A stretch of DNA of 64,000 nt, from contig NZ_CP011114.1 of the NCBI RefSeq assembly GCF_000993825.1, positions 1,922,001 to 1,986,000 on the forward strand. The letters are read 5' to 3'. A program made the position numbers and the translations under genes. Below, piece by piece: positions 1 through 64,000 of this stretch. The notes beneath the pieces were generated by a model, which had not been told where the DNA came from, ran no database searches, and saw only the letters and a program-made list of their open reading frames with translations. This DNA comes from Paenibacillus durus ATCC 35681 (lineage in GTDB: Bacteria; Bacillota; Bacilli; Paenibacillales; Paenibacillaceae). Positions within the stretch are counted from its first letter, which is position 1. Each line of letters begins with the position of its first letter.

Positions 1-580
1 CGATAGAAGCCATGCCCGGATATTGATGGAACAGCCGCGTCGATTCTTCCATTAAAATAGCATTAACAGCGTCAACAGAGCTGAACACGTTCGTGTAGTC
101 GGATGAGGTAAGCTTTTCGCTTGGATTGGCCTTTTTGTATTCCGCGAAGCTGTTAAAGAAGTGAATCTCAATATTATCCGTTCCGATGCCAACGTCCCTT
201 ATAAATGGAAAGCCCTTCAACTGCCGCGTATACGCCAGCACTTCCTGTTTCGGCAGAGGTACTTGGTCCGCAGAAATCGGTTGACTTGGCGCAGCAGATG
301 GCTGAGCGGTCGCTGCCGGAGTATTCATAGCAGGCGATGCTGACGCTGGCGATTCGCTCGGCGTTGCGGAATTTTCGGCCGAAACGCTGGGTTCCGGAGC
401 CGTAGAAGGAGTGACCGCAGCTTCCGGTGAAGGTTCCTGCGAACCGGCTGACATGGGCGACGCCGAGTGCAAGGCCGTCTGAGTTGTCTGCTTCCCGTTG
501 TCAACCACTTTGATGATCCCCAAGGCAATGATGACGATAAGTACCCAGAACCACCATCTGGTGTAGATGGGTTTTTTCAT
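1..580 (-). CDS. Membrane-anchored hypothetical protein (3' end cut off by window)
   Basis: An open frame runs from an ATG at 580 to the window edge without a stop, so the C-terminus is missing. The product starts with a short basic/aromatic stretch, then one hydrophobic helix at about residues 9-24, then a long Ser/Pro/Ala/Thr/Glu-rich linker at about 30-105, then a folded-looking part with alternating hydrophobics. This is the plan of a protein held in the membrane by its N-terminus with the rest outside the cell. GGAGG lies 8 nt upstream of 580; another in-frame ATG at 586 is only 2 nt from it, so 580 is preferred. I do not recognise the family. Confidence 0.7.
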   Translation of the reverse strand, partial: MKKPIYTRWWFWVLIVIIALGIIKVVDNGKQTTQTALHSASPMSAGSQEPSPEAAVTPSTAPEPSVSAENSATPSESPASASPAMNTPAATAQPSAAPSQPISADQVPLPKQEVLAYTRQLKGFPFIRDVGIGTDNIEIHFFNSFAEYKKANPSEKLTSSDYTNVFSSVDAVNAILMEESTRLFHQYPGMASI

Positions 581-697
581 ATTCATAACCTCCTTGGCGC
601 TAATGTTGGTGCTACTTTCAGTTTAGCAGAATTGACGCGCAAGGTTAAATTGGGGTAGCTTGAAAAAGACATATTATACCAGGGGGAGATCGTTATT

Positions 698-1127
698 TTG
701 GATCAGACGATTTACTGGATCGGCGGATCGACCTGTGCCGGAAAAAGTACAATAGCCAAAAGGTATGCGGAGAAGCATGGGCTGGATCTATATGCTTGTG
801 ATGAGCATCTGGAAAATCACTTGAAGAACATAACCGCCCGGAACCAGCCTGCTATGCATAAAATTTCGAGGATGAGTTATGATCCCTACCGAACCGTTCC
901 AGCGTCATCATTACAGCCAGCGAATCTGGATACAGGATATACTTAACTCCACGGATGACCCGGCGGCGGCTTTTGATAATTGGATGCACAGGGATGCAAG
1001 ATTTGCTGATTTTGTAAAAAAAGAGGCCCAAGATTTAAATCTTCATATATTTAAAGTGGACGGAAGCAAAGACCTGCAAGCAACCTTTAACCGGATCGAG
1101 GAATACTTCGGCTCTGCTGAAGCTTAA
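698..1127 (+). pseudogene. P-loop nucleotide kinase-like gene with internal deletion
   Basis: The first part (TTG at 698, SD AGGGGGAG) encodes a Walker A motif, GGSTCAGKST, at residues 9-18 and runs to about 'MHKISRMS'. The following bases are out of frame with it. Read in the frame of the downstream part (879-1127), the same bases give 'IPTEPFQRHHYSQR' and a normal continuation to the stop at 1127. The two halves are the N-terminal and C-terminal parts of one kinase-like protein of about 200 residues. The middle is missing, and the junction near 875-885 is out of frame. An intact gene would phosphorylate an unknown small substrate; this copy cannot make the full enzyme. Confidence 0.75.
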
Positions 1128-1792
1128 GCTTCATCTATCAAATCCTTTGAATCATTACGCACGTTGCCGACCTTCGTTGAGACGGGATAAGCTTTCATTT
1201 TCTCGGCACCGAACGGCTTCAGTAATTTGGCAAGGATGTCTATATCATGAATGCTCCGCTCCAGCCACAGACCGACGTCTTCCGGACGGAGAATTACCGG
1301 CATCCGGTTATGGATCTCCGCTGTCAGATCATTCGGTTCCGTGGTGATGATGGCGCAGGTGGCGAGCTTTTTTCCATCCGTATCTACCCAAATATCATAA
1401 ATTCCAGCCAGCGAAAAAATACCGCCGTCACGCATCAGAATCCGCATCGGCTGCTTGCTCCCCCCGCGATTGCGCCATTCATAGAATCCGTCTGCCGGAA
1501 TTACACAGCGCCGCGAGGACAGAAGCCGTCTGAACGAAGGTTTGTCCGTCAGCGTCTCGGCCCGGATATTGATCATTTTGCCACCGGACTTGTCGTCCTT
1601 CGCCCAGGAAGGAACAAGGCCCCAGCGCAGCTGTCCGATGCGGTTACCGGCGCCGCTGCCGATTACGGCAGGGATATACTGCATAGGCGCGGCATTATAT
1701 TTTGGAGCGTAATTCACGATCGTCACGTCCTGGGTGTAATATTGCAGCATAAGCTCATCCATTGTTACCGTTATCGTATAGCGTCCGCACAT
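1124..1792 (-). CDS. SOS response-associated peptidase (SRAP/YedK family)
   Basis: 222 residues, normal for the family. SRAP proteins (YedK, HMCES) form a covalent thiazolidine link with abasic sites in single-stranded DNA and protect them during replication. The catalytic Cys must be residue 2 after Met removal. This fixes the start at 1792, where the product begins MCGRY, although the frame stays open further upstream. Other family residues are present: the Asn of NIRAET, the Glu of the segment 'PADGFYEW', and the His of 'AEIHNRMPVIL'. The SD AGGGGTG lies just upstream. The 3' end overlaps the broken kinase gene by 4 bp on the opposite strand. Confidence 0.95.
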   Translation of the reverse strand: MCGRYTITVTMDELMLQYYTQDVTIVNYAPKYNAAPMQYIPAVIGSGAGNRIGQLRWGLVPSWAKDDKSGGKMINIRAETLTDKPSFRRLLSSRRCVIPADGFYEWRNRGGSKQPMRILMRDGGIFSLAGIYDIWVDTDGKKLATCAIITTEPNDLTAEIHNRMPVILRPEDVGLWLERSIHDIDILAKLLKPFGAEKMKAYPVSTKVGNVRNDSKDLIDEA

Positions 1793-1847
1793 CTTCAGCA
1801 CCCCTGAGCAAGGTTTGTCATAATAATAAGACAAGTCTCTCCTATGT

Positions 1848-2030
1848 TCAACGGCGATACTTTCGTTTCCTCTTGCTTGGCCCGATCTGTCTTTTCACTT
1901 TGCCGGATTCATCTGTTTCGATGATATACAGCTCTCTTACGCTAGCCGAGAGAATAAACCACTCTTTATGGGCTTCAGCTTCATTCAAGGGCCCGATTAT
2001 TCTTTTTCCTCTATAACAAATAAAAAACAC
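1848..2030 (-). CDS. Small hypothetical protein (60 aa)
   Basis: A 60-residue frame begins at GTG 2030 with AGGTG 6 nt upstream. It lies 55 bp upstream of the SRAP gene on the same strand. The product has a hydrophobic start, a mixed middle and a very basic C-terminus (KRQIGPSKRKRKYRR). No family is recognised. Support is only the ribosome binding site, the orientation and the protein-like composition, so this remains tentative. Confidence 0.4.
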   Translation of the reverse strand: MFFICYRGKRIIGPLNEAEAHKEWFILSASVRELYIIETDESGKVKRQIGPSKRKRKYRR

Positions 2031-2323
2031 TCCGGCACCTGGAAATTGATCTGGTTACTTCATATGTATATTCTAGTATTCCGCAAGGAATTTATATGTA
2101 AAAATCCACATAGTTTCGACTAAAAATATCCATATTCTTTTTTTTGATTCAGATGAGATAAGTTTAGGGGAAAAGTATTATGTGATGGTAAAAGAAAATA
2201 GTTAGTTTAGAAGAGTGTTGTAACATTTATTACATTAAAATTATTATTAAAATGATATAAGTATCATATATAACAAAAATGGGCTGAGCAAGCTAAGACG
2301 GCTCAAATTAGGAGGAGAAACGT
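2031..2323. other. AT-rich intergenic region upstream of the Rop-like gene
   Basis: About 290 bp of AT-rich DNA separate the leftward small gene from the rightward Rop-like gene, so both promoters must lie here. I see no convincing FNR, Rex or other named operator and no small frame with a ribosome binding site. Confidence 0.5.
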
Positions 2324-2530
2324 ATGGAGCCAATCGTTAAGCTGAAAGAAGAAATTAAAGAATTGAACAGTGCGGCCATCAGCTTGCAGAACCAGCTTCA
2401 CGATCTGGCGGAAGGCTTGCCGCTGCATCTGGAAGAACTCCCCGAATTGGCGCATCGAACCTTTGAGACTTTTTCTGAACTGGCAGCCAAGAGACAGGAA
2501 TTGAAGAGTCTGAAATCGCAGCAAGTTTGA
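2324..2530 (+). CDS. Rop-like / CCE_0567-type small protein
   Basis: 68 residues, almost entirely heptad-patterned, predicted to form a helical hairpin. The central 'LHDLAEGLP' followed by 'PELAHRTFE' matches the Rop-like family (PF05082), whose characterised member is the cyanobacterial metalloprotein CCE_0567. The family is usually found in nitrogen-fixation (nif) loci and may bind metal through residues at the turn; its function is not settled. The SD AGGAGGAG sits 6 nt before ATG 2324. No nif gene is in this window, so the gene stands alone, with its own terminator downstream. Confidence 0.75.
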   Translation: MEPIVKLKEEIKELNSAAISLQNQLHDLAEGLPLHLEELPELAHRTFETFSELAAKRQELKSLKSQQV

Positions 2531-2573
2531 GATTGCATGACATAGAAATCTAATAGGATGTTAGTTGATGCAG

Positions 2574-2620
2574 GAGCTTATCCAACTGCCGTGAACGGGT
2601 GATGGATAGGTTCTTTTTTT
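2574..2620 (+). terminator. Rho-independent terminator after the Rop-like gene
   Basis: GAGCTTATCCA (2574-2584) pairs over 11 bp, with two G-U pairs, with TGGATAGGTTC (2603-2613). Seven T residues follow. Confidence 0.75.
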
Positions 2621-2648
2621 ATGCGCAAAAGCCGGGTCACAGGGAACT

Positions 2649-3012
2649 TTGTCTACATACACTATCAAAAAAAGGGTGAAAGAGTTGGATAATAGGAAGC
2701 TTCGAAAGCTGGTGTACTCTGCTTCAAGATTCGTCACCGATAAGGCGTGGCAGCACGAGAACCGGAATCTAATCAAGGAACCGGCCAATCCGGATATATC
2801 CAGTCAGGCCAGGTCGCTGCTGGATCATCTGTACGCTATGCGGGGGAAAGGGATTTTTACCGGACAGCATGCCAATGGAAGCCGGGAAATACCATTATGT
2901 CAAATTGGAATACTTCAATAATGGTGATCCCGAGGCTGTAGTGCAGTTGTTATGGTCAAGCTACGGCCAGACAAAGGAAGTGATTCCGCAGTCCCGGTTA
3001 TATTCCAAGTAA
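2649..3012 (+). pseudogene. Remnant of a GH26 mannanase-type glycoside hydrolase with PA14 domain
   Basis: The first frame (from about 2649 to 2870) encodes a segment typical of the start of a glycoside hydrolase family 26 catalytic domain: 'ARSLLDHLYAMRGKGIFTGQH'-like, ending in the hallmark GQH. Near 2869 the sequence jumps to a different frame (2869-3012). That frame encodes the very end of a PA14 carbohydrate-binding domain ('VKLEYFNNGDPEAV...LLWSS', 'VIPQSRLYS') and a stop. Most of the catalytic domain, including the acid/base and nucleophile glutamates, is gone. A large internal deletion in a secreted mannan-degrading enzyme explains this. Neither fragment should be active. Confidence 0.65.
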
Positions 3013-3018
3013 GCGAAG

Positions 3019-3048
3019 AGCATTGCTGTTGGAAGCGGTGCTTTTTTT
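3019..3048 (+). terminator. Terminator after the glycoside hydrolase remnant
   Basis: AGCATTGCT (3019-3027) pairs with AGCGGTGCT (3034-3042), with two G-U pairs, and runs into seven T residues. It begins 7 bp after the PA14 stop codon. Confidence 0.7.
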
Positions 3049-3203
3049 GTTGCAGGGCTTGCTGCCGGAGAGGTTTGTCGCATACATATTATTCCAATTG
3101 TTGTGCAGTCAACAAAATGTCAACAAGTCCGAGAACTCAGTGAGGATAGCTTGGGTGAAATAAGTGGAAAACCTTGCTGGACAAAGGCTTTAACCAAAAA
3201 AAT

Positions 3204-3243
3204 TCGGGGCCCTCTTTCGAGAGCCCCTTTCATGGGAGAGGAG
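3204..3243. repeat. attL: left 40-bp direct repeat of the prophage-like element
   Basis: These 40 bases are identical to 24271-24310. The repeat contains an imperfect terminator-like hairpin (GGGGCCCTC / GAGAGCCCC). Both copies are preceded by seven A residues, with one extra T in the left copy. An integrase gene reads towards this repeat from inside the element, which is the usual arrangement at an attachment site. Confidence 0.85.
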
Positions 3244-3357
3244 TAGAATGAGAAAAATTGAACTTCTTTTGAATATTGAAACCCTTGGTACATTGGGCTT
3301 TTATTGATTAAGGGAGAGGGGAGGTAGTGCTGTTTTTTGGTCGTTTTTGCGAATTTG

Positions 3358-3390
3358 GCACCCAGTTAGCACCCAATATAGCACCCAGTT
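3358..3390 (+). repeat. Left arm-type direct repeats (GCACCCA)
   Basis: Three copies of GCACCCA(G/A)T(T/A) start at 3358, 3369 and 3381, with spacing of 11 and 12 bp. They lie between the integrase stop codon and attL. The same motif is found twice near the right end of the element, so these are likely arm-type integrase binding sites. Confidence 0.55.
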
Positions 3391-3494
3391 ATGCTTTGCG
3401 TTTTGTGGGCCTAACCATGTCGTCAAATACATCGGCAGCAGCCTTGTCCACTGATTCAAAAATATGGCCGTAAATCTCAAGCATTTTTGTATTA

Positions 3495-4325
3495 GAGCGT
3501 GTACGCAAACTATACAAACGGTAGAAATCTAGTAAAATAAGGAACATGAGAAGAAGATACGAGTTAACAGATGAAGAATGGAATATCCTTGAACCCCTCT
3601 TGCCCCCGGCTAGAAAAAAGCAAGGAGGCCGTCCCCCTAAAGATCGGCGTCAGATGCTCAATGCAGTCCTTTGGGTAGCCCGAACGGGAGCGCCGTGGCG
3701 AGATTTACCGAGTTACTATGGTCCATGGTCTTCTGCCTACAGCTTTTTCTGGCGGCTTCAAAAAGCAAACATTTGGGAAGAAATCCTGAAGCATGTCTCC
3801 ATCGAACCGGATTGGGATCAGGTCATGATCGATGCCACTATCGTCCGCGTCCATCAACATGGAGCGGGCGCAAAAGGGGGCAGGACCGACAAGCCATCGG
3901 TCGTTCGCGCGGAGGATTAACCACCAAAATTCATGCGATGGTGGATGCGCTGGGCTATCCCTTGCGCTTCGAGCTGACACCGGGGCAAGACCACGATTCC
4001 GTCACTGGCTATCGTCTGCTTCATGAACTGGATTTCTGCCCGGGCGAAGTGTTAGCTGATCGCGCCTACGACACCAATGCCATTCTGGAACTTTTGCAAA
4101 GCCGGGCGATCGCTGCGGTTATTCCAAGTAAGCGCAATCGTCGGGTAAAACGCCCGTTAGATTCTGAAACGTATAAAGAACGACACTTAATCGAATGCTT
4201 TTTCAATAAAGTCAAAAACTATCGACGCCTGGCTACTCGCTATGAAAAAACTGCGAATATGTTTAAGGCTTTTTTGACCCTGCTTTCGATTCGTTTATGG
4301 CTCAAATAGGTTTGCGTACAGGCCC
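3495..4325 (+). mobile_element. IS5-family insertion sequence (IS427-like group), 831 bp
   Basis: The ends are inverted repeats: GAGCGTGTACGCAAAC at 3495-3510, and the complement of GGGCCTGTACGCAAACC at the right end. Both ends are flanked by TA (3493-3494 and 4326-4327), the short target duplication typical of this group. Two overlapping frames encode the transposase. The copy sits inside the prophage integrase. Confidence 0.9.
3546..4309 (+). CDS. IS5-family transposase, two overlapping frames (OrfA/OrfB)
   Basis: OrfA (3546-3920) starts with the DUF4096-like N-terminal domain ('LTDEEWNILEPLLPP', 'GGRPPKDRR') and contains the first DDE aspartate ('VMIDATIVRVHQHG'). The second half lies in the -1 frame (to 4309), with 'GGLTTKIHAMVDALG', 'LADRAYD' carrying the second Asp, and 'YKERHLIECFFNKVK' carrying the Glu. 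The frames overlap at an A4G5 run near 3868-3877, where a -1 slip would join them into one product of about 254 residues. This matches the usual programmed frameshift in the group. All three catalytic acids are present, so the transposase may be active. Confidence 0.9.
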
Positions 4326-5430
4326 TAGTATGTCCTGCGCGTTTAGCAATTGCGCTGGAATGTATTTTTTTATAAATCATCCAAGAGATTGAGGTATGCC
4401 GAAGATCGTGAAGGCGAATGGCCTTAAGGTTATGCTTTCGGTGAAACATTATCCAGCGTTTAGTGAGGCGCTCTGGATCCGAAGGAAAACCAGTAGTCCT
4501 GCAGAACAAGAACTCCCAATCCTTCGCAATCCATTTATCACCTAACTGCAGCTTCATTTTAGCCCACTCTAATCTGTATGCCTTTAATTCATCAATAACA
4601 GAAGCGGGAATAGCGATTACTCGTCTCGAGTTTTTATTCTTCGGTCCCTTAATAACTGGCGCTCCATCTTTGTACATAGTTACGGTTTGTTTTATATTAA
4701 TCGTTCCGTTTACAAGATCAATATTCCTCCAATCGAGGCCAGCTATTTCAGAACGCCTCATTCCAGTAGTCACGGCTAAAATTATTTGAATTCTAATATG
4801 GATAGGTTCATCTTCTAAAGCATCGAATAGGTACTGTATTTCCTTTTCGTCATATACCTCCATTTCTTTAACATCATCCTCAGGAGGTTTCTTAACTCCG
4901 ATCATGGGGTTGTCCTTCAATACGCCCCACTCAACAGCTTTAGAGAATATGCTGCGAAGTACTCTGTAGTTGTATACGATTGTTGCAGAACCAGGTATTT
5001 CTCCATCCTTAATGATTGCTTCTGGTGTCTTGAGATAATCAAGATAATCAAGTATGTGAAGTGTCTTAATCTTATCCATATGCTTCCCTTTGAAGTAAGG
5101 AAGAATCCTAGCTTCACAATGGAATCTATAACTGATTTTTGTTTTTTCTGCGAGCTTAGGTTCTACAAATTTATTATTCCAAATCTCATAAAACTGATCT
5201 AAGGTAAGTTTCTCCGGACGTATATAGCTACCAGACTCAACCTCCATTTTGAACTTTACTAATTCCTCATCCAGATGGTTCTGCAGCCGGCGGGGAGCGC
5301 GCAGCAGCTCAGGATCTTCCACACGAATTGTTTTGCGGTCAAAATCTCGTTCGCCTTGAGCATCGTACCCTAATTCAACGGTTAGGCGCCAAGAGTTTCT
5401 TCCACGCTTTTCTATGCTGCCTTTTGCCAT

Positions 5431-5661
5431 CTATGACCGACCTCCATCTAAATCATTATTATAATGACGTGGTTGGGGATTGAATTTATAAAATAATTCA
5501 TTATAAACTCGGTTAGCTGCTTTGATTGCTTCTTCTGAAGGCTGGTTTAGAGCTGTAGCTGTCACTTTATATTCACCGTAGTTATATCTGCTGACCTTTT
5601 GCCCCAATTCGTTATAGCTGATTTGAAAATTGGTGATTTTTTCATCAGGCCCTTTACACAT
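5431..5661 (-). CDS. Small prophage protein next to integrase
   Basis: 76 residues. The stop directly abuts the integrase start, so the two are one transcription unit. ATG 5661 is chosen because AAGGA lies 10 nt upstream; GTG 5670 would be only 2 nt from it. The product is mixed charged with a short aromatic stretch ('ISYNELGQKVSRYNYGEYKV'-like) and no clear HTH. Its position suggests a role linked to integration or excision, but nothing in the sequence shows one. Confidence 0.55.
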   Translation of the reverse strand: MCKGPDEKITNFQISYNELGQKVSRYNYGEYKVTATALNQPSEEAIKAANRVYNELFYKFNPQPRHYNNDLDGGRS

Positions 5662-5825
5662 AATTTGCACCGTCCTTCATATTAGGTTCTTCTTAGCTTG
5701 TTGTAGCGTTTTTTCTGCAGAGGGGTCTATTTATACCTCCCAGCAGAGTTAGGGTGAATTTCCTCAGTAGAACGTCACGCGGGATGGCTTAGAATTGATG
5801 TCAGGGGCAGACTCCATCAGTTTGT

Positions 5826-6662
5826 TCAATCTCCTTCTGGTAGGAGGCCATTGTCCTTTTGCAATCGCCGTTCCACCTTCTTGACATCTTCATGTACAGG
5901 CAGATCCTCTGGCATCGTGCCACCAAGCTCTTTGATCGTTTGCCGTACCTTGGCGCCTACATCATAATGCGCTCGGTTGGCGTTGTCTCTGCCTTGGATC
6001 TCCTCTCGGCGTATTTTCTCTTCGGCCTGTGTTGCCCGGAAGAGGTTGGCGGCCAATTCGGTGCTGCCCATGTGGTCGAGGATCTTCTGAGATTTCTTCA
6101 ACCCTTTACGGCTATGAATACCCTTAGCGTCCAGTCCACCGTACAGTCCTTTGTATCCGTGATTTTGGAACACTGCGAAATCCAGTGTAGTGAGCACACC
6201 AGCCTGGTAGGCTGCATCTGCAAGCTGTGTGTTATGCTTCCTCAGCTCGTCCCGCAGCATGACGCGACGCTCGTCTTCGGTGGCTTGCTCGAATACTTCC
6301 TGCTTGCGGGTCTGGACGGCAAAGTATGTCTGGCCGAGGGCGACGATCTCTTTAGATGGATCGGCGTTTTGAATGATGAGGTAGCAGGCATAGCGTGAAA
6401 GGCGATAATCACGAATGGAACGACGGGCGTTGGAGCCGATCTCGACCATTTCGTTGGACTCAACAAAATGGTCCTCCGCTTCTTGTCCGCTATTGTTACA
6501 GGCAATTATCGCCTTCTTCACGGCTTTCTCAAAATTGCGGAAATCTGAGTAATCTAAGATTCGAGCGAGAATACGGCCAGTCCAGTATTGATTGCCATTC
6601 TCATCTTCTTGGCGTGCTTCTTCAAACGGGGTTTCGTGTTCGTTGGTTGGCTTATTCGTCAT
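5826..6662 (-). CDS. dinD: DNA damage-inducible protein D-like
   Basis: 278 residues, close to E. coli DinD. It has the N-terminal Bro-type domain ('YWTGRILARILDYSDFRNFEKAVKKA') and the DinD-specific region with 'GLYGGLDAKGIHSRKGL' and 'ILDHMGSTELAANLFRATQAEEK'. In E. coli DinD belongs to the SOS regulon and modulates RecA filament function. The start ATG 6662 has AAGGAG 8 nt upstream. I could not find a Gram-positive LexA box in front of it. It lies in the early leftward part of the prophage, where it may give a lysogenic advantage or act in induction. Confidence 0.9.
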   Translation of the reverse strand: MTNKPTNEHETPFEEARQEDENGNQYWTGRILARILDYSDFRNFEKAVKKAIIACNNSGQEAEDHFVESNEMVEIGSNARRSIRDYRLSRYACYLIIQNADPSKEIVALGQTYFAVQTRKQEVFEQATEDERRVMLRDELRKHNTQLADAAYQAGVLTTLDFAVFQNHGYKGLYGGLDAKGIHSRKGLKKSQKILDHMGSTELAANLFRATQAEEKIRREEIQGRDNANRAHYDVGAKVRQTIKELGGTMPEDLPVHEDVKKVERRLQKDNGLLPEGD

Positions 6663-7263
6663 TATAATTCAGCTCCTTGATGGGATAATAGATGATGATT
6701 AGGTCAAACTCTTTAATATGACTCCTGAGATTCAGGGCAACTTGTAGCTGACCTCAGAATTGAAGCAAGTGGATGGCACATGGCTTCTGACTTATTGGTG
6801 CCCTGCGGTGAAAGGTCTTACTTGAGTTTCGTGTGCAGGGGTACGCAAAACTATGTTAGGAGTTTCATCCGCCCGGAGGACAAAACCATTTTCACCAACC
6901 GTTGGTAAAAACTTTATTCTCAGTAGAGCAACCTTAGCTTTCCTTCACCGAGTGACGGAAACCCTTCTCTCGGCTGATTGAGGATTTTTGTACGGGCTCT
7001 ATACGAAACTCCTGTTTTGATCACCGCGTGAACGTAACTATTTGGGAGGCCTTACTAAGCGGCGTATAGTTTTCATATAATTTTGCCGAAGCTCGGCAAT
7101 AATTTCTGTTAAAGCACTTATGACCTTTGCCAGAGTTTTTGCCACTCGGCAGCAAAAACTCTATTCATTCACTTTTCAGCGCCGGGCGCTGAAAATCATT
7201 CCTTAGTTTAGCCGGCTGTTGTCTTACATGCTTCAGCATAATGTCACGAGACGGTGTTGTAAG
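6663..7263. other. Non-coding stretch with four inverted repeats
   Basis: About 600 bp without a supported gene, upstream of dinD. Clear inverted repeats are ACCAAC/GTTGGT (6894-6906), TTGCCGA/TCGGCAA (7083-7099), AGAGTTTTTGC/GCAAAAACTCT (7132-7162) and TTTTCAGCGCC/GGCGCTGAAAA (7173-7195). The dinD promoter must lie in the left part. No T-run follows the last two as in a normal terminator. Confidence 0.6.
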
Positions 7264-7401
7264 TTATGCGCCGTGCTTTTTCAAGACGGTGTTGACGTTC
7301 GGTTCGATTGCATTGATTATGAGTTCTATATGATCACCGGGTATGGGAACAAATACAATGTCGAATTTAGGGCGTTCTTTGGCCTTTCTTGCTTTTTTCA
7401 T
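7264..7401 (-). CDS. Small basic prophage protein (45 aa)
   Basis: 45 residues from ATG 7401, with AAAGGAG placed 10 nt upstream. It begins with a basic run ('MKKARKAKERPK') followed by a hydrophobic, acidic segment. Many Firmicute phage early regions hold such small proteins. Function unknown. The real start is supported by the ribosome binding site, while the open frame upstream of it looks non-coding. Confidence 0.5.
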   Translation of the reverse strand: MKKARKAKERPKFDIVFVPIPGDHIELIINAIEPNVNTVLKKHGA

Positions 7402-7473
7402 GAGTTTGCTGCTCCTTTGATTGCAGGATTTATCTTTCAAGTATCGAATTAATGGTGCTGGGAGGTGAACAGG

Positions 7474-7800
7474 GTGGATGAAGTGGAAAAGGGTTTGTAC
7501 GACTGGATTGACTCTCTGAAGACTGAGCACGACAAAATAATGGAGCTCGCTAATGAAAAGTGCATCGAAATCGCAGTTTTAGAAGGACGTAGGAAAGTTG
7601 CAAGTGCAGCCGTTGATGAAATTAAAGATGATGTTTTACGTGAAAAATTTTATAACAAGTTCATCAGAGATGTGAGTGAAGCGATTGATAAAGCTTCAGA
7701 TGAACTAATTGATTTGCGCGCGGCAAGAAAAGAATTAAAGACCCATTTAAGTGCTATTGAGTCCGCAATGAAAAGTAGTTCCTACAGCAAAGCACCTTAA
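7474..7800 (+). CDS. Coiled-coil hypothetical prophage protein
   Basis: 108 residues from GTG 7474. GGAGG at 7461-7465 is 8 nt away and would overlap the alternative GTG at 7465. The whole chain is charged and helical, with strong heptad patterns and no Cys. It is read away from the leftward early genes and ends directly in a terminator. Its composition and AT content differ from its neighbours, like an accessory (moron) gene. No family recognised. Confidence 0.6.
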   Translation: MDEVEKGLYDWIDSLKTEHDKIMELANEKCIEIAVLEGRRKVASAAVDEIKDDVLREKFYNKFIRDVSEAIDKASDELIDLRAARKELKTHLSAIESAMKSSSYSKAP

Positions 7801-7813
7801 CCGGTGCTTTTTC
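7789..7813 (+). terminator. Terminator shared in sequence with the one at 22306
   Basis: AAAGCACC (7789-7796) pairs with GGTGCTTT (7803-7810), followed by T residues. The arms, loop and tail are nearly identical to 22306-22334. Confidence 0.8.
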
Positions 7814-7937
7814 TATACTCGGCAAAGCGATTAATAATCAATAACTCTTACTTGAACGGGGTTTCTGTCAACATGATGCATACAGCTGAATGCTGCACTA
7901 ACCTCGGCCATGACAAAACCTTAGTTGCGTTCTGACC

Positions 7938-8159
7938 TTATCGTTCTCGCTTTACCTCTGATTCCTCAGTTTTTCCTTCCAGCCACTCAATGAACACGGC
8001 TCGTGATACAAACAGCCGCCGGCCTACCCGGGCAGCATGGAGATCCTCAGAATTCAGCAGCTCATACACCTGCCTCTGTCCGATTCCCAAGAACTTCTGA
8101 ATATCTGTAGCGGAGAGTACGGGCGGCAGCAGTTCCTCTGCCTCGTAATGTCTAGCCAC
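7938..8159 (-). CDS. Excisionase-like helix-turn-helix protein (possibly the 3' half of a split gene)
   Basis: 73 residues with a MerR/excisionase-type winged helix ('SATDIQKFLGIGQRQVYELL' then 'ARVGRRLFVSRAVFIEWLEG'). Such proteins bind DNA at att sites or early promoters. The GTG at 8159 has no Shine-Dalgarno sequence. The frame overlaps the upstream gene by 106 bp, which is too much for normal neighbours. A single gene broken by a frameshift near 8150 is therefore plausible: the N-terminal part is encoded from 8314 and the HTH part here. Confidence 0.65.
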   Translation of the reverse strand: MARHYEAEELLPPVLSATDIQKFLGIGQRQVYELLNSEDLHAARVGRRLFVSRAVFIEWLEGKTEESEVKRER

Positions 8160-8314
8160 GGCGGAGCCACTAGAGCTGTACCGGTAGAAATGGAAGAAGG
8201 ATCCTCTGCAGTCCGGATGTTCACCGTCACCTCAATTTTCATCTCCTTCAGCTCCTGCAGAGCAGTGAGCAGCAGATCGGCAGCCGGCGACTTGCTTGCG
8301 GGTTCATTACTCAT
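8054..8314 (-). CDS. Hypothetical prophage protein upstream of the HTH frame
   Basis: The frame starts at ATG 8314, coupled to the preceding stop (ATGA overlap). The first 55 residues or so look natural ('LLLTALQELKEMKIEVTVNIRT'). After about 'PPWLDIT' the composition turns odd, while the good HTH coding begins in the neighbouring frame. Either this is the 5' half of a frameshifted HTH gene, or it is a short protein overlapping the next one. Confidence 0.45.
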   Translation of the reverse strand: MSNEPASKSPAADLLLTALQELKEMKIEVTVNIRTAEDPSSISTGTALVAPPWLDITRQRNCCRPYSPLQIFRSSWESDRGRCMSC

Positions 8315-8487
8315 CGGCCGTCCACATTAATGTACTTGTCCAGAACCTCATCCAGATTGGTACTGATTACCCCATGCTGGTCCAGGACCTTATGTATTGC
8401 TCCCCGTGCCAGCTGTTTAACAATGGCGTTCGATTGCTCCGGCGTACCGACCTGGAAAAAGTGAAGGCTATAACGTTTCTTCTTCAT
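8311..8487 (-). CDS. Small hypothetical prophage protein (58 aa)
   Basis: 58 residues from ATG 8487 with GAGAGGAG 8 nt upstream. The stop overlaps the next start (ATGA), showing translational coupling. It has a basic start ('MKKKRYSLHFFQ') and a helical body. It is the first gene of a short leftward operon that ends with the HTH protein. No family recognised. Confidence 0.6.
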   Translation of the reverse strand: MKKKRYSLHFFQVGTPEQSNAIVKQLARGAIHKVLDQHGVISTNLDEVLDKYINVDGR

Positions 8488-8650
8488 GGCATGAGCTCCT
8501 CTCGGATTTTCTATTGTTTTGACTGTGAAATCTAGTGGGGTGGATGGGATATGTACTTGCCCGAAATGAGGGTGAAAGGCAGCTGTATGGGGCTTATAAT
8601 GCGTCCAGTGAGATATTGTAAATTAAGGCGTGATGGTTAGTCACCGAAGC

Positions 8651-9133
8651 TTACTCCATTTCCTTCTTCGCGGGCTCCGAGAGTAAAAGTTCAAGCATTC
8701 CTAAAATTCGAGCTTTGTCCAATTTGTTTAGAACTTTTCCCTGCCATGTCACCCCCGGCATTTCAACAAATAATGAGAGTTCTTTAACCGGTAGTTCTGG
8801 CATGGATATGGTCTTGTTTCCCTTTCGCTCTTCTCGTTCGATTTTTACATATGCATCATCCAAAGCTTTATTGTAATCTGGGCTATCTTCCGTGTTGATT
8901 AACCAATCAATAAAAGTAAGGTGACCAGCCCTAAGCATTAATTCCTCATAACTGACATCAAAGTGTTGAGAGAACAGTTTGAGCAAGTCAGGTGATGGAA
9001 TTCCCTTCTGTCCATTTTCAATTTGACTGATATACGGATTAGAATATCCAATTTCCCCGGCTATTTGCGAAAGAGTCATTCCTTTGTCCATTCTTAATTT
9101 TTTAAGATATAAACCAAATTCTTTAGCGTCCAA
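8651..9133 (-). CDS. Prophage repressor, XRE (cI-like) family
   Basis: 160 residues. The N-terminal HTH_3 domain at about residues 8-62 has 'MTLSQIAGEIGYSNPYISQIENG' as the helix-turn-helix. The C-terminal half is charged and may mediate oligomerisation. No Ser-Lys autocleavage motif or metallopeptidase HExxH motif is visible, so RecA-stimulated self-cleavage is not evident. It is divergent from the Cro-like gene at 9264. The 130 bp between them hold two matching operators, the standard lysogeny switch layout. Confidence 0.9.
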   Translation of the reverse strand: MDAKEFGLYLKKLRMDKGMTLSQIAGEIGYSNPYISQIENGQKGIPSPDLLKLFSQHFDVSYEELMLRAGHLTFIDWLINTEDSPDYNKALDDAYVKIEREERKGNKTISMPELPVKELSLFVEMPGVTWQGKVLNKLDKARILGMLELLLSEPAKKEME

Positions 9134-9201
9134 TTCAACCGCTCCTTTTTCTTATTATTATAACATTATTAACTAAAAGGCAAATATTATTAAGATAAAA
9201 C

Positions 9202-9215
9202 TTGCTATTTAGCTA
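9202..9215. promoter_or_regulatory. Operator site 1 of the repressor/Cro region
   Basis: TTGCTATTTAGCTA is an imperfect copy of the dyad TTGCT-N4-AGCAA. It lies 30 bp (centre to centre) from the perfect copy at 9232-9245. Confidence 0.6.
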
Positions 9216-9231
9216 ATAAGTATGATATTGT

Positions 9232-9245
9232 TTGCTTATTAGCAA
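9232..9245. promoter_or_regulatory. Operator site 2 of the repressor/Cro region
   Basis: TTGCTTATTAGCAA is a perfect dyad with 5-bp arms, located 18 bp before the Cro-like start codon. It is well placed for repression of the rightward early promoter. Confidence 0.65.
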
Positions 9246-9263
9246 GAGAGGAGGTGCATTTCG

Positions 9264-9497
9264 ATGAAAATTAAGGTCAAGGATACTGACCGTCTTAATT
9301 CTTTGATCATTATGAAGGGCCTTAATAAAACTGATTTTGGTAAAGCAATCCAACGTTCTCAACCAATAACAATTCAAATCACTAACGGTGATCGTAACCC
9401 GTCACCAAGAACTGCGAAGCGCATCTGCGAAGTACTGGAATGCGAATGGTCCGAACTGTTTGAAATCGTAAAGACAACGCAGCAAGTAGCCAAATAA
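9264..9497 (+). CDS. Cro-like XRE-family regulator
   Basis: 77 residues, essentially a single HTH_3 domain ('LNSLIIMKGLNKTDFGKAI', 'QPITIQITNGDRNPSPRTAKRICEVLECEW'). It starts at ATG 9264 with GAGGAGGTG 9 nt upstream. Divergent from the repressor and first of the rightward early genes, it should act as the antagonist (Cro) of the switch. Confidence 0.85.
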   Translation: MKIKVKDTDRLNSLIIMKGLNKTDFGKAIQRSQPITIQITNGDRNPSPRTAKRICEVLECEWSELFEIVKTTQQVAK

Positions 9498-9624
9498 TCC
9501 GCAACAATGCCATGTTCCAGTATTCCACGGACAATGATGATATAAGCACACCTCCGAAGGCTCCCAGCCGCTAAACGTTGCTTAGATCGTCAGCAGTACA
9601 GCTTTAAGAAGGAGATGAAACATT

Positions 9625-9957
9625 ATGCAAACACCAGCCAAGCCCGCTACCGTCCAAGTCCCAGCGCATCTGTACAAGGATCGCTATTGGCGCGGAACGC
9701 TGCACTTGTTTACGAAGCACAGTCTGCTGCACCGGTACTTCACCTCGAAATACTTCGACCTTGAGGAGGGAACTATTGAATCGGCAGCACTGAAACGGCT
9801 GTCCCGACCTTGGAGCCAATCAGAGAAGTTCATGCTGAACTTGGCGTTGCATCTGTTCAATGAGAATCTGGCAAAGGTGAACCTGTCGGATATGGATCAC
9901 CTTAACGGCTTTAATAAGCAGCTTGTCATGGAGGCGCTCCGGTTGCGGTTTGGATAA
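9625..9957 (+). CDS. Hypothetical prophage early protein
   Basis: 110 residues from ATG 9625 (AAGGAGATG upstream). The chain contains 'GTLHLFTKHSLLHRYFTSKYFDLEEGTIESAALKRL'-type sequence and a C-terminal 'LNGFNKQLVMEALRLRF' helix. I recall this pattern as a conserved small protein of Bacilli and their phages without known function. It lies in the rightward early operon between cro and the replication genes. Confidence 0.7.
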   Translation: MQTPAKPATVQVPAHLYKDRYWRGTLHLFTKHSLLHRYFTSKYFDLEEGTIESAALKRLSRPWSQSEKFMLNLALHLFNENLAKVNLSDMDHLNGFNKQLVMEALRLRFG

Positions 9958-10082
9958 TGGCCTTCCAGCTTGTATTTTAGCGTCATTCATATTCAGACAA
10001 AGCAAATACACCTGTAAAACCGTACAGGTATTCCCAACCTAATTTTTTATTAAGATTGTCAGCAAGAGAGGGGATGTGAGGC

Positions 10083-10379
10083 ATGTATCCAATCGAAGAA
10101 CAGGAGGTAACAGCGGTATATGATCCGATTGATGATGAATGGACCGTATACTCCAGTTGCCGGAAGTATATCACCAAGCTGCTGAAGGTAGCGGGGGAAC
10201 CGTACTGGAAGGAAGAAGAGATTGGTCGGACCGGGACGGTGCGGATCGTGGCTGGCAAGTGGAAGCTTGCCGGAAAGCAGATCCGGTTCGGTGTTGTCCC
10301 TGCATCACGGCCCATTTCAGAAGAAGAACGGCAGGCCCGGCGTGATCGCTTAGCAAATGCGCGTAACCTTAGCCCCTAA
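10083..10379 (+). CDS. Hypothetical prophage protein
   Basis: 98 residues from ATG 10083 with GAGAGGGGATG upstream. Beta-rich N-terminal part ('VTAVYDPIDDEWTVYSS') and a basic helical C-terminus. No family recognised. Confidence 0.6.
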   Translation: MYPIEEQEVTAVYDPIDDEWTVYSSCRKYITKLLKVAGEPYWKEEEIGRTGTVRIVAGKWKLAGKQIRFGVVPASRPISEEERQARRDRLANARNLSP

Positions 10380-10523
10380 TGCGTTCTCCTTCGCTTCCCA
10401 TGCTGCAACTATATTAGCTTGGGAGAAGGTGACAGAGCAAAGAGGTAGATTTATCTGTAAATGTAATGAAATGCTTCAAATCGTGGCTTAAGATAGGCAA
10501 AACCTATTAAGGAGGACTCATAC

Positions 10524-10874
10524 ATGCGAAATCAAAGAGCAAGACGCAATACACCGACAGTAATCATCCAGCAGGCCCCACCAGCCCACCCAATGCCGGA
10601 GCTCGTGGAACGGAAACCGGAGATTGATCCGCAGCAGTTCCTTCAGCAGCTCGGCCAGATGGTCATGCAGCAGCAGACAGCCCAGTTGCAATCGGAGACG
10701 ATGGACGTCAAAGAGGCGGCAGCTTATCTGAGAATATCCGCCTGGAGCGTGTACGATATGTGCCGGACAAAGGATCTACCGTTCTTCCGAATCCGGAGCC
10801 GTATCTTCTTCCGCCGGCATGAACTGGAGCGCTGGATAAGCGAGAACACCAATGTATGCGGCGGCGAGAGGTAG
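10524..10874 (+). CDS. Helix-turn-helix (excisionase-like) regulator
   Basis: 116 residues. The N-terminal half is Gln/Pro-rich and probably disordered. The C-terminal half (about 55-108) is a MerR/AlpA-type HTH: 'MDVKEAAAYLRISAWSVYDM', then 'RSRIFFRRHELERWI'. The start ATG 10524 has AAGGAGG 8 nt upstream. Same architecture as the leftward HTH gene at 7938. A role in excision or early gene control is likely but not shown. Confidence 0.75.
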   Translation: MRNQRARRNTPTVIIQQAPPAHPMPELVERKPEIDPQQFLQQLGQMVMQQQTAQLQSETMDVKEAAAYLRISAWSVYDMCRTKDLPFFRIRSRIFFRRHELERWISENTNVCGGER

Positions 10875-10883
10875 GGGGAGAGA

Positions 10884-11180
10884 ATGACAACAGCACAAAG
10901 ATTCGTTTCCCTCCGGCTGCTGGAGCTGCTCGGCAGCCTGACTGCTAAACGCCATGAGATTGAGCGCGTCGGTATTCGGCTTGAGGTGTTAGCTGATCTT
11001 CATGAGCAGGTCGTTAATGCTCTATTCCAGGTGAATGGCATAGATCCTGCTCAGGCGAACACGCTCTGGCTCACGCTGGAGGATTACGTATCTGGACGTA
11101 TTAAGGACTTCGAACTGTTGAGCTTGCTGGCCGGGGCCGGGGCGGTGGTGACGCTATGTGACGACTCGGCGAGTAAATAA
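10884..11180 (+). CDS. Hypothetical helical prophage protein
   Basis: 98 residues from ATG 10884 (AGGGGGAGAG upstream). Leu-rich amphipathic helices throughout. The 3' end overlaps the start of the replication-organiser gene at 11158 by 23 bp, so the two are probably coupled. No family recognised. Confidence 0.6.
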   Translation: MTTAQRFVSLRLLELLGSLTAKRHEIERVGIRLEVLADLHEQVVNALFQVNGIDPAQANTLWLTLEDYVSGRIKDFELLSLLAGAGAVVTLCDDSASK

Positions 11181-11826
11181 GAAGGGCGCCAAAGCCCCGC
11201 CATTCACCCGGATTGTAAATGAATCTCTGCAGGACAATCTCCTTAGCTTCAAGGCTCGGGGTTTGCTCGCTTATATGCTCTCGAAACCGGACTCGTTCAG
11301 ATTTCATATTGATGAGCTGGTGAAACATGGTACTGACGGTAAGGACAGTGTACGGGCTGGATTAAAGGAACTGGAACAATGTGGGTACATCAAACGATAT
11401 TCCGTTAAGGAGAAGGGGAAAATCCAGTCCTGGGAGATGGATATTTACGAGAAACCAGAATCGGGTTTTCCAGTTGTGGAAAATCCAACGCTATTAACTA
11501 ATGATAAAGAACTAACGAATGAAAAAGAAAAAGATATTAAAAGATACATCAGTCTTCCGACTGACGATCCCTTCCTCAAAATATATGAGATTCACTTCAG
11601 AAAAACTCTGAAAAAGAACCACCCGAAGATCACTGAGCTGCAGCTTCAGCACATCATGAGAAATATCGAATTATTGGCAGATTACGAGGTCACGGAAGAG
11701 GAGTTTGATGAGGCCGTTAAGGAGCACTTGGAGCAACTTCCTGTAAAGAACAACGGTAGCATCCTGGCGTTTATCAAAACGTTCATGCGCCGTTTTGAGA
11801 TTCCTTATTCTGAGTGGATGGAATAA
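11158..11826 (+). CDS. Phage replication organiser-like protein (N-terminal winged helix)
   Basis: 222 residues. The N-terminal 90 residues match the winged-helix start common in Firmicute phage replication initiators: 'FTRIVNESLQDNLLSFKARGLLAYMLSKPDSFRFHIDELVKHGTDG', with 'AGLKELEQCGYIKR' as the recognition/wing region. A charged linker follows at 110-125, then a helical C-terminal part. It probably binds the element's origin or helps load the helicase. No dnaC-like loader or helicase gene follows, so replication would depend on the host. Confidence 0.75.
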   Translation: MTTRRVNKKGAKAPPFTRIVNESLQDNLLSFKARGLLAYMLSKPDSFRFHIDELVKHGTDGKDSVRAGLKELEQCGYIKRYSVKEKGKIQSWEMDIYEKPESGFPVVENPTLLTNDKELTNEKEKDIKRYISLPTDDPFLKIYEIHFRKTLKKNHPKITELQLQHIMRNIELLADYEVTEEEFDEAVKEHLEQLPVKNNGSILAFIKTFMRRFEIPYSEWME

Positions 11827-11883
11827 AAAATTATTGGTTTTATAACAGGAAAGATCACTTTTTAAATTCGGGAGGTGCAGCAG

Positions 11884-12228
11884 GTGACGAAAGAGACCTT
11901 TCTCACTAAACAAAATGAAGAGCTAACAGAGAGATTTCTTTACGAAGCCGGGATTTATAAAACGATAGGCAAAGAGCACGAATTTCTTTTCAAGATTGAT
12001 CAGGCGTTGAAGAAGCTGGAGCCAATGGGAGCGGACATCATTTATCGTAAATACTTGTCTCCCGAAGCAGATTACATTCGGCATCAAACAATCTATAAAG
12101 AGGTTGGCTTGAGCTCGGCCATGTATAGAAAACACCGACTGCAGGCACTTACCATGCTGGCTGTGGAACTGGAGATTATCCAGTTCAACGATGATACCGG
12201 GCCTGTATTGAAAATGGGAGATCATTAG
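11884..12228 (+). CDS. ArpU/RinA-type late transcription regulator-like protein
   Basis: 114 residues from GTG 11884. GGGAGG is 8 nt upstream, whereas GTG 11875 would overlap it. The C-terminal half resembles the sigma-region-4-like fold of ArpU family phage regulators ('IIYRKYLS...IYKEVGLSSAMYRKHRLQALTMLAVELEI'). Such proteins usually sit at the end of the early module and switch on late genes. The position here, just before the remaining late-type genes, fits. Confidence 0.65.
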   Translation: MTKETFLTKQNEELTERFLYEAGIYKTIGKEHEFLFKIDQALKKLEPMGADIIYRKYLSPEADYIRHQTIYKEVGLSSAMYRKHRLQALTMLAVELEIIQFNDDTGPVLKMGDH

Positions 12229-12261
12229 ATATACCAATGAACTTGAAAGGAGGTGGTCTTC

Positions 12262-12351
12262 ATGTCCATGGAAGAACTAGCCCGCAGGTGGCGGCATAAC
12301 CAGACCCAGTACTTGATCATCCTACGTAATCTTAAACGAAAGGAGAAATAG
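12262..12351 (+). CDS. 29-residue small protein
   Basis: ATG 12262 is preceded by a perfect AAGGAGGTG. The 29 codons end at TAG 12351, 3 nt before the next gene, whose own ribosome binding site lies inside this reading frame. The product is basic ('MSMEELARRWRHNQTQYL'-like). It may be a real microprotein or a leader that couples translation. Confidence 0.5.
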   Translation: MSMEELARRWRHNQTQYLIILRNLKRKEK

Positions 12352-12354
12352 AAC

Positions 12355-13479
12355 ATGAAAATTTCGGAGTCATTCTTCCGCTTTAACGCCCTGAAAAACG
12401 AGCTTGTGAATCAGATTTCTGCTTTAAAGCTGGCCTTGGAGCAAGCAGACAGCGACATTTATTACTGCCAGCGTCGTATACTCGGCAGCTTCGCCGCAGT
12501 GTCCATTCACCGGGATAAGCAGAAGGGAAAGCATGATTGGCCTCTGCTGAGACAGCAGTATGATGTTGAAGCCACACTTCGGAAGCCAGCCTATTCCCCA
12601 GTTAATGCGCTGGCGACACTTCGGATATATAGCCGGAAGATCAGAGGAATCCAGAACGAGCTTTTTGGACTTCGGAGCAAGGTAAGGAAAACTCTGCTCG
12701 AGCTGGATTCGCTGGCCGAGCAGCTCCGTGAAAAAAAGTGCAGTAACAAGGTACAGGATAGGCTGCTCCAGATTAGCAATTTAACTGAAGTTGCTAAGAA
12801 AGTTCTGAATAAGCGGTGCGGAGAACCATTGGGGGCAGCGCACCTCATCCATTCCTTGTTTACAGATGGCTGGACCATGAATAAACAGACTTTCCTGCAG
12901 CTGATAACGCTGCCGAACGGCAAGGATTTGAAAGAGGAGCGGAGTCGAGAGGAGCTTCTGTCACTTATTCCGGAACAGATCGGATTTGAGGAATTAAACA
13001 GATTGGTATTTATGGATCTGATCGAGGATAGCAAGGACCGGTATCTGTTTGAAGCTTTTCGCTTTGAATTTGGTGAAGCGCTTATGCGTAATGAGGCGCT
13101 TGGTCTTGAGTTGTTTGATGAGGTGATGTTTGCAAATCTTGGATTCGCCGAATCATTGAGTACTGACTCAGGTCAGAGTTTTGCGCCCGTGCCGATTAAA
13201 AAGTACCAAAGCTTTATCGGATCTGCAGAATTTAAACATTTGATCCGTGACCCGTACGTGATGGATTTAGCAGAATCTATGACGGGATATAATGGTTTGA
13301 CATTGATGGATGTTCTTGCTGGTTTTGAAAATTCAGTATCTGTGAACGAAAATGGTAGACGCTCAATTCGATTAGAGTCTGTGGAAGCAAACCTGCTTCC
13401 AGAAGGATTCTTCAAAAAAGCTATTGAGTTAATAGATTTGGCTGGCCAACCCCAAGGCCGGTGGCAGAAAGGAGAATAG
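12355..13479 (+). CDS. Hypothetical prophage protein (374 aa)
   Basis: 374 residues from ATG 12355 with AAAGGAG upstream. The first 150 residues are helical with coiled-coil character. The remainder has a mixed alpha/beta composition with 'LLPEGFFKKAIELIDLAG' near the end. No catalytic signature, Cys cluster or membrane segment is apparent. It lies between the regulator and the late region. I do not recognise it. Confidence 0.6.
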   Translation: MKISESFFRFNALKNELVNQISALKLALEQADSDIYYCQRRILGSFAAVSIHRDKQKGKHDWPLLRQQYDVEATLRKPAYSPVNALATLRIYSRKIRGIQNELFGLRSKVRKTLLELDSLAEQLREKKCSNKVQDRLLQISNLTEVAKKVLNKRCGEPLGAAHLIHSLFTDGWTMNKQTFLQLITLPNGKDLKEERSREELLSLIPEQIGFEELNRLVFMDLIEDSKDRYLFEAFRFEFGEALMRNEALGLELFDEVMFANLGFAESLSTDSGQSFAPVPIKKYQSFIGSAEFKHLIRDPYVMDLAESMTGYNGLTLMDVLAGFENSVSVNENGRRSIRLESVEANLLPEGFFKKAIELIDLAGQPQGRWQKGE

Positions 13480-13517
13480 GTATTAGTATGGTTCAACAAC
13501 CGGGAGGAGAATACGAA

Positions 13518-13808
13518 ATGGATATTTCAATCTGGGCACAGCTGAATCAAGTCAAGATGCGGGTGCTTGAACTGACCAGCGCGCTGATGGAAGAAGATGA
13601 AGAGGTATTTACCAGAGAACAAGCTATTCTGGATCTGATGGATATCTCCAAGGAGCTCTTTTATCTGGAAGAGAAGGCCATGAATCAGATGGATCGAACC
13701 GATAGGAGGCAGGTTTCCGAACTGGCCGCGTACAAGGACAGCCTTCGTCAAACGAAAAACGCCTCCGGTGCGCCAACACCAGAGACGTTCGATAAATCAG
13801 TTATGTAA
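13518..13808 (+). CDS. Hypothetical acidic prophage protein
   Basis: 96 residues from ATG 13518, chosen because GGGAGGAG lies 8 nt upstream and the upstream part of the open frame overlaps the previous gene. Acidic and helical ('ALMEEDEEVFTREQAILDLMDISKELFYLEEKA'). No family recognised. Confidence 0.6.
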   Translation: MDISIWAQLNQVKMRVLELTSALMEEDEEVFTREQAILDLMDISKELFYLEEKAMNQMDRTDRRQVSELAAYKDSLRQTKNASGAPTPETFDKSVM

Positions 13809-14070
13809 TTCCTACTGAAATGAATTATACCGCATCCTGCTTATAGGAATCAACTATTAAAATTTAATCTTTTATTGTCAGGGGGAATAAAGTTGTGTGC
13901 AAAATCAGTGTGGAGGAACGGGCACGGCCGCCCACATCAATTTTAAGCTGACTTTCGTGTTATCTGCATAGCGTTTTTCAACCTTTGTAGATGAACGAAG
14001 GTAAACATATCCACTAATCCGCAAGGCCTGTCAAAACATGAGATTTAACAGGGAAGGAGGTGTATCTTGA

Positions 14071-14268
14071 ATGAACCGATCCGAACAGAAGCGAATCGCA
14101 GACCTGGAGTCGATCCGGACTGAAGAGAATACTCATATTGTGGATTCGGCAATCTCCAGCGGGGCGACCGCTGAAGCGACTGCGCTCCATATTATGCAGC
14201 AACGGGCAGAAGCAAATAAAATGGTTGATCATATTGCAGCTTATGCAAATCTAAATCGCATGAAGTAG
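14071..14268 (+). CDS. Small hypothetical prophage protein (65 aa)
   Basis: 65 residues from ATG 14071 with AAGGAGGTG 9 nt upstream. A polar N-terminus is followed by an Ala-rich helix. It lies just before the coiled-coil gene at 14311, probably in the same transcript. No family recognised. Confidence 0.6.
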   Translation: MNRSEQKRIADLESIRTEENTHIVDSAISSGATAEATALHIMQQRAEANKMVDHIAAYANLNRMK

Positions 14269-14310
14269 GGTTTATCACAGTTTCATATCAACTACAAGGA
14301 GAGATAACAG

Positions 14311-15234
14311 ATGATTAAAGAAATTGAAATTTTTGAGCAAACACGCGCTAATATCGATTCTCGTATTAAGCAACTGACTACAGAAGTAGGGCAGAGGAAA
14401 GATCAGCATGAAAAAGCTGTTTCCAAGTACAAGGATATGATGCTGGAGGATAGTGCCGGCATTAAATCATACACTACTGCTGAGCTGAACAAAGCCAAAA
14501 TGCGCGCTGATGAATTGGCCAGTGAGATCGGAGTTGCTGAAGAACGCCTGCAGATGGTTGAGGCTGGAAAGAATGAAAAGCTCAAGACTCTAATAGTAGA
14601 TGTTCAGAAAGGCTGGGAGCGCGAAATCGCGAAACTGAATGATAAGGTTACAGCAGTATTTGAAGCTGCTCGCGAACATCGGGCTAAACTGACACTTGAA
14701 ATTCAGAAGGGGCATGAGTTGTACCTTCAAGCTAAGGAATTATTACGAGAGCTAAATCAGGCAGAACACATTGTGGGGATGAATTATGACAAGCGAACAA
14801 ATAGATTGGGCGTACCAGAGAAGCCGCTGGTCAAGGAGCTCCGTGACATTAGCTATTATTCAATTACAGACAAGTGTGTCATTCCTCATGAGGATGAGCT
14901 TATCAAAGCTTATCAAAAGGGAGAAGTAGCAGCGTGGATCGATCATTATGCCAAAACTGGTGAAGTGGTCACGAATGAAGCATTGAGAAAACATGATGAA
15001 AAGCCTATAGCTAAAGCAATCGGAGGTGTTAAGGGAGTCCTTGAACAGGTGAAGAGGGTTATCCCTAAATTCGGGCAAGAAGATATTAAGAGTATCACAA
15101 TTCAATCACCCGATAACCGCAAAGCGTTCGAGAGATGGAAGAGCGAAAATCCAGATGCTCATGTGGTTGAGGTTGATGGGGAGACATCAACTCAAGATGC
15201 ATTAAAAATTCGTTATGTTCCGGTTAAGAGGTAA
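14311..15234 (+). CDS. Coiled-coil hypothetical prophage protein (307 aa)
   Basis: 307 residues from ATG 14311 (AAGGAGAG upstream). Residues 1-170 form a long predicted coiled coil. The rest is a smaller globular-looking domain with 'IAKAIGGVKGVLEQVKRVIPKF' and a C-terminal 'IRYVPVKR'. No enzyme motif and no membrane segment. The region resembles nothing I can name. Confidence 0.6.
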   Translation: MIKEIEIFEQTRANIDSRIKQLTTEVGQRKDQHEKAVSKYKDMMLEDSAGIKSYTTAELNKAKMRADELASEIGVAEERLQMVEAGKNEKLKTLIVDVQKGWEREIAKLNDKVTAVFEAAREHRAKLTLEIQKGHELYLQAKELLRELNQAEHIVGMNYDKRTNRLGVPEKPLVKELRDISYYSITDKCVIPHEDELIKAYQKGEVAAWIDHYAKTGEVVTNEALRKHDEKPIAKAIGGVKGVLEQVKRVIPKFGQEDIKSITIQSPDNRKAFERWKSENPDAHVVEVDGETSTQDALKIRYVPVKR

Positions 15235-15249
15235 CGAAATATACCAAAA

Positions 15250-15416
15250 AATCTAATGGAATATGCAGGTGTAGTCCATGAAATTTTAGGCATTTGGACC
15301 ATGAGCGAAAGCAGTTCCAGAAGTAGAAGACAAAGAACCATGTAAATCAAGGCAAGAAATACTATTTCCGTGGTGCCTCTGTTTTGAACAAAGAAAAGAA
15401 GAACAGCAAGGGGTAA
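15250..15416 (+). pseudogene. Possible decayed gene end
   Basis: Short open stretches read 'YAGVVHEILGIW' and, in another frame, 'VNQGKKYYFRGASVLNKEKKNSKG' with a stop at 15414-15416, 21 bp before a strong terminator. They look like broken pieces of one small phage gene. Support is weak. Confidence 0.3.
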
Positions 15417-15437
15417 GCGCTGGAATCATTTTAATGT

Positions 15438-15475
15438 AGAGCCGGGAGGATCGCGGGTCCTCCCGGCTCTTAAAA
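15438..15475 (+). terminator. Strong terminator in the prophage
   Basis: AGAGCCGGGAGGA (15438-15450) is a perfect 13-bp complement of 15458-15470, with a 7-nt loop, followed by TAAAAA. It can act in both directions. Confidence 0.8.
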
Positions 15476-15483
15476 ATAGGTGT

Positions 15484-15672
15484 GGGTGCGCTGACGCCCG
15501 ACTCTCGTTCAGATTTTATTTCAAAAAATTACTTTCGCTTTCCCTTTGGCTGGACAAAATGGAGGACGTTTTAATTTTTCACTTCGAATTAAGAGATAGA
15601 AATTACTAATAGAACTGCTCCAGTTCAAAGCGAAAGTGACACGATTTTATCTTTGAAAGTGTTACAGAAACT
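15484..15672 (+). repeat. Structured non-coding element, copy A
   Basis: This stretch shares order and spacing of motifs with copy B (23411-23600). The shared parts are a GGGTGCGC...GCCCGA hairpin, AGATTTTA, a stem arm ACTTTCGCTTT (15531-15541), TTCGAATT, and the opposite arm AAAGCGAAAGT (15627-15637) 85 nt later. A second GAAAGTG follows at 15655. No gene lies within it. It precedes the gene ending at 16261. Confidence 0.6.
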
Positions 15673-15760
15673 ATATGTAGGAGGAATTGATCATTCCCCA
15701 AATTGGGGTTTTGAATTACCGCATGCGGAGGTGAGATAGATATTTAGTATCGAAAAAACT

Positions 15761-16261
15761 ATGGAAATGGCGGCCTTTGCCGAATCGAAAAGTGAGTTTG
15801 TCCATGGAAAGCTCAGCTCTTTATGCGACAAAGGCAAGCGTATATTGATCGAGTATGAAATGCCCGCAGTTATCGCTGTGAATTATCTGACCATATGGCA
15901 GTTGACGGTCCTACTCAAAAGATTCAAATGGGGCGCCGAATCAGATCAGGCAAGCGATTCTATGAAGGATGATCTCAAGTCAATACTTCCTAGGATCGAG
16001 GGGATGCTGCAGCTGCGGGTCGCAACAGCGTTGAACTGGGAGTTCCTTTGCCACCAGTGCGAAATGAACTTAACGCCTGTTCAGTTAATTAGGAGTTTGC
16101 TCGAACCATATATGTCAGGACTCGTGAACAAAGAGGATCTGTTTATTATCGGTCTGCTTTCTTCTGATAAACCGGTCACAGTCGAGTCATATATCGAAAC
16201 GATTGACAAAATACCTTGGATGGAATCATCCAATACAGAAGAAGAGCGAGGTGAACAATAA
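15761..16261 (+). CDS. Hypothetical protein upstream of the tape measure gene
   Basis: 166 residues from ATG 15761, ending 2 bp before the tape measure start. That ATG has no ribosome binding site. GGAGG at 15727-15731 is 8 nt before an in-frame ATA (15740) that would add 'IFSIEKT' to the N-terminus, so initiation at a near-cognate codon is possible. Genes in this position usually encode tail assembly chaperones, but the sequence (helical, 'IAVNYLTIWQLTVLLKRFKW', 'LTPVQLIRSLLEPYMSGLV') is not a recognisable chaperone. Confidence 0.65.
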   Translation: MEMAAFAESKSEFVHGKLSSLCDKGKRILIEYEMPAVIAVNYLTIWQLTVLLKRFKWGAESDQASDSMKDDLKSILPRIEGMLQLRVATALNWEFLCHQCEMNLTPVQLIRSLLEPYMSGLVNKEDLFIIGLLSSDKPVTVESYIETIDKIPWMESSNTEEERGEQ

Positions 16262-16263
16262 TT

Positions 16264-19236
16264 ATGGCCGGAAAAAGTAAAGAGTACGATATAGCGTTTA
16301 AACTCAGCGGGCTTGTGGACCCCTCCTTAAAGCGGTCTGTCGGCAGCGCTGAAGAGCATATACAGGAGTTGGAGTGGGCTATAAAGGAATTGTCACAAAA
16401 TGGCGGATTCGATCGCTTGCGGAAGGATGCAGAAAAGGCCGAGGGTGTCTTTGACGATCTGAAAGATCGTGCGGAAAGCTTTGGCGAAACTCTTAACCGA
16501 GTCGCCGAGTTTACCGGGGCAAAAGCCTTGATCGATATGGCAACCGGGTCCCTGCAGGATATTGTAGGAGTAATCGGCGACCAGGATAATGCCATGGCGC
16601 AGCTCCAGGCGTCCACGGGCATGACGGCGCAGCAAATGGAAGAAATGAATGCCATCGCCAAGGATATGTACAAGCAGAATTACGGCGAAGGTTTTGACGA
16701 TTTGGGTGCGGCAATGGCCGCTGTTAAGCAGACCACGCAGCAAACTGGCGACGAGCTAGAGCAGACCACTAAGACGGCTATCGCCTTTCGGGATGTTTTT
16801 GAGGAGGATATCCCTGAATCGGTTAAAGCTGCCGACACCCTAATGAAGCAGTTTGGAATCACCTCGGGGCAATCGTACAATTTGATGGCTCAAGGTGCCC
16901 AAAAAGGGCTTAATAAGGCCGGGGATTTGCTGGATACGACCAATGAGTACGCCGTTTACTTCAAGACGATGGGCTATAATGCAAACGAAATGTTCGACAT
17001 GTTTTCTGCAGGTATGGAAAATGGCGCGTTCAATTTGGACAAGGTTGCGGATTCCGTCAAAGAATTCGGCATCCGAATTAAAGACGGGTCTGATAGCACA
17101 GGCGATGCGATTTTCACCTTGTTCCAGGCGCCCGATGTGACTAAGTTTTCCAAGGCCCTAACTTCTGGAGGCGAAAAGACCAAAGAATATGCACAACTGG
17201 TCAAACTTGCCGGGAAGGATACTGCGTCTGTCATGACGAGCCAGCTCAAAAAGGGTGGCGCGGTTGCAAATGCTGCCACAAAGCGGCTCAGACAGATACT
17301 CGGCAGTGGTCAGCAACTACTTGATGGAATTTCCAAGGGATCTATATCCGGTCGGCAGGCGATGGAGCAGGTTATCAATAAGCTGAAGGATATCAAGGAC
17401 CCGGTGGAGCAGAGCACCTTGGCTGTCGCCCTTTTTGGCACCCAATGGGAGGACATGGAAAGCAGCGTTGTGCTCGCGCTTGGCAACGCACGAAGTCAGT
17501 TTGATATGACCAAGCAGACCATGGAAGAAGTCGCCAAAGTCAAGTACGACACGTTAACCCGGCAATTTCAGACTGTTGGGCGCGAATTGATGACGGAGCT
17601 TGTTATCCCGATAGGCGAAGACCTTATGCCCGCCTTGCAAGACGTTGCTCACTGGGCGTCTGACAATAAAGACCTGTTGGAAATGCTCGCACTCGGCGCG
17701 CCGGCGGCGATGGTTGGGAAAAATGCATTTAAGCTGATCAGCAAGATAACCAAGGTTGGCGCTGCGGCGGAAGGAGCAGCGGGGGCGGCAGGCGGGTTCG
17801 GGGAGGCGATTGGTCTGCTTACAAATCCGGTCGGTTTAGCGGTAACGGGTGTAGGGATTTTAACAGCTGGAATTATTGCATATAAAAAACACCAATCGGA
17901 AGCTCGGAAAGATTTGTTGAATATGGGCGATGCTATCGAGGCTGCATTCTCAACGTACGAGGAACTCGATCATACCAATAAGCGGACTCAGAATCTCGTT
18001 GCGGAGTACGACCGACTGACAAAAAAAATTAAAGACTCCAAGACTCCGGCTGCCGAACTGACCGAAGCACGTCGAAAACTGAAGGGAATTGAACAGGAAC
18101 TTATCGACATGAATCCTAAGATTCTTGATGCAGAGGGTTCCAAGAGCGAGAAATTTCGCGATCAACTCGGGCTTGTCCAAGATATTAACGCAGCGCAGGC
18201 GGAAATGGGTCGCCGAGAGTTAGAGCATGCAGCTCTTGAAGCTGAAGGAAAGATGCCGGAATTGGAGAGAACATATTCTGGACTAGCTGACGATTTGGAA
18301 AAGCAGAATGCGGCGTATGAAAAAGCGAAAAAGACTTATGCGGAATATGTGGCTTATATGAGCCAGCTCCAAAAAATAGAAATGAGCAACGTAAACGAAG
18401 ATGAGAAATCCAAGCAGCGAAATGCCCTTGCTTCACAAATCAAAGAAACCACAGGAAAAGACTACAGCAATGCATGGGTAACATTCAAGTCGGATTTCAA
18501 AGATATCGAAGCTTCTTTCGATGTCTTTGACAAAAGGATTCAGGATACTGAGAAAGAAATGGGAGAGGCTCAGGATAGTTTTTTGAACTATTACGAATTA
18601 AAGTCAAAGATGATCGAAGAAAAGCTGGGTGGATCACTAGAGGAAATGGCCGCCAAATACAAAAACATGTCTGATGCCGAGAAAAAACGATTCGACCAGG
18701 CGATGAAAGATATGGCTGAGCTTAACCAAGAAGTGGACTTGATGCCGGATGAGAAGAAAATAAACCTGCAGCTGATATGGGAGCAAACCGGACAAATTCC
18801 TAATTTCGATCTAACGGACAGCGATTGGAAGGCTCTGAGCAAGACGATAAAAACAGGCGGAACTCCGAATTTGAGAACACCTTCCGGAGTGAAGATTAAT
18901 CGCTTGGCTCAACACGATCCCGGGTTTGAGGGATTTGCCGATGGCGGCATTGCCACCAAACCGTCCATTTTTGGCGAGGCAGGACCCGAAATCGCTATCC
19001 CGCTGAACAATAAGCCGCGGTCACACGCGCTGCTGGACGCAGCAAATGACATGATGGGTCACAGCAATGGTGGCGGGGGTATTTCTGCAAGCTTCAGCTT
19101 TAGCATCACAGTAAACGGCGGCGGGCTGGATGTCGCAAGTCAGGTGAAAAAGGCGATTCAAGACCTGCAGCCGACACTGGAACGCCAGCTGGTCGCGCTG
19201 GCCGAGCGCCGGGAAAGGGTGTCGATGCGCAGATGA
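16264..19236 (+). CDS. Phage tail tape measure protein
   Basis: 990 residues. Tape measure proteins fill the tail lumen and set its length. The N-terminal 450 residues match the TP901-type core ('MAQLQASTGMTAQQMEEMNAIA', 'ETTKTAIAFRDVFEEDIPESVKAADTLMKQFG', 'TQWEDMESSVVLALG'). A hydrophobic Gly/Ala segment is at about 500-540, followed by long helical regions. The C-terminus has the conserved 'FADGGIATKPSIFGEAGPEIAIPL'. Start ATG 16264. The gene is full length although the neighbouring tail genes are missing, which is unusual in a decayed prophage. Confidence 0.92.
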   Translation: MAGKSKEYDIAFKLSGLVDPSLKRSVGSAEEHIQELEWAIKELSQNGGFDRLRKDAEKAEGVFDDLKDRAESFGETLNRVAEFTGAKALIDMATGSLQDIVGVIGDQDNAMAQLQASTGMTAQQMEEMNAIAKDMYKQNYGEGFDDLGAAMAAVKQTTQQTGDELEQTTKTAIAFRDVFEEDIPESVKAADTLMKQFGITSGQSYNLMAQGAQKGLNKAGDLLDTTNEYAVYFKTMGYNANEMFDMFSAGMENGAFNLDKVADSVKEFGIRIKDGSDSTGDAIFTLFQAPDVTKFSKALTSGGEKTKEYAQLVKLAGKDTASVMTSQLKKGGAVANAATKRLRQILGSGQQLLDGISKGSISGRQAMEQVINKLKDIKDPVEQSTLAVALFGTQWEDMESSVVLALGNARSQFDMTKQTMEEVAKVKYDTLTRQFQTVGRELMTELVIPIGEDLMPALQDVAHWASDNKDLLEMLALGAPAAMVGKNAFKLISKITKVGAAAEGAAGAAGGFGEAIGLLTNPVGLAVTGVGILTAGIIAYKKHQSEARKDLLNMGDAIEAAFSTYEELDHTNKRTQNLVAEYDRLTKKIKDSKTPAAELTEARRKLKGIEQELIDMNPKILDAEGSKSEKFRDQLGLVQDINAAQAEMGRRELEHAALEAEGKMPELERTYSGLADDLEKQNAAYEKAKKTYAEYVAYMSQLQKIEMSNVNEDEKSKQRNALASQIKETTGKDYSNAWVTFKSDFKDIEASFDVFDKRIQDTEKEMGEAQDSFLNYYELKSKMIEEKLGGSLEEMAAKYKNMSDAEKKRFDQAMKDMAELNQEVDLMPDEKKINLQLIWEQTGQIPNFDLTDSDWKALSKTIKTGGTPNLRTPSGVKINRLAQHDPGFEGFADGGIATKPSIFGEAGPEIAIPLNNKPRSHALLDAANDMMGHSNGGGGISASFSFSITVNGGGLDVASQVKKAIQDLQPTLERQLVALAERRERVSMRR

Positions 19237-19400
19237 GCAAATCTAAAGTAAGCAGGATGAACACGGAAGAACAGGGGGAGTGGAGCAGAGCAAGTGCAAA
19301 TACACGTGAATAGGAAGTAACCACAATCAATGTCTGACAAAGAACGCATTGATGCAGCAATCAAAGCGATTGACTGGGATAATCTTTAGAACGACAAGGG
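19237..19400 (+). pseudogene. Short fused fragments after the tape measure gene
   Basis: Several very short frames follow each other: an 18-codon frame from ATG 19258 and a 19-codon frame from ATG 19330 ('MSDKERIDAAIKAIDWDNL'). They are too short to be normal genes and look like leftovers of deleted tail genes. A terminator follows. Confidence 0.35.
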
Positions 19401-19410
19401 AAATACCAGA

Positions 19411-19438
19411 GGGACCTTCTGACGGAGGTTCCTTTTTT
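19411..19438 (+). terminator. Terminator ending the rightward prophage transcript
   Basis: GGGACCT (19411-19417) pairs with AGGTTCC (19426-19432), including one G-U pair, followed by six T residues. Confidence 0.75.
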
Positions 19439-19439
19439 G

Positions 19440-19670
19440 CTTATAGTCAGCCCGGTCGCATTTCACTACGTTGCCGACGATCAGCAACTTCAGATTGTTG
19501 CCGCTGTCCGTATTCCGGCGCCGCAGCCGGTTGCGGACGATGACATTGAGGGTCCCGGCATTCTCCTCCCGAAGCCGCTTGGCCTGCATTATGGAGGGCA
19601 GCGTCTCCTCCTCGTCGCAGGCCGTAATAATGACGGACAGCCACTCTTGCAGCGGGCTCCAAGCTCACCG
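19440..19670 (-). pseudogene. Possible glycosyltransferase family 2 fragment
   Basis: One leftward frame reads 'WLSVIITACDEEETLPSIMQ', which resembles the beginning of a GT2 domain (hydrophobic strand, then DEEETLP). It continues for about 60 residues without the downstream nucleotide-sugar motifs. No start codon or ribosome binding site is present. A fragment is the best explanation; chance resemblance is possible. Confidence 0.3.
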
Positions 19671-19706
19671 TGTTCTTTAAGCGGTGGTATGAGCGTTTGC
19701 GGGCGG

Positions 19707-20040
19707 TTAAACAACCATGGGGCTTGTGGTCTGACGTTGCGGCGTAACCACTTCCGTATTCATTAGATAGTCCCGAACGAACCGGGCGACCAGACTGTCA
19801 TGAAGCAGCATGCCGATTCGTAGGATGGAACGGCGAGGAATGATAGTAAAGGCGGCTGCATTTTTCCTAATTACACCCAAGTCCTTAAAGGAATTCAGTT
19901 CATCACCAATCAAAACCCTCAAACCATCAGATTCCAGTTCTTCGCGATTATCGAAAATTAAACTGCTGACGTTAGTTTCGGCACCTCTCTTCATATTAAA
20001 AATAGAGCGCAGCAATTTTCCTGCAGCTCGGCATGCTGTT
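19707..20040 (-). pseudogene. Phage regulatory/antirepressor-type gene fragment
   Basis: The leftward frame encodes 'FNMKRGAETNVSSLIFDNREELESDGL', 'FKDLGVIRKNAAAFTIIPRRSILRIGMLL' and 'ARFVRDYLMNTE', a pattern seen in phage antirepressor-like proteins that pair with DUF3102 genes. The beginning is fused out of frame to the DUF3102 remnant. Incomplete, probably not expressed. Confidence 0.5.
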
Positions 20041-20099
20041 TGATTGCCAGTTGTCGTTATGCTTCACCTTGTTTGGCGCGGAGTTCGGCTACGTCCTTC

Positions 20100-20475
20100 T
20101 TACTGCGCCTCCCTAAGAGCCTTCTTTACTTCGCGAAGCTCCCGAACATGAATGTCATCGACTTTTTTTGGATTCACAAGTTGATGGGATGATGTGCTCC
20201 TAATCGACGAATTTGAGCATTTCGAATATTTGCCAGGGAGCCAAAACCGCAGACGTCTGCGTATTTCCGAATTGCTCATATGCTTGCATAAAGGCGTGAG
20301 CTGTTCTTTGTGAAAAGTCAACGGATTTGGGCCATTCTGTAAAGCGCCCGTGAACCGGATCATTCTCTTTCACATGCTTCAGTCTCTTACCAATCTCAAA
20401 GAGCGACTGCCCGGCAACTTGCTTGTAACTGTTGATCTCAGCTGTGATTACCTGTAGATCATTAGATAATGTCAA
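20100..20475 (-). pseudogene. DUF3102 protein gene, frameshifted
   Basis: From TTG 20475 the frame gives 'MTLSNDLQVITAEINSYKQV', 'GQSLFEIGKRLKHVKENDPVHGRF', the recognisable DUF3102 N-terminus found in phage and ICE proteins. It stops at 20200, while the family's coiled-coil continuation ('VDDIHVRELREVKKALREA') is in the neighbouring frame down to 20100. An internal deletion or frameshift has broken the gene. No Shine-Dalgarno sequence is visible at the start. Confidence 0.6.
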
Positions 20476-20671
20476 TTGGTTTAGCTTGAGATCAGTTATT
20501 TTTGGAATGTCAATATCATTTCAAAGGCTATGAATTTTTCTTCCCTCCATATATTGACTCGTGATAAGCTATTGACAAGGTTGAATATTGAAGTATGTGC
20601 TTTAAGGCAAGGTTCGTTCGCGACTGCCTTATCGTGCATACTTTTTTTCATAAGAAAGGATCGTGGAGAGA

Positions 20672-21007
20672 ATGGCATCAAGTAATTATCACACACTGGT
20701 AAAGAGAATGGATGAGTTTGAGCGTAGATTGAATGAGATTCAGAGGCCTGAATGTCCACCAGTATTCAAAGAGGATGGAGGACCTTGGAGATTGTTGAGA
20801 GCTCAATTGCAAGAGCAGCTCAGCCACGTACAGGATCAGAAGAGGCAGCCGATTATTAATGCGGTGGCTTCACTCATAAGATGCGCTACCGGCGTACCTC
20901 GTGTGCAGCAACTTGCCTGGGAGCAGATAGAACATGCAAAAACAATAATCCATGCTGTACTTACTACTGTAGTCACTGATAATGGTAAGGACGTGTTTAA
21001 GTCATAA
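20672..21007 (+). CDS. Hypothetical protein (111 aa)
   Basis: 111 residues from ATG 20672 (in-frame GTG at 20663; AAAGGA upstream fits either poorly). An N-terminal coiled-coil segment ('LVKRMDEFERRLNEIQRP') is followed by helices. It begins the rightward accessory block near the right end of the element and is divergent from the DUF3102 remnant. Function unknown. Confidence 0.55.
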   Translation: MASSNYHTLVKRMDEFERRLNEIQRPECPPVFKEDGGPWRLLRAQLQEQLSHVQDQKRQPIINAVASLIRCATGVPRVQQLAWEQIEHAKTIIHAVLTTVVTDNGKDVFKS

Positions 21008-21105
21008 AACACATGAATAGGGAAGTTTTCCTTTCGAATCCGGCTCTCCGCTGTTGGAGGATTTTACCTCAACATGCCGAATTGTGGTGTGAGGGGGTGT
21101 GTTTT

Positions 21106-21615
21106 ATGAAATTCCAGACTATAATCACCAAATCACTCAGTGCTATTAGCAGGAGAGTTTCTACAGCAGCCATTAACAAAACTGTGGAAATAAAAAATCA
21201 AGGTAATGATAAATCTTCCTATCAAGTCACAACTTCTTTCCATGTTATAACTGTTGAGATTAAGAAAGAATTAAGTGATCTGACAGACAAAATTTCTTCT
21301 GTTGGTATTAGTTATATGGAATTGCAGAAAATCGAAGGAAGAGTCATCAGTTTTATTATTGATGAATTTGAAAAACACAAGTCTTATTTAGGTAACACAA
21401 ATAGGTTTTGGCAGAACAACAAAAGTAAATTCAACAGCTTTTTAGATGATGAAATTGATGATGTTACTTCTGCTTTTAACATACGAATGTTAGTATTGAA
21501 ACAAAATGCTAAAAGTAGAAGACGTAAGGCGCTCTGGGAAATTGGCAAGATGGTTCTCTCTGGTATAATCGGAGGCTTAATTACACTCTATTTAAGAATC
21601 AAGTTCTCGCCCTGA
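21106..21615 (+). CDS. Tail-anchored membrane protein (accessory gene)
   Basis: 169 residues from ATG 21106, with GAGGGGGTG 8 nt upstream. The body is charged and helical. The C-terminus has one hydrophobic segment ('MVLSGIIGGLITLYL') next to a short basic tail, giving a tail-anchored topology with the bulk in the cytoplasm. The gene is clearly richer in A/T than the flanking host genes. Its place at the edge of a prophage fits a lysogenic-conversion or defence gene, but no domain is recognised. Confidence 0.6.
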   Translation: MKFQTIITKSLSAISRRVSTAAINKTVEIKNQGNDKSSYQVTTSFHVITVEIKKELSDLTDKISSVGISYMELQKIEGRVISFIIDEFEKHKSYLGNTNRFWQNNKSKFNSFLDDEIDDVTSAFNIRMLVLKQNAKSRRRKALWEIGKMVLSGIIGGLITLYLRIKFSP

Positions 21616-21693
21616 CCGATAGTATTACGGATTAGTTACAAATAAAGGAATTGGTCGACTGGTGTCGAAGTGTGATGCTGGGAGGTGGAAATT

Positions 21694-21870
21694 TTGGCAG
21701 CAGAGAGTACATATCGCGGGTGGAGTATTCATTATAAGCGCGTTCGAGGAACGTGGGAAGCAACTGCAATTAAAGGTGCATATCGCGAAAATGCACTAGG
21801 AGATGACGAGAAAGACGCATTCATTAAGGTTACATCAAAAATTGATGTACAAGAAGATTTTTCGAAATAA
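21694..21870 (+). CDS. Small hypothetical protein (58 aa)
   Basis: 58 residues from TTG 21694, with GGGAGG 8 nt upstream; GTG 21685 would overlap that site. Beta-rich with 'YRGWSIHYKRVRGTWEATAI', reminiscent of small phage proteins that form a single sheet. Function unknown. Confidence 0.5.
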   Translation: MAAESTYRGWSIHYKRVRGTWEATAIKGAYRENALGDDEKDAFIKVTSKIDVQEDFSK

Positions 21871-21915
21871 GTGAGAGCCCAAGCATTATAATAAAAATGA
21901 CAAGGGGATGGAAGT

Positions 21916-22302
21916 ATGACAGAAAAGTTGATTTTTGCGAAGTTGTTAGGGGAGATGTACAGGATACAAAAATCACAAGGCATTTATAACGGAACGGATG
22001 GAAGAATATTCGGATTGCTAAACGGGGTTGAAGAGGATGTTGAAAGCGAGATTAGTAATTTGGGATTTATTAGTCGGGAGGATATAGCTAAATTTTGTGA
22101 TGTATTTGATCCATACTATAAAGGAGAAAAAAGCTTGGATGAAATACCGTCCTCCAAAGAAATTCAGTTAAGCTTGGAGAATGAAGGAATCAGCGAAAGT
22201 AAATTCATTACTATCTTGGAGTATCTTTATTTAAACGGTAGTTACACTCTTGAAATTGAGAAAATAAAGAGCGGAATCAAAAGATCCGGGAGCAACATTT
22301 AA
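21916..22302 (+). CDS. Hypothetical helical protein (128 aa)
   Basis: 128 residues from ATG 21916 (AGGGGATGG upstream). Acidic, all-helical, with 'LLNGVEEDVESEISNLGFISREDIAKFCDVFDPYY'. The style (small, acidic, single domain) resembles immunity-type proteins of Bacilli, but no toxin partner is next to it, so this is only a guess. A terminator follows directly. Confidence 0.6.
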   Translation: MTEKLIFAKLLGEMYRIQKSQGIYNGTDGRIFGLLNGVEEDVESEISNLGFISREDIAKFCDVFDPYYKGEKSLDEIPSSKEIQLSLENEGISESKFITILEYLYLNGSYTLEIEKIKSGIKRSGSNI

Positions 22303-22305
22303 GCA

Positions 22306-22334
22306 GAAAAAGCACCCTAACCGGTGCTTTTTCT
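22306..22334 (+). terminator. Terminator similar to the one at 7789
   Basis: AAAAGCACC pairs with GGTGCTTTT around a CTAACC loop, ending in T residues. It is almost the same sequence as the terminator at 7789-7813. Confidence 0.8.
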
Positions 22335-22335
22335 T

Positions 22336-22914
22336 TTAGCCGATCAACCAGCACAACGACCATAGAATCTTGGAATTTGCGAGATTGTGAACAAAAGTAC
22401 CAAATGAGAGAGAATTCTTCGGCATATCGTGCGACAAATGGCGAAAAGTGGACGAATTTTCAGTCAAATCACCTTTGACGACCAATTCCAAGTGCCAGTA
22501 TAATGGTCTTGTTCTTTCTCTCTAGTTACTAAGTACAATGATCTTAATACGGAGCGTAGCGAACGTATGCCCTTGAACTAAAATCTTGAGGAAAGAGATC
22601 ATTAAAAAAACGGGGTCGCGAAACATCTTTTCAGTTTCGTGACAAAGCGAGGGTGAATGGCGAAGCCAGAGGGGCGCGCTTAATGAGCCCCTTTTTTCTT
22701 TCTTGGGTCATGTTTCTCAATGACCCGGGTTTGAACTTAAAACACGTCGATGTAACTTTAGTGCTATAAAGAGATGTGAGGGGAACAATCCTTCACACCC
22801 AACCACCAAATAGAATGCCGAGGTCACTGCTATTAAAGAGTGGCCTTTTTATATTCCGCATAAAGCCATTCATTCGTGAGTGGCTTTTTCTATTTCAGAG
22901 AAAGGGTGAAGAGA
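22336..22914. other. Non-coding prophage region with two hairpins
   Basis: About 580 bp without a supported gene. It holds a terminator-like hairpin at 22670-22697 (AGGGGC / GCCCCT plus T-run) and a second perfect hairpin GGGTCAT / ATGACCC at 22705-22726. No tRNA or small gene is evident. Confidence 0.5.
22670..22697 (+). terminator. Terminator-like hairpin
   Basis: AGGGGC (22670-22675) pairs with GCCCCT (22687-22692), followed by a run of T. No obvious gene ends here, so it may end a transcript from the accessory block or an untranslated RNA. Confidence 0.6.
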
Positions 22915-23115
22915 ATGGAGTTTGAAAAGATTGGAGCGCTCATGTTCTATGACAAGGACAATGAGCTGGTTGGATCGGTGGGAATGGAGATTGGAGCAAA
23001 TCCCGAGCAAGTAGCAGAGGGTGCAATGATGGATGTGTTCTCCACGGAAGAGGTAGAGCGCATTGCTTACTTCAAGGTGGAGGAGCATTATCTCGTTCTT
23101 CAAAAGAAAGGGTGA
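22915..23115 (+). CDS. Small hypothetical prophage protein (66 aa)
   Basis: 66 residues from ATG 22915, with AAAGGGTG 6 nt upstream. It includes 'IGALMFYDKDNELVGSVGMEIG' and a C-terminal strand. It is followed at once by the gene at 23121, whose ribosome binding site overlaps its end. The two form a small operon. Function unknown. Confidence 0.6.
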   Translation: MEFEKIGALMFYDKDNELVGSVGMEIGANPEQVAEGAMMDVFSTEEVERIAYFKVEEHYLVLQKKG

Positions 23116-23120
23116 AGTCG

Positions 23121-23339
23121 ATGAGCGATCTAAGACAACGATTCATGAGCGAAACCGAGGACACCAACAATCTGGCCGTACTGGTCACAGCTGTCATGCT
23201 TCCTACAGGAGCCATTGAGATCATTACCAACAGCTTCAGACTGGATGAGAAGATCAAGTATATCAGGGAAGCTTATGACGATGAGTTTAAGCTCAAGGCG
23301 AACCCGGCGGTCAAGATCGTCGGATACATGCTGGTGTAG
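23121..23339 (+). CDS. Small hypothetical prophage protein (72 aa)
   Basis: 72 residues from ATG 23121 with AAAGGGTG upstream. Contains 'NLAVLVTAVMLPTGAIEIITNS', a hydrophobic strand-turn-strand. Such short proteins are frequent in Paenibacillus-type prophages, without known function. Confidence 0.6.
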   Translation: MSDLRQRFMSETEDTNNLAVLVTAVMLPTGAIEIITNSFRLDEKIKYIREAYDDEFKLKANPAVKIVGYMLV

Positions 23340-23410
23340 TGATTGAAAAAGAGTGAAAATCAGTCCGGCGCGACCGCTTTACGGGTCCTTCTGGGGTCCG
23401 AAATGACTGC

Positions 23411-23600
23411 GGGTGCGCGTGAGCCCGAGATCGAGCTAGATTTTAATTTTAAAAATCACTTCCGTTTCCGTTTCTGTGAGCGGATTTTAATGAAATTGAA
23501 ATTTTTCTTCGAATTTAAGTAGTTTTTGCAAAAGCACGTTTTATTTCGAAAAAGCGGAAGTGGACAATCCGATAAATGAGGAAGTGATTCGTTTTGTAAA
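23411..23600 (+). repeat. Structured non-coding element, copy B
   Basis: Diverged partner of copy A (15484-15672). Stem arms are ACTTCCGTTTC (23458-23468) and AAAGCGGAAGT (23551-23561), 82 nt apart. Compared with copy A, a T-A pair is replaced by C-G and a C-G by T-G, so pairing is kept while sequence changes. GGAAGTG recurs at 23580. It precedes the gene ending at 24202. Confidence 0.6.
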
Positions 23601-23677
23601 TCGCATACTGATAAACGTTTAGAGGAGCTGGCGACCTGTTTGAACCTTATGACTATTACATAACACCTGAAGAGTAT

Positions 23678-24202
23678 ATGGAGGCGGCGAAGCATGGAAT
23701 AAGAGCTGAACTCGTCGAGAGGAGGATTCGTGAAAAAGGGTGGGCAAAGAAAATTGCGATTTCTAAAGCACCACGAATGAAGCAAGATCGTACTCGGATA
23801 ACCGAAATAGCAAAGAATAACGGAATAACGTACAGTCAGCTCAAGGCACGACTATATAATGGATGGGATGAGGAGCGTGCATCTACAACTCTAATAAGAA
23901 ATCAGATGCAGCTAAAAGAGCACGCAAAGAAAATGGCAGAGATGAGGAGAAAATATCCTAAAGATCTGGTTGATCGGGCAAAAGCGAACGGTGTTTCATA
24001 CGTTCTATTTCGATATAGAATCACACACGGATGGGCTATGGATGATGCAGTTCAACTTCCTCCGTCTAGGAATAACAGCCCCATTCGCCTTAAGCAAAAG
24101 CATGGAGAGGAATACTTCCGTAAGCAATACGAGTTGATAAGAGGAAGACGATGGCCCCATACGCTTTCTCAAAATCACACCCAATCGGCACCCAATTCAT
24201 GA
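23678..24202 (+). CDS. Hypothetical basic prophage protein (possible homeodomain-like repeats)
   Basis: 174 residues from ATG 23678, but that ATG lacks a ribosome binding site. AGAGGAG is 8 nt before an in-frame CTG (23636), which would add 'LFEPYDYYITPEEY', a natural-looking N-terminus. The protein is very basic and contains repeated units of the type 'A-x-x-NGI-x-Y-x-x-x-x-x-R-(I/L)-x-x-GW' at about residues 5-25, 43-65 and 95-115. This suggests two or three short HTH-like DNA-binding repeats. The 3' end contains the right arm repeats. It is the last gene of the element. Confidence 0.6.
   Translation: MEAAKHGIRAELVERRIREKGWAKKIAISKAPRMKQDRTRITEIAKNNGITYSQLKARLYNGWDEERASTTLIRNQMQLKEHAKKMAEMRRKYPKDLVDRAKANGVSYVLFRYRITHGWAMDDAVQLPPSRNNSPIRLKQKHGEEYFRKQYELIRGRRWPHTLSQNHTQSAPNS
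24177..24197 (+). repeat. Right arm-type direct repeats (ACACCCA/GCACCCA)
   Basis: Two copies, starting at 24177 and 24188 (11-bp spacing), match the three copies near attL. They lie within the end of the last prophage gene, 74 bp from attR. Confidence 0.5.
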
Positions 24203-24270
24203 TTCTTACTCAGTATAAATGAGTAGATATATCATAAAAACCTTGATACATAAGGGTTTATTCAAAAAAA

Positions 24271-24310
24271 TCGGGGCCCTCTTTCGAGAGCCCCTTTCAT
24301 GGGAGAGGAG
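24271..24310. repeat. attR: right 40-bp direct repeat of the prophage-like element
   Basis: Identical to 3204-3243. The host gene rsmD begins 254 bp further right. Confidence 0.85.
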
Positions 24311-24563
24311 AAACCGGACGAAGAGCTTATGGGGAAGCGTAAGCTTGCTCCGCGGTTGTCTACGACATTTTGTAATGTCGATAGTTAAAGGATAGCCCGC
24401 AAGTGCCGGATTTATACCTAAGCGTCAAAATAATTTTGTCCACTTGCTGCGTGCGGCGGGTTGCGACAAAGTTTTTATTTAACGGCGGGAATGTGGTACG
24501 ATAATCGTGAAATTATGTCGTTTTGGCGTAATAAATAGAGAAACAGAGCAGGTGAAGCAAGCA
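24311..24563. promoter_or_regulatory. Region between attR and rsmD
   Basis: About 250 bp of host sequence that must hold the rsmD promoter. A perfect hairpin CGACATT / AATGTCG lies at 24363-24380. No clear -35/-10 pair was identified. Confidence 0.4.
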
Positions 24564-25154
24564 TTGAGAGTGGTGTCGGGCACAGCCAAGGGAAGATCCT
24601 TAAAAAGCGTTCCGGGAACCGGAACACGTCCTACGACCGACAAGGTCAAGGAAGCGATTTTCAGCATGATCGGTCCTTATTTCGATGGAGGGGCGGCCCT
24701 GGATTTGTTCGCCGGTAGCGGCGGACTCGGGATCGAAGCCCTGAGCAGAGGCATGGACAGCGCCGTATTTATTGATATGGAGCCGAAAGCAATCGACACG
24801 GTACGTGACAACCTGAAGGCGGCAAGGCTGGAAGATAAGGCTGAGGTTTACCGTAACGATGCGAATAAGGCGCTGGCAGCGCTGGAGAAGCGGGGGCGGT
24901 CGTTCGACCTTGTCTTTTTGGACCCTCCATACCGGCATAAATTCGGAGATGAGCTAATGTCCATAATGGCGGGCAAAGGCCTGCTGAGACAAGACGCGGT
25001 CATTGTACTGGAGCACGAATCGGACTATGAATATCCCGAGCATATTCCCGGCTTCAGCCAGCTGCGTTATGCATTGTACGGCGAGACGGCGGTATCCATT
25101 TACTGTTATGGGGCCGGCTCAGAAACCGACATGGGTGAGGGGGCGCAAGAGTGA
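24564..25154 (+). CDS. rsmD: 16S rRNA (guanine(966)-N(2))-methyltransferase
   Basis: 196 residues. It methylates the exocyclic amine of G966 in 16S rRNA using S-adenosylmethionine, late in small-subunit assembly. SAM-binding motif I is 'LDLFAGSGGLGIEALSRG' and the catalytic N2-methylation motif is 'DPPY'. The N-terminus 'LRVVSGTAKGRSLKSVPGTGTRPTTDKVKEAIF' is typical. TTG 24564 is chosen as start because the family begins right at this point and AGGTG is 9 nt upstream. The stop overlaps the coaD start, as in many Firmicutes. Confidence 0.95.
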   Translation: MRVVSGTAKGRSLKSVPGTGTRPTTDKVKEAIFSMIGPYFDGGAALDLFAGSGGLGIEALSRGMDSAVFIDMEPKAIDTVRDNLKAARLEDKAEVYRNDANKALAALEKRGRSFDLVFLDPPYRHKFGDELMSIMAGKGLLRQDAVIVLEHESDYEYPEHIPGFSQLRYALYGETAVSIYCYGAGSETDMGEGAQE

Positions 25155-25663
25155 GTCTGCAAATAAGAGAGGAAAGAGTCGCAATTTACCCAGGCAGCTT
25201 CGATCCGGTGACGCTTGGCCATATCGATATTATTGAACGGGCCGCGAAGCAGTTTGACCGTCTGATTGTGGCCGTACTAAATAATTTAAGCAAGAATCCG
25301 CTGTTTACGGTGGAGGAGCGAGCAGACCTGCTTCGTCAGGTGACCGCGCATCTTCCCAATGTGGAAGTTGACATCTTCCGGGACTTGCTTGCCAACTATA
25401 TCAGGCAAAAAGAGGCTCAAGTCATCGTACGCGGCATCCGCACCGTATCCGATTTCGAATACGAGCTGCAAATCGCCACGATTAACAGCAAGCTGAATTC
25501 GGACGCAGAAACGATATTTATGATGACGAATCCTAAATATTCGTATCTCAGCTCTAGCGTAGTCAAGGAAATCGGCCATTTCGGCGGAGACTTGACCGAA
25601 TTTGTGACCCCGGAAGTCGAGCGGGCAATGCGGCTCAAGTTCAGCGTGAACGGCCGCGAATAG
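25151..25663 (+). CDS. coaD: Phosphopantetheine adenylyltransferase
   Basis: 170 residues. It transfers AMP from ATP to 4'-phosphopantetheine to give dephospho-CoA, the next-to-last step of CoA synthesis. The nucleotidyltransferase motif 'YPGSFDPVTLGHIDII' (T/HxGH) is at about residues 13-28. 'VRGIRTVSDFEYELQIA' and the ATP-binding 'SSSVVKEI' are present. It starts at GTG 25151, overlapping the rsmD stop. The 3' end overlaps that of ylbJ on the other strand by 23 bp. Confidence 0.97.
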   Translation: MSLQIREERVAIYPGSFDPVTLGHIDIIERAAKQFDRLIVAVLNNLSKNPLFTVEERADLLRQVTAHLPNVEVDIFRDLLANYIRQKEAQVIVRGIRTVSDFEYELQIATINSKLNSDAETIFMMTNPKYSYLSSSVVKEIGHFGGDLTEFVTPEVERAMRLKFSVNGRE

Positions 25664-26864
25664 CCAAGGCAAGCCGGACGGCGGCGGACAGCAGCAGCAG
25701 GATGAGCAGCATAAGCAAATGCATGGCAACCAGTTTTGGAAAATAGTGCCAGATCGCTGCAATACCGGATGTTACGGTTAAATTCATCTCTCTGCCGGCC
25801 AGAACGGGTAATGCCGATTCCTGAAACGCGGTAAGCGGCTTGTAGAACAGTAGTGTGAGAATGAAGGCATAGCCGCCATGCAGCAACCTTCCTGCGGCAA
25901 AGGGAAGATAGCGTACTCCGGCGGGCTTGAGTACCGCCAAGGCCTGAAGCTGTGCGCAGATGCCGCTCCATCCTATAGCTCCAGACAGCAGCGCAAGCTC
26001 CAGCGGGCCCGAGGATAAGCCCGAACCGGACGGCATTGTTCCGGACGTCAGAGATTGTGCTCCGAGATGAAGCTCCAGCAGAGCAGAGGTAAGAGCTGCT
26101 GGCAGCTGCGGCCACAGCCCTGATATGATGCTGATAACGACGGCGAATATGATAATGTAGCCTCCTGCCAGCATCAGGCACTGTACAGTGGCGCTTACCG
26201 ACTCGCCCAGCAGTCTGCCGAAGCTGCGGCCATCCCTTGCGCGAGCGTCCGCAGCGGCGGATATCGCCCGGCGGATGAGGGAAGTCCGGCGTCCGGCGGA
26301 AGCTTTTGCCGGAGAAGCGGCTTCTGCAGGGCGTGAAGCCCTAGCGGATACTGTCATGCCGGAGGCCAGCCCCGCAAGCCAGTGTACGGCCAGCAAGCCG
26401 TAACCGGCTGCGGGGCTGTGAAGCATGGAGGCTCCGACCACAATCAGGAGCGTGACCGGACTGGCGAAATGGGTAAGCGACGCGAGACGTCCGGCTTCCC
26501 TATCGGAGATTTCGCCCTGCCGGTACAGCTGGGCCGCTCCCTGAGCACCGCCGGGAAATCCGGACGTCATCCCCAGTGCCAGCGTCCACCCCGCACTGCC
26601 AGGGAGCCGGAAGACAAGCCTCGTAAGAGGTTCCAGAAGAACACCGATGGCATGAACGAAACCGGAGGCGCTCAGCATTTCCGACAGCATCAGGAAAGGC
26701 ATCAGAGCCGGAAAGACCAGCGTCCACCACAGCTTCAACCCTTGAAGCGAGGCATTAAAAGAGCTTTCAGGCGAAGAAATGATGGCCGCTGCGAGAAGCA
26801 TAGCCAGGCCTCCGGATAGAAATGGAGCCGATTTTTTGGCCATTCGGGCGATGTTTAGGTTCAT
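25641..26864 (-). CDS. ylbJ: Sporulation integral membrane protein YlbJ
   Basis: 407 residues with about eight hydrophobic segments and 'TSGFPGGAQGAAQLYRQGEI' typical of nucleoside recognition/transporter-gate family membrane proteins. In Bacillus subtilis YlbJ is made under sigma-E in the mother cell and is needed for spore cortex formation. It is convergent with coaD, the same neighbourhood as in B. subtilis (ylbH-coaD-ylbJ). Start ATG 26864 with AGGTG 9 nt upstream. A Ser/Ala-rich insert at about residues 190-215 is longer than usual. Confidence 0.92.
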   Translation of the reverse strand: MNLNIARMAKKSAPFLSGGLAMLLAAAIISSPESSFNASLQGLKLWWTLVFPALMPFLMLSEMLSASGFVHAIGVLLEPLTRLVFRLPGSAGWTLALGMTSGFPGGAQGAAQLYRQGEISDREAGRLASLTHFASPVTLLIVVGASMLHSPAAGYGLLAVHWLAGLASGMTVSARASRPAEAASPAKASAGRRTSLIRRAISAAADARARDGRSFGRLLGESVSATVQCLMLAGGYIIIFAVVISIISGLWPQLPAALTSALLELHLGAQSLTSGTMPSGSGLSSGPLELALLSGAIGWSGICAQLQALAVLKPAGVRYLPFAAGRLLHGGYAFILTLLFYKPLTAFQESALPVLAGREMNLTVTSGIAAIWHYFPKLVAMHLLMLLILLLLSAAVRLALAIRGRSR

Positions 26865-27027
26865 TTTTTATTTCACCTCTTCATAGCTTGGGAGCAGACG
26901 AGTTTCTAACAATTTATGCGGACCAGTCCACCGCCATGCTTAACCAGGGAACGGAACCGCAAGATTGCTCTACACAAATACATAACCAAGAGAAACGCCG
27001 GAGTTTATTGGAAAGAGGGGAATCCCA

Positions 27028-28065
27028 GTGAGACAGTATAGACACAGAACGGGAATTCGCGCCGCGGCTTATCTGTTTACGCTCATCGTGTTGGTTTACG
27101 TAGTTGTGTTCATGGGAACTCCTTATGTAGTGTACCAGCCGGGAGACGCCTCCGAGGTGGCGCCCATGATTAAGGTGGAGAACGAGGATAAGGCTGAAAA
27201 GGGAACTTTCATGATGACGACCGTATCCGCGAGCTACGCCAATGTGGCGCTGCTGCTCTATTCGGCGCTGAATCCCAATGCGGAAATAGCTCGTAAAGCG
27301 GATAGGCTTAGGGATCAGACGGAGGAGGAATACGCGGCTACGCAGGTTTATTATATGAGCAGTTCGCAGTCGAACGCCGTGGAGGCCGCTTACAAAGCAG
27401 CAAAGATTCCTTTCCGCAACACGACTGAATATTTGTTCGTTTTCTCGGTTCCCGGAGAAGCTGGGCATAAGCAGTTTAAGCCCGGAGACAAGATTCTCAC
27501 CGTTGCAGGGCAGCAGGTCACCGATCCGGAAACGCTGAGCAATTTGCTGTCTTCCAGAAAAGTAGGGGATCAGGTAGCCGTATCGCTGGAGCGAGACGGA
27601 AAGAAGTTTACTGAGGACGTTACCCTCGTTGAGATTAAAGACGATGGCAAGGCGGCGGTAAAGCCGGGTCTTGGCGTTGTCATCGGCGCCGTTCAGAAGG
27701 TGGAAGCGTCGGAGGCTGGAAGGGAAGTCAGCTTTACCGATACGGATGTCGGCGGGCCCTCGGCGGGCTTGATGTTCACTATGGAAATATATAACCGCCT
27801 GACGAAGGGCGATTTGACCAAAGGGTACAGAGTCGCCGGAACCGGCACGATTGATCCAAGTGGAGAAGTAGGTCCCATCGGGGGCGTTCAGTTCAAAATC
27901 GTTGCCGCCGACCGAAAGGGCGCGGAAATCTTTTTCGTTCCGGTTCAGAATTATGCAGTCGCCAAGGCAAAAGCGGATAAAATCGGCGCCAAGATGAAGC
28001 TGGTGCCGGTAACGACATTAGGCGAAGCCATTCGGTATATGGAGAAGCTGCCGGTCAAATCATGA
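27028..28065 (+). CDS. ylbL: YlbL-type PDZ and Lon-like (S16) serine protease
   Basis: 345 residues. One N-terminal membrane helix (about 11-33) is followed by a PDZ domain (about 145-205) and a Lon-type protease domain at the C-terminus. The catalytic dyad is Ser245 in 'GGPSAGL' and Lys290 in 'GGVQFKIVAA'. The protein sits on the outer face of the membrane. In B. subtilis YlbL is linked to recovery from DNA damage through degradation of the division inhibitor YneA. GTG 27028 is preceded by AAGAGGGG. The 3' end overlaps that of tmcAL on the other strand by 11 bp. Confidence 0.93.
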   Translation: MRQYRHRTGIRAAAYLFTLIVLVYVVVFMGTPYVVYQPGDASEVAPMIKVENEDKAEKGTFMMTTVSASYANVALLLYSALNPNAEIARKADRLRDQTEEEYAATQVYYMSSSQSNAVEAAYKAAKIPFRNTTEYLFVFSVPGEAGHKQFKPGDKILTVAGQQVTDPETLSNLLSSRKVGDQVAVSLERDGKKFTEDVTLVEIKDDGKAAVKPGLGVVIGAVQKVEASEAGREVSFTDTDVGGPSAGLMFTMEIYNRLTKGDLTKGYRVAGTGTIDPSGEVGPIGGVQFKIVAADRKGAEIFFVPVQNYAVAKAKADKIGAKMKLVPVTTLGEAIRYMEKLPVKS

Positions 28066-29386
28066 CCGGCGGCTGCAAATAGTCGCTGTACAGCTCGCTG
28101 CGGAGCGGAGAGGCGAATGCCGCAGCATAGGCGGCGGACGCCTGAAGATCCCGTTCCAAATGCGGATGGGAGCAAAGCGCCGGCCGTGTGATAACGGGCA
28201 GGGTGGCGCTTTGCTTCATTTTTTTGAGCAGGGAGCGGCCGCTTTCCCGAAATCCGAGCACCCGGATATATCCCGGCCCCTGCGATAGCGCGCCGGAAGA
28301 GAATTCTTCCTTGCCGTGATTCAGCAGAATGTGCAGCAGCATCCGCTGAAGCCGTGTGCGGGTGTAGCGTTTGCTCTTCAAGGCTGACAGCAGGCCGCTA
28401 ACGGAGAACTGCTCAAGCTCCGGCAGAACCCGCAGCAGACGGTGCTCCAGCCCCTCGCTCACATCCAGCAGACCGCCAAGCTCGGCGGCTGAGCGGGTGG
28501 AGAGGAGATGCAGCAGCGGAGAGCGGAAGCTCTCCCAGTCCAGCGGCCCGCGGCCTTCCTGCTGCTCGCACCGAAGTATGTCAAGGCTGTACTCCGGTAT
28601 ATAGTCTGCAGGGGAACCGCCCATACGCAGCAGTCCGCGCAGCGCTGTCGCACTGGCAATGGCAGTACCGGTGCGAAGCGGCTCATGAAAGCCCGCCCCC
28701 AGCCGGGGAACGGTCAGCGGAGCGATACGGCTGCCGAGCCGCCTCAGAGCGATAAGGTAATGGAGGCCAAGGCTGTTATTCGGTCCGTGCAGCAGCTCTG
28801 CAAGGCTGTCTTCGTTCAATTTCGGTACGGAGCCGGTTCCCGAATGGTCATCCGGAAGGGCTTTGCGTTCGGCAGGAACATTGGGGCGGGAAGCAGCGGG
28901 CAGCGGTCCGCTGCCCGCCTCCCCGCTGTCCTGCCATACCTGCGCCGCCGCAGCGCTGTAAGCGGCGGGAAAGCTCTCGCCGAGCGCAAGGCGGCTGCGG
29001 AGCTCGCTTTGAAGCGGGCCGCTTTCCTCGGAGAGAAAGCGTGCCAGCGGCAATAGCTGCGCCAGGCTCCCGGACTCGGAGCCGAAGCACAGGCTGCTGA
29101 CGACGCCAGTTGCTTCCAGCAGCGCCACCGCGCCGAAGGCGAACCACTCGGCAGGCTGAACGGCATAAGCGACCGGGAGCTCAATTACCAGATCAGCGCC
29201 CATGCGCAGAGCCATTTCGGTCCGTGCCCGCTTACTTAACATGGCAGGCTCCCCGCGCTGGGTGAAAGGACCGCTCATCACGACGATGGAGTGGCTAGCG
29301 CCGGACAATCTTTTGGCTTCGTTATAATGGTGGACATGCCCGTTATGTAAAGGGTTGTATTCGGCAATAATCCCTACTGTCGGCAC
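28055..29386 (-). CDS. tmcAL: tRNA(Met) cytidine acetate ligase
   Basis: 443 residues, slightly longer than B. subtilis YlbM. The enzyme activates acetate with ATP to make N4-acetylcytidine at position 34 of elongator tRNA(Met). The HxGH nucleotidyltransferase motif is in 'YNPLHNGHVHHYNEAKRLSG' near residue 17. 'SGPFTQRGEPA' and 'ADLVIELP' are also present. A Pro/Ser-rich insert lies at about 155-190. GTG 29386 has AGGAG 10 nt upstream. It occupies the usual place beside ylbL and is read towards it. Confidence 0.95.
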   Translation of the reverse strand: MPTVGIIAEYNPLHNGHVHHYNEAKRLSGASHSIVVMSGPFTQRGEPAMLSKRARTEMALRMGADLVIELPVAYAVQPAEWFAFGAVALLEATGVVSSLCFGSESGSLAQLLPLARFLSEESGPLQSELRSRLALGESFPAAYSAAAAQVWQDSGEAGSGPLPAASRPNVPAERKALPDDHSGTGSVPKLNEDSLAELLHGPNNSLGLHYLIALRRLGSRIAPLTVPRLGAGFHEPLRTGTAIASATALRGLLRMGGSPADYIPEYSLDILRCEQQEGRGPLDWESFRSPLLHLLSTRSAAELGGLLDVSEGLEHRLLRVLPELEQFSVSGLLSALKSKRYTRTRLQRMLLHILLNHGKEEFSSGALSQGPGYIRVLGFRESGRSLLKKMKQSATLPVITRPALCSHPHLERDLQASAAYAAAFASPLRSELYSDYLQPPVMI

Positions 29387-29526
29387 GCAGGGTTCACTCC
29401 TGTTCTGTTTATAGTAATGGTGCTGGCTTAAGCGTAAGCAAGGTCCGTCAAAACGCCAAGAATGGGTTACTAATAGTTATAACATAATTCAGAGTCCTGT
29501 TACCTAACAATATAAAGGGGAAATAG

Positions 29527-29556
29527 TTGACAAAGGTCATATGCGGTAGGTATAAT
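29527..29556 (+). promoter_or_regulatory. Sigma-A type promoter of the yceD-rpmF operon
   Basis: TTGACA (29527-29532) and TATAAT (29551-29556), both perfect consensus, are separated by 18 bp. They lie 28 bp before the yceD start codon. Confidence 0.85.
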
Positions 29557-29583
29557 AAATTTTGTTTGTTTGGAGTGATATTT

Positions 29584-30096
29584 ATGAAGGTTCACTTTCG
29601 CAAAATTGCAAATGCCGACGGACCTATGCACTTCCATGAGAATGTGGATGTAAGCGAAGCCGTCAAAGGCCGCAAGGATATTTTGACTGTATCACCGTTA
29701 TTGGCCGATCTCGATGCGCTGCCCGCGGCTGCGGATCTCGTAACCGTGGAGGGTAAGCTGAGCGGAGATGCGGACATGCTATGTGCACGTTGCTTGACTC
29801 CTGTCAAGACGCATATGGATATTCCTTTTGCCGAAAAGTTCAAGTGGGGCAAGGAACCGGCTGAGCCGGAAGAAGATGGGGACGACGATCTTATCTACGT
29901 GACCGATGAAGCCGTGGATCTGGCGCCTTATGTCCAGGAAAGTTATCTTCTTCATTTGCCGCTTTCCGTGCTTTGCACTCCGGGCTGCAAGGGACTCTGT
30001 CCCACGTGCGGTCATAATCTGAACGAAGGCGCCTGCAGTTGCGACAACACCGTAATCGACCCGCGTCTTGCCGGGTTGAAAGATTTTTTCAAATGA
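29584..30096 (+). CDS. YceD family (DUF177) protein
   Basis: 170 residues. YceD proteins are conserved partners of ribosomal protein L32 and are linked to rRNA/ribosome maturation in bacteria and plastids. Cys pairs 'CARCLTP' (about residue 75) and 'CTPGCKGLCPTCG...CSC' near the C-terminus look metal-binding. ATG 29584 is used because GGAGTG is 6 nt upstream and the promoter -10 lies at 29551, which rules out upstream starts. It is co-transcribed with rpmF. Confidence 0.93.
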   Translation: MKVHFRKIANADGPMHFHENVDVSEAVKGRKDILTVSPLLADLDALPAAADLVTVEGKLSGDADMLCARCLTPVKTHMDIPFAEKFKWGKEPAEPEEDGDDDLIYVTDEAVDLAPYVQESYLLHLPLSVLCTPGCKGLCPTCGHNLNEGACSCDNTVIDPRLAGLKDFFK

Positions 30097-30155
30097 GAAG
30101 ATGAGACTGAAACGGCCCGATTAATCGGGTTGACTTGAATAAGGAGGTGGAACAC

Positions 30156-30329
30156 ATGGCAGTACCTCAACGTAGAACGTCCAAAACACGCCGTGACAAG
30201 CGCCGCACGCACTTTAAGCTGGTTGTCCCGGGCATGGTGAAATGTGAACAATGCGGAGAATTGAAGCTTGCTCACCACGTATGCAAAGTATGCGGAACGT
30301 ACAAAGCAAGAGAGATCATCAAGCAATAG
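30156..30329 (+). CDS. rpmF: 50S ribosomal protein L32
   Basis: 57 residues starting [20 protein letters not shown], with an AAGGAGG site 8 nt upstream of ATG 30156. Four cysteines (CEQC at about 28-31 and CKVC at about 41-44) form the zinc ribbon, so this is the Zn-containing (C+) form. Confidence 0.98.
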
Positions 30330-30347
30330 TAGCCTTACAAACAAAGT

Positions 30348-30383
30348 AGTACTTCATCTATCGGTGAGGTGCTATTTTTTTTG
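30348..30383 (+). terminator. Terminator after rpmF
   Basis: TAGTACTTCA (30348-30357) pairs with TGAGGTGCTA (30366-30375), with two G-U pairs, followed by eight T residues. Confidence 0.8.
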
Positions 30384-30490
30384 CGGAAAGGTAAAAGAGG
30401 TTTGGTGCAGGGAATCCGCTATTTTGGAGGCGTTCGGAGCAGGTTCTGAAGTCAATGCTTTATTTTTGCGGCCTCATGCTTTATACTACA

Positions 30491-30510
30491 TATTAGTACC
30501 AGGTTCTAAG
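30491..30510. promoter_or_regulatory. FapR operator in front of the fapR operon
   Basis: TTAGTACCAGGTTCTAA (30493-30509) is an inverted-repeat match to the FapR box (TTAGTACC.....CTAA). It overlaps the presumed promoter (TATACT at 30482-30487). FapR bound here is released by malonyl-CoA. Confidence 0.85.
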
Positions 30511-30602
30511 TTTAGAATGAATATAACTTCCGACATAACTTGCGGCCGATAGAAGGGCATGCTTTCATAAACAAGGACGGGAGGTGAACCGCCATCGAGC
30601 GC

Positions 30603-31199
30603 GTGCCGAAGAAAGAACGCCAGCAGCAGCTGTTGCAGATTATTGAGGAAAATCCTTTTGTCACGGACCGTGAGCTTACCCGGCAGCTGAAGGTCAGCAT
30701 ACAGACGATCCGGCTGGACCGAATGGAGCTTGGTATTCCGGAGCTGCGGGAGCGCATGAAGCAGATGGCGGAGCATTCCTACGATCAGGTTCGCTCTCTT
30801 CCTGTGGACGAAGTGATTGGAGATATCGTTGATTTGCAGCTGGACAAGAGCGGCATTTCGATCTTTGAAATCCGTGGGGAGCATGTCTTCTCCAGGAACG
30901 GGATTGCCCGCGGCCATTATGTATTCGCTCAGGCCAATTCGCTGGCGGTTGCCGTAATCAATGCCGAAATCGCGCTTACCGCTTCCGCTGATATCCGCTT
31001 TGTACGCATGGTCCGTCTGGGTGAGAAATGCATATCCAAGGCTTATGTCCGCTCGCTGGCGGGCCGCAAGGGCAAGGCCGAGGTCGACGTATTTACATAT
31101 GTTGGCGAAGAGATGGTCTTTCAGGGCCATTTCGTCGTGTACCGGTCCATAACCGAAGAATACAGCGAAGGAGTGAGCCGTAGTGCAGATCGCCATTGA
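30603..31199 (+). CDS. fapR: Fatty acid and phospholipid biosynthesis repressor FapR
   Basis: 198 residues. FapR represses fatty-acid genes and is released by malonyl-CoA. The N-terminal DeoR-like HTH ('[24 protein letters not shown]') is followed by a hotdog-fold domain that binds malonyl-CoA ('[17 protein letters not shown]'). GTG 30603 is 18 nt from the GGAGG. The in-frame ATC at 30594, only 9 nt from it, would give 'IERVPKKER', close to the usual Met-Glu-Arg start, so the true start may be that ATC. The 3' end overlaps plsX. Confidence 0.95.
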
Positions 31200-32172
31200 C
31201 GCCATGGGCGGGGACCACGCGCCCGAGAGCAACGTGGAAGGCGCCTTGTCCGCGGCGGCGGAATGGAAAGATACGCAGATTATTCTAGTCGGTGACGAAG
31301 CAAGACTGGCACCGCTGCTTAAAGATAAGCCGGCCAATGTAACGGTCCGCCATGCAAGCGAAGTAATCGAACCCGATGAGGAACCCGTCAAAGCCGTAAG
31401 GCGAAAAAAGGATTCATCCATGGTTGTTGCGGGAAAGATGGTTAAAGAAGGCGAAGCCGAGGCGATGATATCCGCCGGTAATACGGGGGCCCTTATGACG
31501 ACAGGGCTGCTTATTGTCGGAAGAATGCCGGGCATCGAGCGCCCGGCGCTCGCTCCGATGATCCCGACCCTTGACGATGTCGGTGTGCTGGCTCTGGATC
31601 TAGGCGCGAATATGGATGCCGAGCCGCAGCATTTGGCGCAGTACGCGCTGATGGGAAGCATTTACCGCAGCAAGGTGCACGGCATTTCGCAGCCGCGCGT
31701 TGGTCTCCTGAACGTCGGCGCGGAGCCCGGCAAGGGCAACAAGCTGACAAAGGAAGCGTATCCGCTGCTGGAGCAGCTTCCCGGCATCCACTTTGTCGGA
31801 AACGTGGAAGCGCGTGACGTCCTGACGGGAAGCTGCGATGTGCTCGTCTGCGACGGATTCGCCGGGAATATTTTGCTGAAGTCGCTGGAAGGGACGGCGG
31901 GCGCGATATTCGCCCTGCTCAAAGAGCAGTTCACCCGTTCCCTCAAGACGAAGCTTGGGGCGGCGATGCTTATGCCTGAGCTGAGAGGTCTCAGAGGCAA
32001 GATGGATTACAAGGAGCACGGCGGCGCACCGCTGCTGGGCTTAAGCGGTCTCGTAGTGAAGGGGCACGGTTCTTCTGACGGAAACGCCATCAAAAATGCG
32101 GTCCGGCAGGCGCGGCAGGCGCTATCGTCCGGTCTTGTCCCAAGTATATCCAAGGAAATCAGCGGGAAGTGA
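31183..32172 (+). CDS. plsX: Phosphate acyltransferase PlsX
   Basis: 329 residues. Converts acyl-ACP and phosphate to acyl-phosphate, the donor for PlsY in membrane lipid synthesis. Motifs '[11 protein letters not shown]', 'SAGNTGALM', 'LDLGANMD' and 'VCDGFAGNI' are all present. GTG 31183 overlaps the fapR end by 17 bp, indicating coupling. Order fapR-plsX-fabH-fabD-fabG-acpP is kept, and the operator at 30491 controls all of them. Confidence 0.97.
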
Positions 32173-32180
32173 GTGACATT

Positions 32181-33170
32181 ATGAATAACTTACGGCCGGT
32201 CGGTATTATCGGCACGGGAAAATATGTACCCGAAAAAATATTAACCAACAGCGATCTGGAAAAAATGGTGGAAACAAATGATGAATGGATTGTCAGCCGG
32301 ACGGGGATCCGCGAGCGGCATATCGCGGCTCCGGACGAGGCAACTTCCGATCTTGCCTATGAAGCGTCGCTTCGGGCGCTGGCTTCTGCAGGCATGAAGG
32401 CTGAAGATCTTGATCTGATCATTGTGGCTACGATAACGCCGGACACGACCTTTCCTTCCACAGCCTGCATTTTGCAGGATAAGCTCGGAGCAAAGGGTGC
32501 GGCGGCTTTCGACCTGTCTGCGGCTTGCTCCGGCTTTGTATACAGTCTGGCGACAGCAGTCGGGTTCATTCAGAACGGCATGTACCACAATGCCCTGATT
32601 ATTGGAGCCGACACGCTATCACGGATAACGGATTATACGGACCGAAATACCTGCGTGCTATTTGGCGACGGTGCCGGAGCGGTCGTAATCGGCGAAGTGC
32701 CGGAGGGCCGGGGATTCCAGTCCTTTGATCTTGGCGCAGAGGGCGCCGGCGGACCGCTGCTCAAGCTGGAAGGCGGAGGCTCGCGGCTGCCCGCTACGGC
32801 GGAGACGGTGGAAGGCAAGAAGCATTTCATCTATATGAACGGCCGGGAAGTGTTCAAGTTTGCGGTCCGGGTTATGGGTGCGGCGACGGAGAAGGTGCTT
32901 GGCAAGGCGGGTCTTGCAAAAGAAGACATTGACTTATTCATACCGCATCAGGCGAATATTCGCATCATTCAGTCGGCTATGCAGCGTCTTGAACTTCCGC
33001 CGGAGAAGTGCGTAATCAATGTAGACAAATACGCGAACACCTCGGCGGCATCTATACCGCTCGCCCTAGTGGAAGCGGCGGAAGAGGGACGGATGAAGGA
33101 AGGCGACACCGTTCTGATGGTCGGCTTCGGCGGAGGTCTGACTTGGGGCGCTTCCATATTGATTTGGTAA
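32181..33170 (+). CDS. fabH: 3-oxoacyl-ACP synthase III
   Basis: 329 residues. Starts fatty-acid chains by condensing acyl-CoA with malonyl-ACP; in this group it favours branched primers. The catalytic Cys116 is in 'DLSAACSGF', the His in 'PHQANIRI' and the Asn in 'YANTSAASI'. ATG 32181 is preferred; GTG 32169 overlaps the plsX stop and would add four residues. Confidence 0.96.
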
Positions 33171-33192
33171 GCGGAAGGGAGCAAATAGCATA

Positions 33193-34116
33193 ATGAGTAA
33201 AATCGCATTCGTATTTCCCGGCCAGGGCGCGCAGGCGGTTGGTATGGCGAAGGATGCATATGAAGCTGTGCCCGAGGCCCGTGCGATATTTGAAAAAGGC
33301 GATGAAGTTCTCGGCTTTCCGCTCAGCACGCTTGTCTTTGAAGGGCCTGACAGCGAGCTTAAGCAGACAGCCAATACGCAGCCCGCGCTGCTGACAGCGA
33401 GCGTAGCCTATCTGGAGGCGCTGAAGGGCAAAGGCCTTACGCCGGATTATGTGGCCGGCCACAGCCTGGGAGAATACAGCGCGCTGGTGGCGGCCGGCGT
33501 ACTGGCCTACGAGGACGCCGTCAAGCTGGTGCGTCTGCGCGGCCAGTTTATGGAAGAGGCCGTGCCAGGCGGACAAGGTGCGATGGCGGCCGTGCTGGGC
33601 GCCGGACGCGAGGCGCTGGCGGACCTGTGCCGCAGCGTATCGGAGCAGGATGGCCCGGTTGAGCTGGCGAATATCAACTGCCCGGGACAGATTGTCGTAT
33701 CCGGCTCGCATACGGGCGTGAACGCGGTCGTTCAGCGGGTGAAGGAAGCAGGCGGCAAGCGGGCAATTCCGCTGGAAGTGAGCGGTCCTTTCCACTCCTC
33801 CATGATGAAGGCAGCGGCTGAAAGACTGTCGGACGAGCTGGCGAAGACTGAGTTCAAGGTGCCGTCCGTTCCCGTCGTCGTCAACGTTACCGCGCTTCCC
33901 GTCACGAATCCGGAGGAAATCCGCGAGCTGCTGGTCCGGCAGGTGTACTCGCCGGTACTGTGGCAGGATACCGTGGAACGGCTGATTGAAGAAGGCGTGG
34001 ACACGTTTGTGGAGATCGGCTCCGGCAGCGTGCTCGCCGGACTCATCCGCAAGATCGACAAGAACGTCAAGGTGATCAACATTAACAGCCTGGAAAGCAT
34101 TGAAGCTCTTGGTTGA
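33193..34116 (+). CDS. fabD: Malonyl-CoA:ACP transacylase
   Basis: 307 residues. Moves malonyl from CoA to ACP. The active-site Ser91 is in 'GHSLGEYSALVA', with the conserved 'FPGQGAQ' at the N-terminus and 'GPFHSSMM' carrying the catalytic His. It follows fabH by 22 bp in the FapR operon. Confidence 0.97.
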   Translation: MSKIAFVFPGQGAQAVGMAKDAYEAVPEARAIFEKGDEVLGFPLSTLVFEGPDSELKQTANTQPALLTASVAYLEALKGKGLTPDYVAGHSLGEYSALVAAGVLAYEDAVKLVRLRGQFMEEAVPGGQGAMAAVLGAGREALADLCRSVSEQDGPVELANINCPGQIVVSGSHTGVNAVVQRVKEAGGKRAIPLEVSGPFHSSMMKAAAERLSDELAKTEFKVPSVPVVVNVTALPVTNPEEIRELLVRQVYSPVLWQDTVERLIEEGVDTFVEIGSGSVLAGLIRKIDKNVKVININSLESIEALG

Positions 34117-34174
34117 ACTGCTTCCGATTGAACAGTAGGACGAGCTTTACGGAATATGAAAGGGGGATACAAGG

Positions 34175-34924
34175 ATGTTCTCAGCATTGCGGGGCCAGAC
34201 GGCCCTCGTTACGGGCGCGTCTCGCGGCATCGGCCGCAGCATCGCGCTGGCGCTGGCGGAGCATGGCGTCAAGGTCGCCGTGAACTATTCAGGCAGCGAA
34301 GATGCGGCCCGGGAGACCGTAGAACGCATCGCGGAGCTCGGCTCTGAAGGAATCGCGCTGCGGGGCAATGTCGGCAGCGCCGAACAGGCGGAAGCCCTGG
34401 TTAAAGAAACCCTCGGCGCCTGGGGCCGGATCGATATTCTAGTGAATAACGCGGGCATTACAAGGGATAATCTGATTATGCGGATGAAAGAGGAAGAATT
34501 CGATCAGGTCATCGAGACGAATCTCAAAGGCGTGTTCAACTGCCTAAAGGCGGTCACCCGTCCGATGATGAAACAGCGCTATGGCCGGATCATCAATATT
34601 TCCTCCGTCGTCGGCGTGACAGGCAATCCGGGCCAGGCTAACTATTCGGCGGCGAAAGCCGGCATTATCGGTCTGACCAAGTCGGCTGCGCGCGAGCTTG
34701 CTTCCCGCGGCATTACGGTTAACTGTATTGCTCCCGGCTTTATCGACACCGATATGACCCGGCAGCTGTCTGATGAAGTCCGCGCCGATCTGGCGAAGGG
34801 CATTCCGCTCGCACGGCTCGGTCTGCCGGAGGAGATTGCTTCGGCGGCGCTATTCCTTGCATCCGAGGGTGCAGCGTACATGACGGGCCAGACGCTTCAT
34901 GTTGACGGCGGCATGTATATGTAA
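34175..34924 (+). CDS. fabG: 3-oxoacyl-ACP reductase
   Basis: 249 residues, NADPH-dependent short-chain dehydrogenase of the elongation cycle. The cofactor motif '[10 protein letters not shown]' is at about residues 13-22, 'NNAGI' follows, and the catalytic Ser-Tyr-Lys are in 'INISSVVG' and 'YSAAKAG'. Strong site GAAAGGGGG before ATG 34175. Confidence 0.97.
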
Positions 34925-35055
34925 TATTTTAGGGGCTCCGGGTTAATCCCGTTGAGTGAGATTGAGCGTCAAAATTAGCGGGTTAAAGCGTTTTTTTAGC
35001 TCTATGGCATTTTGAACTCATATCTCGTATAATACCAAAAGAGGAGGTGAACCGG

Positions 35056-35289
35056 ATGTCCGATGTATTGGAGCGTGTAAAGCGCATTGTCGTCGACCGC
35101 TTAGGAGCCGACGAAGCCGAAGTCACACTGGAAGCGTCTTTCAAAGATGATTTGGGAGCTGATTCTCTCGACGTTGTAGAATTGGTGATGGAATTGGAAG
35201 ATGAATTCGATATGGAAATCTCTGATGAAGATGCAGAGAAGATTACGACTGTGGGTGAAGTTGTAAACTACATACAATCTCATACCTAG
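35056..35289 (+). CDS. acpP: Acyl carrier protein
   Basis: 77 residues, acidic four-helix protein. Phosphopantetheine attaches to Ser37 in '[10 protein letters not shown]'. ATG 35056 is preceded by GAGGAGG at 8 nt. The 130-bp gap after fabG may hold an extra promoter (TATAAT at 35028-35033), which would allow the higher expression ACP needs. Confidence 0.98.
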
Positions 35290-35304
35290 AGTCATTGGCT
35301 TACA

Positions 35305-35340
35305 AAGTCCCGTACCTGCTTAAGGCGGGACTTCTCCTCA
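35305..35340 (+). terminator. Terminator after acpP
   Basis: AAGTCCCG (35305-35312) pairs with CGGGACTT (35325-35332). A pyrimidine-rich tail follows. Confidence 0.7.
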
Positions 35341-35500
35341 TTTTAGAGTGGTTGCACTTTGCGAAAGCTGCGCTTTTTATAAGCGTATTTCCAAGGAAAA
35401 TAACAAACCGCCGCTTTTTTACGCGGCGTTTGCAGTTTATATAGTGTTAAGAGAGAGAAATTACAACTGTAGATATAGTAATCAGATGGGGTGAATGCTT

Positions 35501-36739
35501 TTGAGTCATAGAGTGGTTGTTACCGGTATGGGCGTGATGACATCGCTTGGCAAAGATCTGGAAACGTTCTGGAACAGCTTGATGAGCGGTAAGTCCGGGG
35601 TTTCTACGATCGAATCCTTCGATGTGAGCGAATATCCGACACGGATCGCGGCTTCGATTAAAGATTTTGATCCGGAAGAGTTGTTCGGCCGCAAGGAGGC
35701 CCGCAAGATGGACCGTTTCGTACAGTTTGCGCTCGCGGCAGGACAGCTGGCGCTGAATGACAGCGGCCTCGTCATTGGCGAAAATATCGAAGCTGAGAGA
35801 GTCGGCGTATCTGTCGGTTCGGGTATTGGCGGACTTGGCACCTGGGAAGATCAGCATAACCTGCTGCTTGAAAAAGGTCCTAAGCGCGTCAGCCCGTTCT
35901 TTATTCCGATGATGATCGCCAATATGGGTTCGGGGCAGCTGTCCATCAGCCTCGGAGCAAAGGGCCCAAATACAACGCAGGTTACCGCCTGCGCGACGGG
36001 GAGCCACGCCATCGGCGATTCGCTGCGTATTATCCAGCGCGGTGATGCGGACGCCATGATCTGCGGCGGTGCGGAAGCGACGATCCGTCCGACGGGCATG
36101 GCAGGCTTCTGTGCGATGAAAGCGATGTCTACGCGCAATGACGAGCCTGAAAAGGCAAGCCGTCCGTTCGATTCGGACAGAGACGGCTTCGTTATGGGTG
36201 AAGGCGCCGGCATCCTGGTACTGGAATCTCTGGAGCATGCGCTTCAGCGGGGCGCCTGGATTTATGCCGAGGTTATCGGCTACGGCTTGAGCGGCGATGC
36301 CCATCATATGACCGAACCCGATCCGGACGGCGCGGCGCGCTGCATGAAGATGGCGATTCGCGATGCAGGCATCAAGCCCGAGGAAATTGACTATATTAAC
36401 GCGCATGGCACCTCGACTCCTGTAGGGGACAAGTCGGAGACGGCGGCTATCAAGATGGCGCTGGGAGACCATGCGTACAAGGTGCCGGTCAGCTCCACGA
36501 AATCCATGACAGGGCACCTGCTTGGTGCAGCTGGCGGGGTGGAAGCGATTATTTGCGGACTTTCCCTTCAGAATAACATGATTGCTCCAACAATCAATTT
36601 GGACAACCCGGATCCCGAATGCGATCTCGACTATGTTCCGAATAAGCCTCGTGAAGCCGAGCTGAACATCGCCATGTCGAATTCATTCGGATTCGGAGGA
36701 CATAACGCGACTGTTATTTTGAAAAAATACAATCAGTAA
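35501..36739 (+). CDS. fabF: 3-oxoacyl-ACP synthase II
   Basis: 412 residues. Condensing enzyme of the elongation cycle. Catalytic Cys164 lies in '[12 protein letters not shown]', with His residues in '[11 protein letters not shown]' and '[12 protein letters not shown]'. TTG 35501 is used because GGGGTG is 9 nt upstream; ATG 35495 would be only 3 nt from it. It is separated from acpP by a terminator, so it has its own promoter. Confidence 0.96.
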
Positions 36740-36751
36740 GGAGACCGTGCG

Positions 36752-37456
36752 ATGAATGGGGACCTGAAGCAATTACAAAGTCAACTTCATATTCAATTCC
36801 ACGATTCTTTGCTGCTGAAGCAGGCTTTTACCCATGCGTCCTATGTCAATGAACACCGTTTCAATCAGCACCAGGACAATGAACGTCTTGAATTCTTGGG
36901 CGATGCCGTCCTGGAGCTGACGGTTTCCGAATATTTATATAATCTGCTTCCGGACCGGCCGGAAGGCGAGCTGACCAAGCTGCGGGCTGCTATCGTCTGC
37001 GAGCCCTCGCTGGTCAAGTTCGCTGAGAACCTTGGCTTTGGCCGTTACGTGCTGCTTGGCAAAGGCGAAGAGCTGACGGGAGGACGAACCCGGCCGGCGC
37101 TGCTGGCCGATGTGTTCGAATCCTTCGTGGGAGCGCTTTATCTAGATCAAGGACTTGAGACAGTGAGGAAGTTTTTGGATAACCATGTATTCCCGCTGGT
37201 AGAGAGGGATGGGAAGCTGCAAATGCAGATGACCGACTTCAAGACCGAGCTTCAGGAATTGATTCAGCATCACGGCATGGGCACCCTGGAGTATCGGATT
37301 ATCGAGGAACGGGGACCGGCTCACGAACGTGAATTCGTCTCCGAAGTAAGTATGGCCAGCCGTACGCTGGGCCAGGGAAGCGGTCGCTCGAAGAAGGAAG
37401 CGGAGCAGCATGCTGCGGCAGCCGCTCTGCTGCGCCTGAAAGAGGACGGCGCCTGA
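36752..37456 (+). CDS. rnc: Ribonuclease III
   Basis: 234 residues. Cuts double-stranded RNA in rRNA precursors and regulatory duplexes. The catalytic signature '[14 protein letters not shown]' is near residue 44. A double-stranded RNA-binding domain occupies about 160-230 ('[14 protein letters not shown]...[18 protein letters not shown]'). It starts 12 bp after fabF with AAGGAG upstream. In relatives smc follows directly; here a terminator and the formate/hydrogen island do. Confidence 0.97.
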
Positions 37457-37494
37457 CAGAACGGAGCTCCCGAAGCATTACAGGTAAAAGCAGA

Positions 37495-37557
37495 AGAGCA
37501 GCAAAGGTTTGATTCCGACGGACAACCGGGCATCAGACCTTTGCTGCTCTTTTTTTT
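37495..37557 (+). terminator. Strong terminator after rnc
   Basis: AGAGCAGCAAAGGT (from 37496) pairs with ACCTTTGCTGCTCT ending at about 37550, followed by eight T residues. Confidence 0.9.
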
Positions 37558-37628
37558 AAATTTTACGATAATGTCCATGAACTCAAGAATAACAGGTGGA
37601 AACGAATCAGCAAGTGTTAATTTGTTTA

Positions 37629-37657
37629 TTGACAAGAATTTTAGAAGAGTCTAACAT
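37629..37657 (+). promoter_or_regulatory. Sigma-A type promoter of the formate/hydrogen island
   Basis: TTGACA (37629-37634) and TAACAT (37652-37657) are separated by 17 bp. The dyad ACATG-AA-CATGT overlaps the -10 region and could be an operator; no known regulator was matched. Confidence 0.7.
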
Positions 37658-37716
37658 GAACATGTAATAAATGAGATTAACTTCCATTACAAGATTGTTA
37701 GTATTGAGGTGTTTGG

Positions 37717-38067
37717 ATGCCTGAGACTGAATTCGAATACCAGGAGAAGATTAGAAGACTTGTAGTTAAGATTGTTAAGCACTACCGGGGCAGAGGTCCG
37801 GAGAATGTGAAGGTTAAGCTGGAGAACGACCAATTAATCATTATTGAGATTAGGGGAATTCTCTCGAATCTATCCGAGATTTTAGTAAAAGAAGGTGCTG
37901 TCGATCTCGTCGCGGAATATTGGAAAGTCTTAAAGCCTTATTTGGAAAAAGAATTTATGGATGAAGTGATAGAAACGCTTGGTAGTCCTTTTACATATAC
38001 TTGGAAGATTTACGAGCTTTGTCCAAGTGGCCAGGCAATTAGGATTCAGTTGAATAAATCGGTTTGA
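37717..38067 (+). CDS. DUF2294 domain protein
   Basis: 116 residues, small cytoplasmic alpha/beta protein with 'YRGRGPENVKVKLENDQLIIIEIRGILS', the core of DUF2294. The biochemical role of this family is unknown. ATG 37717 has GAGGTG 5 nt upstream. It is first behind the island promoter, and a terminator/attenuator separates it from fdhF. That position suggests a role with the formate/hydrogen genes, but this is only context. Confidence 0.85.
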   Translation: MPETEFEYQEKIRRLVVKIVKHYRGRGPENVKVKLENDQLIIIEIRGILSNLSEILVKEGAVDLVAEYWKVLKPYLEKEFMDEVIETLGSPFTYTWKIYELCPSGQAIRIQLNKSV

Positions 38068-38104
38068 TTAAAGAGAAAGGGCGTCAGCCTCTTCGCTTTT
38101 TAAT

Positions 38105-38158
38105 AAGCCAGTACACGGTGTATTTTTCTATTTATACTTTGTATTGGCTTTTTTTTTG
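38105..38158 (+). terminator. Terminator or attenuator between the DUF2294 gene and fdhF
   Basis: AAGCCAGTAC (38105-38114) pairs with GTATTGGCTT (38141-38150), with one G-U pair, followed by a run of nine T residues. It ends 46 bp before the fdhF start, so fdhF needs either read-through or its own promoter. Confidence 0.75.
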
Positions 38159-38203
38159 TTGTGCTCTTTGTGCAAAAAATTACATAAAAAGGTGGTTATC
38201 CAA

Positions 38204-40348
38204 TTGACGAACAAAGTACTGACAATATGTCCGTATTGCGGTAGCGGTTGTCACATGAATTTGCTGGTTGAAGACGGGAAGGTCGTAGGGGCCGAGCCTG
38301 CGGATGGAAGAACAAATGAAGGGAACTTGTGCCTGAAGGGCCATTATGGCTGGGATTTTCTGAATGATCCGCAGATTCTGACCGCTCGTCTCCGCAAGCC
38401 CATGATTCGCAAAGAAGGGGTTCTGCGTGAGGTCTCTTGGGAGGAGGCTATCCAATTTACAGCAGAGAAGCTAACGGCGATTAAAGAAAAATATGGTCCG
38501 GATGCCATCATGGGCACAGGATCGGCCAGAGGACCGGGCAATGAGGCTAACTATGTGATGCAAAAATTCATGCGGGCGGTAATCGGCACCAATAATATTG
38601 ACCACTGTGCCAGAGTGTGCCATGGTCCGTCCGTAGCAGGGCTGACCTATTCGCTGGGCGATGGGGCCATGTCGAATTCTATTCCGGAAATAGAGGATAC
38701 GGATCTGCTCTTTATTTTTGGCTATAATGCCGCAGTCACGCATCCGATCGTAGCCAGAAGAATCGTCAAAGCGAAGCAGAAAGGCGCAACCATTATCGTA
38801 TCCGATCCGCGAAAGACAGAATTGGCTAGAATTGCGGATACCTGGCTCCCACTTAAAGGCGGGACGAACATGGCGCTTGTCAATGCATTTGGCAATGTGC
38901 TCATAGAGGAAGAGTTATATGATAAGGATTATGCAGCCAACTATGTGGAAGGATTTGCTGAATACAAGGAAAGTGTGAGAAAGTATACGCCTGAATATGC
39001 CGAGAGCATCACCGGTGTAAAAGCAGATGACATTCGCAAGGTCATGCGGCAGTATGCCAAAGCAAACAAAGCGATGATTCTCTACGGCATGGGAGTGTGC
39101 CAATTCGCTCAGGCGGTTGACGTAGTCAGAGGGCTTGCCTCGCTGGCACTGCTGACCGGCAATTTCGGCAGACCCGGTGTCGGCATTGGACCGGTTCGCG
39201 GCCAGAACAACGTACAGGGCTCGTGCGACATGGGGGCATTGCCTAATGTATATCCGGGCTATCAATCGGTTACCGATCCCAAAATACGCAAAAAGTTCGA
39301 GAAGGCCTGGGGCGTCATGCTGCCGGATAAAATCGGTTACCACTTAACGGAAATTCCCCATCTAGTATTGAAGGAAGATAAGGTGAAGGCCTATTACATT
39401 TTTGGCGAAGATCCGGTACAGAGCGATCCGAATGCGGCCGAAGTAAGGGAAACGCTGGAGAAGATGGAGTTTGTCATTGTGCAGGATATCTTCATGAACA
39501 AGACGGCGCTGCATGCGGATGTCATCCTGCCCGCTACCTCCTGGGGCGAACATGATGGTGTGTATTCGTCGGCCGACCGCGGATTTCAGCGGATTAGAAA
39601 AGCCGTAGATCCACCAGGGGATGTAAAACCGGATTGGCAGATTATCAGTGAACTAGCCACGGCTATGGGCTACCCGATGTCCTACCGGAATACGGAAGAG
39701 ATCTGGGACGAGATGAGAGCCCTTAGTCCGAAATTTGCGGGAGCAAGCTATAAGAAGATGGAGGAGCAGGGCGGCGTTCAGTGGCCTTGCCCTACCGAAG
39801 ATCATCCGGGTACACCGTATTTATATGAGGGTAACCGCTTTTCGACGGCTAACGGAAAAGGGCGGCTGTTCGCCTGTGAATGGAGAGCTCCGCTCGAGCA
39901 GCCGGATCAGGAATATCCGTTAACGCTGTCGACTGTCCGTGAGGTCGGACATTATTCCGTCCGCACGATGACCGGGAACTGCCGCGCCCTTAGCCAGTTG
40001 TCCGACGAGCCCGGTAATATCCAGATTAGTCCCGGGGATGCTTCGAGCCTCGGCATTGAAGACGGTCAGCTTGTTAGAATTATCTCCCGGCGGGGAAGGA
40101 TTGTCGCCAGAGCGCAAATCAGCGACCGGGTCAAAACAGGCGCCACCTATATGACCTATCATTTCTGGATTGGCGCTTGCAACGAACTGACCGGCGATGC
40201 CTTGGACCCTATCTCCAAGACGCCGGAATATAAATATTGCGCGATTCGCCTGGAGCGGATTCCGGATCAGCTTCGGGCCGAACAGAAGGTGCGGCAGCAA
40301 TATGAGTCGCTTAGAAAGCAGATGCATGTGGGGGCGGGTCAGGCATGA
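38204..40348 (+). CDS. fdhF: Formate dehydrogenase H-type catalytic subunit (Cys form)
   Basis: 714 residues. It interconverts formate and CO2 at a molybdenum or tungsten bis-pyranopterin site. One [4Fe-4S] cluster is held by Cys9, 12, 16 and 43 ('CPYCGSGC...C'). The metal ligand is Cys139 in 'RVCHGPSVAGL', encoded by TGC, where E. coli FdhF has selenocysteine. 'GTGSARGPGNEANY' and a C-terminal molydopterin-dinucleotide domain ('TGNCRALSQLSDEPGNIQI') complete the family plan. TTG 38204 is 8 nt after AAAGGTGG. No signal peptide, so it is cytoplasmic. It overlaps the next ferredoxin gene (ATGA), so the two subunits are coupled. Confidence 0.95.
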   Translation: MTNKVLTICPYCGSGCHMNLLVEDGKVVGAEPADGRTNEGNLCLKGHYGWDFLNDPQILTARLRKPMIRKEGVLREVSWEEAIQFTAEKLTAIKEKYGPDAIMGTGSARGPGNEANYVMQKFMRAVIGTNNIDHCARVCHGPSVAGLTYSLGDGAMSNSIPEIEDTDLLFIFGYNAAVTHPIVARRIVKAKQKGATIIVSDPRKTELARIADTWLPLKGGTNMALVNAFGNVLIEEELYDKDYAANYVEGFAEYKESVRKYTPEYAESITGVKADDIRKVMRQYAKANKAMILYGMGVCQFAQAVDVVRGLASLALLTGNFGRPGVGIGPVRGQNNVQGSCDMGALPNVYPGYQSVTDPKIRKKFEKAWGVMLPDKIGYHLTEIPHLVLKEDKVKAYYIFGEDPVQSDPNAAEVRETLEKMEFVIVQDIFMNKTALHADVILPATSWGEHDGVYSSADRGFQRIRKAVDPPGDVKPDWQIISELATAMGYPMSYRNTEEIWDEMRALSPKFAGASYKKMEEQGGVQWPCPTEDHPGTPYLYEGNRFSTANGKGRLFACEWRAPLEQPDQEYPLTLSTVREVGHYSVRTMTGNCRALSQLSDEPGNIQISPGDASSLGIEDGQLVRIISRRGRIVARAQISDRVKTGATYMTYHFWIGACNELTGDALDPISKTPEYKYCAIRLERIPDQLRAEQKVRQQYESLRKQMHVGAGQA

Positions 40349-40998
40349 AGAAGGAACAGCCCAATTCGTTCGTCATTGCCGAAGCCGGCAAATGCATAGG
40401 CTGTAAAGCGTGCGAACTGGCTTGCTTCGCCGTGCATAACCGTGATAATGGGGTGGCTGCTGCGGTAGGTACGGTCACCACGCCGGTTATTCCAAGGCTG
40501 TATGTTATCCGCACGGACAGCTTCACAATGCCTGTTCAGTGCCGGCATTGCGAGAACGCGCCTTGCGCCGGCGTCTGTCCGGTACAAGCGATCGTCCAAG
40601 AGGAAGGCGCTATTACCATCGATGAGGATCGCTGTATAGGCTGCAAAGCTTGCGCCATAGCTTGCCCTTTTGGAGCGATCAGCCTGTATAAGGCGTACAG
40701 CAACGGCCAGGAGCATAAGCAGCCGTACTTAAGGGAACGACTGGACGGCCGGTTGGAACGGAAAACGAGAGTCATCGCTTATAAATGTGATTTATGCCAT
40801 GATATCACCAATTCCGGGAATATCGCTTCTGGAGAGATTGCGGCAGCAGCCGCAGTGAATAATAGCGGGACCCCGTCTGAAGGCGGAGGCGAACCGATGC
40901 CCGCTTGCGTCTCGGTCTGTCCGGAACAGGCGCTGAAGCTGGTCAGTCAGAGCCTCGGGGCATCCAGATCGCGGAAAGCGGCAGGGCTGAGATTATGA
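40345..40998 (+). CDS. HycB/HydN-like ferredoxin with four [4Fe-4S] sites (first copy)
   Basis: 217 residues, with four clusters formed by Cys groups 'CIGCKACELAC', 'CRHCENAPCAGVC', 'CIGCKACAIAC' and 'CDLC...C...C'. Such polyferredoxins carry electrons between FdhF and hydrogenase. The start overlaps the fdhF stop and the end overlaps the hydA start, so translation of all three is linked. A Gly/Ala/Asn-rich loop of about 25 residues is inserted before the last Cys pair. It corresponds in position to the HycB subunit partnered with FdhF in hydrogen-dependent CO2 reductase. Confidence 0.9.
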   Translation: MKKEQPNSFVIAEAGKCIGCKACELACFAVHNRDNGVAAAVGTVTTPVIPRLYVIRTDSFTMPVQCRHCENAPCAGVCPVQAIVQEEGAITIDEDRCIGCKACAIACPFGAISLYKAYSNGQEHKQPYLRERLDGRLERKTRVIAYKCDLCHDITNSGNIASGEIAAAAAVNNSGTPSEGGGEPMPACVSVCPEQALKLVSQSLGASRSRKAAGLRL

Positions 40999-42431
40999 CA
41001 AACCTAATCATAGAAAAGAAGGGTTCATCTGTGACGCCAAACATCGATCCGATTATTCATATTGACGAAGAACTATGCACCGGGTGCAGGCGGTGCGCGG
41101 CGGTATGCCCTGTGGATGCCATTATCGGGGAAGCGGGCACACCCCAAAAAATTGATGCGCACCGCTGCGTCGTTTGCGGGCAATGTGTACAGACATGCGC
41201 CGCTTACGCGGCGGAAAGCGAACCTGCCCTCACTTCCCGCGCAGAGAAGCTGCGGCAAAGAGGTCAGCTTTCCAGTGTCCGTGAACCGCTATTCGCCGCC
41301 TATTCGACCGGACATGCATTAGAGCTAAAGGAAGCGCTGGCTGACCCGAAGCGGTATAAGGTCGTGCAATGCGCTCCGGTTATCCGCGTGTCGCTGGCTG
41401 AGGAATTCGGCTTGCCCTTTGGCACATTAACGCCGGGCAAGATGGCGGCGGCATTAAGACTGCTGAATTTCGACAGGGTATATGATACAAATTTCGGCGC
41501 CGACGTCACGATTATGGAAGAAGGCAGTGAATTAATAGGCAGAGTCATGTCCGGCGAGCGGCTGCCCATGTTCACCTCCTGCTGCCCGGCTTGGGTCAAG
41601 CATGCGGAGACGGCCGCGCCGCATGTGCTGGATCATCTGTCGAGCTGCAAGTCGCCGATGCAAATGGTAGGGGCATTGGTCAAGACGTACAGCGCCGAAT
41701 TGGACGGAGTTGCCCCGGCCGATATTCTCAGTGTGGCGGTCATGCCCTGTACTTGCAAGAAATTTGAAGCCGGCAGGGATGAGATGAATGTCGACGGGCT
41801 TCGCGAAGTAGATATGGTTATTACAACGAGGGAACTTGCCCAGTTAATCAAGGATAAGGGCATTGATTTCATGAATCTGCCCGACGAACCGTTTGACTCG
41901 CCGCTCGGCAAATATTCCGGAGCAGGGACGATCTTTGGCGCCACCGGAGGGGTCATGGAAGCGGCGATCCGAACGGGGTATGAGCTGGTAACGCACGAAT
42001 CCATCCCGAACCTCCAGCTCGATTTTATCAGAGGGGATGAAGGAATTCGTACGGCTACGGTTCAGATTGGGGATTTGGAACTGAAGGTGGCCATAGTCGC
42101 GGGACTTAAATATGTTTCATCCATTTTGGAACAAGTATCCGATGGCACCTGCCCCTATCATTTTATCGAAGTGATGGCTTGCCCCGAAGGTTGCGTTAGC
42201 GGCGGTGGCCAGCCGAAGCTTCTGCTGGAGACGCAGCGAAAGGCCGCTTATCAGGCCCGAAAGAGCTCGATTTACCGTCATGATTCCAACCAGAAGGTCC
42301 GCAAGTCGCATGAGAATCCGGCAATTATTAAATTATACAAAGACTTTTTAGGTGAGCCTTTAGGCCATACTTCACACCATTTGCTGCATACCAAGTTCTT
42401 TTCCAGAAGTGTTAAGGGGGAATTGAAATGA
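40995..42431 (+). CDS. hydA: [FeFe] hydrogenase catalytic subunit
   Basis: 478 residues. It makes or oxidises H2 at the H-cluster. Two N-terminal [4Fe-4S] sites (Cys28, 31, 34, 38 and 58, 61, 64, 68) feed the active domain. The three H-cluster signatures are present: L1 'TSCCPAW' (Cys196), L2 'MPCTCKKFE' (Cys252) and L3 'EVMACPEGCVSGGGQP' (Cys396, Cys400), so all four ligands are intact. The C-terminal small-subunit-like domain is fused. The short form without NADH- or [2Fe-2S]-binding domains fits Fdh-linked hydrogenases. ATG 40995 overlaps the previous stop; GTG 41031 with AAGGG upstream is an alternative. Confidence 0.95.
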   Translation: MTNLIIEKKGSSVTPNIDPIIHIDEELCTGCRRCAAVCPVDAIIGEAGTPQKIDAHRCVVCGQCVQTCAAYAAESEPALTSRAEKLRQRGQLSSVREPLFAAYSTGHALELKEALADPKRYKVVQCAPVIRVSLAEEFGLPFGTLTPGKMAAALRLLNFDRVYDTNFGADVTIMEEGSELIGRVMSGERLPMFTSCCPAWVKHAETAAPHVLDHLSSCKSPMQMVGALVKTYSAELDGVAPADILSVAVMPCTCKKFEAGRDEMNVDGLREVDMVITTRELAQLIKDKGIDFMNLPDEPFDSPLGKYSGAGTIFGATGGVMEAAIRTGYELVTHESIPNLQLDFIRGDEGIRTATVQIGDLELKVAIVAGLKYVSSILEQVSDGTCPYHFIEVMACPEGCVSGGGQPKLLLETQRKAAYQARKSSIYRHDSNQKVRKSHENPAIIKLYKDFLGEPLGHTSHHLLHTKFFSRSVKGELK

Positions 42432-43012
42432 ACAGTTTCGTAGTTGCTGATCCTGATAAATGTATTGGATGTCATACTTGTGAAGCAGCCTGTGTCGTTG
42501 CGCATTCGGGAAACCGTCTGTTTGAGCAGGAAGAAAGCGAGATTGCCTTTTACCCGCGTCTGAGCGTAATCGAAACGAACGAAGTTACTGCCCCTGTGCA
42601 GTGCAGACATTGTGAGGATGCGCCTTGCGCGAATGTGTGCCCGAACGGTTCGATTACGAACAAGGAGCATAGCATTTTTATTAACCAGGATACATGTATT
42701 GGCTGTAAGACCTGCATGCTGGTCTGCCCTTTTGGGGCCATTCAGATGGTTACTGCGTATCGGGATGGTCAGAAGCAGTTGCAATCCGGCCTGCGGTCAA
42801 ATACTGCGGGCGTGCCAAGCCGGAAGGAAAGAATCGTTGCGCAAAAATGCGATCTCTGTGAAGAAAGCGGCAATGGACCGGAATGTGTACGGGTATGCCC
42901 GACGAGTGCGCTCCGGTTCATTGACCAAAGTCAAATCGAAGAGTCGGCTGCCCGGAAAAGAATGGCCAGTGCACAGCTGCTGCAGCCATTTGGCGATTTA
43001 TCCGGCTTCTAA
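42428..43012 (+). CDS. HycB/HydN-like ferredoxin with four [4Fe-4S] sites (second copy)
   Basis: 194 residues, paralogue of the gene at 40345, with Cys groups 'CIGCHTCEAAC', 'CRHCEDAPCANVC', 'CIGCKTCMLVC' and 'CDLCEESGNGPECVRVC'. It starts within the hydA stop (ATGA) and has AAGGGGG upstream. Adjacent to hydA, it is probably the electron carrier docked to the hydrogenase. The C-terminal tail of about 25 residues is helical, comparable in place to the tail by which one HycB-type subunit of acetogen HDCR joins filaments; this last point is inference. Confidence 0.9.
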   Translation: MNSFVVADPDKCIGCHTCEAACVVAHSGNRLFEQEESEIAFYPRLSVIETNEVTAPVQCRHCEDAPCANVCPNGSITNKEHSIFINQDTCIGCKTCMLVCPFGAIQMVTAYRDGQKQLQSGLRSNTAGVPSRKERIVAQKCDLCEESGNGPECVRVCPTSALRFIDQSQIEESAARKRMASAQLLQPFGDLSGF

Positions 43013-43071
43013 GCATGTTAAATTTCCATCCAAGTGTTCAGTCACAAAATGCAGAAAGCAAGGTGAATCCT

Positions 43072-44109
43072 TTGTCCGAACCTTTGGTTGACTCCTTTGG
43101 CCGTGTACATAATTATGTGCGGCTCTCCATTACCGACCGCTGCAACCTTGGCTGTCAGTATTGCAGACCGGGGAACAGAGCGGATTATACTTCGCAGACG
43201 GACCTGCTTACTTTTGACGCGATGGTTGACATCGTAAATGTACTCGCCGAGATGGGTGTCACTAAGGTTAGGATTACCGGCGGAGAGCCGCTGCTGCGGC
43301 CCCGTCTGGAAGAGCTTGTGGCCAAGCTTGGCGCCATATCAGGTATCAGACGCATTGGGCTGACCACCAACGGCCTGCTGCTGGCGTCCAAGGCTCGGGC
43401 GCTTCGCCGGGCGGGGCTGACCGATGTGAACATCAGTCTGGATTCCCTCCTGCCGGAGCGGTACGCCCAGATCACTCGCGGCGGTAATCTTAGCCGGGTA
43501 TTAGACGCCATTGAAGCCTGCTTTGAAGCCGGATTCGAAACGCTGAAGCTCAATGTAGTGCTCATGCAAGGCGTGAACGATGACGAAATCGAGTCTTTTT
43601 TGCAGATGACGCTGAATTATCCGCTGCAAATCCGCTTTATCGAATATATGCCTGTCGGTATGCAGGCAGAGGGCTGGAAAGCGAAATATATGCCGCTGGA
43701 AGGAATACTGGCGCAGTGTGCCAAGAGGGAATGGAACGCGCGCCTTGTTGAGCCTGCTGACAGTCTGGCGAATCTATCCTTTTGCGGAGCGGCTGACGAT
43801 GCAGGGCCGGCCAAGTATTACCGGATTTCCGGAGCTGCCGGAGAATTCGGCCTGATTAATCCGGTGAGCGATCATTTCTGCATGGCCTGCAACCGGCTGC
43901 GTATTACGGCCAACGGATATGTTAAGCCCTGCCTCTATTGGAATGACGAGTGGGATCTCAAGCCGTTTATCGGAAATAACGAGATGCTTGGACAAGTATT
44001 CCGGCAATCGCTCGAAGCTAAACCGCAGCGGCATGAAATGATCGTTCAGCCGAGCCACAAGCCTTCCCAGCACGTAATGCGGCGTCAGATGTCCCAGATT
44101 GGCGGGTGA
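43072..44109 (+). CDS. moaA: GTP 3',8-cyclase (molybdenum cofactor synthesis)
   Basis: 345 residues. Radical SAM enzyme making the precursor of molybdopterin. The N-terminal cluster motif is 'CNLGCQYC' with 'RITGGEPLLRP'. The second C-terminal cluster has 'CMACNRLRIT...CLY', and the chain ends in the conserved Gly-Gly ('MSQIGG') needed for activity. TTG 43072 has AAGGTG 6 nt upstream; ATG 43015 lacks a ribosome binding site. No other moa gene is nearby. It probably boosts cofactor supply for FdhF. Confidence 0.92.
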   Translation: MSEPLVDSFGRVHNYVRLSITDRCNLGCQYCRPGNRADYTSQTDLLTFDAMVDIVNVLAEMGVTKVRITGGEPLLRPRLEELVAKLGAISGIRRIGLTTNGLLLASKARALRRAGLTDVNISLDSLLPERYAQITRGGNLSRVLDAIEACFEAGFETLKLNVVLMQGVNDDEIESFLQMTLNYPLQIRFIEYMPVGMQAEGWKAKYMPLEGILAQCAKREWNARLVEPADSLANLSFCGAADDAGPAKYYRISGAAGEFGLINPVSDHFCMACNRLRITANGYVKPCLYWNDEWDLKPFIGNNEMLGQVFRQSLEAKPQRHEMIVQPSHKPSQHVMRRQMSQIGG

Positions 44110-44118
44110 AAGCTTAAA

Positions 44119-45540
44119 ATGAGTCATGAATCAAGCTTTCGCATGGAACAGGATTCGCTTGGCTGTGCTTCAGTACCGGAGGATGCCTACTATGGCATTC
44201 ATACCTTGCGGGCGCGGGATAATTTTGCCGTCAGCGGCCGTCCGGCTCATCAGCAGCTCATGCGGGCAATGGTGCTGGTTAAGAAAGCCGCCGCCAAAGT
44301 AAACGGCCGGAATGGGGACATTCCGGAGTCTGCCGCTGAGGCGATTCAGTTGTCCTGCGATGATATTTTGGCAGGTCTGCTGGATGATCATTTTATCGTC
44401 GATGCCTATCAGGGCGGAGCGGGAACCAGCACCAACATGAATGTAAACGAGATGATAGCTAACCGGGCCATCGAGCGGCTTGGCGGAACCAAAGGGGACT
44501 ATCGGCTGATCCATCCGATTGACCACGTAAATCTTTATCAGTCCACGAACGACGTCTACCCGACGGCTCTGCGCATCGCTGTCATCCCGCTGCTGCGTCT
44601 GCTGAGTGAAGAGCTGTCCTCGCTTCAAGAAGCGCTGCAGGAGAAGGAACGGCAGTATGCGGATGTGTTAAGGCTGGGCCGGACGCAGCTTATGGACGCG
44701 CTGCCGATCATGGCCGGGCAGAGCTTCGGCGCATATGCCAAAGCGGTGGCCCGTGACCGGTGGCGGCTGTATAAAGCGGAGGAGCGGCTGCGGGAGATCA
44801 ATATCGGCGGCACGGCTGTTGGCACCGGGATGAACGCGCCGCTTACGTATGCTTATGCCATTACGGAGGAGCTGCGGGAAATGACCGGGCTCGGGTTAAG
44901 CCGCAGTGATTTTCCGATGGATGCCACGCAGAATATGGATGTGTTCGTAGAGACTTCGGGCCTGCTCAAAGCGGCGGCAGTGAATCTCCTAAAAATATCG
45001 GGCGATTTCCGGCTGCTGAATTCCGGCCCATCCGGCGGTATCGGCGAATATAAGCTGCCGGCTGTGCAAGTCGGCTCTTCCATCATGCCCGGGAAGGTCA
45101 ATCCGGTCATTGCCGAAATGGCCGGGTCCGTCGCGATGCGGGTGATCGCCAACGATACGGCGGTAACGCTGGCGGCGGCAAGCGGACAGCTGGAGCTTAA
45201 TGCGTTTACCCCTTTGATTGCCGAATCGCTGCTGGAATCGTTGGAACTGCTAAGCCGTGCAGTGCCGTTATTTAAGGAGCGGTGCGTTCAAGGGGTGACG
45301 CTGGATACCGACCAATGCCAGAAGAATCTTGACCGCTCGGGAGTGATGGCTGCGGCGGTAGTGTCTTATCTTGGATATGACACCGCCGCTGAGCTGGCTA
45401 AGGCCGTCATGGCTACGGGACAGCCGCTTGAACAACTGCTGCAGGAGCGCGGTCTGATGGCAGCAGAGCAAATTGAGGCGAGTCTTCATCCGCTGGAAGT
45501 GACCAAGCCGGGTATTCCCGGAAGCGGCAGAAGGGTCTAA
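44119..45540 (+). CDS. Aspartate ammonia-lyase-like enzyme
   Basis: 473 residues, usual aspartase length. The fumarase/aspartase signature 'GSSIMPGKVNP' carries the flexible catalytic-Ser loop, and 'GGAGTSTNMNVNEMIANRA' and 'QSTNDVYPTA' bind substrate. It would split aspartate to fumarate and ammonia. Located between moaA and hydF in a hydrogenase-maturation operon, it may provide ammonia for the amine bridge of the H-cluster, or fumarate as an electron sink; both are inferences. It starts 9 bp after moaA. Confidence 0.9.
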   Translation: MSHESSFRMEQDSLGCASVPEDAYYGIHTLRARDNFAVSGRPAHQQLMRAMVLVKKAAAKVNGRNGDIPESAAEAIQLSCDDILAGLLDDHFIVDAYQGGAGTSTNMNVNEMIANRAIERLGGTKGDYRLIHPIDHVNLYQSTNDVYPTALRIAVIPLLRLLSEELSSLQEALQEKERQYADVLRLGRTQLMDALPIMAGQSFGAYAKAVARDRWRLYKAEERLREINIGGTAVGTGMNAPLTYAYAITEELREMTGLGLSRSDFPMDATQNMDVFVETSGLLKAAAVNLLKISGDFRLLNSGPSGGIGEYKLPAVQVGSSIMPGKVNPVIAEMAGSVAMRVIANDTAVTLAAASGQLELNAFTPLIAESLLESLELLSRAVPLFKERCVQGVTLDTDQCQKNLDRSGVMAAAVVSYLGYDTAAELAKAVMATGQPLEQLLQERGLMAAEQIEASLHPLEVTKPGIPGSGRRV

Positions 45541-45571
45541 AGAGGTATAGGAAAGTGAAGGAGAACACCTT

Positions 45572-46834
45572 ATGAGCTTGAACGATACACCACGCGGAGA
45601 ACGATTGCACATTGCCGTCTTCGGGCGGCGCAATGCCGGTAAATCGAGTGTAATTAACGCGCTTGGCGGGCAGGAGACCTCGATAGTTTCCCCGGTGAGC
45701 GGTACGACGACCGACCCGGTCTATCAGCCGATGGAGCTGCTTCCGGCCGGCCCGTTGGTGCTTATTGATACGGCCGGACTGGATGACGTTGGCGATTTGG
45801 GACAGCTCCGTATCCACAAAACGATGCGCATCCTTAACAAAACCGATGTGGCGCTGCTTGTGGTTGATGCCGCCCATGGCGCTGACGAATTTGAGCAGGA
45901 GCTGCTGCGGACGATTGCCGCCAAAGAGATTCCGGTTATTGTGATTTTAAACAAAATCGATCTGCTTGCCGTTGAAGGAAATGAAGGAGAGGCCGGCTTA
46001 GGCTTAGCGGCGGCGCGTGCGGAAGCCAAGCTTGGCCGGAGGCCCCTTCCATTAAGTGCCGCCACCGGACGTGGAATCGGCGAATTGAAGACGGCAATTA
46101 CAGCGGCCTTGCCCAGAGGAGAAGACAAGTTCCGGATCGTCGGCGACCTGTTAAGTCCCGGTGACCTGGCCGTTCTTGTCGTCCCGATCGACAAGGCTGC
46201 GCCCAAAGGCCGCCTGATTCTGCCCCAGCAGCAGACTATTCGCGACATCATGGAATGTGATGCGGTAGCTGTGGTGACCAAGGAGCAGGAACTAAGGCAT
46301 ACGCTGTCATCACTGGGGCGCAAGCCGAAAATCGTGATTACCGATTCGCAGGCGTTTCTGAAAGCCCAGGCCGACACGCCGAAGGATGTGCCGTTAACCT
46401 CTTTCTCCATCCTGTTCGCCCGCTATAAAGGCGATCTTCCCCAGCTTGTGCGCGGGGTACGGGCGATCAGCCGCCTGCGTGACGGCGACCGGGTGCTAAT
46501 TGCGGAAGCCTGTACACATCATCGGCAGTCCGATGATATCGCCACTGTCAAGATTCCCCGCTGGCTGCGGGAAAAGACGGGCAGGCAGCTTCAAATCGAG
46601 CATGCCGCCGGCAGTGAATTCCCGGAGGGATTGGAACAGTATTCCCTTATTATTCATTGCGGAGCGTGCATTCTGAATCGCAAAGCGATGCTGCATCGAT
46701 TGGAGGAGGCCGGGGCTACGGGAGTGCCGATTGTCAATTATGGCGTATTTATTGCCTATGTCCATGGCGTATTCCCAAGGGCGATTGAAATGTTTCCGTC
46801 CGCGATGCTGGCTTGGGCGGAGGAAGGGAGTTAA
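45572..46834 (+). CDS. hydF: [FeFe] hydrogenase maturation GTPase HydF
   Basis: 420 residues. HydF is the scaffold on which the diiron subcluster is assembled before transfer to HydA. The N-terminal GTPase has Walker A 'GRRNAGKSS', 'DTAG' and 'NKID'. The C-terminal domain has the cluster ligands in 'CTHH' and 'HCGACIL' (CxH...HCxxC pattern). AAGGAG precedes ATG 45572. It is the last gene of the plus-strand operon and faces hydG. Confidence 0.96.
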   Translation: MSLNDTPRGERLHIAVFGRRNAGKSSVINALGGQETSIVSPVSGTTTDPVYQPMELLPAGPLVLIDTAGLDDVGDLGQLRIHKTMRILNKTDVALLVVDAAHGADEFEQELLRTIAAKEIPVIVILNKIDLLAVEGNEGEAGLGLAAARAEAKLGRRPLPLSAATGRGIGELKTAITAALPRGEDKFRIVGDLLSPGDLAVLVVPIDKAAPKGRLILPQQQTIRDIMECDAVAVVTKEQELRHTLSSLGRKPKIVITDSQAFLKAQADTPKDVPLTSFSILFARYKGDLPQLVRGVRAISRLRDGDRVLIAEACTHHRQSDDIATVKIPRWLREKTGRQLQIEHAAGSEFPEGLEQYSLIIHCGACILNRKAMLHRLEEAGATGVPIVNYGVFIAYVHGVFPRAIEMFPSAMLAWAEEGS

Positions 46835-46849
46835 AGTTGTGTGTTACAG

Positions 46850-46894
46850 AAAAGCACCCGGTTCCTTTTTACAAGGTTCCGGGTGCTTTTTTTT
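46850..46894. terminator. Terminator between hydF and hydG (bidirectional)
   Basis: AAAAGCACCCGG pairs with CCGGGTGCTTTT across a loop of about 17 nt, with T residues on the right and A residues on the left. It can serve both converging operons. Confidence 0.85.
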
Positions 46895-47005
46895 GAAATA
46901 TCAGACTTAATTAGCTGCGCGCCTATCGTTTGGTCTTATATTTTTACGAGAAACGGACCTACCTCTTGTAAAGAGGCCGTCAGGCCGGTTCTTCTTACGA
47001 TGCTG

Positions 47006-48427
47006 TTAGAACCGCAGATCTCTTTCGCCCGCATGAATGCGCTTGAGCTGGTCCATCGTTGTTTTCTTGACCGATTCCTTGGGAATGCGCTCCAGATTTT
47101 CGCGAATGGTCTGCTCGCCGATAGCACGCATTTCCTCGTCGGCGTAATCCAGCAGGTATTCCTGAAAGGTCATCAAGGAATTCGGCTGGCATACATTATG
47201 AATTTGCCCCGACTTGGCCAGCTGCATGAAGCGGTCCCCCGTCCGCCCTTCGCGGTAACAAGCGGTGCAGTAACTGGGAACATAGCCGTCTTGACACAGG
47301 TTCTTGATAATTTCCATAGGAGAACGGTGGTCGCCGACCGTGAACTGCGGTTTGTCGTCTTTGCCTTTATTGACGCTGTACGCGCCGACGCCGGTGGCAG
47401 AGCCTGCGCTGATCTGCGATATTCCAAGCCGTATGATCTGGTCGCGGAATTCCGGGTCTTCGCGTGTAGACAGAATCATGCCCGTATAAGGGACGGCCAT
47501 TCTCAGCACGGCAACAATCTTCGCGAAATCGCGGTCGCCTACAAGGTAGGGATAACTGTCCAGATTCACGTTCTCCGCTTCGCGCAGACGAGGGACGGAG
47601 ATGGTGTGCGGTCCGCAGCCGAATGTCTGCTCCAGATGCTCGGCGTGTTTCAGCATGGCGATAGTCTCGTATTTATAATCATAGAGTCCGTACAGGACGC
47701 CGATGCCAACATCGTCTATACCGGCGCGCATCGCCCGGTCCATGGCGGTCGTGTGCCAGTCATAATGCCCTTTGGGCCCTTGCGGATGGTAATTGTGATA
47801 GCTGGGTCTGTGGTAAGTCTCCTGGAACAAAATATACGTTCCGATCCCGGCATCGGCCAGTTTGCGGTAATCCTCCTCAGTCGTAGCAGCAATATTGATG
47901 TTAATCCGCCGGATACTGCCATTATCGAGCTTGGTCTCGTATATCGTCCGGATACAGTCCAGGATGTAGTCGATGGAACAATGGCGCGGGTCTTCGCCCG
48001 CTTCAAGCACAAGCCGTTTATGGCCAAGCGACTGAAGAACCTTGACTTCCTGGGCGATTTCACTTTGTGTGAGACGGCTGCGCGCAAACTCGGAATTGGA
48101 GTGCTTGTATCCGCAGTAGACACAGTTATTGACGCAGTAGTTGCTGACATAGAGCGGCGCGAACAGCACGATCCGGTTGCCGTAGATCCGTTCCTTGATT
48201 TCCCTGGATACCTGGTACAGCCGTTCCAGCGTATCTTCATCTTCCACATGCAGCAGCACCGCGGCTTCGCGTGAGGTTAATCCTTTGCACTTTCTTGCTT
48301 TTTCCAGGATTTCGGTTATGAGCTTGTTGTCGTTAACCGCCGTCTCCCCGTATTGCAGCGCTCCCTTGATTTCCTCGTCTTGAATAAAATCCGCCTGATG
48401 GCGCTCATTCACTCGGTTCACGAACAT
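47006..48427 (-). CDS. hydG: [FeFe] hydrogenase maturation radical SAM enzyme HydG
   Basis: 473 residues. Cleaves tyrosine to supply CO and cyanide ligands for the H-cluster. The SAM cluster motif CX3CX2C is Cys98, 102, 105 ('CVNNCVYCGY'). 'LVLEAGEDP' and 'ILFQETYH' are typical. The C-terminal CX2C of 'YCTACYREGRTGD' binds the auxiliary cluster that releases the iron-cyanide product. ATG 48427 is preferred; ATG 48457 also lies in frame but has no ribosome binding site. It follows hydE by a few bases. Confidence 0.95.
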   Translation of the reverse strand: MFVNRVNERHQADFIQDEEIKGALQYGETAVNDNKLITEILEKARKCKGLTSREAAVLLHVEDEDTLERLYQVSREIKERIYGNRIVLFAPLYVSNYCVNNCVYCGYKHSNSEFARSRLTQSEIAQEVKVLQSLGHKRLVLEAGEDPRHCSIDYILDCIRTIYETKLDNGSIRRININIAATTEEDYRKLADAGIGTYILFQETYHRPSYHNYHPQGPKGHYDWHTTAMDRAMRAGIDDVGIGVLYGLYDYKYETIAMLKHAEHLEQTFGCGPHTISVPRLREAENVNLDSYPYLVGDRDFAKIVAVLRMAVPYTGMILSTREDPEFRDQIIRLGISQISAGSATGVGAYSVNKGKDDKPQFTVGDHRSPMEIIKNLCQDGYVPSYCTACYREGRTGDRFMQLAKSGQIHNVCQPNSLMTFQEYLLDYADEEMRAIGEQTIRENLERIPKESVKKTTMDQLKRIHAGERDLRF

Positions 48428-48460
48428 CCACTTCTTTCTGAGTTCATTAATGACCATTGT

Positions 48461-49582
48461 TTACCGAACAGCCTGCTTCGTCTGAGGGCGCGACAGCCAG
48501 TCCAAACTATCTCCGCGGCCCATATCGATATGGAAGCCTGCACCTTCAATCCGCTGCTCCAGACAGAACCGGCACTGCCCCGATTCATCACCCGTACAAA
48601 TTTTATTGTCATATAATGTATATTTTGGACGTACGGATAGCGGAGACAGATTAGGCATTACTACATTTGCACCCGCTTTTAGCGCGAGCTCCCGCCCGTA
48701 CGGATGAGCGGTTCCCATGGCTGTGGTAGCCGGAATCAAAGCGCCCGGGACAAACAGCCGCGCGAGTGCAATCATATCTAGTGTGTCCTCCAGAGTTCCG
48801 GCTGGCTCGTCCTTTAAAGGGGTGGCTTGATGGGGCAAAAAAGGGCCGATGCCAATCATATCCGGATTCAGCTCCTTCAGGTACAGCAAATCTTTGGCCA
48901 AATCTTCATGCGTCTGTCCGGGCAATCCAACCATAAACCCGGCTCCGACCTGATAGCCGATAGCCTTCAAGGAACGCAGGCGGTCCCGCCGGTTCTCAAA
49001 AGTCATGGTCGGGTGCAGCGCCTCATACAGGCTGCTGGAAGCCGTCTCATGACGCAGCAAATAACGGTCCGCGCCCGCTTCAAATAACCGGGCATACGTC
49101 TCGTCGTCACGCTCGCCGATCGACAGCGTCACCGCAGTATCCGGATAGCGCCGCTTAATATCAGCAATCAGGCCCGCCAGCTTATCCGTTGTATACCAGT
49201 CGTCCTCTCCGCTCTGCAGAACGAAGGTGCGATAGCCCAGCTCATATCCTTCCCGGCAGCAGTCCATGATTTCTTCGAGGCTCAGCCGATAGCGGCTGAC
49301 TGCCTTATTGGCAGAGCGTATTCCGCAGTACATACAGTTTTGTTTGCATATATTGGAGAATTCAATCAGCCCGCGAAGATACACTCCTGTGCCGTAACGG
49401 GCCACCCGCTTCTGATGCGCAAAAGCATGCAGCCGCCTCCTTGAAGCCGGGTCCAGATTTTCTAGCAGATTGACAATTTCTTCAGAACTGAGCGATTCCT
49501 GAGCATATAAACGTTCCAGTAAATGATCCGTTGAACATCCCTCCCTAAGTTGATCGGATGCATCTTTTTTTGTAATAGACAT
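48461..49582 (-). CDS. hydE: [FeFe] hydrogenase maturation radical SAM enzyme HydE
   Basis: 373 residues from ATG 49582. HydE works on the HydG product to build the diiron centre. The radical SAM motif is 'CKQNCMYC', followed by 'LQSGEDDWYT' and 'LRHETAS'. ATG 49582 has no Shine-Dalgarno sequence. AGGGAGGG at 49539-49546 is 8 nt before an in-frame ACG (49531), which would begin 'TDHLLERLYAQE', the usual place for the family start. The real start may thus be that ACG, giving 356 residues. Confidence 0.93.
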   Translation of the reverse strand: MSITKKDASDQLREGCSTDHLLERLYAQESLSSEEIVNLLENLDPASRRRLHAFAHQKRVARYGTGVYLRGLIEFSNICKQNCMYCGIRSANKAVSRYRLSLEEIMDCCREGYELGYRTFVLQSGEDDWYTTDKLAGLIADIKRRYPDTAVTLSIGERDDETYARLFEAGADRYLLRHETASSSLYEALHPTMTFENRRDRLRSLKAIGYQVGAGFMVGLPGQTHEDLAKDLLYLKELNPDMIGIGPFLPHQATPLKDEPAGTLEDTLDMIALARLFVPGALIPATTAMGTAHPYGRELALKAGANVVMPNLSPLSVRPKYTLYDNKICTGDESGQCRFCLEQRIEGAGFHIDMGRGDSLDWLSRPQTKQAVR

Positions 49583-49651
49583 ACATGAAAATAATGTAAC
49601 AAAAGTAAGAGTTCAGAACTATGAGCTTTCTGCTTGAAATCCCAGGATTGT

Positions 49652-50467
49652 TCAATTGTTGTTTAAGATCGCACAGTCGCTGATACGCTCCGGGCGTGTA
49701 TAAACATTGCATGAATCCTGACGGATAAAACCGACTGTCGTGATGCCGAGTTGTTCAGCCAGCTCAAGAGCCAGGGCTGTGGGCGCGGATTTGGATAGAA
49801 TGATCTCACAGCCGATTTTGGCAACTTTTAATAAGATTTCCGATGAAATCCGGCCGCTGAATGCGATGATTTTGTCATTCAGGTTCATATCGTGCCTTAG
49901 ACAGTGGCCGTAAATCTTGTCGAGCGCATTATGCCGGCCGATATCGCTGCGGGCGAGCAGCACCCCGCCGGTATCGCAAATCGCAGCGGAGTGGACGCCG
50001 CCTGTCCGGTGAAACAGCTCCGCCCCGGCCTGTACGCCCGCCATAAGGCGAAAACAATCGTCAAAGGATAGCGAGACATGAACGCCGTCCATGACCTTGG
50101 CCGTTCTTGCATCGTTAACATAAACGAAGCCGTGACGGCCTCCGCCGCAGCAAGAATTGACATAACGTTTGGCGTACAGCTGGCGGTTAAGATCATTCCA
50201 GCGATCCGTGGAGATGTGTACATAACCCTTATCTTCCTGAATCCACAGATCCTTGATATCTTGAATTCCCCGGATAATGCCTTCCGAGGCCAGATAGCCG
50301 ATAGCCATATCCTCAATGTACTCAGGGGTGCATACGAGGGTCACGAATTCCTCACCGTTAATCTTAAGTGTGACCGGATGCTCCGTCACGATGAGATCTT
50401 GATCTCTGCTGATTTGTCCTTGCCGGTAACGAATAATGCTTTCTTGCCGTTCAAGTCCCCGCTCCAT
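49652..50467 (-). CDS. fdhD: Formate dehydrogenase accessory sulfurtransferase FdhD
   Basis: 271 residues. FdhD carries sulfur from cysteine desulfurase to the molybdenum site of formate dehydrogenase, without which FdhF is inactive. Family motifs are 'TEHPVTLKINGEEF', the Cys pair in 'NSCCGGGRHG' and 'RTGGVHSAAICD...SDIGRHNALDKIYG'. The Cys pair is adjacent (CC), as in Bacillus, not CxxC as in E. coli. ATG 50467 has AAGGGTG 6 nt upstream. Divergent from smc, downstream partner hydE. Confidence 0.95.
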   Translation of the reverse strand: MERGLERQESIIRYRQGQISRDQDLIVTEHPVTLKINGEEFVTLVCTPEYIEDMAIGYLASEGIIRGIQDIKDLWIQEDKGYVHISTDRWNDLNRQLYAKRYVNSCCGGGRHGFVYVNDARTAKVMDGVHVSLSFDDCFRLMAGVQAGAELFHRTGGVHSAAICDTGGVLLARSDIGRHNALDKIYGHCLRHDMNLNDKIIAFSGRISSEILLKVAKIGCEIILSKSAPTALALELAEQLGITTVGFIRQDSCNVYTRPERISDCAILNNN

Positions 50468-50602
50468 TTCTATCACCCTTATTATAGTAAATAATAGAAG
50501 CCACAAAACAACTTTACTACATCACTTTTTGCCATCACTGTCAATTTTATATTTCACAGCCAGGCATATTTTCTGCATACCGCTCTTCGCTGGAGCGTGC
50601 TA

Positions 50603-50631
50603 TGTTAGGTTATGGAACGCTATGGTATAAT
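50603..50631 (+). promoter_or_regulatory. Extended -10 promoter upstream of smc
   Basis: TGG-TATAAT (ending 50631) is an extended -10 element 24 bp before the smc start. The -35 region (around 50603) is weak. Confidence 0.55.
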
Positions 50632-50654
50632 GGGTCGGAGGTGACTGGCGAGGT

Positions 50655-53600
50655 ATGTTTTTGAAACGGATTGAATTAGCGGGCTTTAAATCATTTGCCG
50701 ACAAAACAGAGATGGAGTTTGTGCGCGGCATTACGGCTGTCGTGGGTCCCAACGGAAGCGGCAAGAGCAACATTTCCGACGGCATCCGCTGGGTGCTCGG
50801 TGAACAAAGCGCCAAATCGCTGCGCGGCGGCAAGATGGAAGATATCATTTTTGCCGGAAGCGATGCCCGCAAGGCGGTCAATTATGGCGAAGTGTCGCTG
50901 ACGCTGGACAACGAGGATCACGCTCTGCCTCTGGACTTCAGCGAAGTGACGGTAACGCGGCGGGTTCACCGCAGCGGAGACAGCGAATATATGATCAATA
51001 AGCAGTCATGCAGACTAAAAGATATTACAGAACTGTTCATGGATACCGGCATCGGCCGCGAGGCTTATTCCATTATCGGACAAGGCCGGATTGAGGAAAT
51101 TCTCAGCACCCGTTCCGAGGATCGGCGCGGCATATTTGAAGAGGCGTCGGGCATCGTCAAATATAAATCGCGCAAAAAAGATGCGGGACGCAAGCTGGAT
51201 GAGACGGAGCAGAATCTGCTGCGCATCCACGATCTGATCAGCGAGCTGGAGGACCAGATCGGTCCGCTGAAGGAGCAATCCGAGAAGGCCATCCGCTACA
51301 AGGAACTGAAAGAACAGCTGAAAAATCTGGAAATCTCCGTCTATGTACACCAGATTGAGGGTATTCATGAGGCATGGAAGGACGGCAATGCCAAGCTTGA
51401 AGTTTTGCGGGACGAGCAGCTTCAATTATCGACGGTCGTCACCGCCCATGACGCCAAGCTGGAGAGCGGAAGAGCCGCGCTTCGCCAATTGGAGGAGCGG
51501 ATCGAACAGCTGCAGGAGCAGCTGCTGCGGTACAGCGAAGCATTCGAGAAGAGCGAAGGATTCGGCGAACTGCTGAAGGAACGCCGGCGTCATCTGGAGA
51601 ACAACCGGGAGCAGCTCGTGCAGACCATCGGCTCCGTCGGAGAGCGTTCGGAAGATCGCCAGCGGGAGCTAATGGCGCTGGAAAGCGGCTTGGTGCAGAC
51701 CCGGACTCGCCTTGCGGAGCTGCGGCAGCAAATCGCAGACGAGGAAGCGAGGCTGACAGGCGTTACGGACGGGCTCAGCCAGAGTAAAGAGGAGAGCTTA
51801 AAGAGCGCGCTGCTGGAGCTGATGAATAAAATGGCGCAGGCGCGCAACGAGATACGCTATGCCGACCAGCAGAAAGAAAACCTGGAGCGGCGGATGAACC
51901 GCAGCGCGGAAGAGAGCGGGAAGTGGATCTCGCGGCATAAGGAGCTTCAGCAGGAGCAGGCGAAGCTGAAGGGCCAAATCGAGACGCTTGGCAAGGAGCT
52001 CGCGAAGCTGCGCAAGGACTACATCTCCGAAAGCGAGCAATCGGTGTCCCGGCAGAAGCTGCTCGATGAAGCCCATTCGGGGCTTCGCAAATGGGAGCAG
52101 AAGAGAGAAGCCCAGGTATCCCGGCATGAGACGATGAAGGAAATGCAGGACGACTTCGACGGCTTCATGCTTGGCGTCAAAGAAGTGCTCAAAGGCGCGC
52201 GCAAAGGGCAGCTTAGCGGCGTTCACGGCGCTGTGGCCGAGCTGATCTCCGTGCCTGAGAAGCTGGAGATGGCTGTTGAAACGGCGCTGGGCGCGTCTTT
52301 GCAGCATATCGTCATGGACAATGAAGCCGTGTCGCGCCAAGCGATTTCGTTTCTGAAGCAGCGACAGCTTGGCCGCGCAACCTTCCTGCCGCTTGATGTT
52401 ATCCGGCCGCGGCAGATTACCGGCAGCGACCGGGGGATGATCGAGGGAGCGGAGGGATTCGTCGGAATCGGCTCCGAACTGGTCGGCTTTGAAGGCAAAT
52501 ATGCCAGCATTTTCGGCAGTCTTCTGGGAAATGTCGTCATTGCGGAAAGCCTGGAGCAGGCGAACAAGATTGCAGCCAGATGCCAGTACCGCTACCGCGT
52601 CGTCACTCTGGAAGGCGATGTCGTCAATGCCGGGGGATCGATGACCGGCGGCAGCCAGCACCGGAAGAATACCAGTCTGCTGGGACGCAAACGCCAACTG
52701 GAACAGCTCCAAAGCGAAATCGGCGAAACCGAGCGCCAAATCGACAAGCTAAAGGACAGTATCTCCCGGCTGCGCAAGGAGCAGGAAGATTCGAACGACA
52801 AGCTGGAGAAGCTTCGTCACGGCGGCGACGAGAAGCGGCTGGAGGAGCAGCGTCTCGCCAGCGATTTGAGGCAGCTGGAGCAGGAGCTTCGGCATGTGCA
52901 GGAGCAGGTGGAAAGCGCTGGCGCGGAGCGCAGCGGGTTCGAAGGCGAAGCGAAGCAGCTGGAACAGGCGAGGGCGCAGGCGGCAGCCGATCTCGCTCGT
53001 CTGGAAGAGGAGGAGCAAGCCGCCCATGAAGCGATCCGTCATGCGGAATCGCAGCGCAAGGCGAGCGAGTCCGAGCGGGAAGAGCTTCAGGGCAAGCTGA
53101 CCGGCATGAAGGTTGCGGAAGGCAAGCTGGATCAGGAGATATTTTCCCAGGAGGAGCAGCTCCGAAGACTGAAGGCCGACGCCGGCTCGCAGGACAAGGA
53201 AATGCGTCAGAACCGCAATCTGCTCGATACGATTGAACAGGATTTGAAGACCAATGCCGTGGAAGCCGTCAAGCAGCAGGAAGATCTGAATACCTACCGC
53301 CTGAAAAAAGAAGAAGCGGCGGAGAAGCTGGATTACGCCCGCGCGGAACGAACGTCCTTAACCCGAAAGCTGGAGCTGGAGGAAGGCGAGACAAAGGAGC
53401 AGCGGCAGGCGCTGAAAGCGGTGGACGACCAGCTGCGTGCGACGGAGGTTTCCGTCGGCAGGCTCGACGTCGAGCTCGATAACATTCTGCGGAAGCTGAG
53501 CGACGATTATGAGCTGAGCTACGAGCTGGCGAAGCAGCGTTATCCTGTTCCGGAGGACGTCCCGGCGGCGCAGGCTGAAGTACAGAAGCTCAGACGGAAT

Positions 53601-54224
53601 ATTTCCGCGCTCGGCGAGGTGAATCTGGGAGCCGTTGAGGAATACCAGCGGGTGAATGAACGCTATACATTCCTCAGCGAGCAAAAGGATGATCTCGTTG
53701 AAGCGAAGACTACGCTGTATCAAGTCATCCGTGAAATGGAGGAGGAGATGTCCAAGCGGTTCAAGCAGACATTCGATGCCATTCGGAGAGAATTCGGCAC
53801 GGTCTTTACCAAGCTGTTCGGCGGAGGCCGGGCCGATCTGCTGCTGCTGGAGCCGGACAACCTGCTGAATACCGGCATTGATATCGTCGCCCAGCCGCCG
53901 GGCAAGAAGCTGCAAAATCTGCAGCTGCTGTCCGGGGGAGAGCGCGCGCTGACCGCGATGGCGCTGCTGTTCGCCATCCTGCAGGTGAAGCCGGTTCCGT
54001 TCTGCGTGCTGGATGAAGTGGAGGCGGCGCTCGACGAGGCGAATGTCGTAAGGTTTGCCCAATACCTCCGCGAATTCTCGGAGCAGACCCAGTTCATCGT
54101 GGTGACCCACCGCAAAGGGACGATGGAAGAGGCGGATGTGCTCTACGGAGTAACGATGGAAGAAGGCGGGGTCTCCAAGCTGGTGTCCGTGCGTCTGGAA
54201 GATGAAGAAGCGGAGATTGCTTAA
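50655..54224 (+). CDS. smc: Chromosome segregation protein SMC
   Basis: 1189 residues. SMC dimers with ScpA/ScpB extrude DNA loops and align chromosome arms. Walker A 'GPNGSGKSNI' is at about 32-41. Two long coiled coils flank a hinge at about 505-660 ('GAVAELISVPEKLEMAVETALG', 'GGSMTGG'). The C-terminal signature 'LSGGERALTAMALLFAI' and Walker B 'FCVLDEVEAALDEAN' complete the ATPase. ATG 50655 lies 13 nt after GGAGG. Usually directly behind rnc; here separated from it by about 13 kb. Confidence 0.98.
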   Translation: MFLKRIELAGFKSFADKTEMEFVRGITAVVGPNGSGKSNISDGIRWVLGEQSAKSLRGGKMEDIIFAGSDARKAVNYGEVSLTLDNEDHALPLDFSEVTVTRRVHRSGDSEYMINKQSCRLKDITELFMDTGIGREAYSIIGQGRIEEILSTRSEDRRGIFEEASGIVKYKSRKKDAGRKLDETEQNLLRIHDLISELEDQIGPLKEQSEKAIRYKELKEQLKNLEISVYVHQIEGIHEAWKDGNAKLEVLRDEQLQLSTVVTAHDAKLESGRAALRQLEERIEQLQEQLLRYSEAFEKSEGFGELLKERRRHLENNREQLVQTIGSVGERSEDRQRELMALESGLVQTRTRLAELRQQIADEEARLTGVTDGLSQSKEESLKSALLELMNKMAQARNEIRYADQQKENLERRMNRSAEESGKWISRHKELQQEQAKLKGQIETLGKELAKLRKDYISESEQSVSRQKLLDEAHSGLRKWEQKREAQVSRHETMKEMQDDFDGFMLGVKEVLKGARKGQLSGVHGAVAELISVPEKLEMAVETALGASLQHIVMDNEAVSRQAISFLKQRQLGRATFLPLDVIRPRQITGSDRGMIEGAEGFVGIGSELVGFEGKYASIFGSLLGNVVIAESLEQANKIAARCQYRYRVVTLEGDVVNAGGSMTGGSQHRKNTSLLGRKRQLEQLQSEIGETERQIDKLKDSISRLRKEQEDSNDKLEKLRHGGDEKRLEEQRLASDLRQLEQELRHVQEQVESAGAERSGFEGEAKQLEQARAQAAADLARLEEEEQAAHEAIRHAESQRKASESEREELQGKLTGMKVAEGKLDQEIFSQEEQLRRLKADAGSQDKEMRQNRNLLDTIEQDLKTNAVEAVKQQEDLNTYRLKKEEAAEKLDYARAERTSLTRKLELEEGETKEQRQALKAVDDQLRATEVSVGRLDVELDNILRKLSDDYELSYELAKQRYPVPEDVPAAQAEVQKLRRNISALGEVNLGAVEEYQRVNERYTFLSEQKDDLVEAKTTLYQVIREMEEEMSKRFKQTFDAIRREFGTVFTKLFGGGRADLLLLEPDNLLNTGIDIVAQPPGKKLQNLQLLSGGERALTAMALLFAILQVKPVPFCVLDEVEAALDEANVVRFAQYLREFSEQTQFIVVTHRKGTMEEADVLYGVTMEEGGVSKLVSVRLEDEEAEIA

Positions 54225-54264
54225 GTTGGCGGCTTGCCATTAATAACTGAACGGAGGAACAAGA

Positions 54265-55266
54265 GTGAGCTTTTTCAAGAAATTAAGAGAAAGTATTGCG
54301 GGCAAAACGGAGAGCGTAACGAAGCAGTTCCGGGAAGGTCTGGAGAAGACCCGCAAAGGCTTCGCCCAGAAAGTATCCGACCTGATTATCCGCCGCAAAA
54401 AAATCGACGAGGAGTTCTACGAGGAGCTGGAGGAAATTCTGATCGGCGCCGACGTTGGCGTGAACACGGTCATGACGCTGGTTGACGAACTCCGCGCCGA
54501 GGTGAAGAAGGAGCGCATCGAGGATGCCGCCGAGCTGCAGCCGATTCTCTCCCGCAAGCTGATGGAGCTGCTGCGCAGTGACGATGACAACCGTCTTAAT
54601 CAGAATCCGGACGGCATTACGGTCATTCTGTTCGTCGGCGTCAACGGCGTTGGCAAGACGACAACGATCGGCAAACTGGCGCACCGTTACAAGCAGGAGG
54701 GCAAAAAAGTTCTGCTTGCCGCCGGAGATACGTTCCGAGCGGGCGCCATTGAGCAGCTTGAGGTATGGGGACAGCGGGCCGGTGTGGATGTGATCAAGCA
54801 GAGCGCGGGCTCCGATCCCGCTGCGGTGATGTATGATGCGGTTCAGGCCGCCAAGCAGCGCGGCGCCGATGTGCTGATCTGCGACACGGCGGGGCGGCTG
54901 CAGAACAAGAGCAATCTAATGGAAGAGCTGAACAAAATATTCCGCGTAATCCAGCGCGAGATTCCGGGCGCGCCGCATGAAGTGCTGATGGTGCTCGATG
55001 CGACGACCGGTCAGAACGCGCTTGCGCAGGCCAAGCTGTTCGGCGAGAAGAGTGGCGTGACGGGCCTTGTCCTCACCAAGCTGGACGGAACGGCTAAAGG
55101 GGGGATCGTCGTGGCGATCCGCCAGGAGCTGAATATTCCAGTGAAGCTGGTCGGACTTGGCGAGAAAATGGAGGACCTGCAGCCGTTCGATTCCGAACAA
55201 TTCGTTCATGCGCTGTTCGCCGGAATCATTATCGACGAGAAGGAAGAAGAGACTTCGGGAGATTGA
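54265..55266 (+). CDS. ftsY: Signal recognition particle receptor FtsY
   Basis: 333 residues. GTPase that docks SRP-ribosome complexes at the membrane. Short basic N-terminus, then NG domain with '[15 protein letters not shown]', '[13 protein letters not shown]' and '[11 protein letters not shown]'. GTG 54265 with GGAGG 7 nt upstream. Follows smc by 40 bp. The partners ylxM and ffh, which often follow, are absent from this window. Confidence 0.98.
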
Positions 55267-55294
55267 GATAACGTTCTAATAAGAGACACATAGA

Positions 55295-55322
55295 AGCGCC
55301 GGCATCTGCCGGCGCTCTTTTG
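55295..55322 (+). terminator. Terminator after ftsY
   Basis: AGCGCCGGCA (55295-55304) is a perfect 10-bp complement of 55307-55316, followed by T residues. Confidence 0.8.
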
Positions 55323-55754
55323 CTTTTGTCAGAAAGGGAAACACGATAAAGACTAAATGTACGGAAACCTGACATGGTACAGCCGAATAATACCTGCATA
55401 CGACCTCACGCGACATCCTTTTAACTTAAATGCCGCATAAATTGTCAAAGCACTGTAAGTTCGCCGGAAACTATAATATTTCATCATATGAAAAATTCAT
55501 AACAGTTATTATTTCAGCCTTTCCTACATCACATTTATCTATGATCCATCCATGTGGATCTCCAGCCCGGAAAAAGAGTGCGGTTTCATCAGACCGGCGA
55601 AATAATCGGCTATCAAAAGTCTTGTTATATATATTGACATGAGGATTCGAGTTTACGTATTATGAAATTGTGATTGAATATTTTTATGAATACTGTCTTA
55701 ATAAAAAGTATGATTTATTGCTAAAAATTACATCTACTGAAAGGAGTCGGGCTC
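55323..55754. other. Intergenic region before the ATP-grasp trio
   Basis: About 430 bp, AT-rich in the right half. It should contain the promoter of the following operon. No supported gene or RNA structure was seen. Confidence 0.4.
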
Positions 55755-57218
55755 ATGTCCAAACTTGATCCACTGCCCGGTTTGTCTCCGTATCCGCTGC
55801 ACCATTTTTATGATGAAATGTTCGCTAGCGAAGGCAGCGTCCGCCCTCATTACAAGCATGTCAACCACATGTTTGTCAGAATGAGTCCCGAAGAGCTGCA
55901 GGCCAAACAACATTTAATGCAGCGGCGCATGATGGAGGAGGGCATTACTTTTACTCTGTACAACCCGGCTCAAGACCAACCTATGGAACGTACGATCCCC
56001 TTCGATATGATTCCGCGGATTATCCCCAAGGATGAGTGGGAGAAGCTTGAGGCAGGAATTATTCAGCGCGTGACGGCGCTTAATCTGTTCGTTCATGATA
56101 TTTACCACGAACAATATATTATTAAGGATGGCATCGTGCCTCGCAAAATGGTTATCTCCAATTGTTATTTCCGTCCGGAAATGGCAGGACTTCGCGTTCC
56201 CGGCGGAGCCTACATCACGACTTCGGGAATCGATCTGATCCGGCACCTCGACGGGAATTATTATATTCTGGAGGACAACCTGCGCACACCTTCCGGTTTT
56301 TCCTACCTGTTTAAGGGAAGATCGCTGATGAACCAGCTGTTCCCTGAACTCTCTTTTTCCAGCTCCATCCGGGATGTGGAACGCAGCATCAACCGCTTTT
56401 TATCTGTCCTTCGCAGCCTTTCACCTTCACGCACGCCAGATCCGGTTATTGCGCTTCTGACCCCGGGCCAGTACAACTCTGCATACTATGAGCACGCCTT
56501 CCTAGCCCAGCAAATGGGCGTTCACCTCGTAGAAGGACGGGATTTGGTCATTCAGGATCACAAATTATTTTTACGGGATATGAATGGATTTAAACGGGTG
56601 GACGTGCTGTACCGCCGGCTTGATGACGATTTTATCGATCCGCTCGCCTTTGATCCCAATTCACTGCTTGGCGTGCCGGGACTTATGAATGCTTATAGAG
56701 CCGGGAATGTGGCCATCGCCAATGCGCCGGGAACCGGAGTCGCCGACGATAAAGCCATGTACGTATATGTGCCTGACATGATCCGCTATTATCTGAATGA
56801 AGAACCGATTTTAAATAATGTTCCTACTTATCTGCTTTCGAGACCGGATGACCGGAAGTATGTGCTTGATAACTTGGGTGAAATGGTTGTCAAGGAAACC
56901 TCGTTGTCCGGAGGATACGGTATGCTGATCGGAAGCGAGGCAAGTAAGGAAGAGCAGGAGAATTTCCGGCACAAAATTCTTGCCGAACCGGATCGCTACA
57001 TAGCTCAGCCGATCATGTCTCTGTCAAGAGCACCGATACTGTCAGAAGGTATAATGAGTCCCCGGCATATTGATTTGAGAGCTTTTGTGCTAATGGGTGC
57101 AGACCGCAAGCCGCAAGTCATTCCTGGAGGATTGACGCGCGTGGCGATGAGGGAAGGCTCACTGGTAGTAAACTCCTCTCAAGGCGGCGGTGTTAAGGAT
57201 ACCTGGGTAATGTCCTAA
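55755..57218 (+). CDS. Circularly permuted ATP-grasp protein (COG2308 type)
   Basis: 487 residues. Members are predicted amidoligases that join a carboxylate to an amine with ATP; the substrate is unknown. Recognisable parts are 'FDMIPRIIPKDEWEKLEAGIIQRVTALN', 'LDGNYYILEDNLRTPSG', 'NAPGTGVADDKAMYVYVPDMI', 'VVKETSLSGGYGML' and 'HIDLRAFVLMG'. AAAGGAG precedes ATG 55755. The next two genes (alpha-E and transglutaminase) are its standard genomic partners, so the three probably act on the same peptide or metabolite. Confidence 0.92.
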   Translation: MSKLDPLPGLSPYPLHHFYDEMFASEGSVRPHYKHVNHMFVRMSPEELQAKQHLMQRRMMEEGITFTLYNPAQDQPMERTIPFDMIPRIIPKDEWEKLEAGIIQRVTALNLFVHDIYHEQYIIKDGIVPRKMVISNCYFRPEMAGLRVPGGAYITTSGIDLIRHLDGNYYILEDNLRTPSGFSYLFKGRSLMNQLFPELSFSSSIRDVERSINRFLSVLRSLSPSRTPDPVIALLTPGQYNSAYYEHAFLAQQMGVHLVEGRDLVIQDHKLFLRDMNGFKRVDVLYRRLDDDFIDPLAFDPNSLLGVPGLMNAYRAGNVAIANAPGTGVADDKAMYVYVPDMIRYYLNEEPILNNVPTYLLSRPDDRKYVLDNLGEMVVKETSLSGGYGMLIGSEASKEEQENFRHKILAEPDRYIAQPIMSLSRAPILSEGIMSPRHIDLRAFVLMGADRKPQVIPGGLTRVAMREGSLVVNSSQGGGVKDTWVMS

Positions 57219-57273
57219 AAAATACGTTTTAATAACAAAAGAGAGCAAAAATAGGACGGGGGAGTGACGGTAG

Positions 57274-58227
57274 ATGCTGAATCGAAATGCGGAAGCTTTG
57301 TTTTGGATTGGACGTTATATGGAAAGAGCGGAGAATCATGCAAGACTGATCGACGTTCATTATCATATTCAGCAGGAGGAAGACTTTCGGGAAGAAGGGC
57401 ATAAATGGTCGAGGCTGATTGACGGGATTGGCGTCAGAAATGAATATATGCAGCAATTTGAAAGCTTTTCGGAGCAGGATGTGCTATCCTTTATCACACT
57501 GGACCTCGGGAATGCAAATTCCCTGTTCTCATGCGTGCATCAAGCGCGCAATAATTTGCGCACCCTGCGCCAGCAGCTGCCGAGCGAGCTGTGGGATATC
57601 GCCAACAGCTTCAACCTGTGGCTCGGCGAACGGTCCGTTGCGGACATTATGAAGAGCCCTCATCAGTTCTACCAGCAGATCAAGGAGCGGACGGCCACGT
57701 TCCTGGGCGCCGAACAGTCCGTCATGCTGCGGGGCAACGAGTGGCGGTTTATTGAAAGCGGACGATTCCTGGAAAGAGCGGAGAACACCGTCCGTATTCT
57801 GCAGTCGGTAACCTTGTCCTGCCGGGATAAGGATGACACTTCCATTTATACCCAGATGCAGGCTGTATTGAAATCGGTCAGCGGATATCAAGCGTTCCGC
57901 AGATATTTTGCGGATGCGGTATCCCCGGAATGCATTCTCGAGTTTTTAATTACGAATATTGCATTTCCGCGTTCTATCCGTTTTGCTTCCCATGAACTCG
58001 AATACCATCTGTCGAATATCGAAATTGATTTCGCGGATGGAGGCGAAGGCTACGAACGGGTCATCCGCCAAGCAGGAAAGATTAGAGCCGAGCTTGATTA
58101 CATGGAGAAGGAAGACATGGCCGGGGATCTGGTGGATCAGGTGCTGGAGTCGCTGAAGTCTTCCTGCCTGAAGCTGGGTAGAACGATGGAAACGGCCTTT
58201 TTTCGCCAAGAAGGGATTAGGATATGA
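57274..58227 (+). CDS. Alpha-E domain protein
   Basis: 317 residues, all helical. 'LNRNAEALFWIGRYMERAENHARLIDVHYH' is the hallmark N-terminus of the alpha-E family (COG2307). Biochemical role unknown; it nearly always accompanies the permuted ATP-grasp protein. GGGGGAG precedes ATG 57274. The stop overlaps the start of the transglutaminase gene (ATGA). Confidence 0.92.
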   Translation: MLNRNAEALFWIGRYMERAENHARLIDVHYHIQQEEDFREEGHKWSRLIDGIGVRNEYMQQFESFSEQDVLSFITLDLGNANSLFSCVHQARNNLRTLRQQLPSELWDIANSFNLWLGERSVADIMKSPHQFYQQIKERTATFLGAEQSVMLRGNEWRFIESGRFLERAENTVRILQSVTLSCRDKDDTSIYTQMQAVLKSVSGYQAFRRYFADAVSPECILEFLITNIAFPRSIRFASHELEYHLSNIEIDFADGGEGYERVIRQAGKIRAELDYMEKEDMAGDLVDQVLESLKSSCLKLGRTMETAFFRQEGIRI

Positions 58228-59090
58228 AAATTCAAATCAATCATACGACCCGGTATACTTATTCGGAGCCCGTGACGGACAGTGTCAATGAGATCCGGCT
58301 GACTCCACGGACCAATTACAGGCAATCCTGCTTCCATCACGAGGTGGAAATCTTCCCGCCGGCCAACCTGCTTACTTACGAGGATTTCTTCGGAAACCGG
58401 GTTCATGCGTACTCTGTTAACAAACCGCATACGGAGATGGTCATTCATACCCGTGCAACAGTCGTAACGGTGGACAAGGCTCAAGGGGCAGATCTGCCGA
58501 GGCTGCCACTTGCGGAGCAGATCAAACGGATGAAGGACGAGGAATTTCAGAACCGGTATACCGAGTTTATTTTGCCCACACGTTATACGGAGGTTACGCC
58601 GGAGCTGATGGAATTTGCCTCCCAGCATCCTTTCGACGAAGCGGAAGATTTATATGAATGGACGCGGAAGCTCTCTTCTACCATATATGAGCAGTTCACT
58701 TATGATCCCGGGGCGACCAGCGTCAACACGACGGTCAAAAAAGCGCTGAAACTCAAACGCGGCGTCTGCCAGGACTATGCCCATCTGATGATCGCGGTCT
58801 GCCGCAGCGTCGGGCTTCCATCAAGATATGTGAGCGGCTATCATTATGTGAGCGATCTTCAGGGCGGCAACGCCGATTTCGAGCAGGCCTCCCATGCATG
58901 GGTGGAGACGCATATTCCGGGTACCGGCTGGCTGGGCTTTGATCCGACCAACAATGTGGAAGTAAATTGGCGTTACGTAAAGCTGGGACATGGACGCGAC
59001 TATAAAGATATTGTGCCGGTTAAAGGCGTATACCGCGGGGTTGCAGGCGAGTTGGAAGTAACGGTGGATGTGCAATTATTAGATAAATAA
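58224..59090 (+). CDS. Transglutaminase-like cysteine protease-fold protein
   Basis: 288 residues with an N-terminal beta domain ('INHTTRYTYSEPVTDSVNEIRLTPR') and a transglutaminase core. The triad is Cys in 'KRGVCQDYAHLM', His in 'ASHAWVETHIPG' and Asp in 'WLGFDPTNN'. No signal peptide, so it works in the cytoplasm, probably as an amidase or ligase partner of the ATP-grasp enzyme. Translation is coupled to the alpha-E gene. Confidence 0.92.
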   Translation: MKIQINHTTRYTYSEPVTDSVNEIRLTPRTNYRQSCFHHEVEIFPPANLLTYEDFFGNRVHAYSVNKPHTEMVIHTRATVVTVDKAQGADLPRLPLAEQIKRMKDEEFQNRYTEFILPTRYTEVTPELMEFASQHPFDEAEDLYEWTRKLSSTIYEQFTYDPGATSVNTTVKKALKLKRGVCQDYAHLMIAVCRSVGLPSRYVSGYHYVSDLQGGNADFEQASHAWVETHIPGTGWLGFDPTNNVEVNWRYVKLGHGRDYKDIVPVKGVYRGVAGELEVTVDVQLLDK

Positions 59091-59137
59091 TAAAGCTGGA
59101 GCCGCATGGATTGCGGTGCTTGGCGCCATAATTAAGG

Positions 59138-59171
59138 CCGCTTTCGGTACATAACCGGGGGCGGTTTTTTT
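59138..59171 (+). terminator. Terminator of the ATP-grasp operon
   Basis: CCGCTTTCGG (59138-59147) pairs over 10 bp, with three G-U pairs, with CCGGGGGCGG (59155-59164), followed by seven T residues. Confidence 0.75.
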
Positions 59172-59385
59172 GTAAAGGCATGTGTTCAAGCAGCAAGCTG
59201 CGTTAAATGTTCTAGCGGGTAAAGGATTGCAGACCTCATTTTTTGGGGAAAATATAGGGGTACATTTGCTGAATTTGGGTTCGAGAAAGAATCTTTTTTT
59301 GCTGAATATAGTTAAAAAGGGAGACCCTTTGGGTAATCTTGAGACAAAGTCACTTATTACGTGAAAACGGAAGGAGAGACTGATT

Positions 59386-60195
59386 ATGGGCCCTAATACT
59401 GGAACAAAACAGCGTTTTGCCGGAAGAACAGCGATTATTACCGGAGCGGGCTCGGGAATCGGCAGGGCGACAGCCATTCAGATGGCTAGTGAGGGCGCCA
59501 ATGTTGCCCTATTCGATCTGGTGAATGACCGCACCTCTGTAGTGGAGAATAAGCTGAACCGTATGCGCGAAGGCTGTGCGCTTGCTGTGGATGTGGATAC
59601 CTCCGATCCCGTTCGGATGGAAGATGCAGTTCGGAGAACGGTCGAGCATTTCGGCGGGCTGGATATCGTATTCGCCAATGCCGGCATTAACGGGTCCATC
59701 GGCCCCATTGAAGAATTGAGCATTGAGGACTGGCAGCGCACGCTGTCGGTGAACCTTACCGGGACGTTCCTTTCCTTGAAATACACCATTCCTCATATGA
59801 AGAAAAAAGGAAAAGGGAGCATTATTATCACCAGCTCGATCAATGGCAATAGGCGGTTCGCAAGCTTCGGCTTTTCGCCTTACAGCACGACGAAGGCCGG
59901 GCAGGTGGCCTTTGCCAAAATGGCCGCTCTGGAGCTGGCAAAGTTCAAAGTCCGGGTAAACGTTATTTCTCCGGGAGCCATTGCCACCAATATTGATGAA
60001 AGCACCGAGCCGAATGAGGAACTGGAATCGATCATTATCCCGATGGAGTTCCCGGAAGGACAGCAGCCCCTGGCCGATGGCCCTGGCAAACCGGAAGATG
60101 TGGCAAAGCTGGTCTGCTTTCTGGCGTCGGATGAATCGTCTCATATCACCGGAGCGCAGATTGTCATAGATGGCGCCGAGTCGCTGCTGACTTAG
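59386..60195 (+). CDS. Short-chain dehydrogenase/reductase
   Basis: 269 residues, classical SDR. Cofactor motif 'TGAGSGIGRAT' at about 20-30, Asp after beta-2 ('LFDLVNDR') suggesting NAD preference, 'NAGING', and catalytic Ser-Tyr-Lys in 'IITSSING' and 'YSTTKAG'. GGAGAG lies before ATG 59386. The substrate cannot be told from sequence. Confidence 0.9.
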   Translation: MGPNTGTKQRFAGRTAIITGAGSGIGRATAIQMASEGANVALFDLVNDRTSVVENKLNRMREGCALAVDVDTSDPVRMEDAVRRTVEHFGGLDIVFANAGINGSIGPIEELSIEDWQRTLSVNLTGTFLSLKYTIPHMKKKGKGSIIITSSINGNRRFASFGFSPYSTTKAGQVAFAKMAALELAKFKVRVNVISPGAIATNIDESTEPNEELESIIIPMEFPEGQQPLADGPGKPEDVAKLVCFLASDESSHITGAQIVIDGAESLLT

Positions 60196-60291
60196 GAAGG
60201 CTTATTAAGAGGAAGCGGGACAACTTATATCTATGGTAAAATAAAGCGTGGCGCGTAGAGCGCCAAACCATGATAAAGGAGGCGGCGGAAA

Positions 60292-60672
60292 ATGGCCGTA
60301 ATGTCTTGGTTGGCTGAGCAGCGGATTGAGGAGGCGATGCGAAAAGGTGAATTCCGGAATTTGCCGGGCCATGGAAAGCCGCTGGAACTGGAAGACTTAT
60401 CGGGGGTGCCCGAAGAGCTGCGAATGTCGTTCAAAATTATGAAGAATGCCGGACTTCTTCCCGAGGAGCTGCAGCTGCGGGCGGAATGTGCGACCCTTGA
60501 AAATCTGCTTGCCGCTTGTCATGATAGCGGAGCAGAGAAGCGCACCCTTAGCCGCAGATTGACGGAAAAGAAACTGCGTCTGGAGGAGCTTCTCCGGCAG
60601 CGCGGGCTGGACGGAAGCGCCGCATTCGCGCAGTACGGGGAACAAATCCGGATGAGGCTGGATAAAGAATAA
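60292..60672 (+). CDS. DUF1992 (DnaJ homologue subfamily C-like) protein
   Basis: 126 residues with 'AEQRIEEAMRKGEFRNLPGHGKPLEL', the defining DUF1992 segment. A helical, charged tail follows. Small cytoplasmic protein of unknown role. GGAGG lies 9 nt before ATG 60292. A monocistronic unit with a possible promoter in the 96-bp gap. Confidence 0.9.
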   Translation: MAVMSWLAEQRIEEAMRKGEFRNLPGHGKPLELEDLSGVPEELRMSFKIMKNAGLLPEELQLRAECATLENLLAACHDSGAEKRTLSRRLTEKKLRLEELLRQRGLDGSAAFAQYGEQIRMRLDKE

Positions 60673-60816
60673 ATCCGTATGAACCCGGATGCCTTGCCGA
60701 ATGCTTTAGCAGCGGCAGGGTATCTTTTTTATGAAAAATTCTTTAATCGCAAGAAAAGCAACCGCAAAAGAAGGATACGGGCAACCGCTTCAAAAAGACT
60801 CCGATCGGAGTTTTTC

Positions 60817-61821
60817 TTATTTCTGCCGCCCCAGTGAGGGATGCAGCCTGCCCAGCATGTCTGGAGTGACGACAATGTCATCCCGGGAGATCCGTTCCAA
60901 TTGGAAGGAATGGATCAGGTCATATGGCGAGACCTTAAGCGGTTCGGGCAGCAGCCCGGCTGCCCAGGCAAGCCAGCCGGTTACGGACTGAGGCGTCACA
61001 CCAGCTTCGCGCAGCTCCGCAAGCGTAATTCCCCCATGACGCTTGGCCAGCCTGCGGCCGTCCTGGTCCATGAGGAGCGGGACATGGGCAAACCGCGGCG
61101 GCTTCCAGCCCAGCGCTTCGTAGAGCATCAGCTGGCGGGGCGTAGTATCAAGCAGATCGGCCCCCCGAAGTACATCCGTAATCCCCATTAGGGCATCATC
61201 TACGACGACAGCAAGCTGATACGAGAAGATGCCGTCGGCTCGCCGCACGATGAAGTCCCCTCCGGCAGCGGCATTGGCCCGGCGGTTTCCGGCCACACCA
61301 TCGGTAAAAGCAATCTCCCCGGTCGGCACGGCGAAGCGAAGAGATGGCGTCTTGCTTAAGGAGCGCCGTCCGGCTTCATCGGGAGACAGGTGGCGGCAAG
61401 TTCCGGGGTACACCGGGCCTTCCGAAGCAAGGCCGTGAGGAGCGGCGGCTGCGGCCAGAATATCATGGCGGCTGCAGTAGCAGGGATACAGTCTTCCATC
61501 TGTTCTTAACCGGTTCAGCGCAGCCTCGTACAGCTTCAGCCGTTCGCTTTGGACATAGGGTCCATAAGGACCGCCCGCGTCAGGCCCTTCGTCCCAGTCG
61601 AGACCGAGCCAGCGTAGATCTTCAATAATATGCCTGGCGTATTCCGGGCGGCAGCGATCCGTGTCAATATCCTCCATACGGAGCACTAGCTGTCCGTTCC
61701 GGCTGCGGATTTGCAGCCAAGCCATCAGAGCGGCCAGGGCGTTGCCGATATGAATGTCGCCGGATGGCGAGGGAGCGAAGCGGCCGCGAACGCTGGCGGT
61801 CGGATCAATATCAGTGAACAA
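60817..61821 (-). CDS. gluQ: Glutamyl-Q tRNA(Asp) synthetase
   Basis: 334 residues, catalytic core of a GluRS without the anticodon-binding domain. It attaches glutamate to queuosine in tRNA(Asp). The class I HIGH-like motif is 'PSPSGDIHIGN'; the KMSKS-like motif is 'RLAKRHGGI'. Zinc-binding residues are in 'CYCSRHDI' and 'CRHL'. TTG 61821 has AAGGAGG 8 nt upstream. Isolated from a queuosine operon here. Confidence 0.93.
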   Translation of the reverse strand: MFTDIDPTASVRGRFAPSPSGDIHIGNALAALMAWLQIRSRNGQLVLRMEDIDTDRCRPEYARHIIEDLRWLGLDWDEGPDAGGPYGPYVQSERLKLYEAALNRLRTDGRLYPCYCSRHDILAAAAAPHGLASEGPVYPGTCRHLSPDEAGRRSLSKTPSLRFAVPTGEIAFTDGVAGNRRANAAAGGDFIVRRADGIFSYQLAVVVDDALMGITDVLRGADLLDTTPRQLMLYEALGWKPPRFAHVPLLMDQDGRRLAKRHGGITLAELREAGVTPQSVTGWLAWAAGLLPEPLKVSPYDLIHSFQLERISRDDIVVTPDMLGRLHPSLGRQK

Positions 61822-62234
61822 GGGAGAACCCTCCTTGTAAAGCGTAAAAATATGACTTGCGAAAGCGGGCGGTTTGTCAGAAGCCGGAGCAGAGGTAAGC
61901 GTTATGCACCGCTCTTGAATTTTCCCGGCATTTCGCCCATGATTACAAATAAATGAACATGACTTTCATACTAATATTTCATTGTAATTCACCGGTTGAG
62001 CAATTGCCAGCTTAGTGTTGTTAAATAATAACTTAAGTCTTGGCCGCTCAACGGATTGATCGGGGATATTGTTATGCAGAGTGGGGTTATTGTTGGAATT
62101 GTTGCCGACCGTCTTTATGGGAGATAGAGGAATCCATTCCCTTCTTAACATCTCTGCTAAAGTTTGTATAACGTCAATCCCTTTGGGCAAATTTAAATAT
62201 CCTCTACACTGTCTATTCGAATCATTCCGTCTAT
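61822..62234. other. Region between gluQ and the TnpB element
   Basis: About 410 bp. The only candidate gene is a weak leftward frame (61966-62190). The bases just left of 62235 are the expected target-matching guide source for the TnpB element. Confidence 0.4.
61966..62190 (-). CDS. Doubtful small hypothetical protein
   Basis: About 74 codons from TTG 62190 with AGAGG 10 nt upstream. It is Asn-rich in the middle ('VGNNSNNNPTLHNNI') and its reading frame is open into the end of the adjacent insertion element, so it may be a truncated gene. No family recognised. Confidence 0.25.
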   Translation of the reverse strand: MPKGIDVIQTLAEMLRREWIPLSPIKTVGNNSNNNPTLHNNIPDQSVERPRLKLLFNNTKLAIAQPVNYNEILV

Positions 62235-62239
62235 TTGAA

Positions 62240-62451
62240 CACTCCCCCACTTAGCTAACACTTGAAGTGGGGGATTCTTGGGTAATCCCTTCTACTGAGG
62301 GGAATTCATTTCGATATTTTCTCACGAAAAATCGTATACCAAGCGATCCCTGCGGTTCCCGCAGTTTTCCAAGGGAAAATCTGTACCGATCTTCCCGAGT
62401 TTTAAGTTATTTGTCTTAACAACATATCTAAAGGAAAGGTGGGGTTGACGT
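62240..62451 (-). ncRNA. Predicted omega (right-end) RNA of TnpB
   Basis: About 210 nt lie between the tnpB stop and the element's right end and hold stem-loops, including the terminal hairpin. In characterised TnpB systems this region, with the 3' part of tnpB, forms the guide scaffold. The guide is then read from flanking DNA beyond 62235. Prediction by position only. Confidence 0.5.
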
Positions 62452-63540
62452 TTAAACAGCAAGGCTTTTGATGTTATGTGCTGCATTTTCATCTCGATCA
62501 TGATGGGTATGGCACGATGGACATGTCCATTGCCGCACAGACAATTTCTTTACTTCAGGATGGATAGTGCCGCATACATGACACCTTTGGCTCGTTGGAG
62601 CGAATGTGTCGGCAAACTTCACCGAGCGTCCATACCATTCCGCTTTATACGAAAGCTGACGGGCAAATTCACCCCAGGACGCATCGGCGATGGATTTGGC
62701 CAGCCGGTGATTTTTGAGCATGTTCGCCACGCTCAGATTTTCGATACTGATCGTTTGGTTTTCACGAATCAGCTTCGTGGTGAGTTGATGCAAAACATCA
62801 TGGCGGCTGCCCACGATCTTCTCATGGATTTGGGCAACCTTCTGTTTGGCTTTTTGCCAATTGGAGCCCCCTTTGTTACGACGGGCCATGCGGCGTTGCC
62901 AAAATGCAAGTTTTTGTTCATATTTGCGAAACACTTTGGGATTGGCAACCCGCAACCCATCAGAGCAGACCGCTAATTCCTTGAGTCCAAGGTCAATGCC
63001 GATCTCCTTATCGGTCTGCGGCAGAGGATTCATTTCCACTTCGCAGAGGATGGATACAAAATATTTGCCTGCCGCATTTCGCCGCAGGGTAGCCGAAAGA
63101 ATGCGACCTTCACACGCTCTGGAGTTGGCAAAGCGAAGCCAGCCAAGCTTCGGAAGTTTAAGTCGGTTTCCGTTGATAGCAATGTTATCATTAGTGTATT
63201 TGGTGGTGTAGCTTTGCACAGGATGCTTGCGGCTTTTGAAACGTGGAGCCTGATTTTGTTTCTTGAAGAAACGTTCAAAGCTGTCTGCCACGTATCGCAC
63301 CGCCGATTGCAAAGCAATGCTATCTACCGATTTCAACCATTCAAATTGCTGTTTGAGTGCAGGAAGCTGTGTGGCACAGGTGTTATAGGACAACCCTTTG
63401 CCGGTTGCCGCATAGGTTTCGTTCCATTTGATTAAGAAATGATTGAAGACAAAGCGGCAACAGCCAAACATTTGATGGATGAGTTGCCGTTGTTCCGGAT
63501 TGGGATAGATGCGATATTTATAAGCTTTATGCACCAACAT
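62452..63540 (-). CDS. tnpB: TnpB RNA-guided endonuclease (IS605 OrfB)
   Basis: 362 residues. TnpB cuts DNA next to a short motif, guided by an RNA from the element end, and helps keep the element. N-terminal 'KAYKYRIYPNPEQRQLIHQMFG' is typical. RuvC acids are Asp in 'IGIDLGLKELAV', Glu in 'ISIENLSVANML' and Asp in 'HDRDENAAHNI'. The zinc finger has CxxC pairs 'CHVCG' and 'CPSC'. All are intact, so nuclease activity is possible. ATG 63540 is preceded by AAAGGAGG at 9 nt. Confidence 0.93.
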   Translation of the reverse strand: MLVHKAYKYRIYPNPEQRQLIHQMFGCCRFVFNHFLIKWNETYAATGKGLSYNTCATQLPALKQQFEWLKSVDSIALQSAVRYVADSFERFFKKQNQAPRFKSRKHPVQSYTTKYTNDNIAINGNRLKLPKLGWLRFANSRACEGRILSATLRRNAAGKYFVSILCEVEMNPLPQTDKEIGIDLGLKELAVCSDGLRVANPKVFRKYEQKLAFWQRRMARRNKGGSNWQKAKQKVAQIHEKIVGSRHDVLHQLTTKLIRENQTISIENLSVANMLKNHRLAKSIADASWGEFARQLSYKAEWYGRSVKFADTFAPTSQRCHVCGTIHPEVKKLSVRQWTCPSCHTHHDRDENAAHNIKSLAV

Positions 63541-63759
63541 GCCACGGTGCCTCCTTTCGTGTAAGACATTTCTATTACAGCACATATGTTCGCTTTAGGG
63601 CGAAAAAACCGCCGATTCATCTCCTCCCTATAGAGGAAGGAGTCTTCTCGGCTTTTAAGATAAATGGGGATGTCACAAAATCACCCCGTAACTCGTTTTA
63701 TTTTTAAGGCCTATTTTGCAATAGGTTTAATATATGGGGAACCGATCGGAAGTGAAGAC

Positions 63760-64000
63760 ATGGAGGAACTGTATCAGAAGTATAAAGGGCTGCTCTTTAA
63801 GCTCGCTTACCAACTAACAGGATCTGTTACGGACGCCGAAGATGTTGTACACGATGTTTTTCTGAAAATAGTCGATGTACCGCCGGAGAAGCTAGCAGAA
63901 CCTAAAGCCTATCTTTGTAAGATGGTAACGAATCGCTGTCGGGATTTGCAAAAATCGGCACGCAGGAAACGGGAGCAATATTATGGGGAATGGCTCCCAG
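63760..64000 (+). CDS. ECF-type RNA polymerase sigma factor (3' end cut off by window)
   Basis: 80 residues are visible from ATG 63760 (GGAAGTGA upstream). 'LYQKYKGLLFKLAYQLTGSVTDAEDVVHDVFLK' is region 2 of an ECF sigma factor and binds core polymerase and the -10 DNA. 'YGEWLP' at the edge resembles the region-2/4 linker of SigJ/ECF41-type factors that carry a C-terminal SnoaL-like domain; this subtype cannot be confirmed here. Confidence 0.85.
   Translation, partial: MEELYQKYKGLLFKLAYQLTGSVTDAEDVVHDVFLKIVDVPPEKLAEPKAYLCKMVTNRCRDLQKSARRKREQYYGEWLP

What the first reader, a model, noticed from the sequence alone, without database searches (positions are those of the whole stretch)
37717..50467. 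Complete formate-hydrogen module resembling HDCR / Fdh-linked [FeFe] hydrogenase in a Bacilli-type genome
One island holds Cys-type FdhF, two four-cluster HycB-like ferredoxins, a short [FeFe] hydrogenase with intact H-cluster ligands, HydE/F/G, FdhD and MoaA. fdhF, both ferredoxins and hydA overlap by ATGA, which argues for a fixed subunit complex. The subunit set equals that of acetogen hydrogen-dependent CO2 reductase. It lacks membrane or NAD-binding subunits, unlike E. coli FHL or bifurcating hydrogenases. Such a complex is known from strict anaerobes; in a spore-former with an aerobic-style core genome it could be a soluble formate hydrogenlyase disposing of fermentation formate, or a CO2 hydrogenation enzyme.
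Basis: partly seen in the sequence, partly recalled or inferred. Interest (0 to 1): 0.8.

Follow-up and report, generated by a model that had tools for sequence, protein, structure and literature searches.

The report
Formate-to-hydrogen enzyme with RNA switch
A soil bacterium carries a complete, already predicted enzyme set that turns formate into hydrogen and CO2, and in front of it sits a conserved RNA folding switch and a small protein gene that look like an undescribed way of turning the set on and off.

Summary
In detail: fdhF, two 16-Cys HycB ferredoxins, hydA, moaA, aspA, hydF, hydG, hydE and fdhD lie at 38204-50467, between rnc and smc. HydA and FdhF group with HDCR / group A4 subunits. 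The enzyme is not new: PMC6288185 (2018) reported HDCR clusters in many Paenibacillus and proposed the formate-hydrogenlyase role. The genome has one PflB match and no CODH/ACS match, which fits formate disposal. Beyond the finding, an MpsC-like gene and a 95-nt RNA element (38060-38154) precede fdhF. The RNA can form a covarying hairpin that shares its 3' strand with an intrinsic terminator, so the two exclude each other: a likely transcription attenuator. It occurs strongly in 39 of 394 genomes of the family, including all 16 HDCR-type genomes of a survey of 295, and in two Desulfosporosinus-like genomes with the same mpsC-RNA-fdhF-hycB-hydA-hycB order. No Rfam family covers it; three paper searches, judged by listing, showed no report. 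Its signal is unknown: MpsC, the ribosome ending mpsC, or a small ligand are candidates.

The parts
37629..37657 (+). Promoter-like site TTGACA-17-TAACAT upstream of mpsC
   Evidence: Scan hit; 2 promoter-like hits found in the stretch against 1.9 expected by chance; TTGAC...AACAT is aligned in the visible non-polymyxa-type rows (output partly cut)
37717..38067 (+). MpsC-like protein (PF10057 subfamily, 116 aa), function unknown
   Evidence: PF10057 37.3 bits, cut-off 23; strong homologues in 19 of 296 order genomes, all 19 with fdhF next
38060..38154 (+). RNA attenuator element (whole)
   Evidence: CM R1 99.6 bits, a training sequence; strong in 39 of 394 family genomes; overlaps the mpsC stop codon
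38061..38109 (+). Antiterminator hairpin (P0-P1-P2)
   Evidence: 94.9% of 607 cells paired, 37 double-change cells against 13.6 in shuffles, slid controls 43.8-59.3% (model-fitted alignment); 92.9% of 394 cells, 22 against 9.2, slid 43.9-60.2% on the MAFFT alignment
38105..38150 (+). Intrinsic terminator hairpin, T-run follows; shares AAGCC with the antiterminator
   Evidence: 97.4% of 352 cells paired, nearly invariant; folds of single copies
38169..38184 (+). TGTGC...ACA palindrome-like site (Rex- or Fnr-like by recalled consensus, untested)
   Evidence: Pattern present in 14 of 22 distinct leaders
38204..40348 (+). fdhF, Cys-type formate dehydrogenase H
   Evidence: TIGR01591 926 bits, cut-off 666; tree
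40345..40998 (+). hycB-like ferredoxin A, four [4Fe-4S] motifs, 36-residue loop in the fourth
   Evidence: HycB4 of T. kivui 210 bits; loop lengths
40995..42431 (+). hydA, group A4-type [FeFe] hydrogenase
42428..43012 (+). hycB-like ferredoxin B, four [4Fe-4S] motifs
   Evidence: HycB4 166 bits, HycB3 156 bits
43015..44109 (+). moaA, GTP 3',8-cyclase (molybdenum cofactor)
   Evidence: TIGR02666 352 bits, cut-off 284
44119..45540 (+). aspA, aspartate ammonia-lyase; likely ammonium supply for the H-cluster bridge
   Evidence: NF008909 (subfamily) 621 bits, cut-off 510; below the aspA equivalog cut-off (498 against 681); aspA-hydF linkage is published (PMC11736057, passages)
45572..46834 (+). hydF, H-cluster maturation GTPase
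   Evidence: TIGR03918 554 bits, cut-off 326
47006..48457 (-). hydG, H-cluster radical SAM maturase
   Evidence: TIGR03955 699 bits, cut-off 312
48461..49582 (-). hydE, H-cluster radical SAM maturase
   Evidence: Radical_SAM in Pfam; ORFs 65-87% identical beside hydG in relatives; NCBIfam's HydE model was not run on it
49652..50467 (-). fdhD, formate dehydrogenase sulfurtransferase
   Evidence: TIGR00129 233 bits, cut-off 141

Best explanation
The island encodes a soluble formate dehydrogenase-[FeFe] hydrogenase complex of the HDCR / group A4 kind with cofactor and H-cluster maturation genes. In this Paenibacillus, which has a pyruvate formate-lyase and many nitrogenase-type genes, it most likely runs as a formate hydrogenlyase: formate made by pyruvate formate-lyase is oxidised at FdhF (Mo/W-bisPGD, Cys ligand), electrons pass through the two four-cluster HycB ferredoxins to the H-cluster of HydA, and H2 is released. 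Synthesis is gated by an RNA attenuator between the MpsC-like gene and fdhF: transcripts that start before mpsC end at the terminator unless the upstream antiterminator hairpin holds its AAGCC strand. Shown here: gene content, family placement, the two competing and conserved RNA folds, and their linkage to mpsC and fdhF. Inferred: reaction direction, the complex itself, the start of transcription before mpsC, and that antitermination is regulated. Unknown: the signal and its sensor.
For: HydA: T. kivui HydA2 706 bits, next 394; 22-row clade with it, SH-aLRT 99; 21 of 22 clade rows have MPCTCK against 0 of 15 rows outside. FdhF: TIGR01591 926 bits, clade with a C. beijerinckii FdhF, SH-aLRT 100; 78% identity to it. 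Order mpsC-fdhF-hycB-hydA-hycB in 12 of 12 named Paenibacillus loci. One PflB match, no CdhC/ACS match, FdhF the only one of three large molybdopterin enzymes over the formate dehydrogenase cut-off. Recombinant C. beijerinckii Fdh/Hyd does both reactions (PMC12905484, passages); P. polymyxa extracts evolve H2 from formate, as cited in PMC6288185. RNA.
Against: No activity, transcript or complex was measured. Enzymes of this class are reversible, so direction is not in the sequence. FdhF's best solved match is E. coli FDH-H (999 bits), not T. kivui FdhF (747 bits). Terminator pairs hardly vary, so covariation supports the antiterminator, not the terminator; many double changes come from one clade (the polymyxa type), and two of five measures (pairs with double change, further pair types) are weak or not above shuffles on A4 (55 and 106 of 500). 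Two more distant HDCR loci (Acetoanaerobium, Desulfobaculum) have neither mpsC nor the RNA, so the switch is not needed for the enzyme as such.
Confidence: 0.78

Rival explanations
1. The complex works mainly as a CO2 reductase or H2 scavenger: it takes up H2 (for example from nitrogenase) and makes formate for C1 metabolism.
For: Characterised relatives catalyse CO2 + H2 to formate. The genome has 20 above-cut-off nitrogenase-type matches, and nitrogenase makes H2 (recalled).
Against: No CdhC/ACS match; a PflB could already supply formate; a separate [NiFe] hydrogenase is present and could recycle H2.
Confidence: 0.12
2. The RNA element is only the ordinary terminator of mpsC, with the upstream hairpin having no regulatory role.
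For: The terminator is the more stable of the two folds in 16 of 16 comparable copies and its pairs are nearly invariant.
Against: The upstream hairpin is kept by double changes and shares the AAGCC strand with the terminator; the element is more alike than mpsC's end in 21 of 21 comparisons with the window and at least as alike as the spacer behind it in 21 of 21; ordinary terminators are not expected to be kept nearly letter by letter between Paenibacillus and Desulfosporosinus-like genomes.
Confidence: 0.15
3. The conserved arms are a DNA operator of a transcription factor rather than RNA.
For: AAGCC..TACA / TGTA..GGCTT is an inverted repeat with almost invariant arms.
Against: The distance between the arms varies from about 20 to 27 nt, the inner stem changes with pairing kept (cols 63-88, 64-87), a T-run follows, and the antiterminator covaries.
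Confidence: 0.08

Closest known systems
C. beijerinckii Fdh/Hyd complex (Cbei_3801 FdhF, Cbei_3796 HydA; PMC12905484)
   Same: Cys-type FdhF, two HycB ferredoxins, group A4 HydA, no bifurcating subunits; both FHL and HDCR activity in vitro (passages and section 5 read)
   Different: Genes in two predicted operons there; no MpsC-like gene or leader is described in the passages read; host is a strict anaerobe (recalled)
T. kivui / A. woodii HDCR
   Same: Same four subunit types; HydA2 and HycB4 of 7qv7 are the best solved relatives of HydA and both ferredoxins
   Different: Acetogens that use it for CO2 reduction; FdhF of the window scores higher against E. coli FDH-H than against T. kivui FdhF; filament formation not testable here
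Putative HDCR clusters of Paenibacillus (PMC6288185, 2018)
   Same: The same kind of system in the same genus, with the same proposed FHL role (section 14 passage)
   Different: The passages read do not mention the mpsC-like gene, the RNA element or the rnc-smc site
E. coli formate hydrogenlyase
   Same: Works alike (formate to H2 + CO2); FdhF homologous to FDH-H (999 bits)
   Different: E. coli FHL uses a membrane-bound [NiFe] hydrogenase; here [FeFe], no membrane subunit in the island
MpsC of the S. aureus mpsABC operon
   Same: Pfam PF10057
   Different: No mpsA/mpsB in the island; S. aureus mpsC is dispensable for MpsAB and a deletion had no growth phenotype (PMC6689103 passages)

Membership tests
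HDCR / FDH-linked group A4 [FeFe] hydrogenase complex | fdhF, two hycB-like ferredoxins and a short hydA in one cluster | tested here: met
HDCR / FDH-linked group A4 [FeFe] hydrogenase complex | HydA groups with HDCR HydA2, not with bifurcating or sensory HydAs | tested here: met
   Tree of 37 rows, clade of 22 with T. kivui HydA2, SH-aLRT 99. Outgroup rows came from 15 of 38 loci picked (23 gave no row under my TSCCP/MPC filter); bifurcating rows are judged by size only, and HydDB was not available
HDCR / FDH-linked group A4 [FeFe] hydrogenase complex | FdhF groups with HDCR FdhFs | tested here: met
   Tree of 38 rows, with C. beijerinckii and A. tundrae FdhF, SH-aLRT 100; T. kivui FdhF was not in the tree
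HDCR / FDH-linked group A4 [FeFe] hydrogenase complex | Formate- and H2-dependent activities of a co-purifying complex | not testable with these tools
   needs biochemistry
HDCR / FDH-linked group A4 [FeFe] hydrogenase complex | Filament formation through HycB subunits | not testable with these tools
Electron-bifurcating [FeFe] hydrogenase | HydB/HydC-like NAD/FMN subunits in the cluster and long HydA | tested here: not met
   No such protein among the 11 genes of the island; HydA 478 aa against 558-601 aa in five rows of relatives
E. coli-type formate hydrogenlyase | Membrane subunits and [NiFe] hydrogenase beside fdhF | tested here: not met
   None among the island's genes; the genome's [NiFe] hydrogenase lies about 1.15 Mb away
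Transcription attenuator | Terminator hairpin with T-run and a mutually exclusive upstream hairpin, both conserved | tested here: met
Transcription attenuator | Condition-dependent read-through | not testable with these tools
   needs Term-seq or in vitro transcription
Known riboswitch or leader family (Rfam 15) | Match to a covariance model | tested here: not met
   No match at E <= 1 over the element in the window; in four loci with the element (L199 is the window's own) only SR6_antitoxin in L226 at 26.9 bits, gathering 55, E 0.41
MpsABC bicarbonate system | mpsA and mpsB beside mpsC | tested here: not met
   No such genes among the island's proteins

The most novel reading that the evidence does not exclude
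The mpsC-like gene and the 95-nt RNA form an undescribed regulatory unit dedicated to the soluble FDH-[FeFe] hydrogenase: a regulated antiterminator, read by the MpsC-like protein, by the ribosome finishing mpsC, or directly by a ligand such as formate or the molybdenum/tungsten cofactor, that decides whether the formate hydrogenlyase is made. It goes with the operon in Paenibacillus and Desulfosporosinus-like bacteria and, as far as contig lengths for mpsC suggest, perhaps in Clostridium.
Probability: 0.55. Interest if true: 0.75.

Novelty: new variant of a known kind. Interest (0 to 1): 0.58.

Why it matters
The enzyme itself was foreseen in print, but my searches found no account of how this non-membrane formate hydrogenlyase is switched. 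A conserved RNA switch tied to one small protein of unknown function gives a direct handle on that, offers a function to test for a PF10057 (MpsC) subfamily, and could be used to tune HDCR/FHL expression in Paenibacillus and perhaps Clostridium hosts of interest for H2 storage and CO2 reduction. P. polymyxa would make formate hydrogenlyase physiology outside enterobacteria testable.

Tried and rejected
Sec/Cys switch for the RNA: rejected, since the G522 copy precedes a TGA-bearing fdhF (SECIS_3 match 46.3 bits, below gathering 63) while the window and the 12 named Paenibacillus copies precede Cys-type fdhF.

Moco riboswitch: no Rfam match over the element in the window.

Other copies of the element: none credible. 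In the family, 58 of 394 genomes have a match at E <= 1; beyond the 39 strong ones the best is 9.8e-4 (G483), and the second rows of many strong genomes are the opposite strand of the same place (only the 10 best first-look candidates per genome were scored, with stricter filters). Three weak phylum hits (L229, L230, L231) have no mpsC or fdhF and read as chance terminators; 68 non-Paenibacillus HydA loci gave two hits at E 0.11 and 0.21.

Plasmid carriage: no mpsC-like match in plasmids; 21 plasmid records match HydA, at 60% identity or less in the 15 listed.

The pattern scan for terminators missed the 38105-38150 hairpin, probably because it allows loops of 3-8 only.

A MAFFT alignment with the G522 copy (A3) was set aside because its P2 region was shifted; the model-fitted A4 was used instead, which leans towards the structure. 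The MAFFT-only A1 counts are given too. In one search, 18 of 22 leaders matched my pattern and two of these (L037, L043) were cut at the wrong AAGCC, so 16 energy comparisons remain.

Structure prediction of MpsC: tool off.
Full report
WHAT IS THERE. The window lies in a single-contig genome of 5,575,484 bases. The closest named relative of its HydA is Paenibacillus zanthoxyli JH29 (98%). Between rnc (36752-37456) and smc (50655-54224) stand, in order: an MpsC-like ORF, fdhF, hycB, hydA, hycB, moaA, aspA, hydF, and on the other strand hydG, hydE, fdhD. All frames are open. FdhF passes the NCBIfam formate dehydrogenase cut-off (926 bits against 666), as do MoaA, HydF, HydG and FdhD their own models; AspA passes a subfamily model (621 against 510) but not the aspA equivalog (498 against 681); HydE was assigned by Radical_SAM and by its place. 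Each ferredoxin has sixteen cysteines in four motifs (sequence). The active-site codon of FdhF is TGC in the window and TGC or TGT in 12 of 12 named relatives.

WHICH FAMILY. HydA's best solved relative is T. kivui HDCR HydA2, 706 bits, against 394 for the next chain. In a tree of 37 HydAs it sits in a clade of 22 that holds T. kivui HydA2 (SH-aLRT 99), apart from 15 others that include the longer HydAs of other Paenibacillaceae. The 22 are the window and 21 chosen from the 120 listed homologues; the 15 come from 38 picked loci, of which 23 gave no row under my motif filter. MPCTCK occurs in 21 of 22 clade rows; of the 15 others, 13 have MPCTAK, one MPCVAK and one did not match the pattern. 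FdhF sits in a clade of 22 with mostly Clostridium and Acetobacterium FdhFs (SH-aLRT 100), next to a group (support 90) with the Yersinia and R. rubrum enzymes (36 rows chosen from the 120 listed). By score its best solved match is E. coli FDH-H (999 bits), then T. kivui FdhF (747). The ferredoxins match HycB4 and HycB3. So it is an HDCR-type complex; the FdhF named C. beijerinckii is 78% identical (I did not check that this record is Cbei_3801).

ALREADY IN PRINT. PMC6288185 (2018; passages read; [quoted passage not shown] polymyxa extracts, and concludes that HDCR could take over the FHL role there. The C. beijerinckii paper of 2026 (PMC12905484; passages and section 5) shows FHL and HDCR activity of a Cys-type complex. 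The aspA-hydF neighbourhood is explained by ammonium supply for the dithiomethylamine ligand (PMC11736057; passages). The first-stage idea is therefore right but not new.

DISTRIBUTION. In 295 genomes of the family, 57 gave some match to HydA: 16 have an HDCR-type HydA (68-100% over nearly the whole length), 24 a different, longer HydA (48-53% over the C-terminal part), one (G165) has both, and the other 18 match only a ferredoxin part. All 12 named Paenibacillus loci have mpsC-fdhF-hycB-hydA-hycB. The island sits between rnc and smc in the window, G212, G287, L034 and L036, and rnc precedes it in L032, L159 and L162. Of 30 genomes checked at smc, 24 have rnc within the 1.5 kb before smc, 10 of them HDCR-positive with the island elsewhere; 2 have the island there, 4 show no rnc hit in the stretch held. 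So the operon has moved. An ATGA ends fdhF in 10, hydA in 5 and the first hycB in 1 of the 12 named relatives.

PHYSIOLOGY. The genome has one PflB match, no CdhC (CODH/ACS) match, one [FeFe] HydA, one [NiFe] hydrogenase, 20 nitrogenase-type matches above cut-off and two other large molybdopterin enzymes that miss the formate dehydrogenase cut-off (549 and 285 bits against 666). This favours formate disposal over acetogenesis; it does not prove direction.

THE RNA ELEMENT. Between mpsC and fdhF I found a conserved stretch, window 38060-38154. Its 5' part folds into a long hairpin, GGUUUG-A-UUAAAGAG ... CUUUUUAAUAAGCC; its 3' part AAGCCAGUACA ... UGUAUUGGCUU + T-run is an intrinsic terminator. 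Both use the same AAGCC, so they exclude each other. On 20 distinct Paenibacillus copies aligned by MAFFT (A1), 92.9% of 394 cells of the hairpin pair, 22 cells show changes on both sides (shuffle mean 9.2, 0 of 500 reach it), 7 pairs have such a change (5 of 500), further pair types are not above shuffles (206 of 500), and slid versions pair at 43.9-60.2%. The terminator pairs at 97.3% of 220 cells but hardly varies. On 33 model-fitted copies (A4; 32 distinct) the hairpin pairs in 94.9% of 607 cells, 37 double-change cells against 13.6 (0 of 500), 7 pairs (55 of 500), further types 18 (106 of 500), slid 43.8-59.3%; the terminator in 97.4%. Shuffles do not correct for kinship, and A4 leans towards the structure; the nine polymyxa-type rows share several of the double changes. 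In the one G522 row a terminator pair went from G-C to A-U while the same base keeps its antiterminator partner (U-G to U-A). The element is more alike than mpsC's end in 21 of 21 comparisons with the window and at least as alike as the spacer behind it in 21 of 21 (two of the 21 elements are identical to a third).

RNA-LEVEL CONSTRAINT. The 5' strand overlaps the mpsC stop codon, and the same bases are read in three ways..V stop in most Paenibacillus..R L D stop in the polymyxa type, and G S I E K K K V stop in the G522 and G930 copies. The nucleotides, not the amino acids, are kept.

LINKAGE. The model finds 39 strong matches (E at most 1.1e-16), one per genome, in 394 family genomes (58 with anything at E <= 1); all 16 HDCR-type genomes are among the 39, and none of the other genomes of that first set is. 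Of the 39, 36 were looked at for neighbours and all 36 have mpsC before and fdhF behind (30, 6 more; G444, G456 and G487 not looked at). In 398 genomes drawn from the phylum the only further credible match is G522 (48.8 bits, E 3.6e-8), and among 73 genomes of its order the improved model, which contains the G522 copy, finds G522 and, independently, G930 (60.3 bits). Both have mpsC, RNA, fdhF, hycB, hydA, hycB; the G522 fdhF has TGA at the active site, the G930 codon was not examined. The MpsC-like protein: 25 of 296 order genomes match, 19 strongly; all 19 have fdhF next, the 6 weak ones do not within the stretch held. Among the 87 database homologues those that bear a name are Paenibacillus, Clostridium, Desulfosporosinus and unplaced Bacillota or Clostridiaceae. 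In a hand-copied part of the tables (53 of 87 MpsC, 30 of 120 HydA, 22 of 120 FdhF rows) 13 and 6 MpsC rows share a longest-contig length with a HydA or FdhF row, some of them Paenibacillus; this suggests the same contig but is not proof. Two more distant HDCR loci, Acetoanaerobium noterae and a Desulfobaculum plasmid, have neither.

MECHANISM. Most likely the operon starts before mpsC and, by default, ends at the terminator, which is the more stable of the two folds in 16 of 16 comparable copies; a factor that holds the upstream hairpin lets polymerase through to fdhF. Candidates for the factor: the MpsC-like protein itself (conserved basic IVKHYRGKGPE stretch; PF10057 in 46 of 46 members), the ribosome at the mpsC stop codon inside the hairpin, or a ligand. 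The hairpin's internal loops are small and its end loop varies in length, which I read as favouring a protein over a metabolite. In S. aureus, mpsC is dispensable for MpsAB and its deletion had no growth phenotype (PMC6689103, passages; similarly PMC10269494, passage). Behind the terminator, 14 of 22 leaders carry TGTGC...(T/C)ACA, which resembles Rex or Fnr sites as I recall them; untested.

NOVELTY. The complex: known kind, predicted for this genus. The unit of MpsC-like gene and RNA: no Rfam family and no paper seen in three searches of the held library (formate dehydrogenase + riboswitch + Paenibacillus, 3 listed, 20 of 82 listed, 25 of 282 listed; judged by listing, and by passages for PMC6239172, which saw no temperature-dependent attenuation of acetogenesis genes in Acetobacterium bakii) or in a search for DUF2294 with formate dehydrogenase (0 papers). 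Subscription journals are mostly not in that library, so it may be described elsewhere.

Noticed in passing
window 40345-40998: The first ferredoxin has a loop in its fourth cluster motif that varies from 9 to 47 residues among the window and 12 named Paenibacillus, while the second ferredoxin keeps 8 residues.
   Followed up: partly
window 37456-50655: The island splits the usually adjacent rnc and smc genes; in 24 of 30 genomes looked at rnc lies close before smc.
   Followed up: yes
own genome, e.g. G000 C1:1585729-1600381, 3527633-3533319, 1852226-1854900, 1893901-1896663: 20 above-cut-off nitrogenase-type (PF00148) matches in several clusters, more than one nitrogenase set would seem to need.
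   Followed up: no
G165 (L008): The HydA match of G165 is listed with one in-frame TGA inside it; this genome also carries the other, longer HydA.
   Followed up: no
L036 11413-12880 and L186 10709-12529: In these two relatives about 1.5-1.8 kb of extra DNA lies between hydA and the second hycB.
   Followed up: no
L236 5303-9918: Desulfobaculum bizertense carries an HDCR-type cluster on a 72.6-kb plasmid.
   Followed up: no
window 37489-37556: Long hairpin behind rnc, likely its terminator; it gives microRNA matches far below gathering in Rfam.
   Followed up: no
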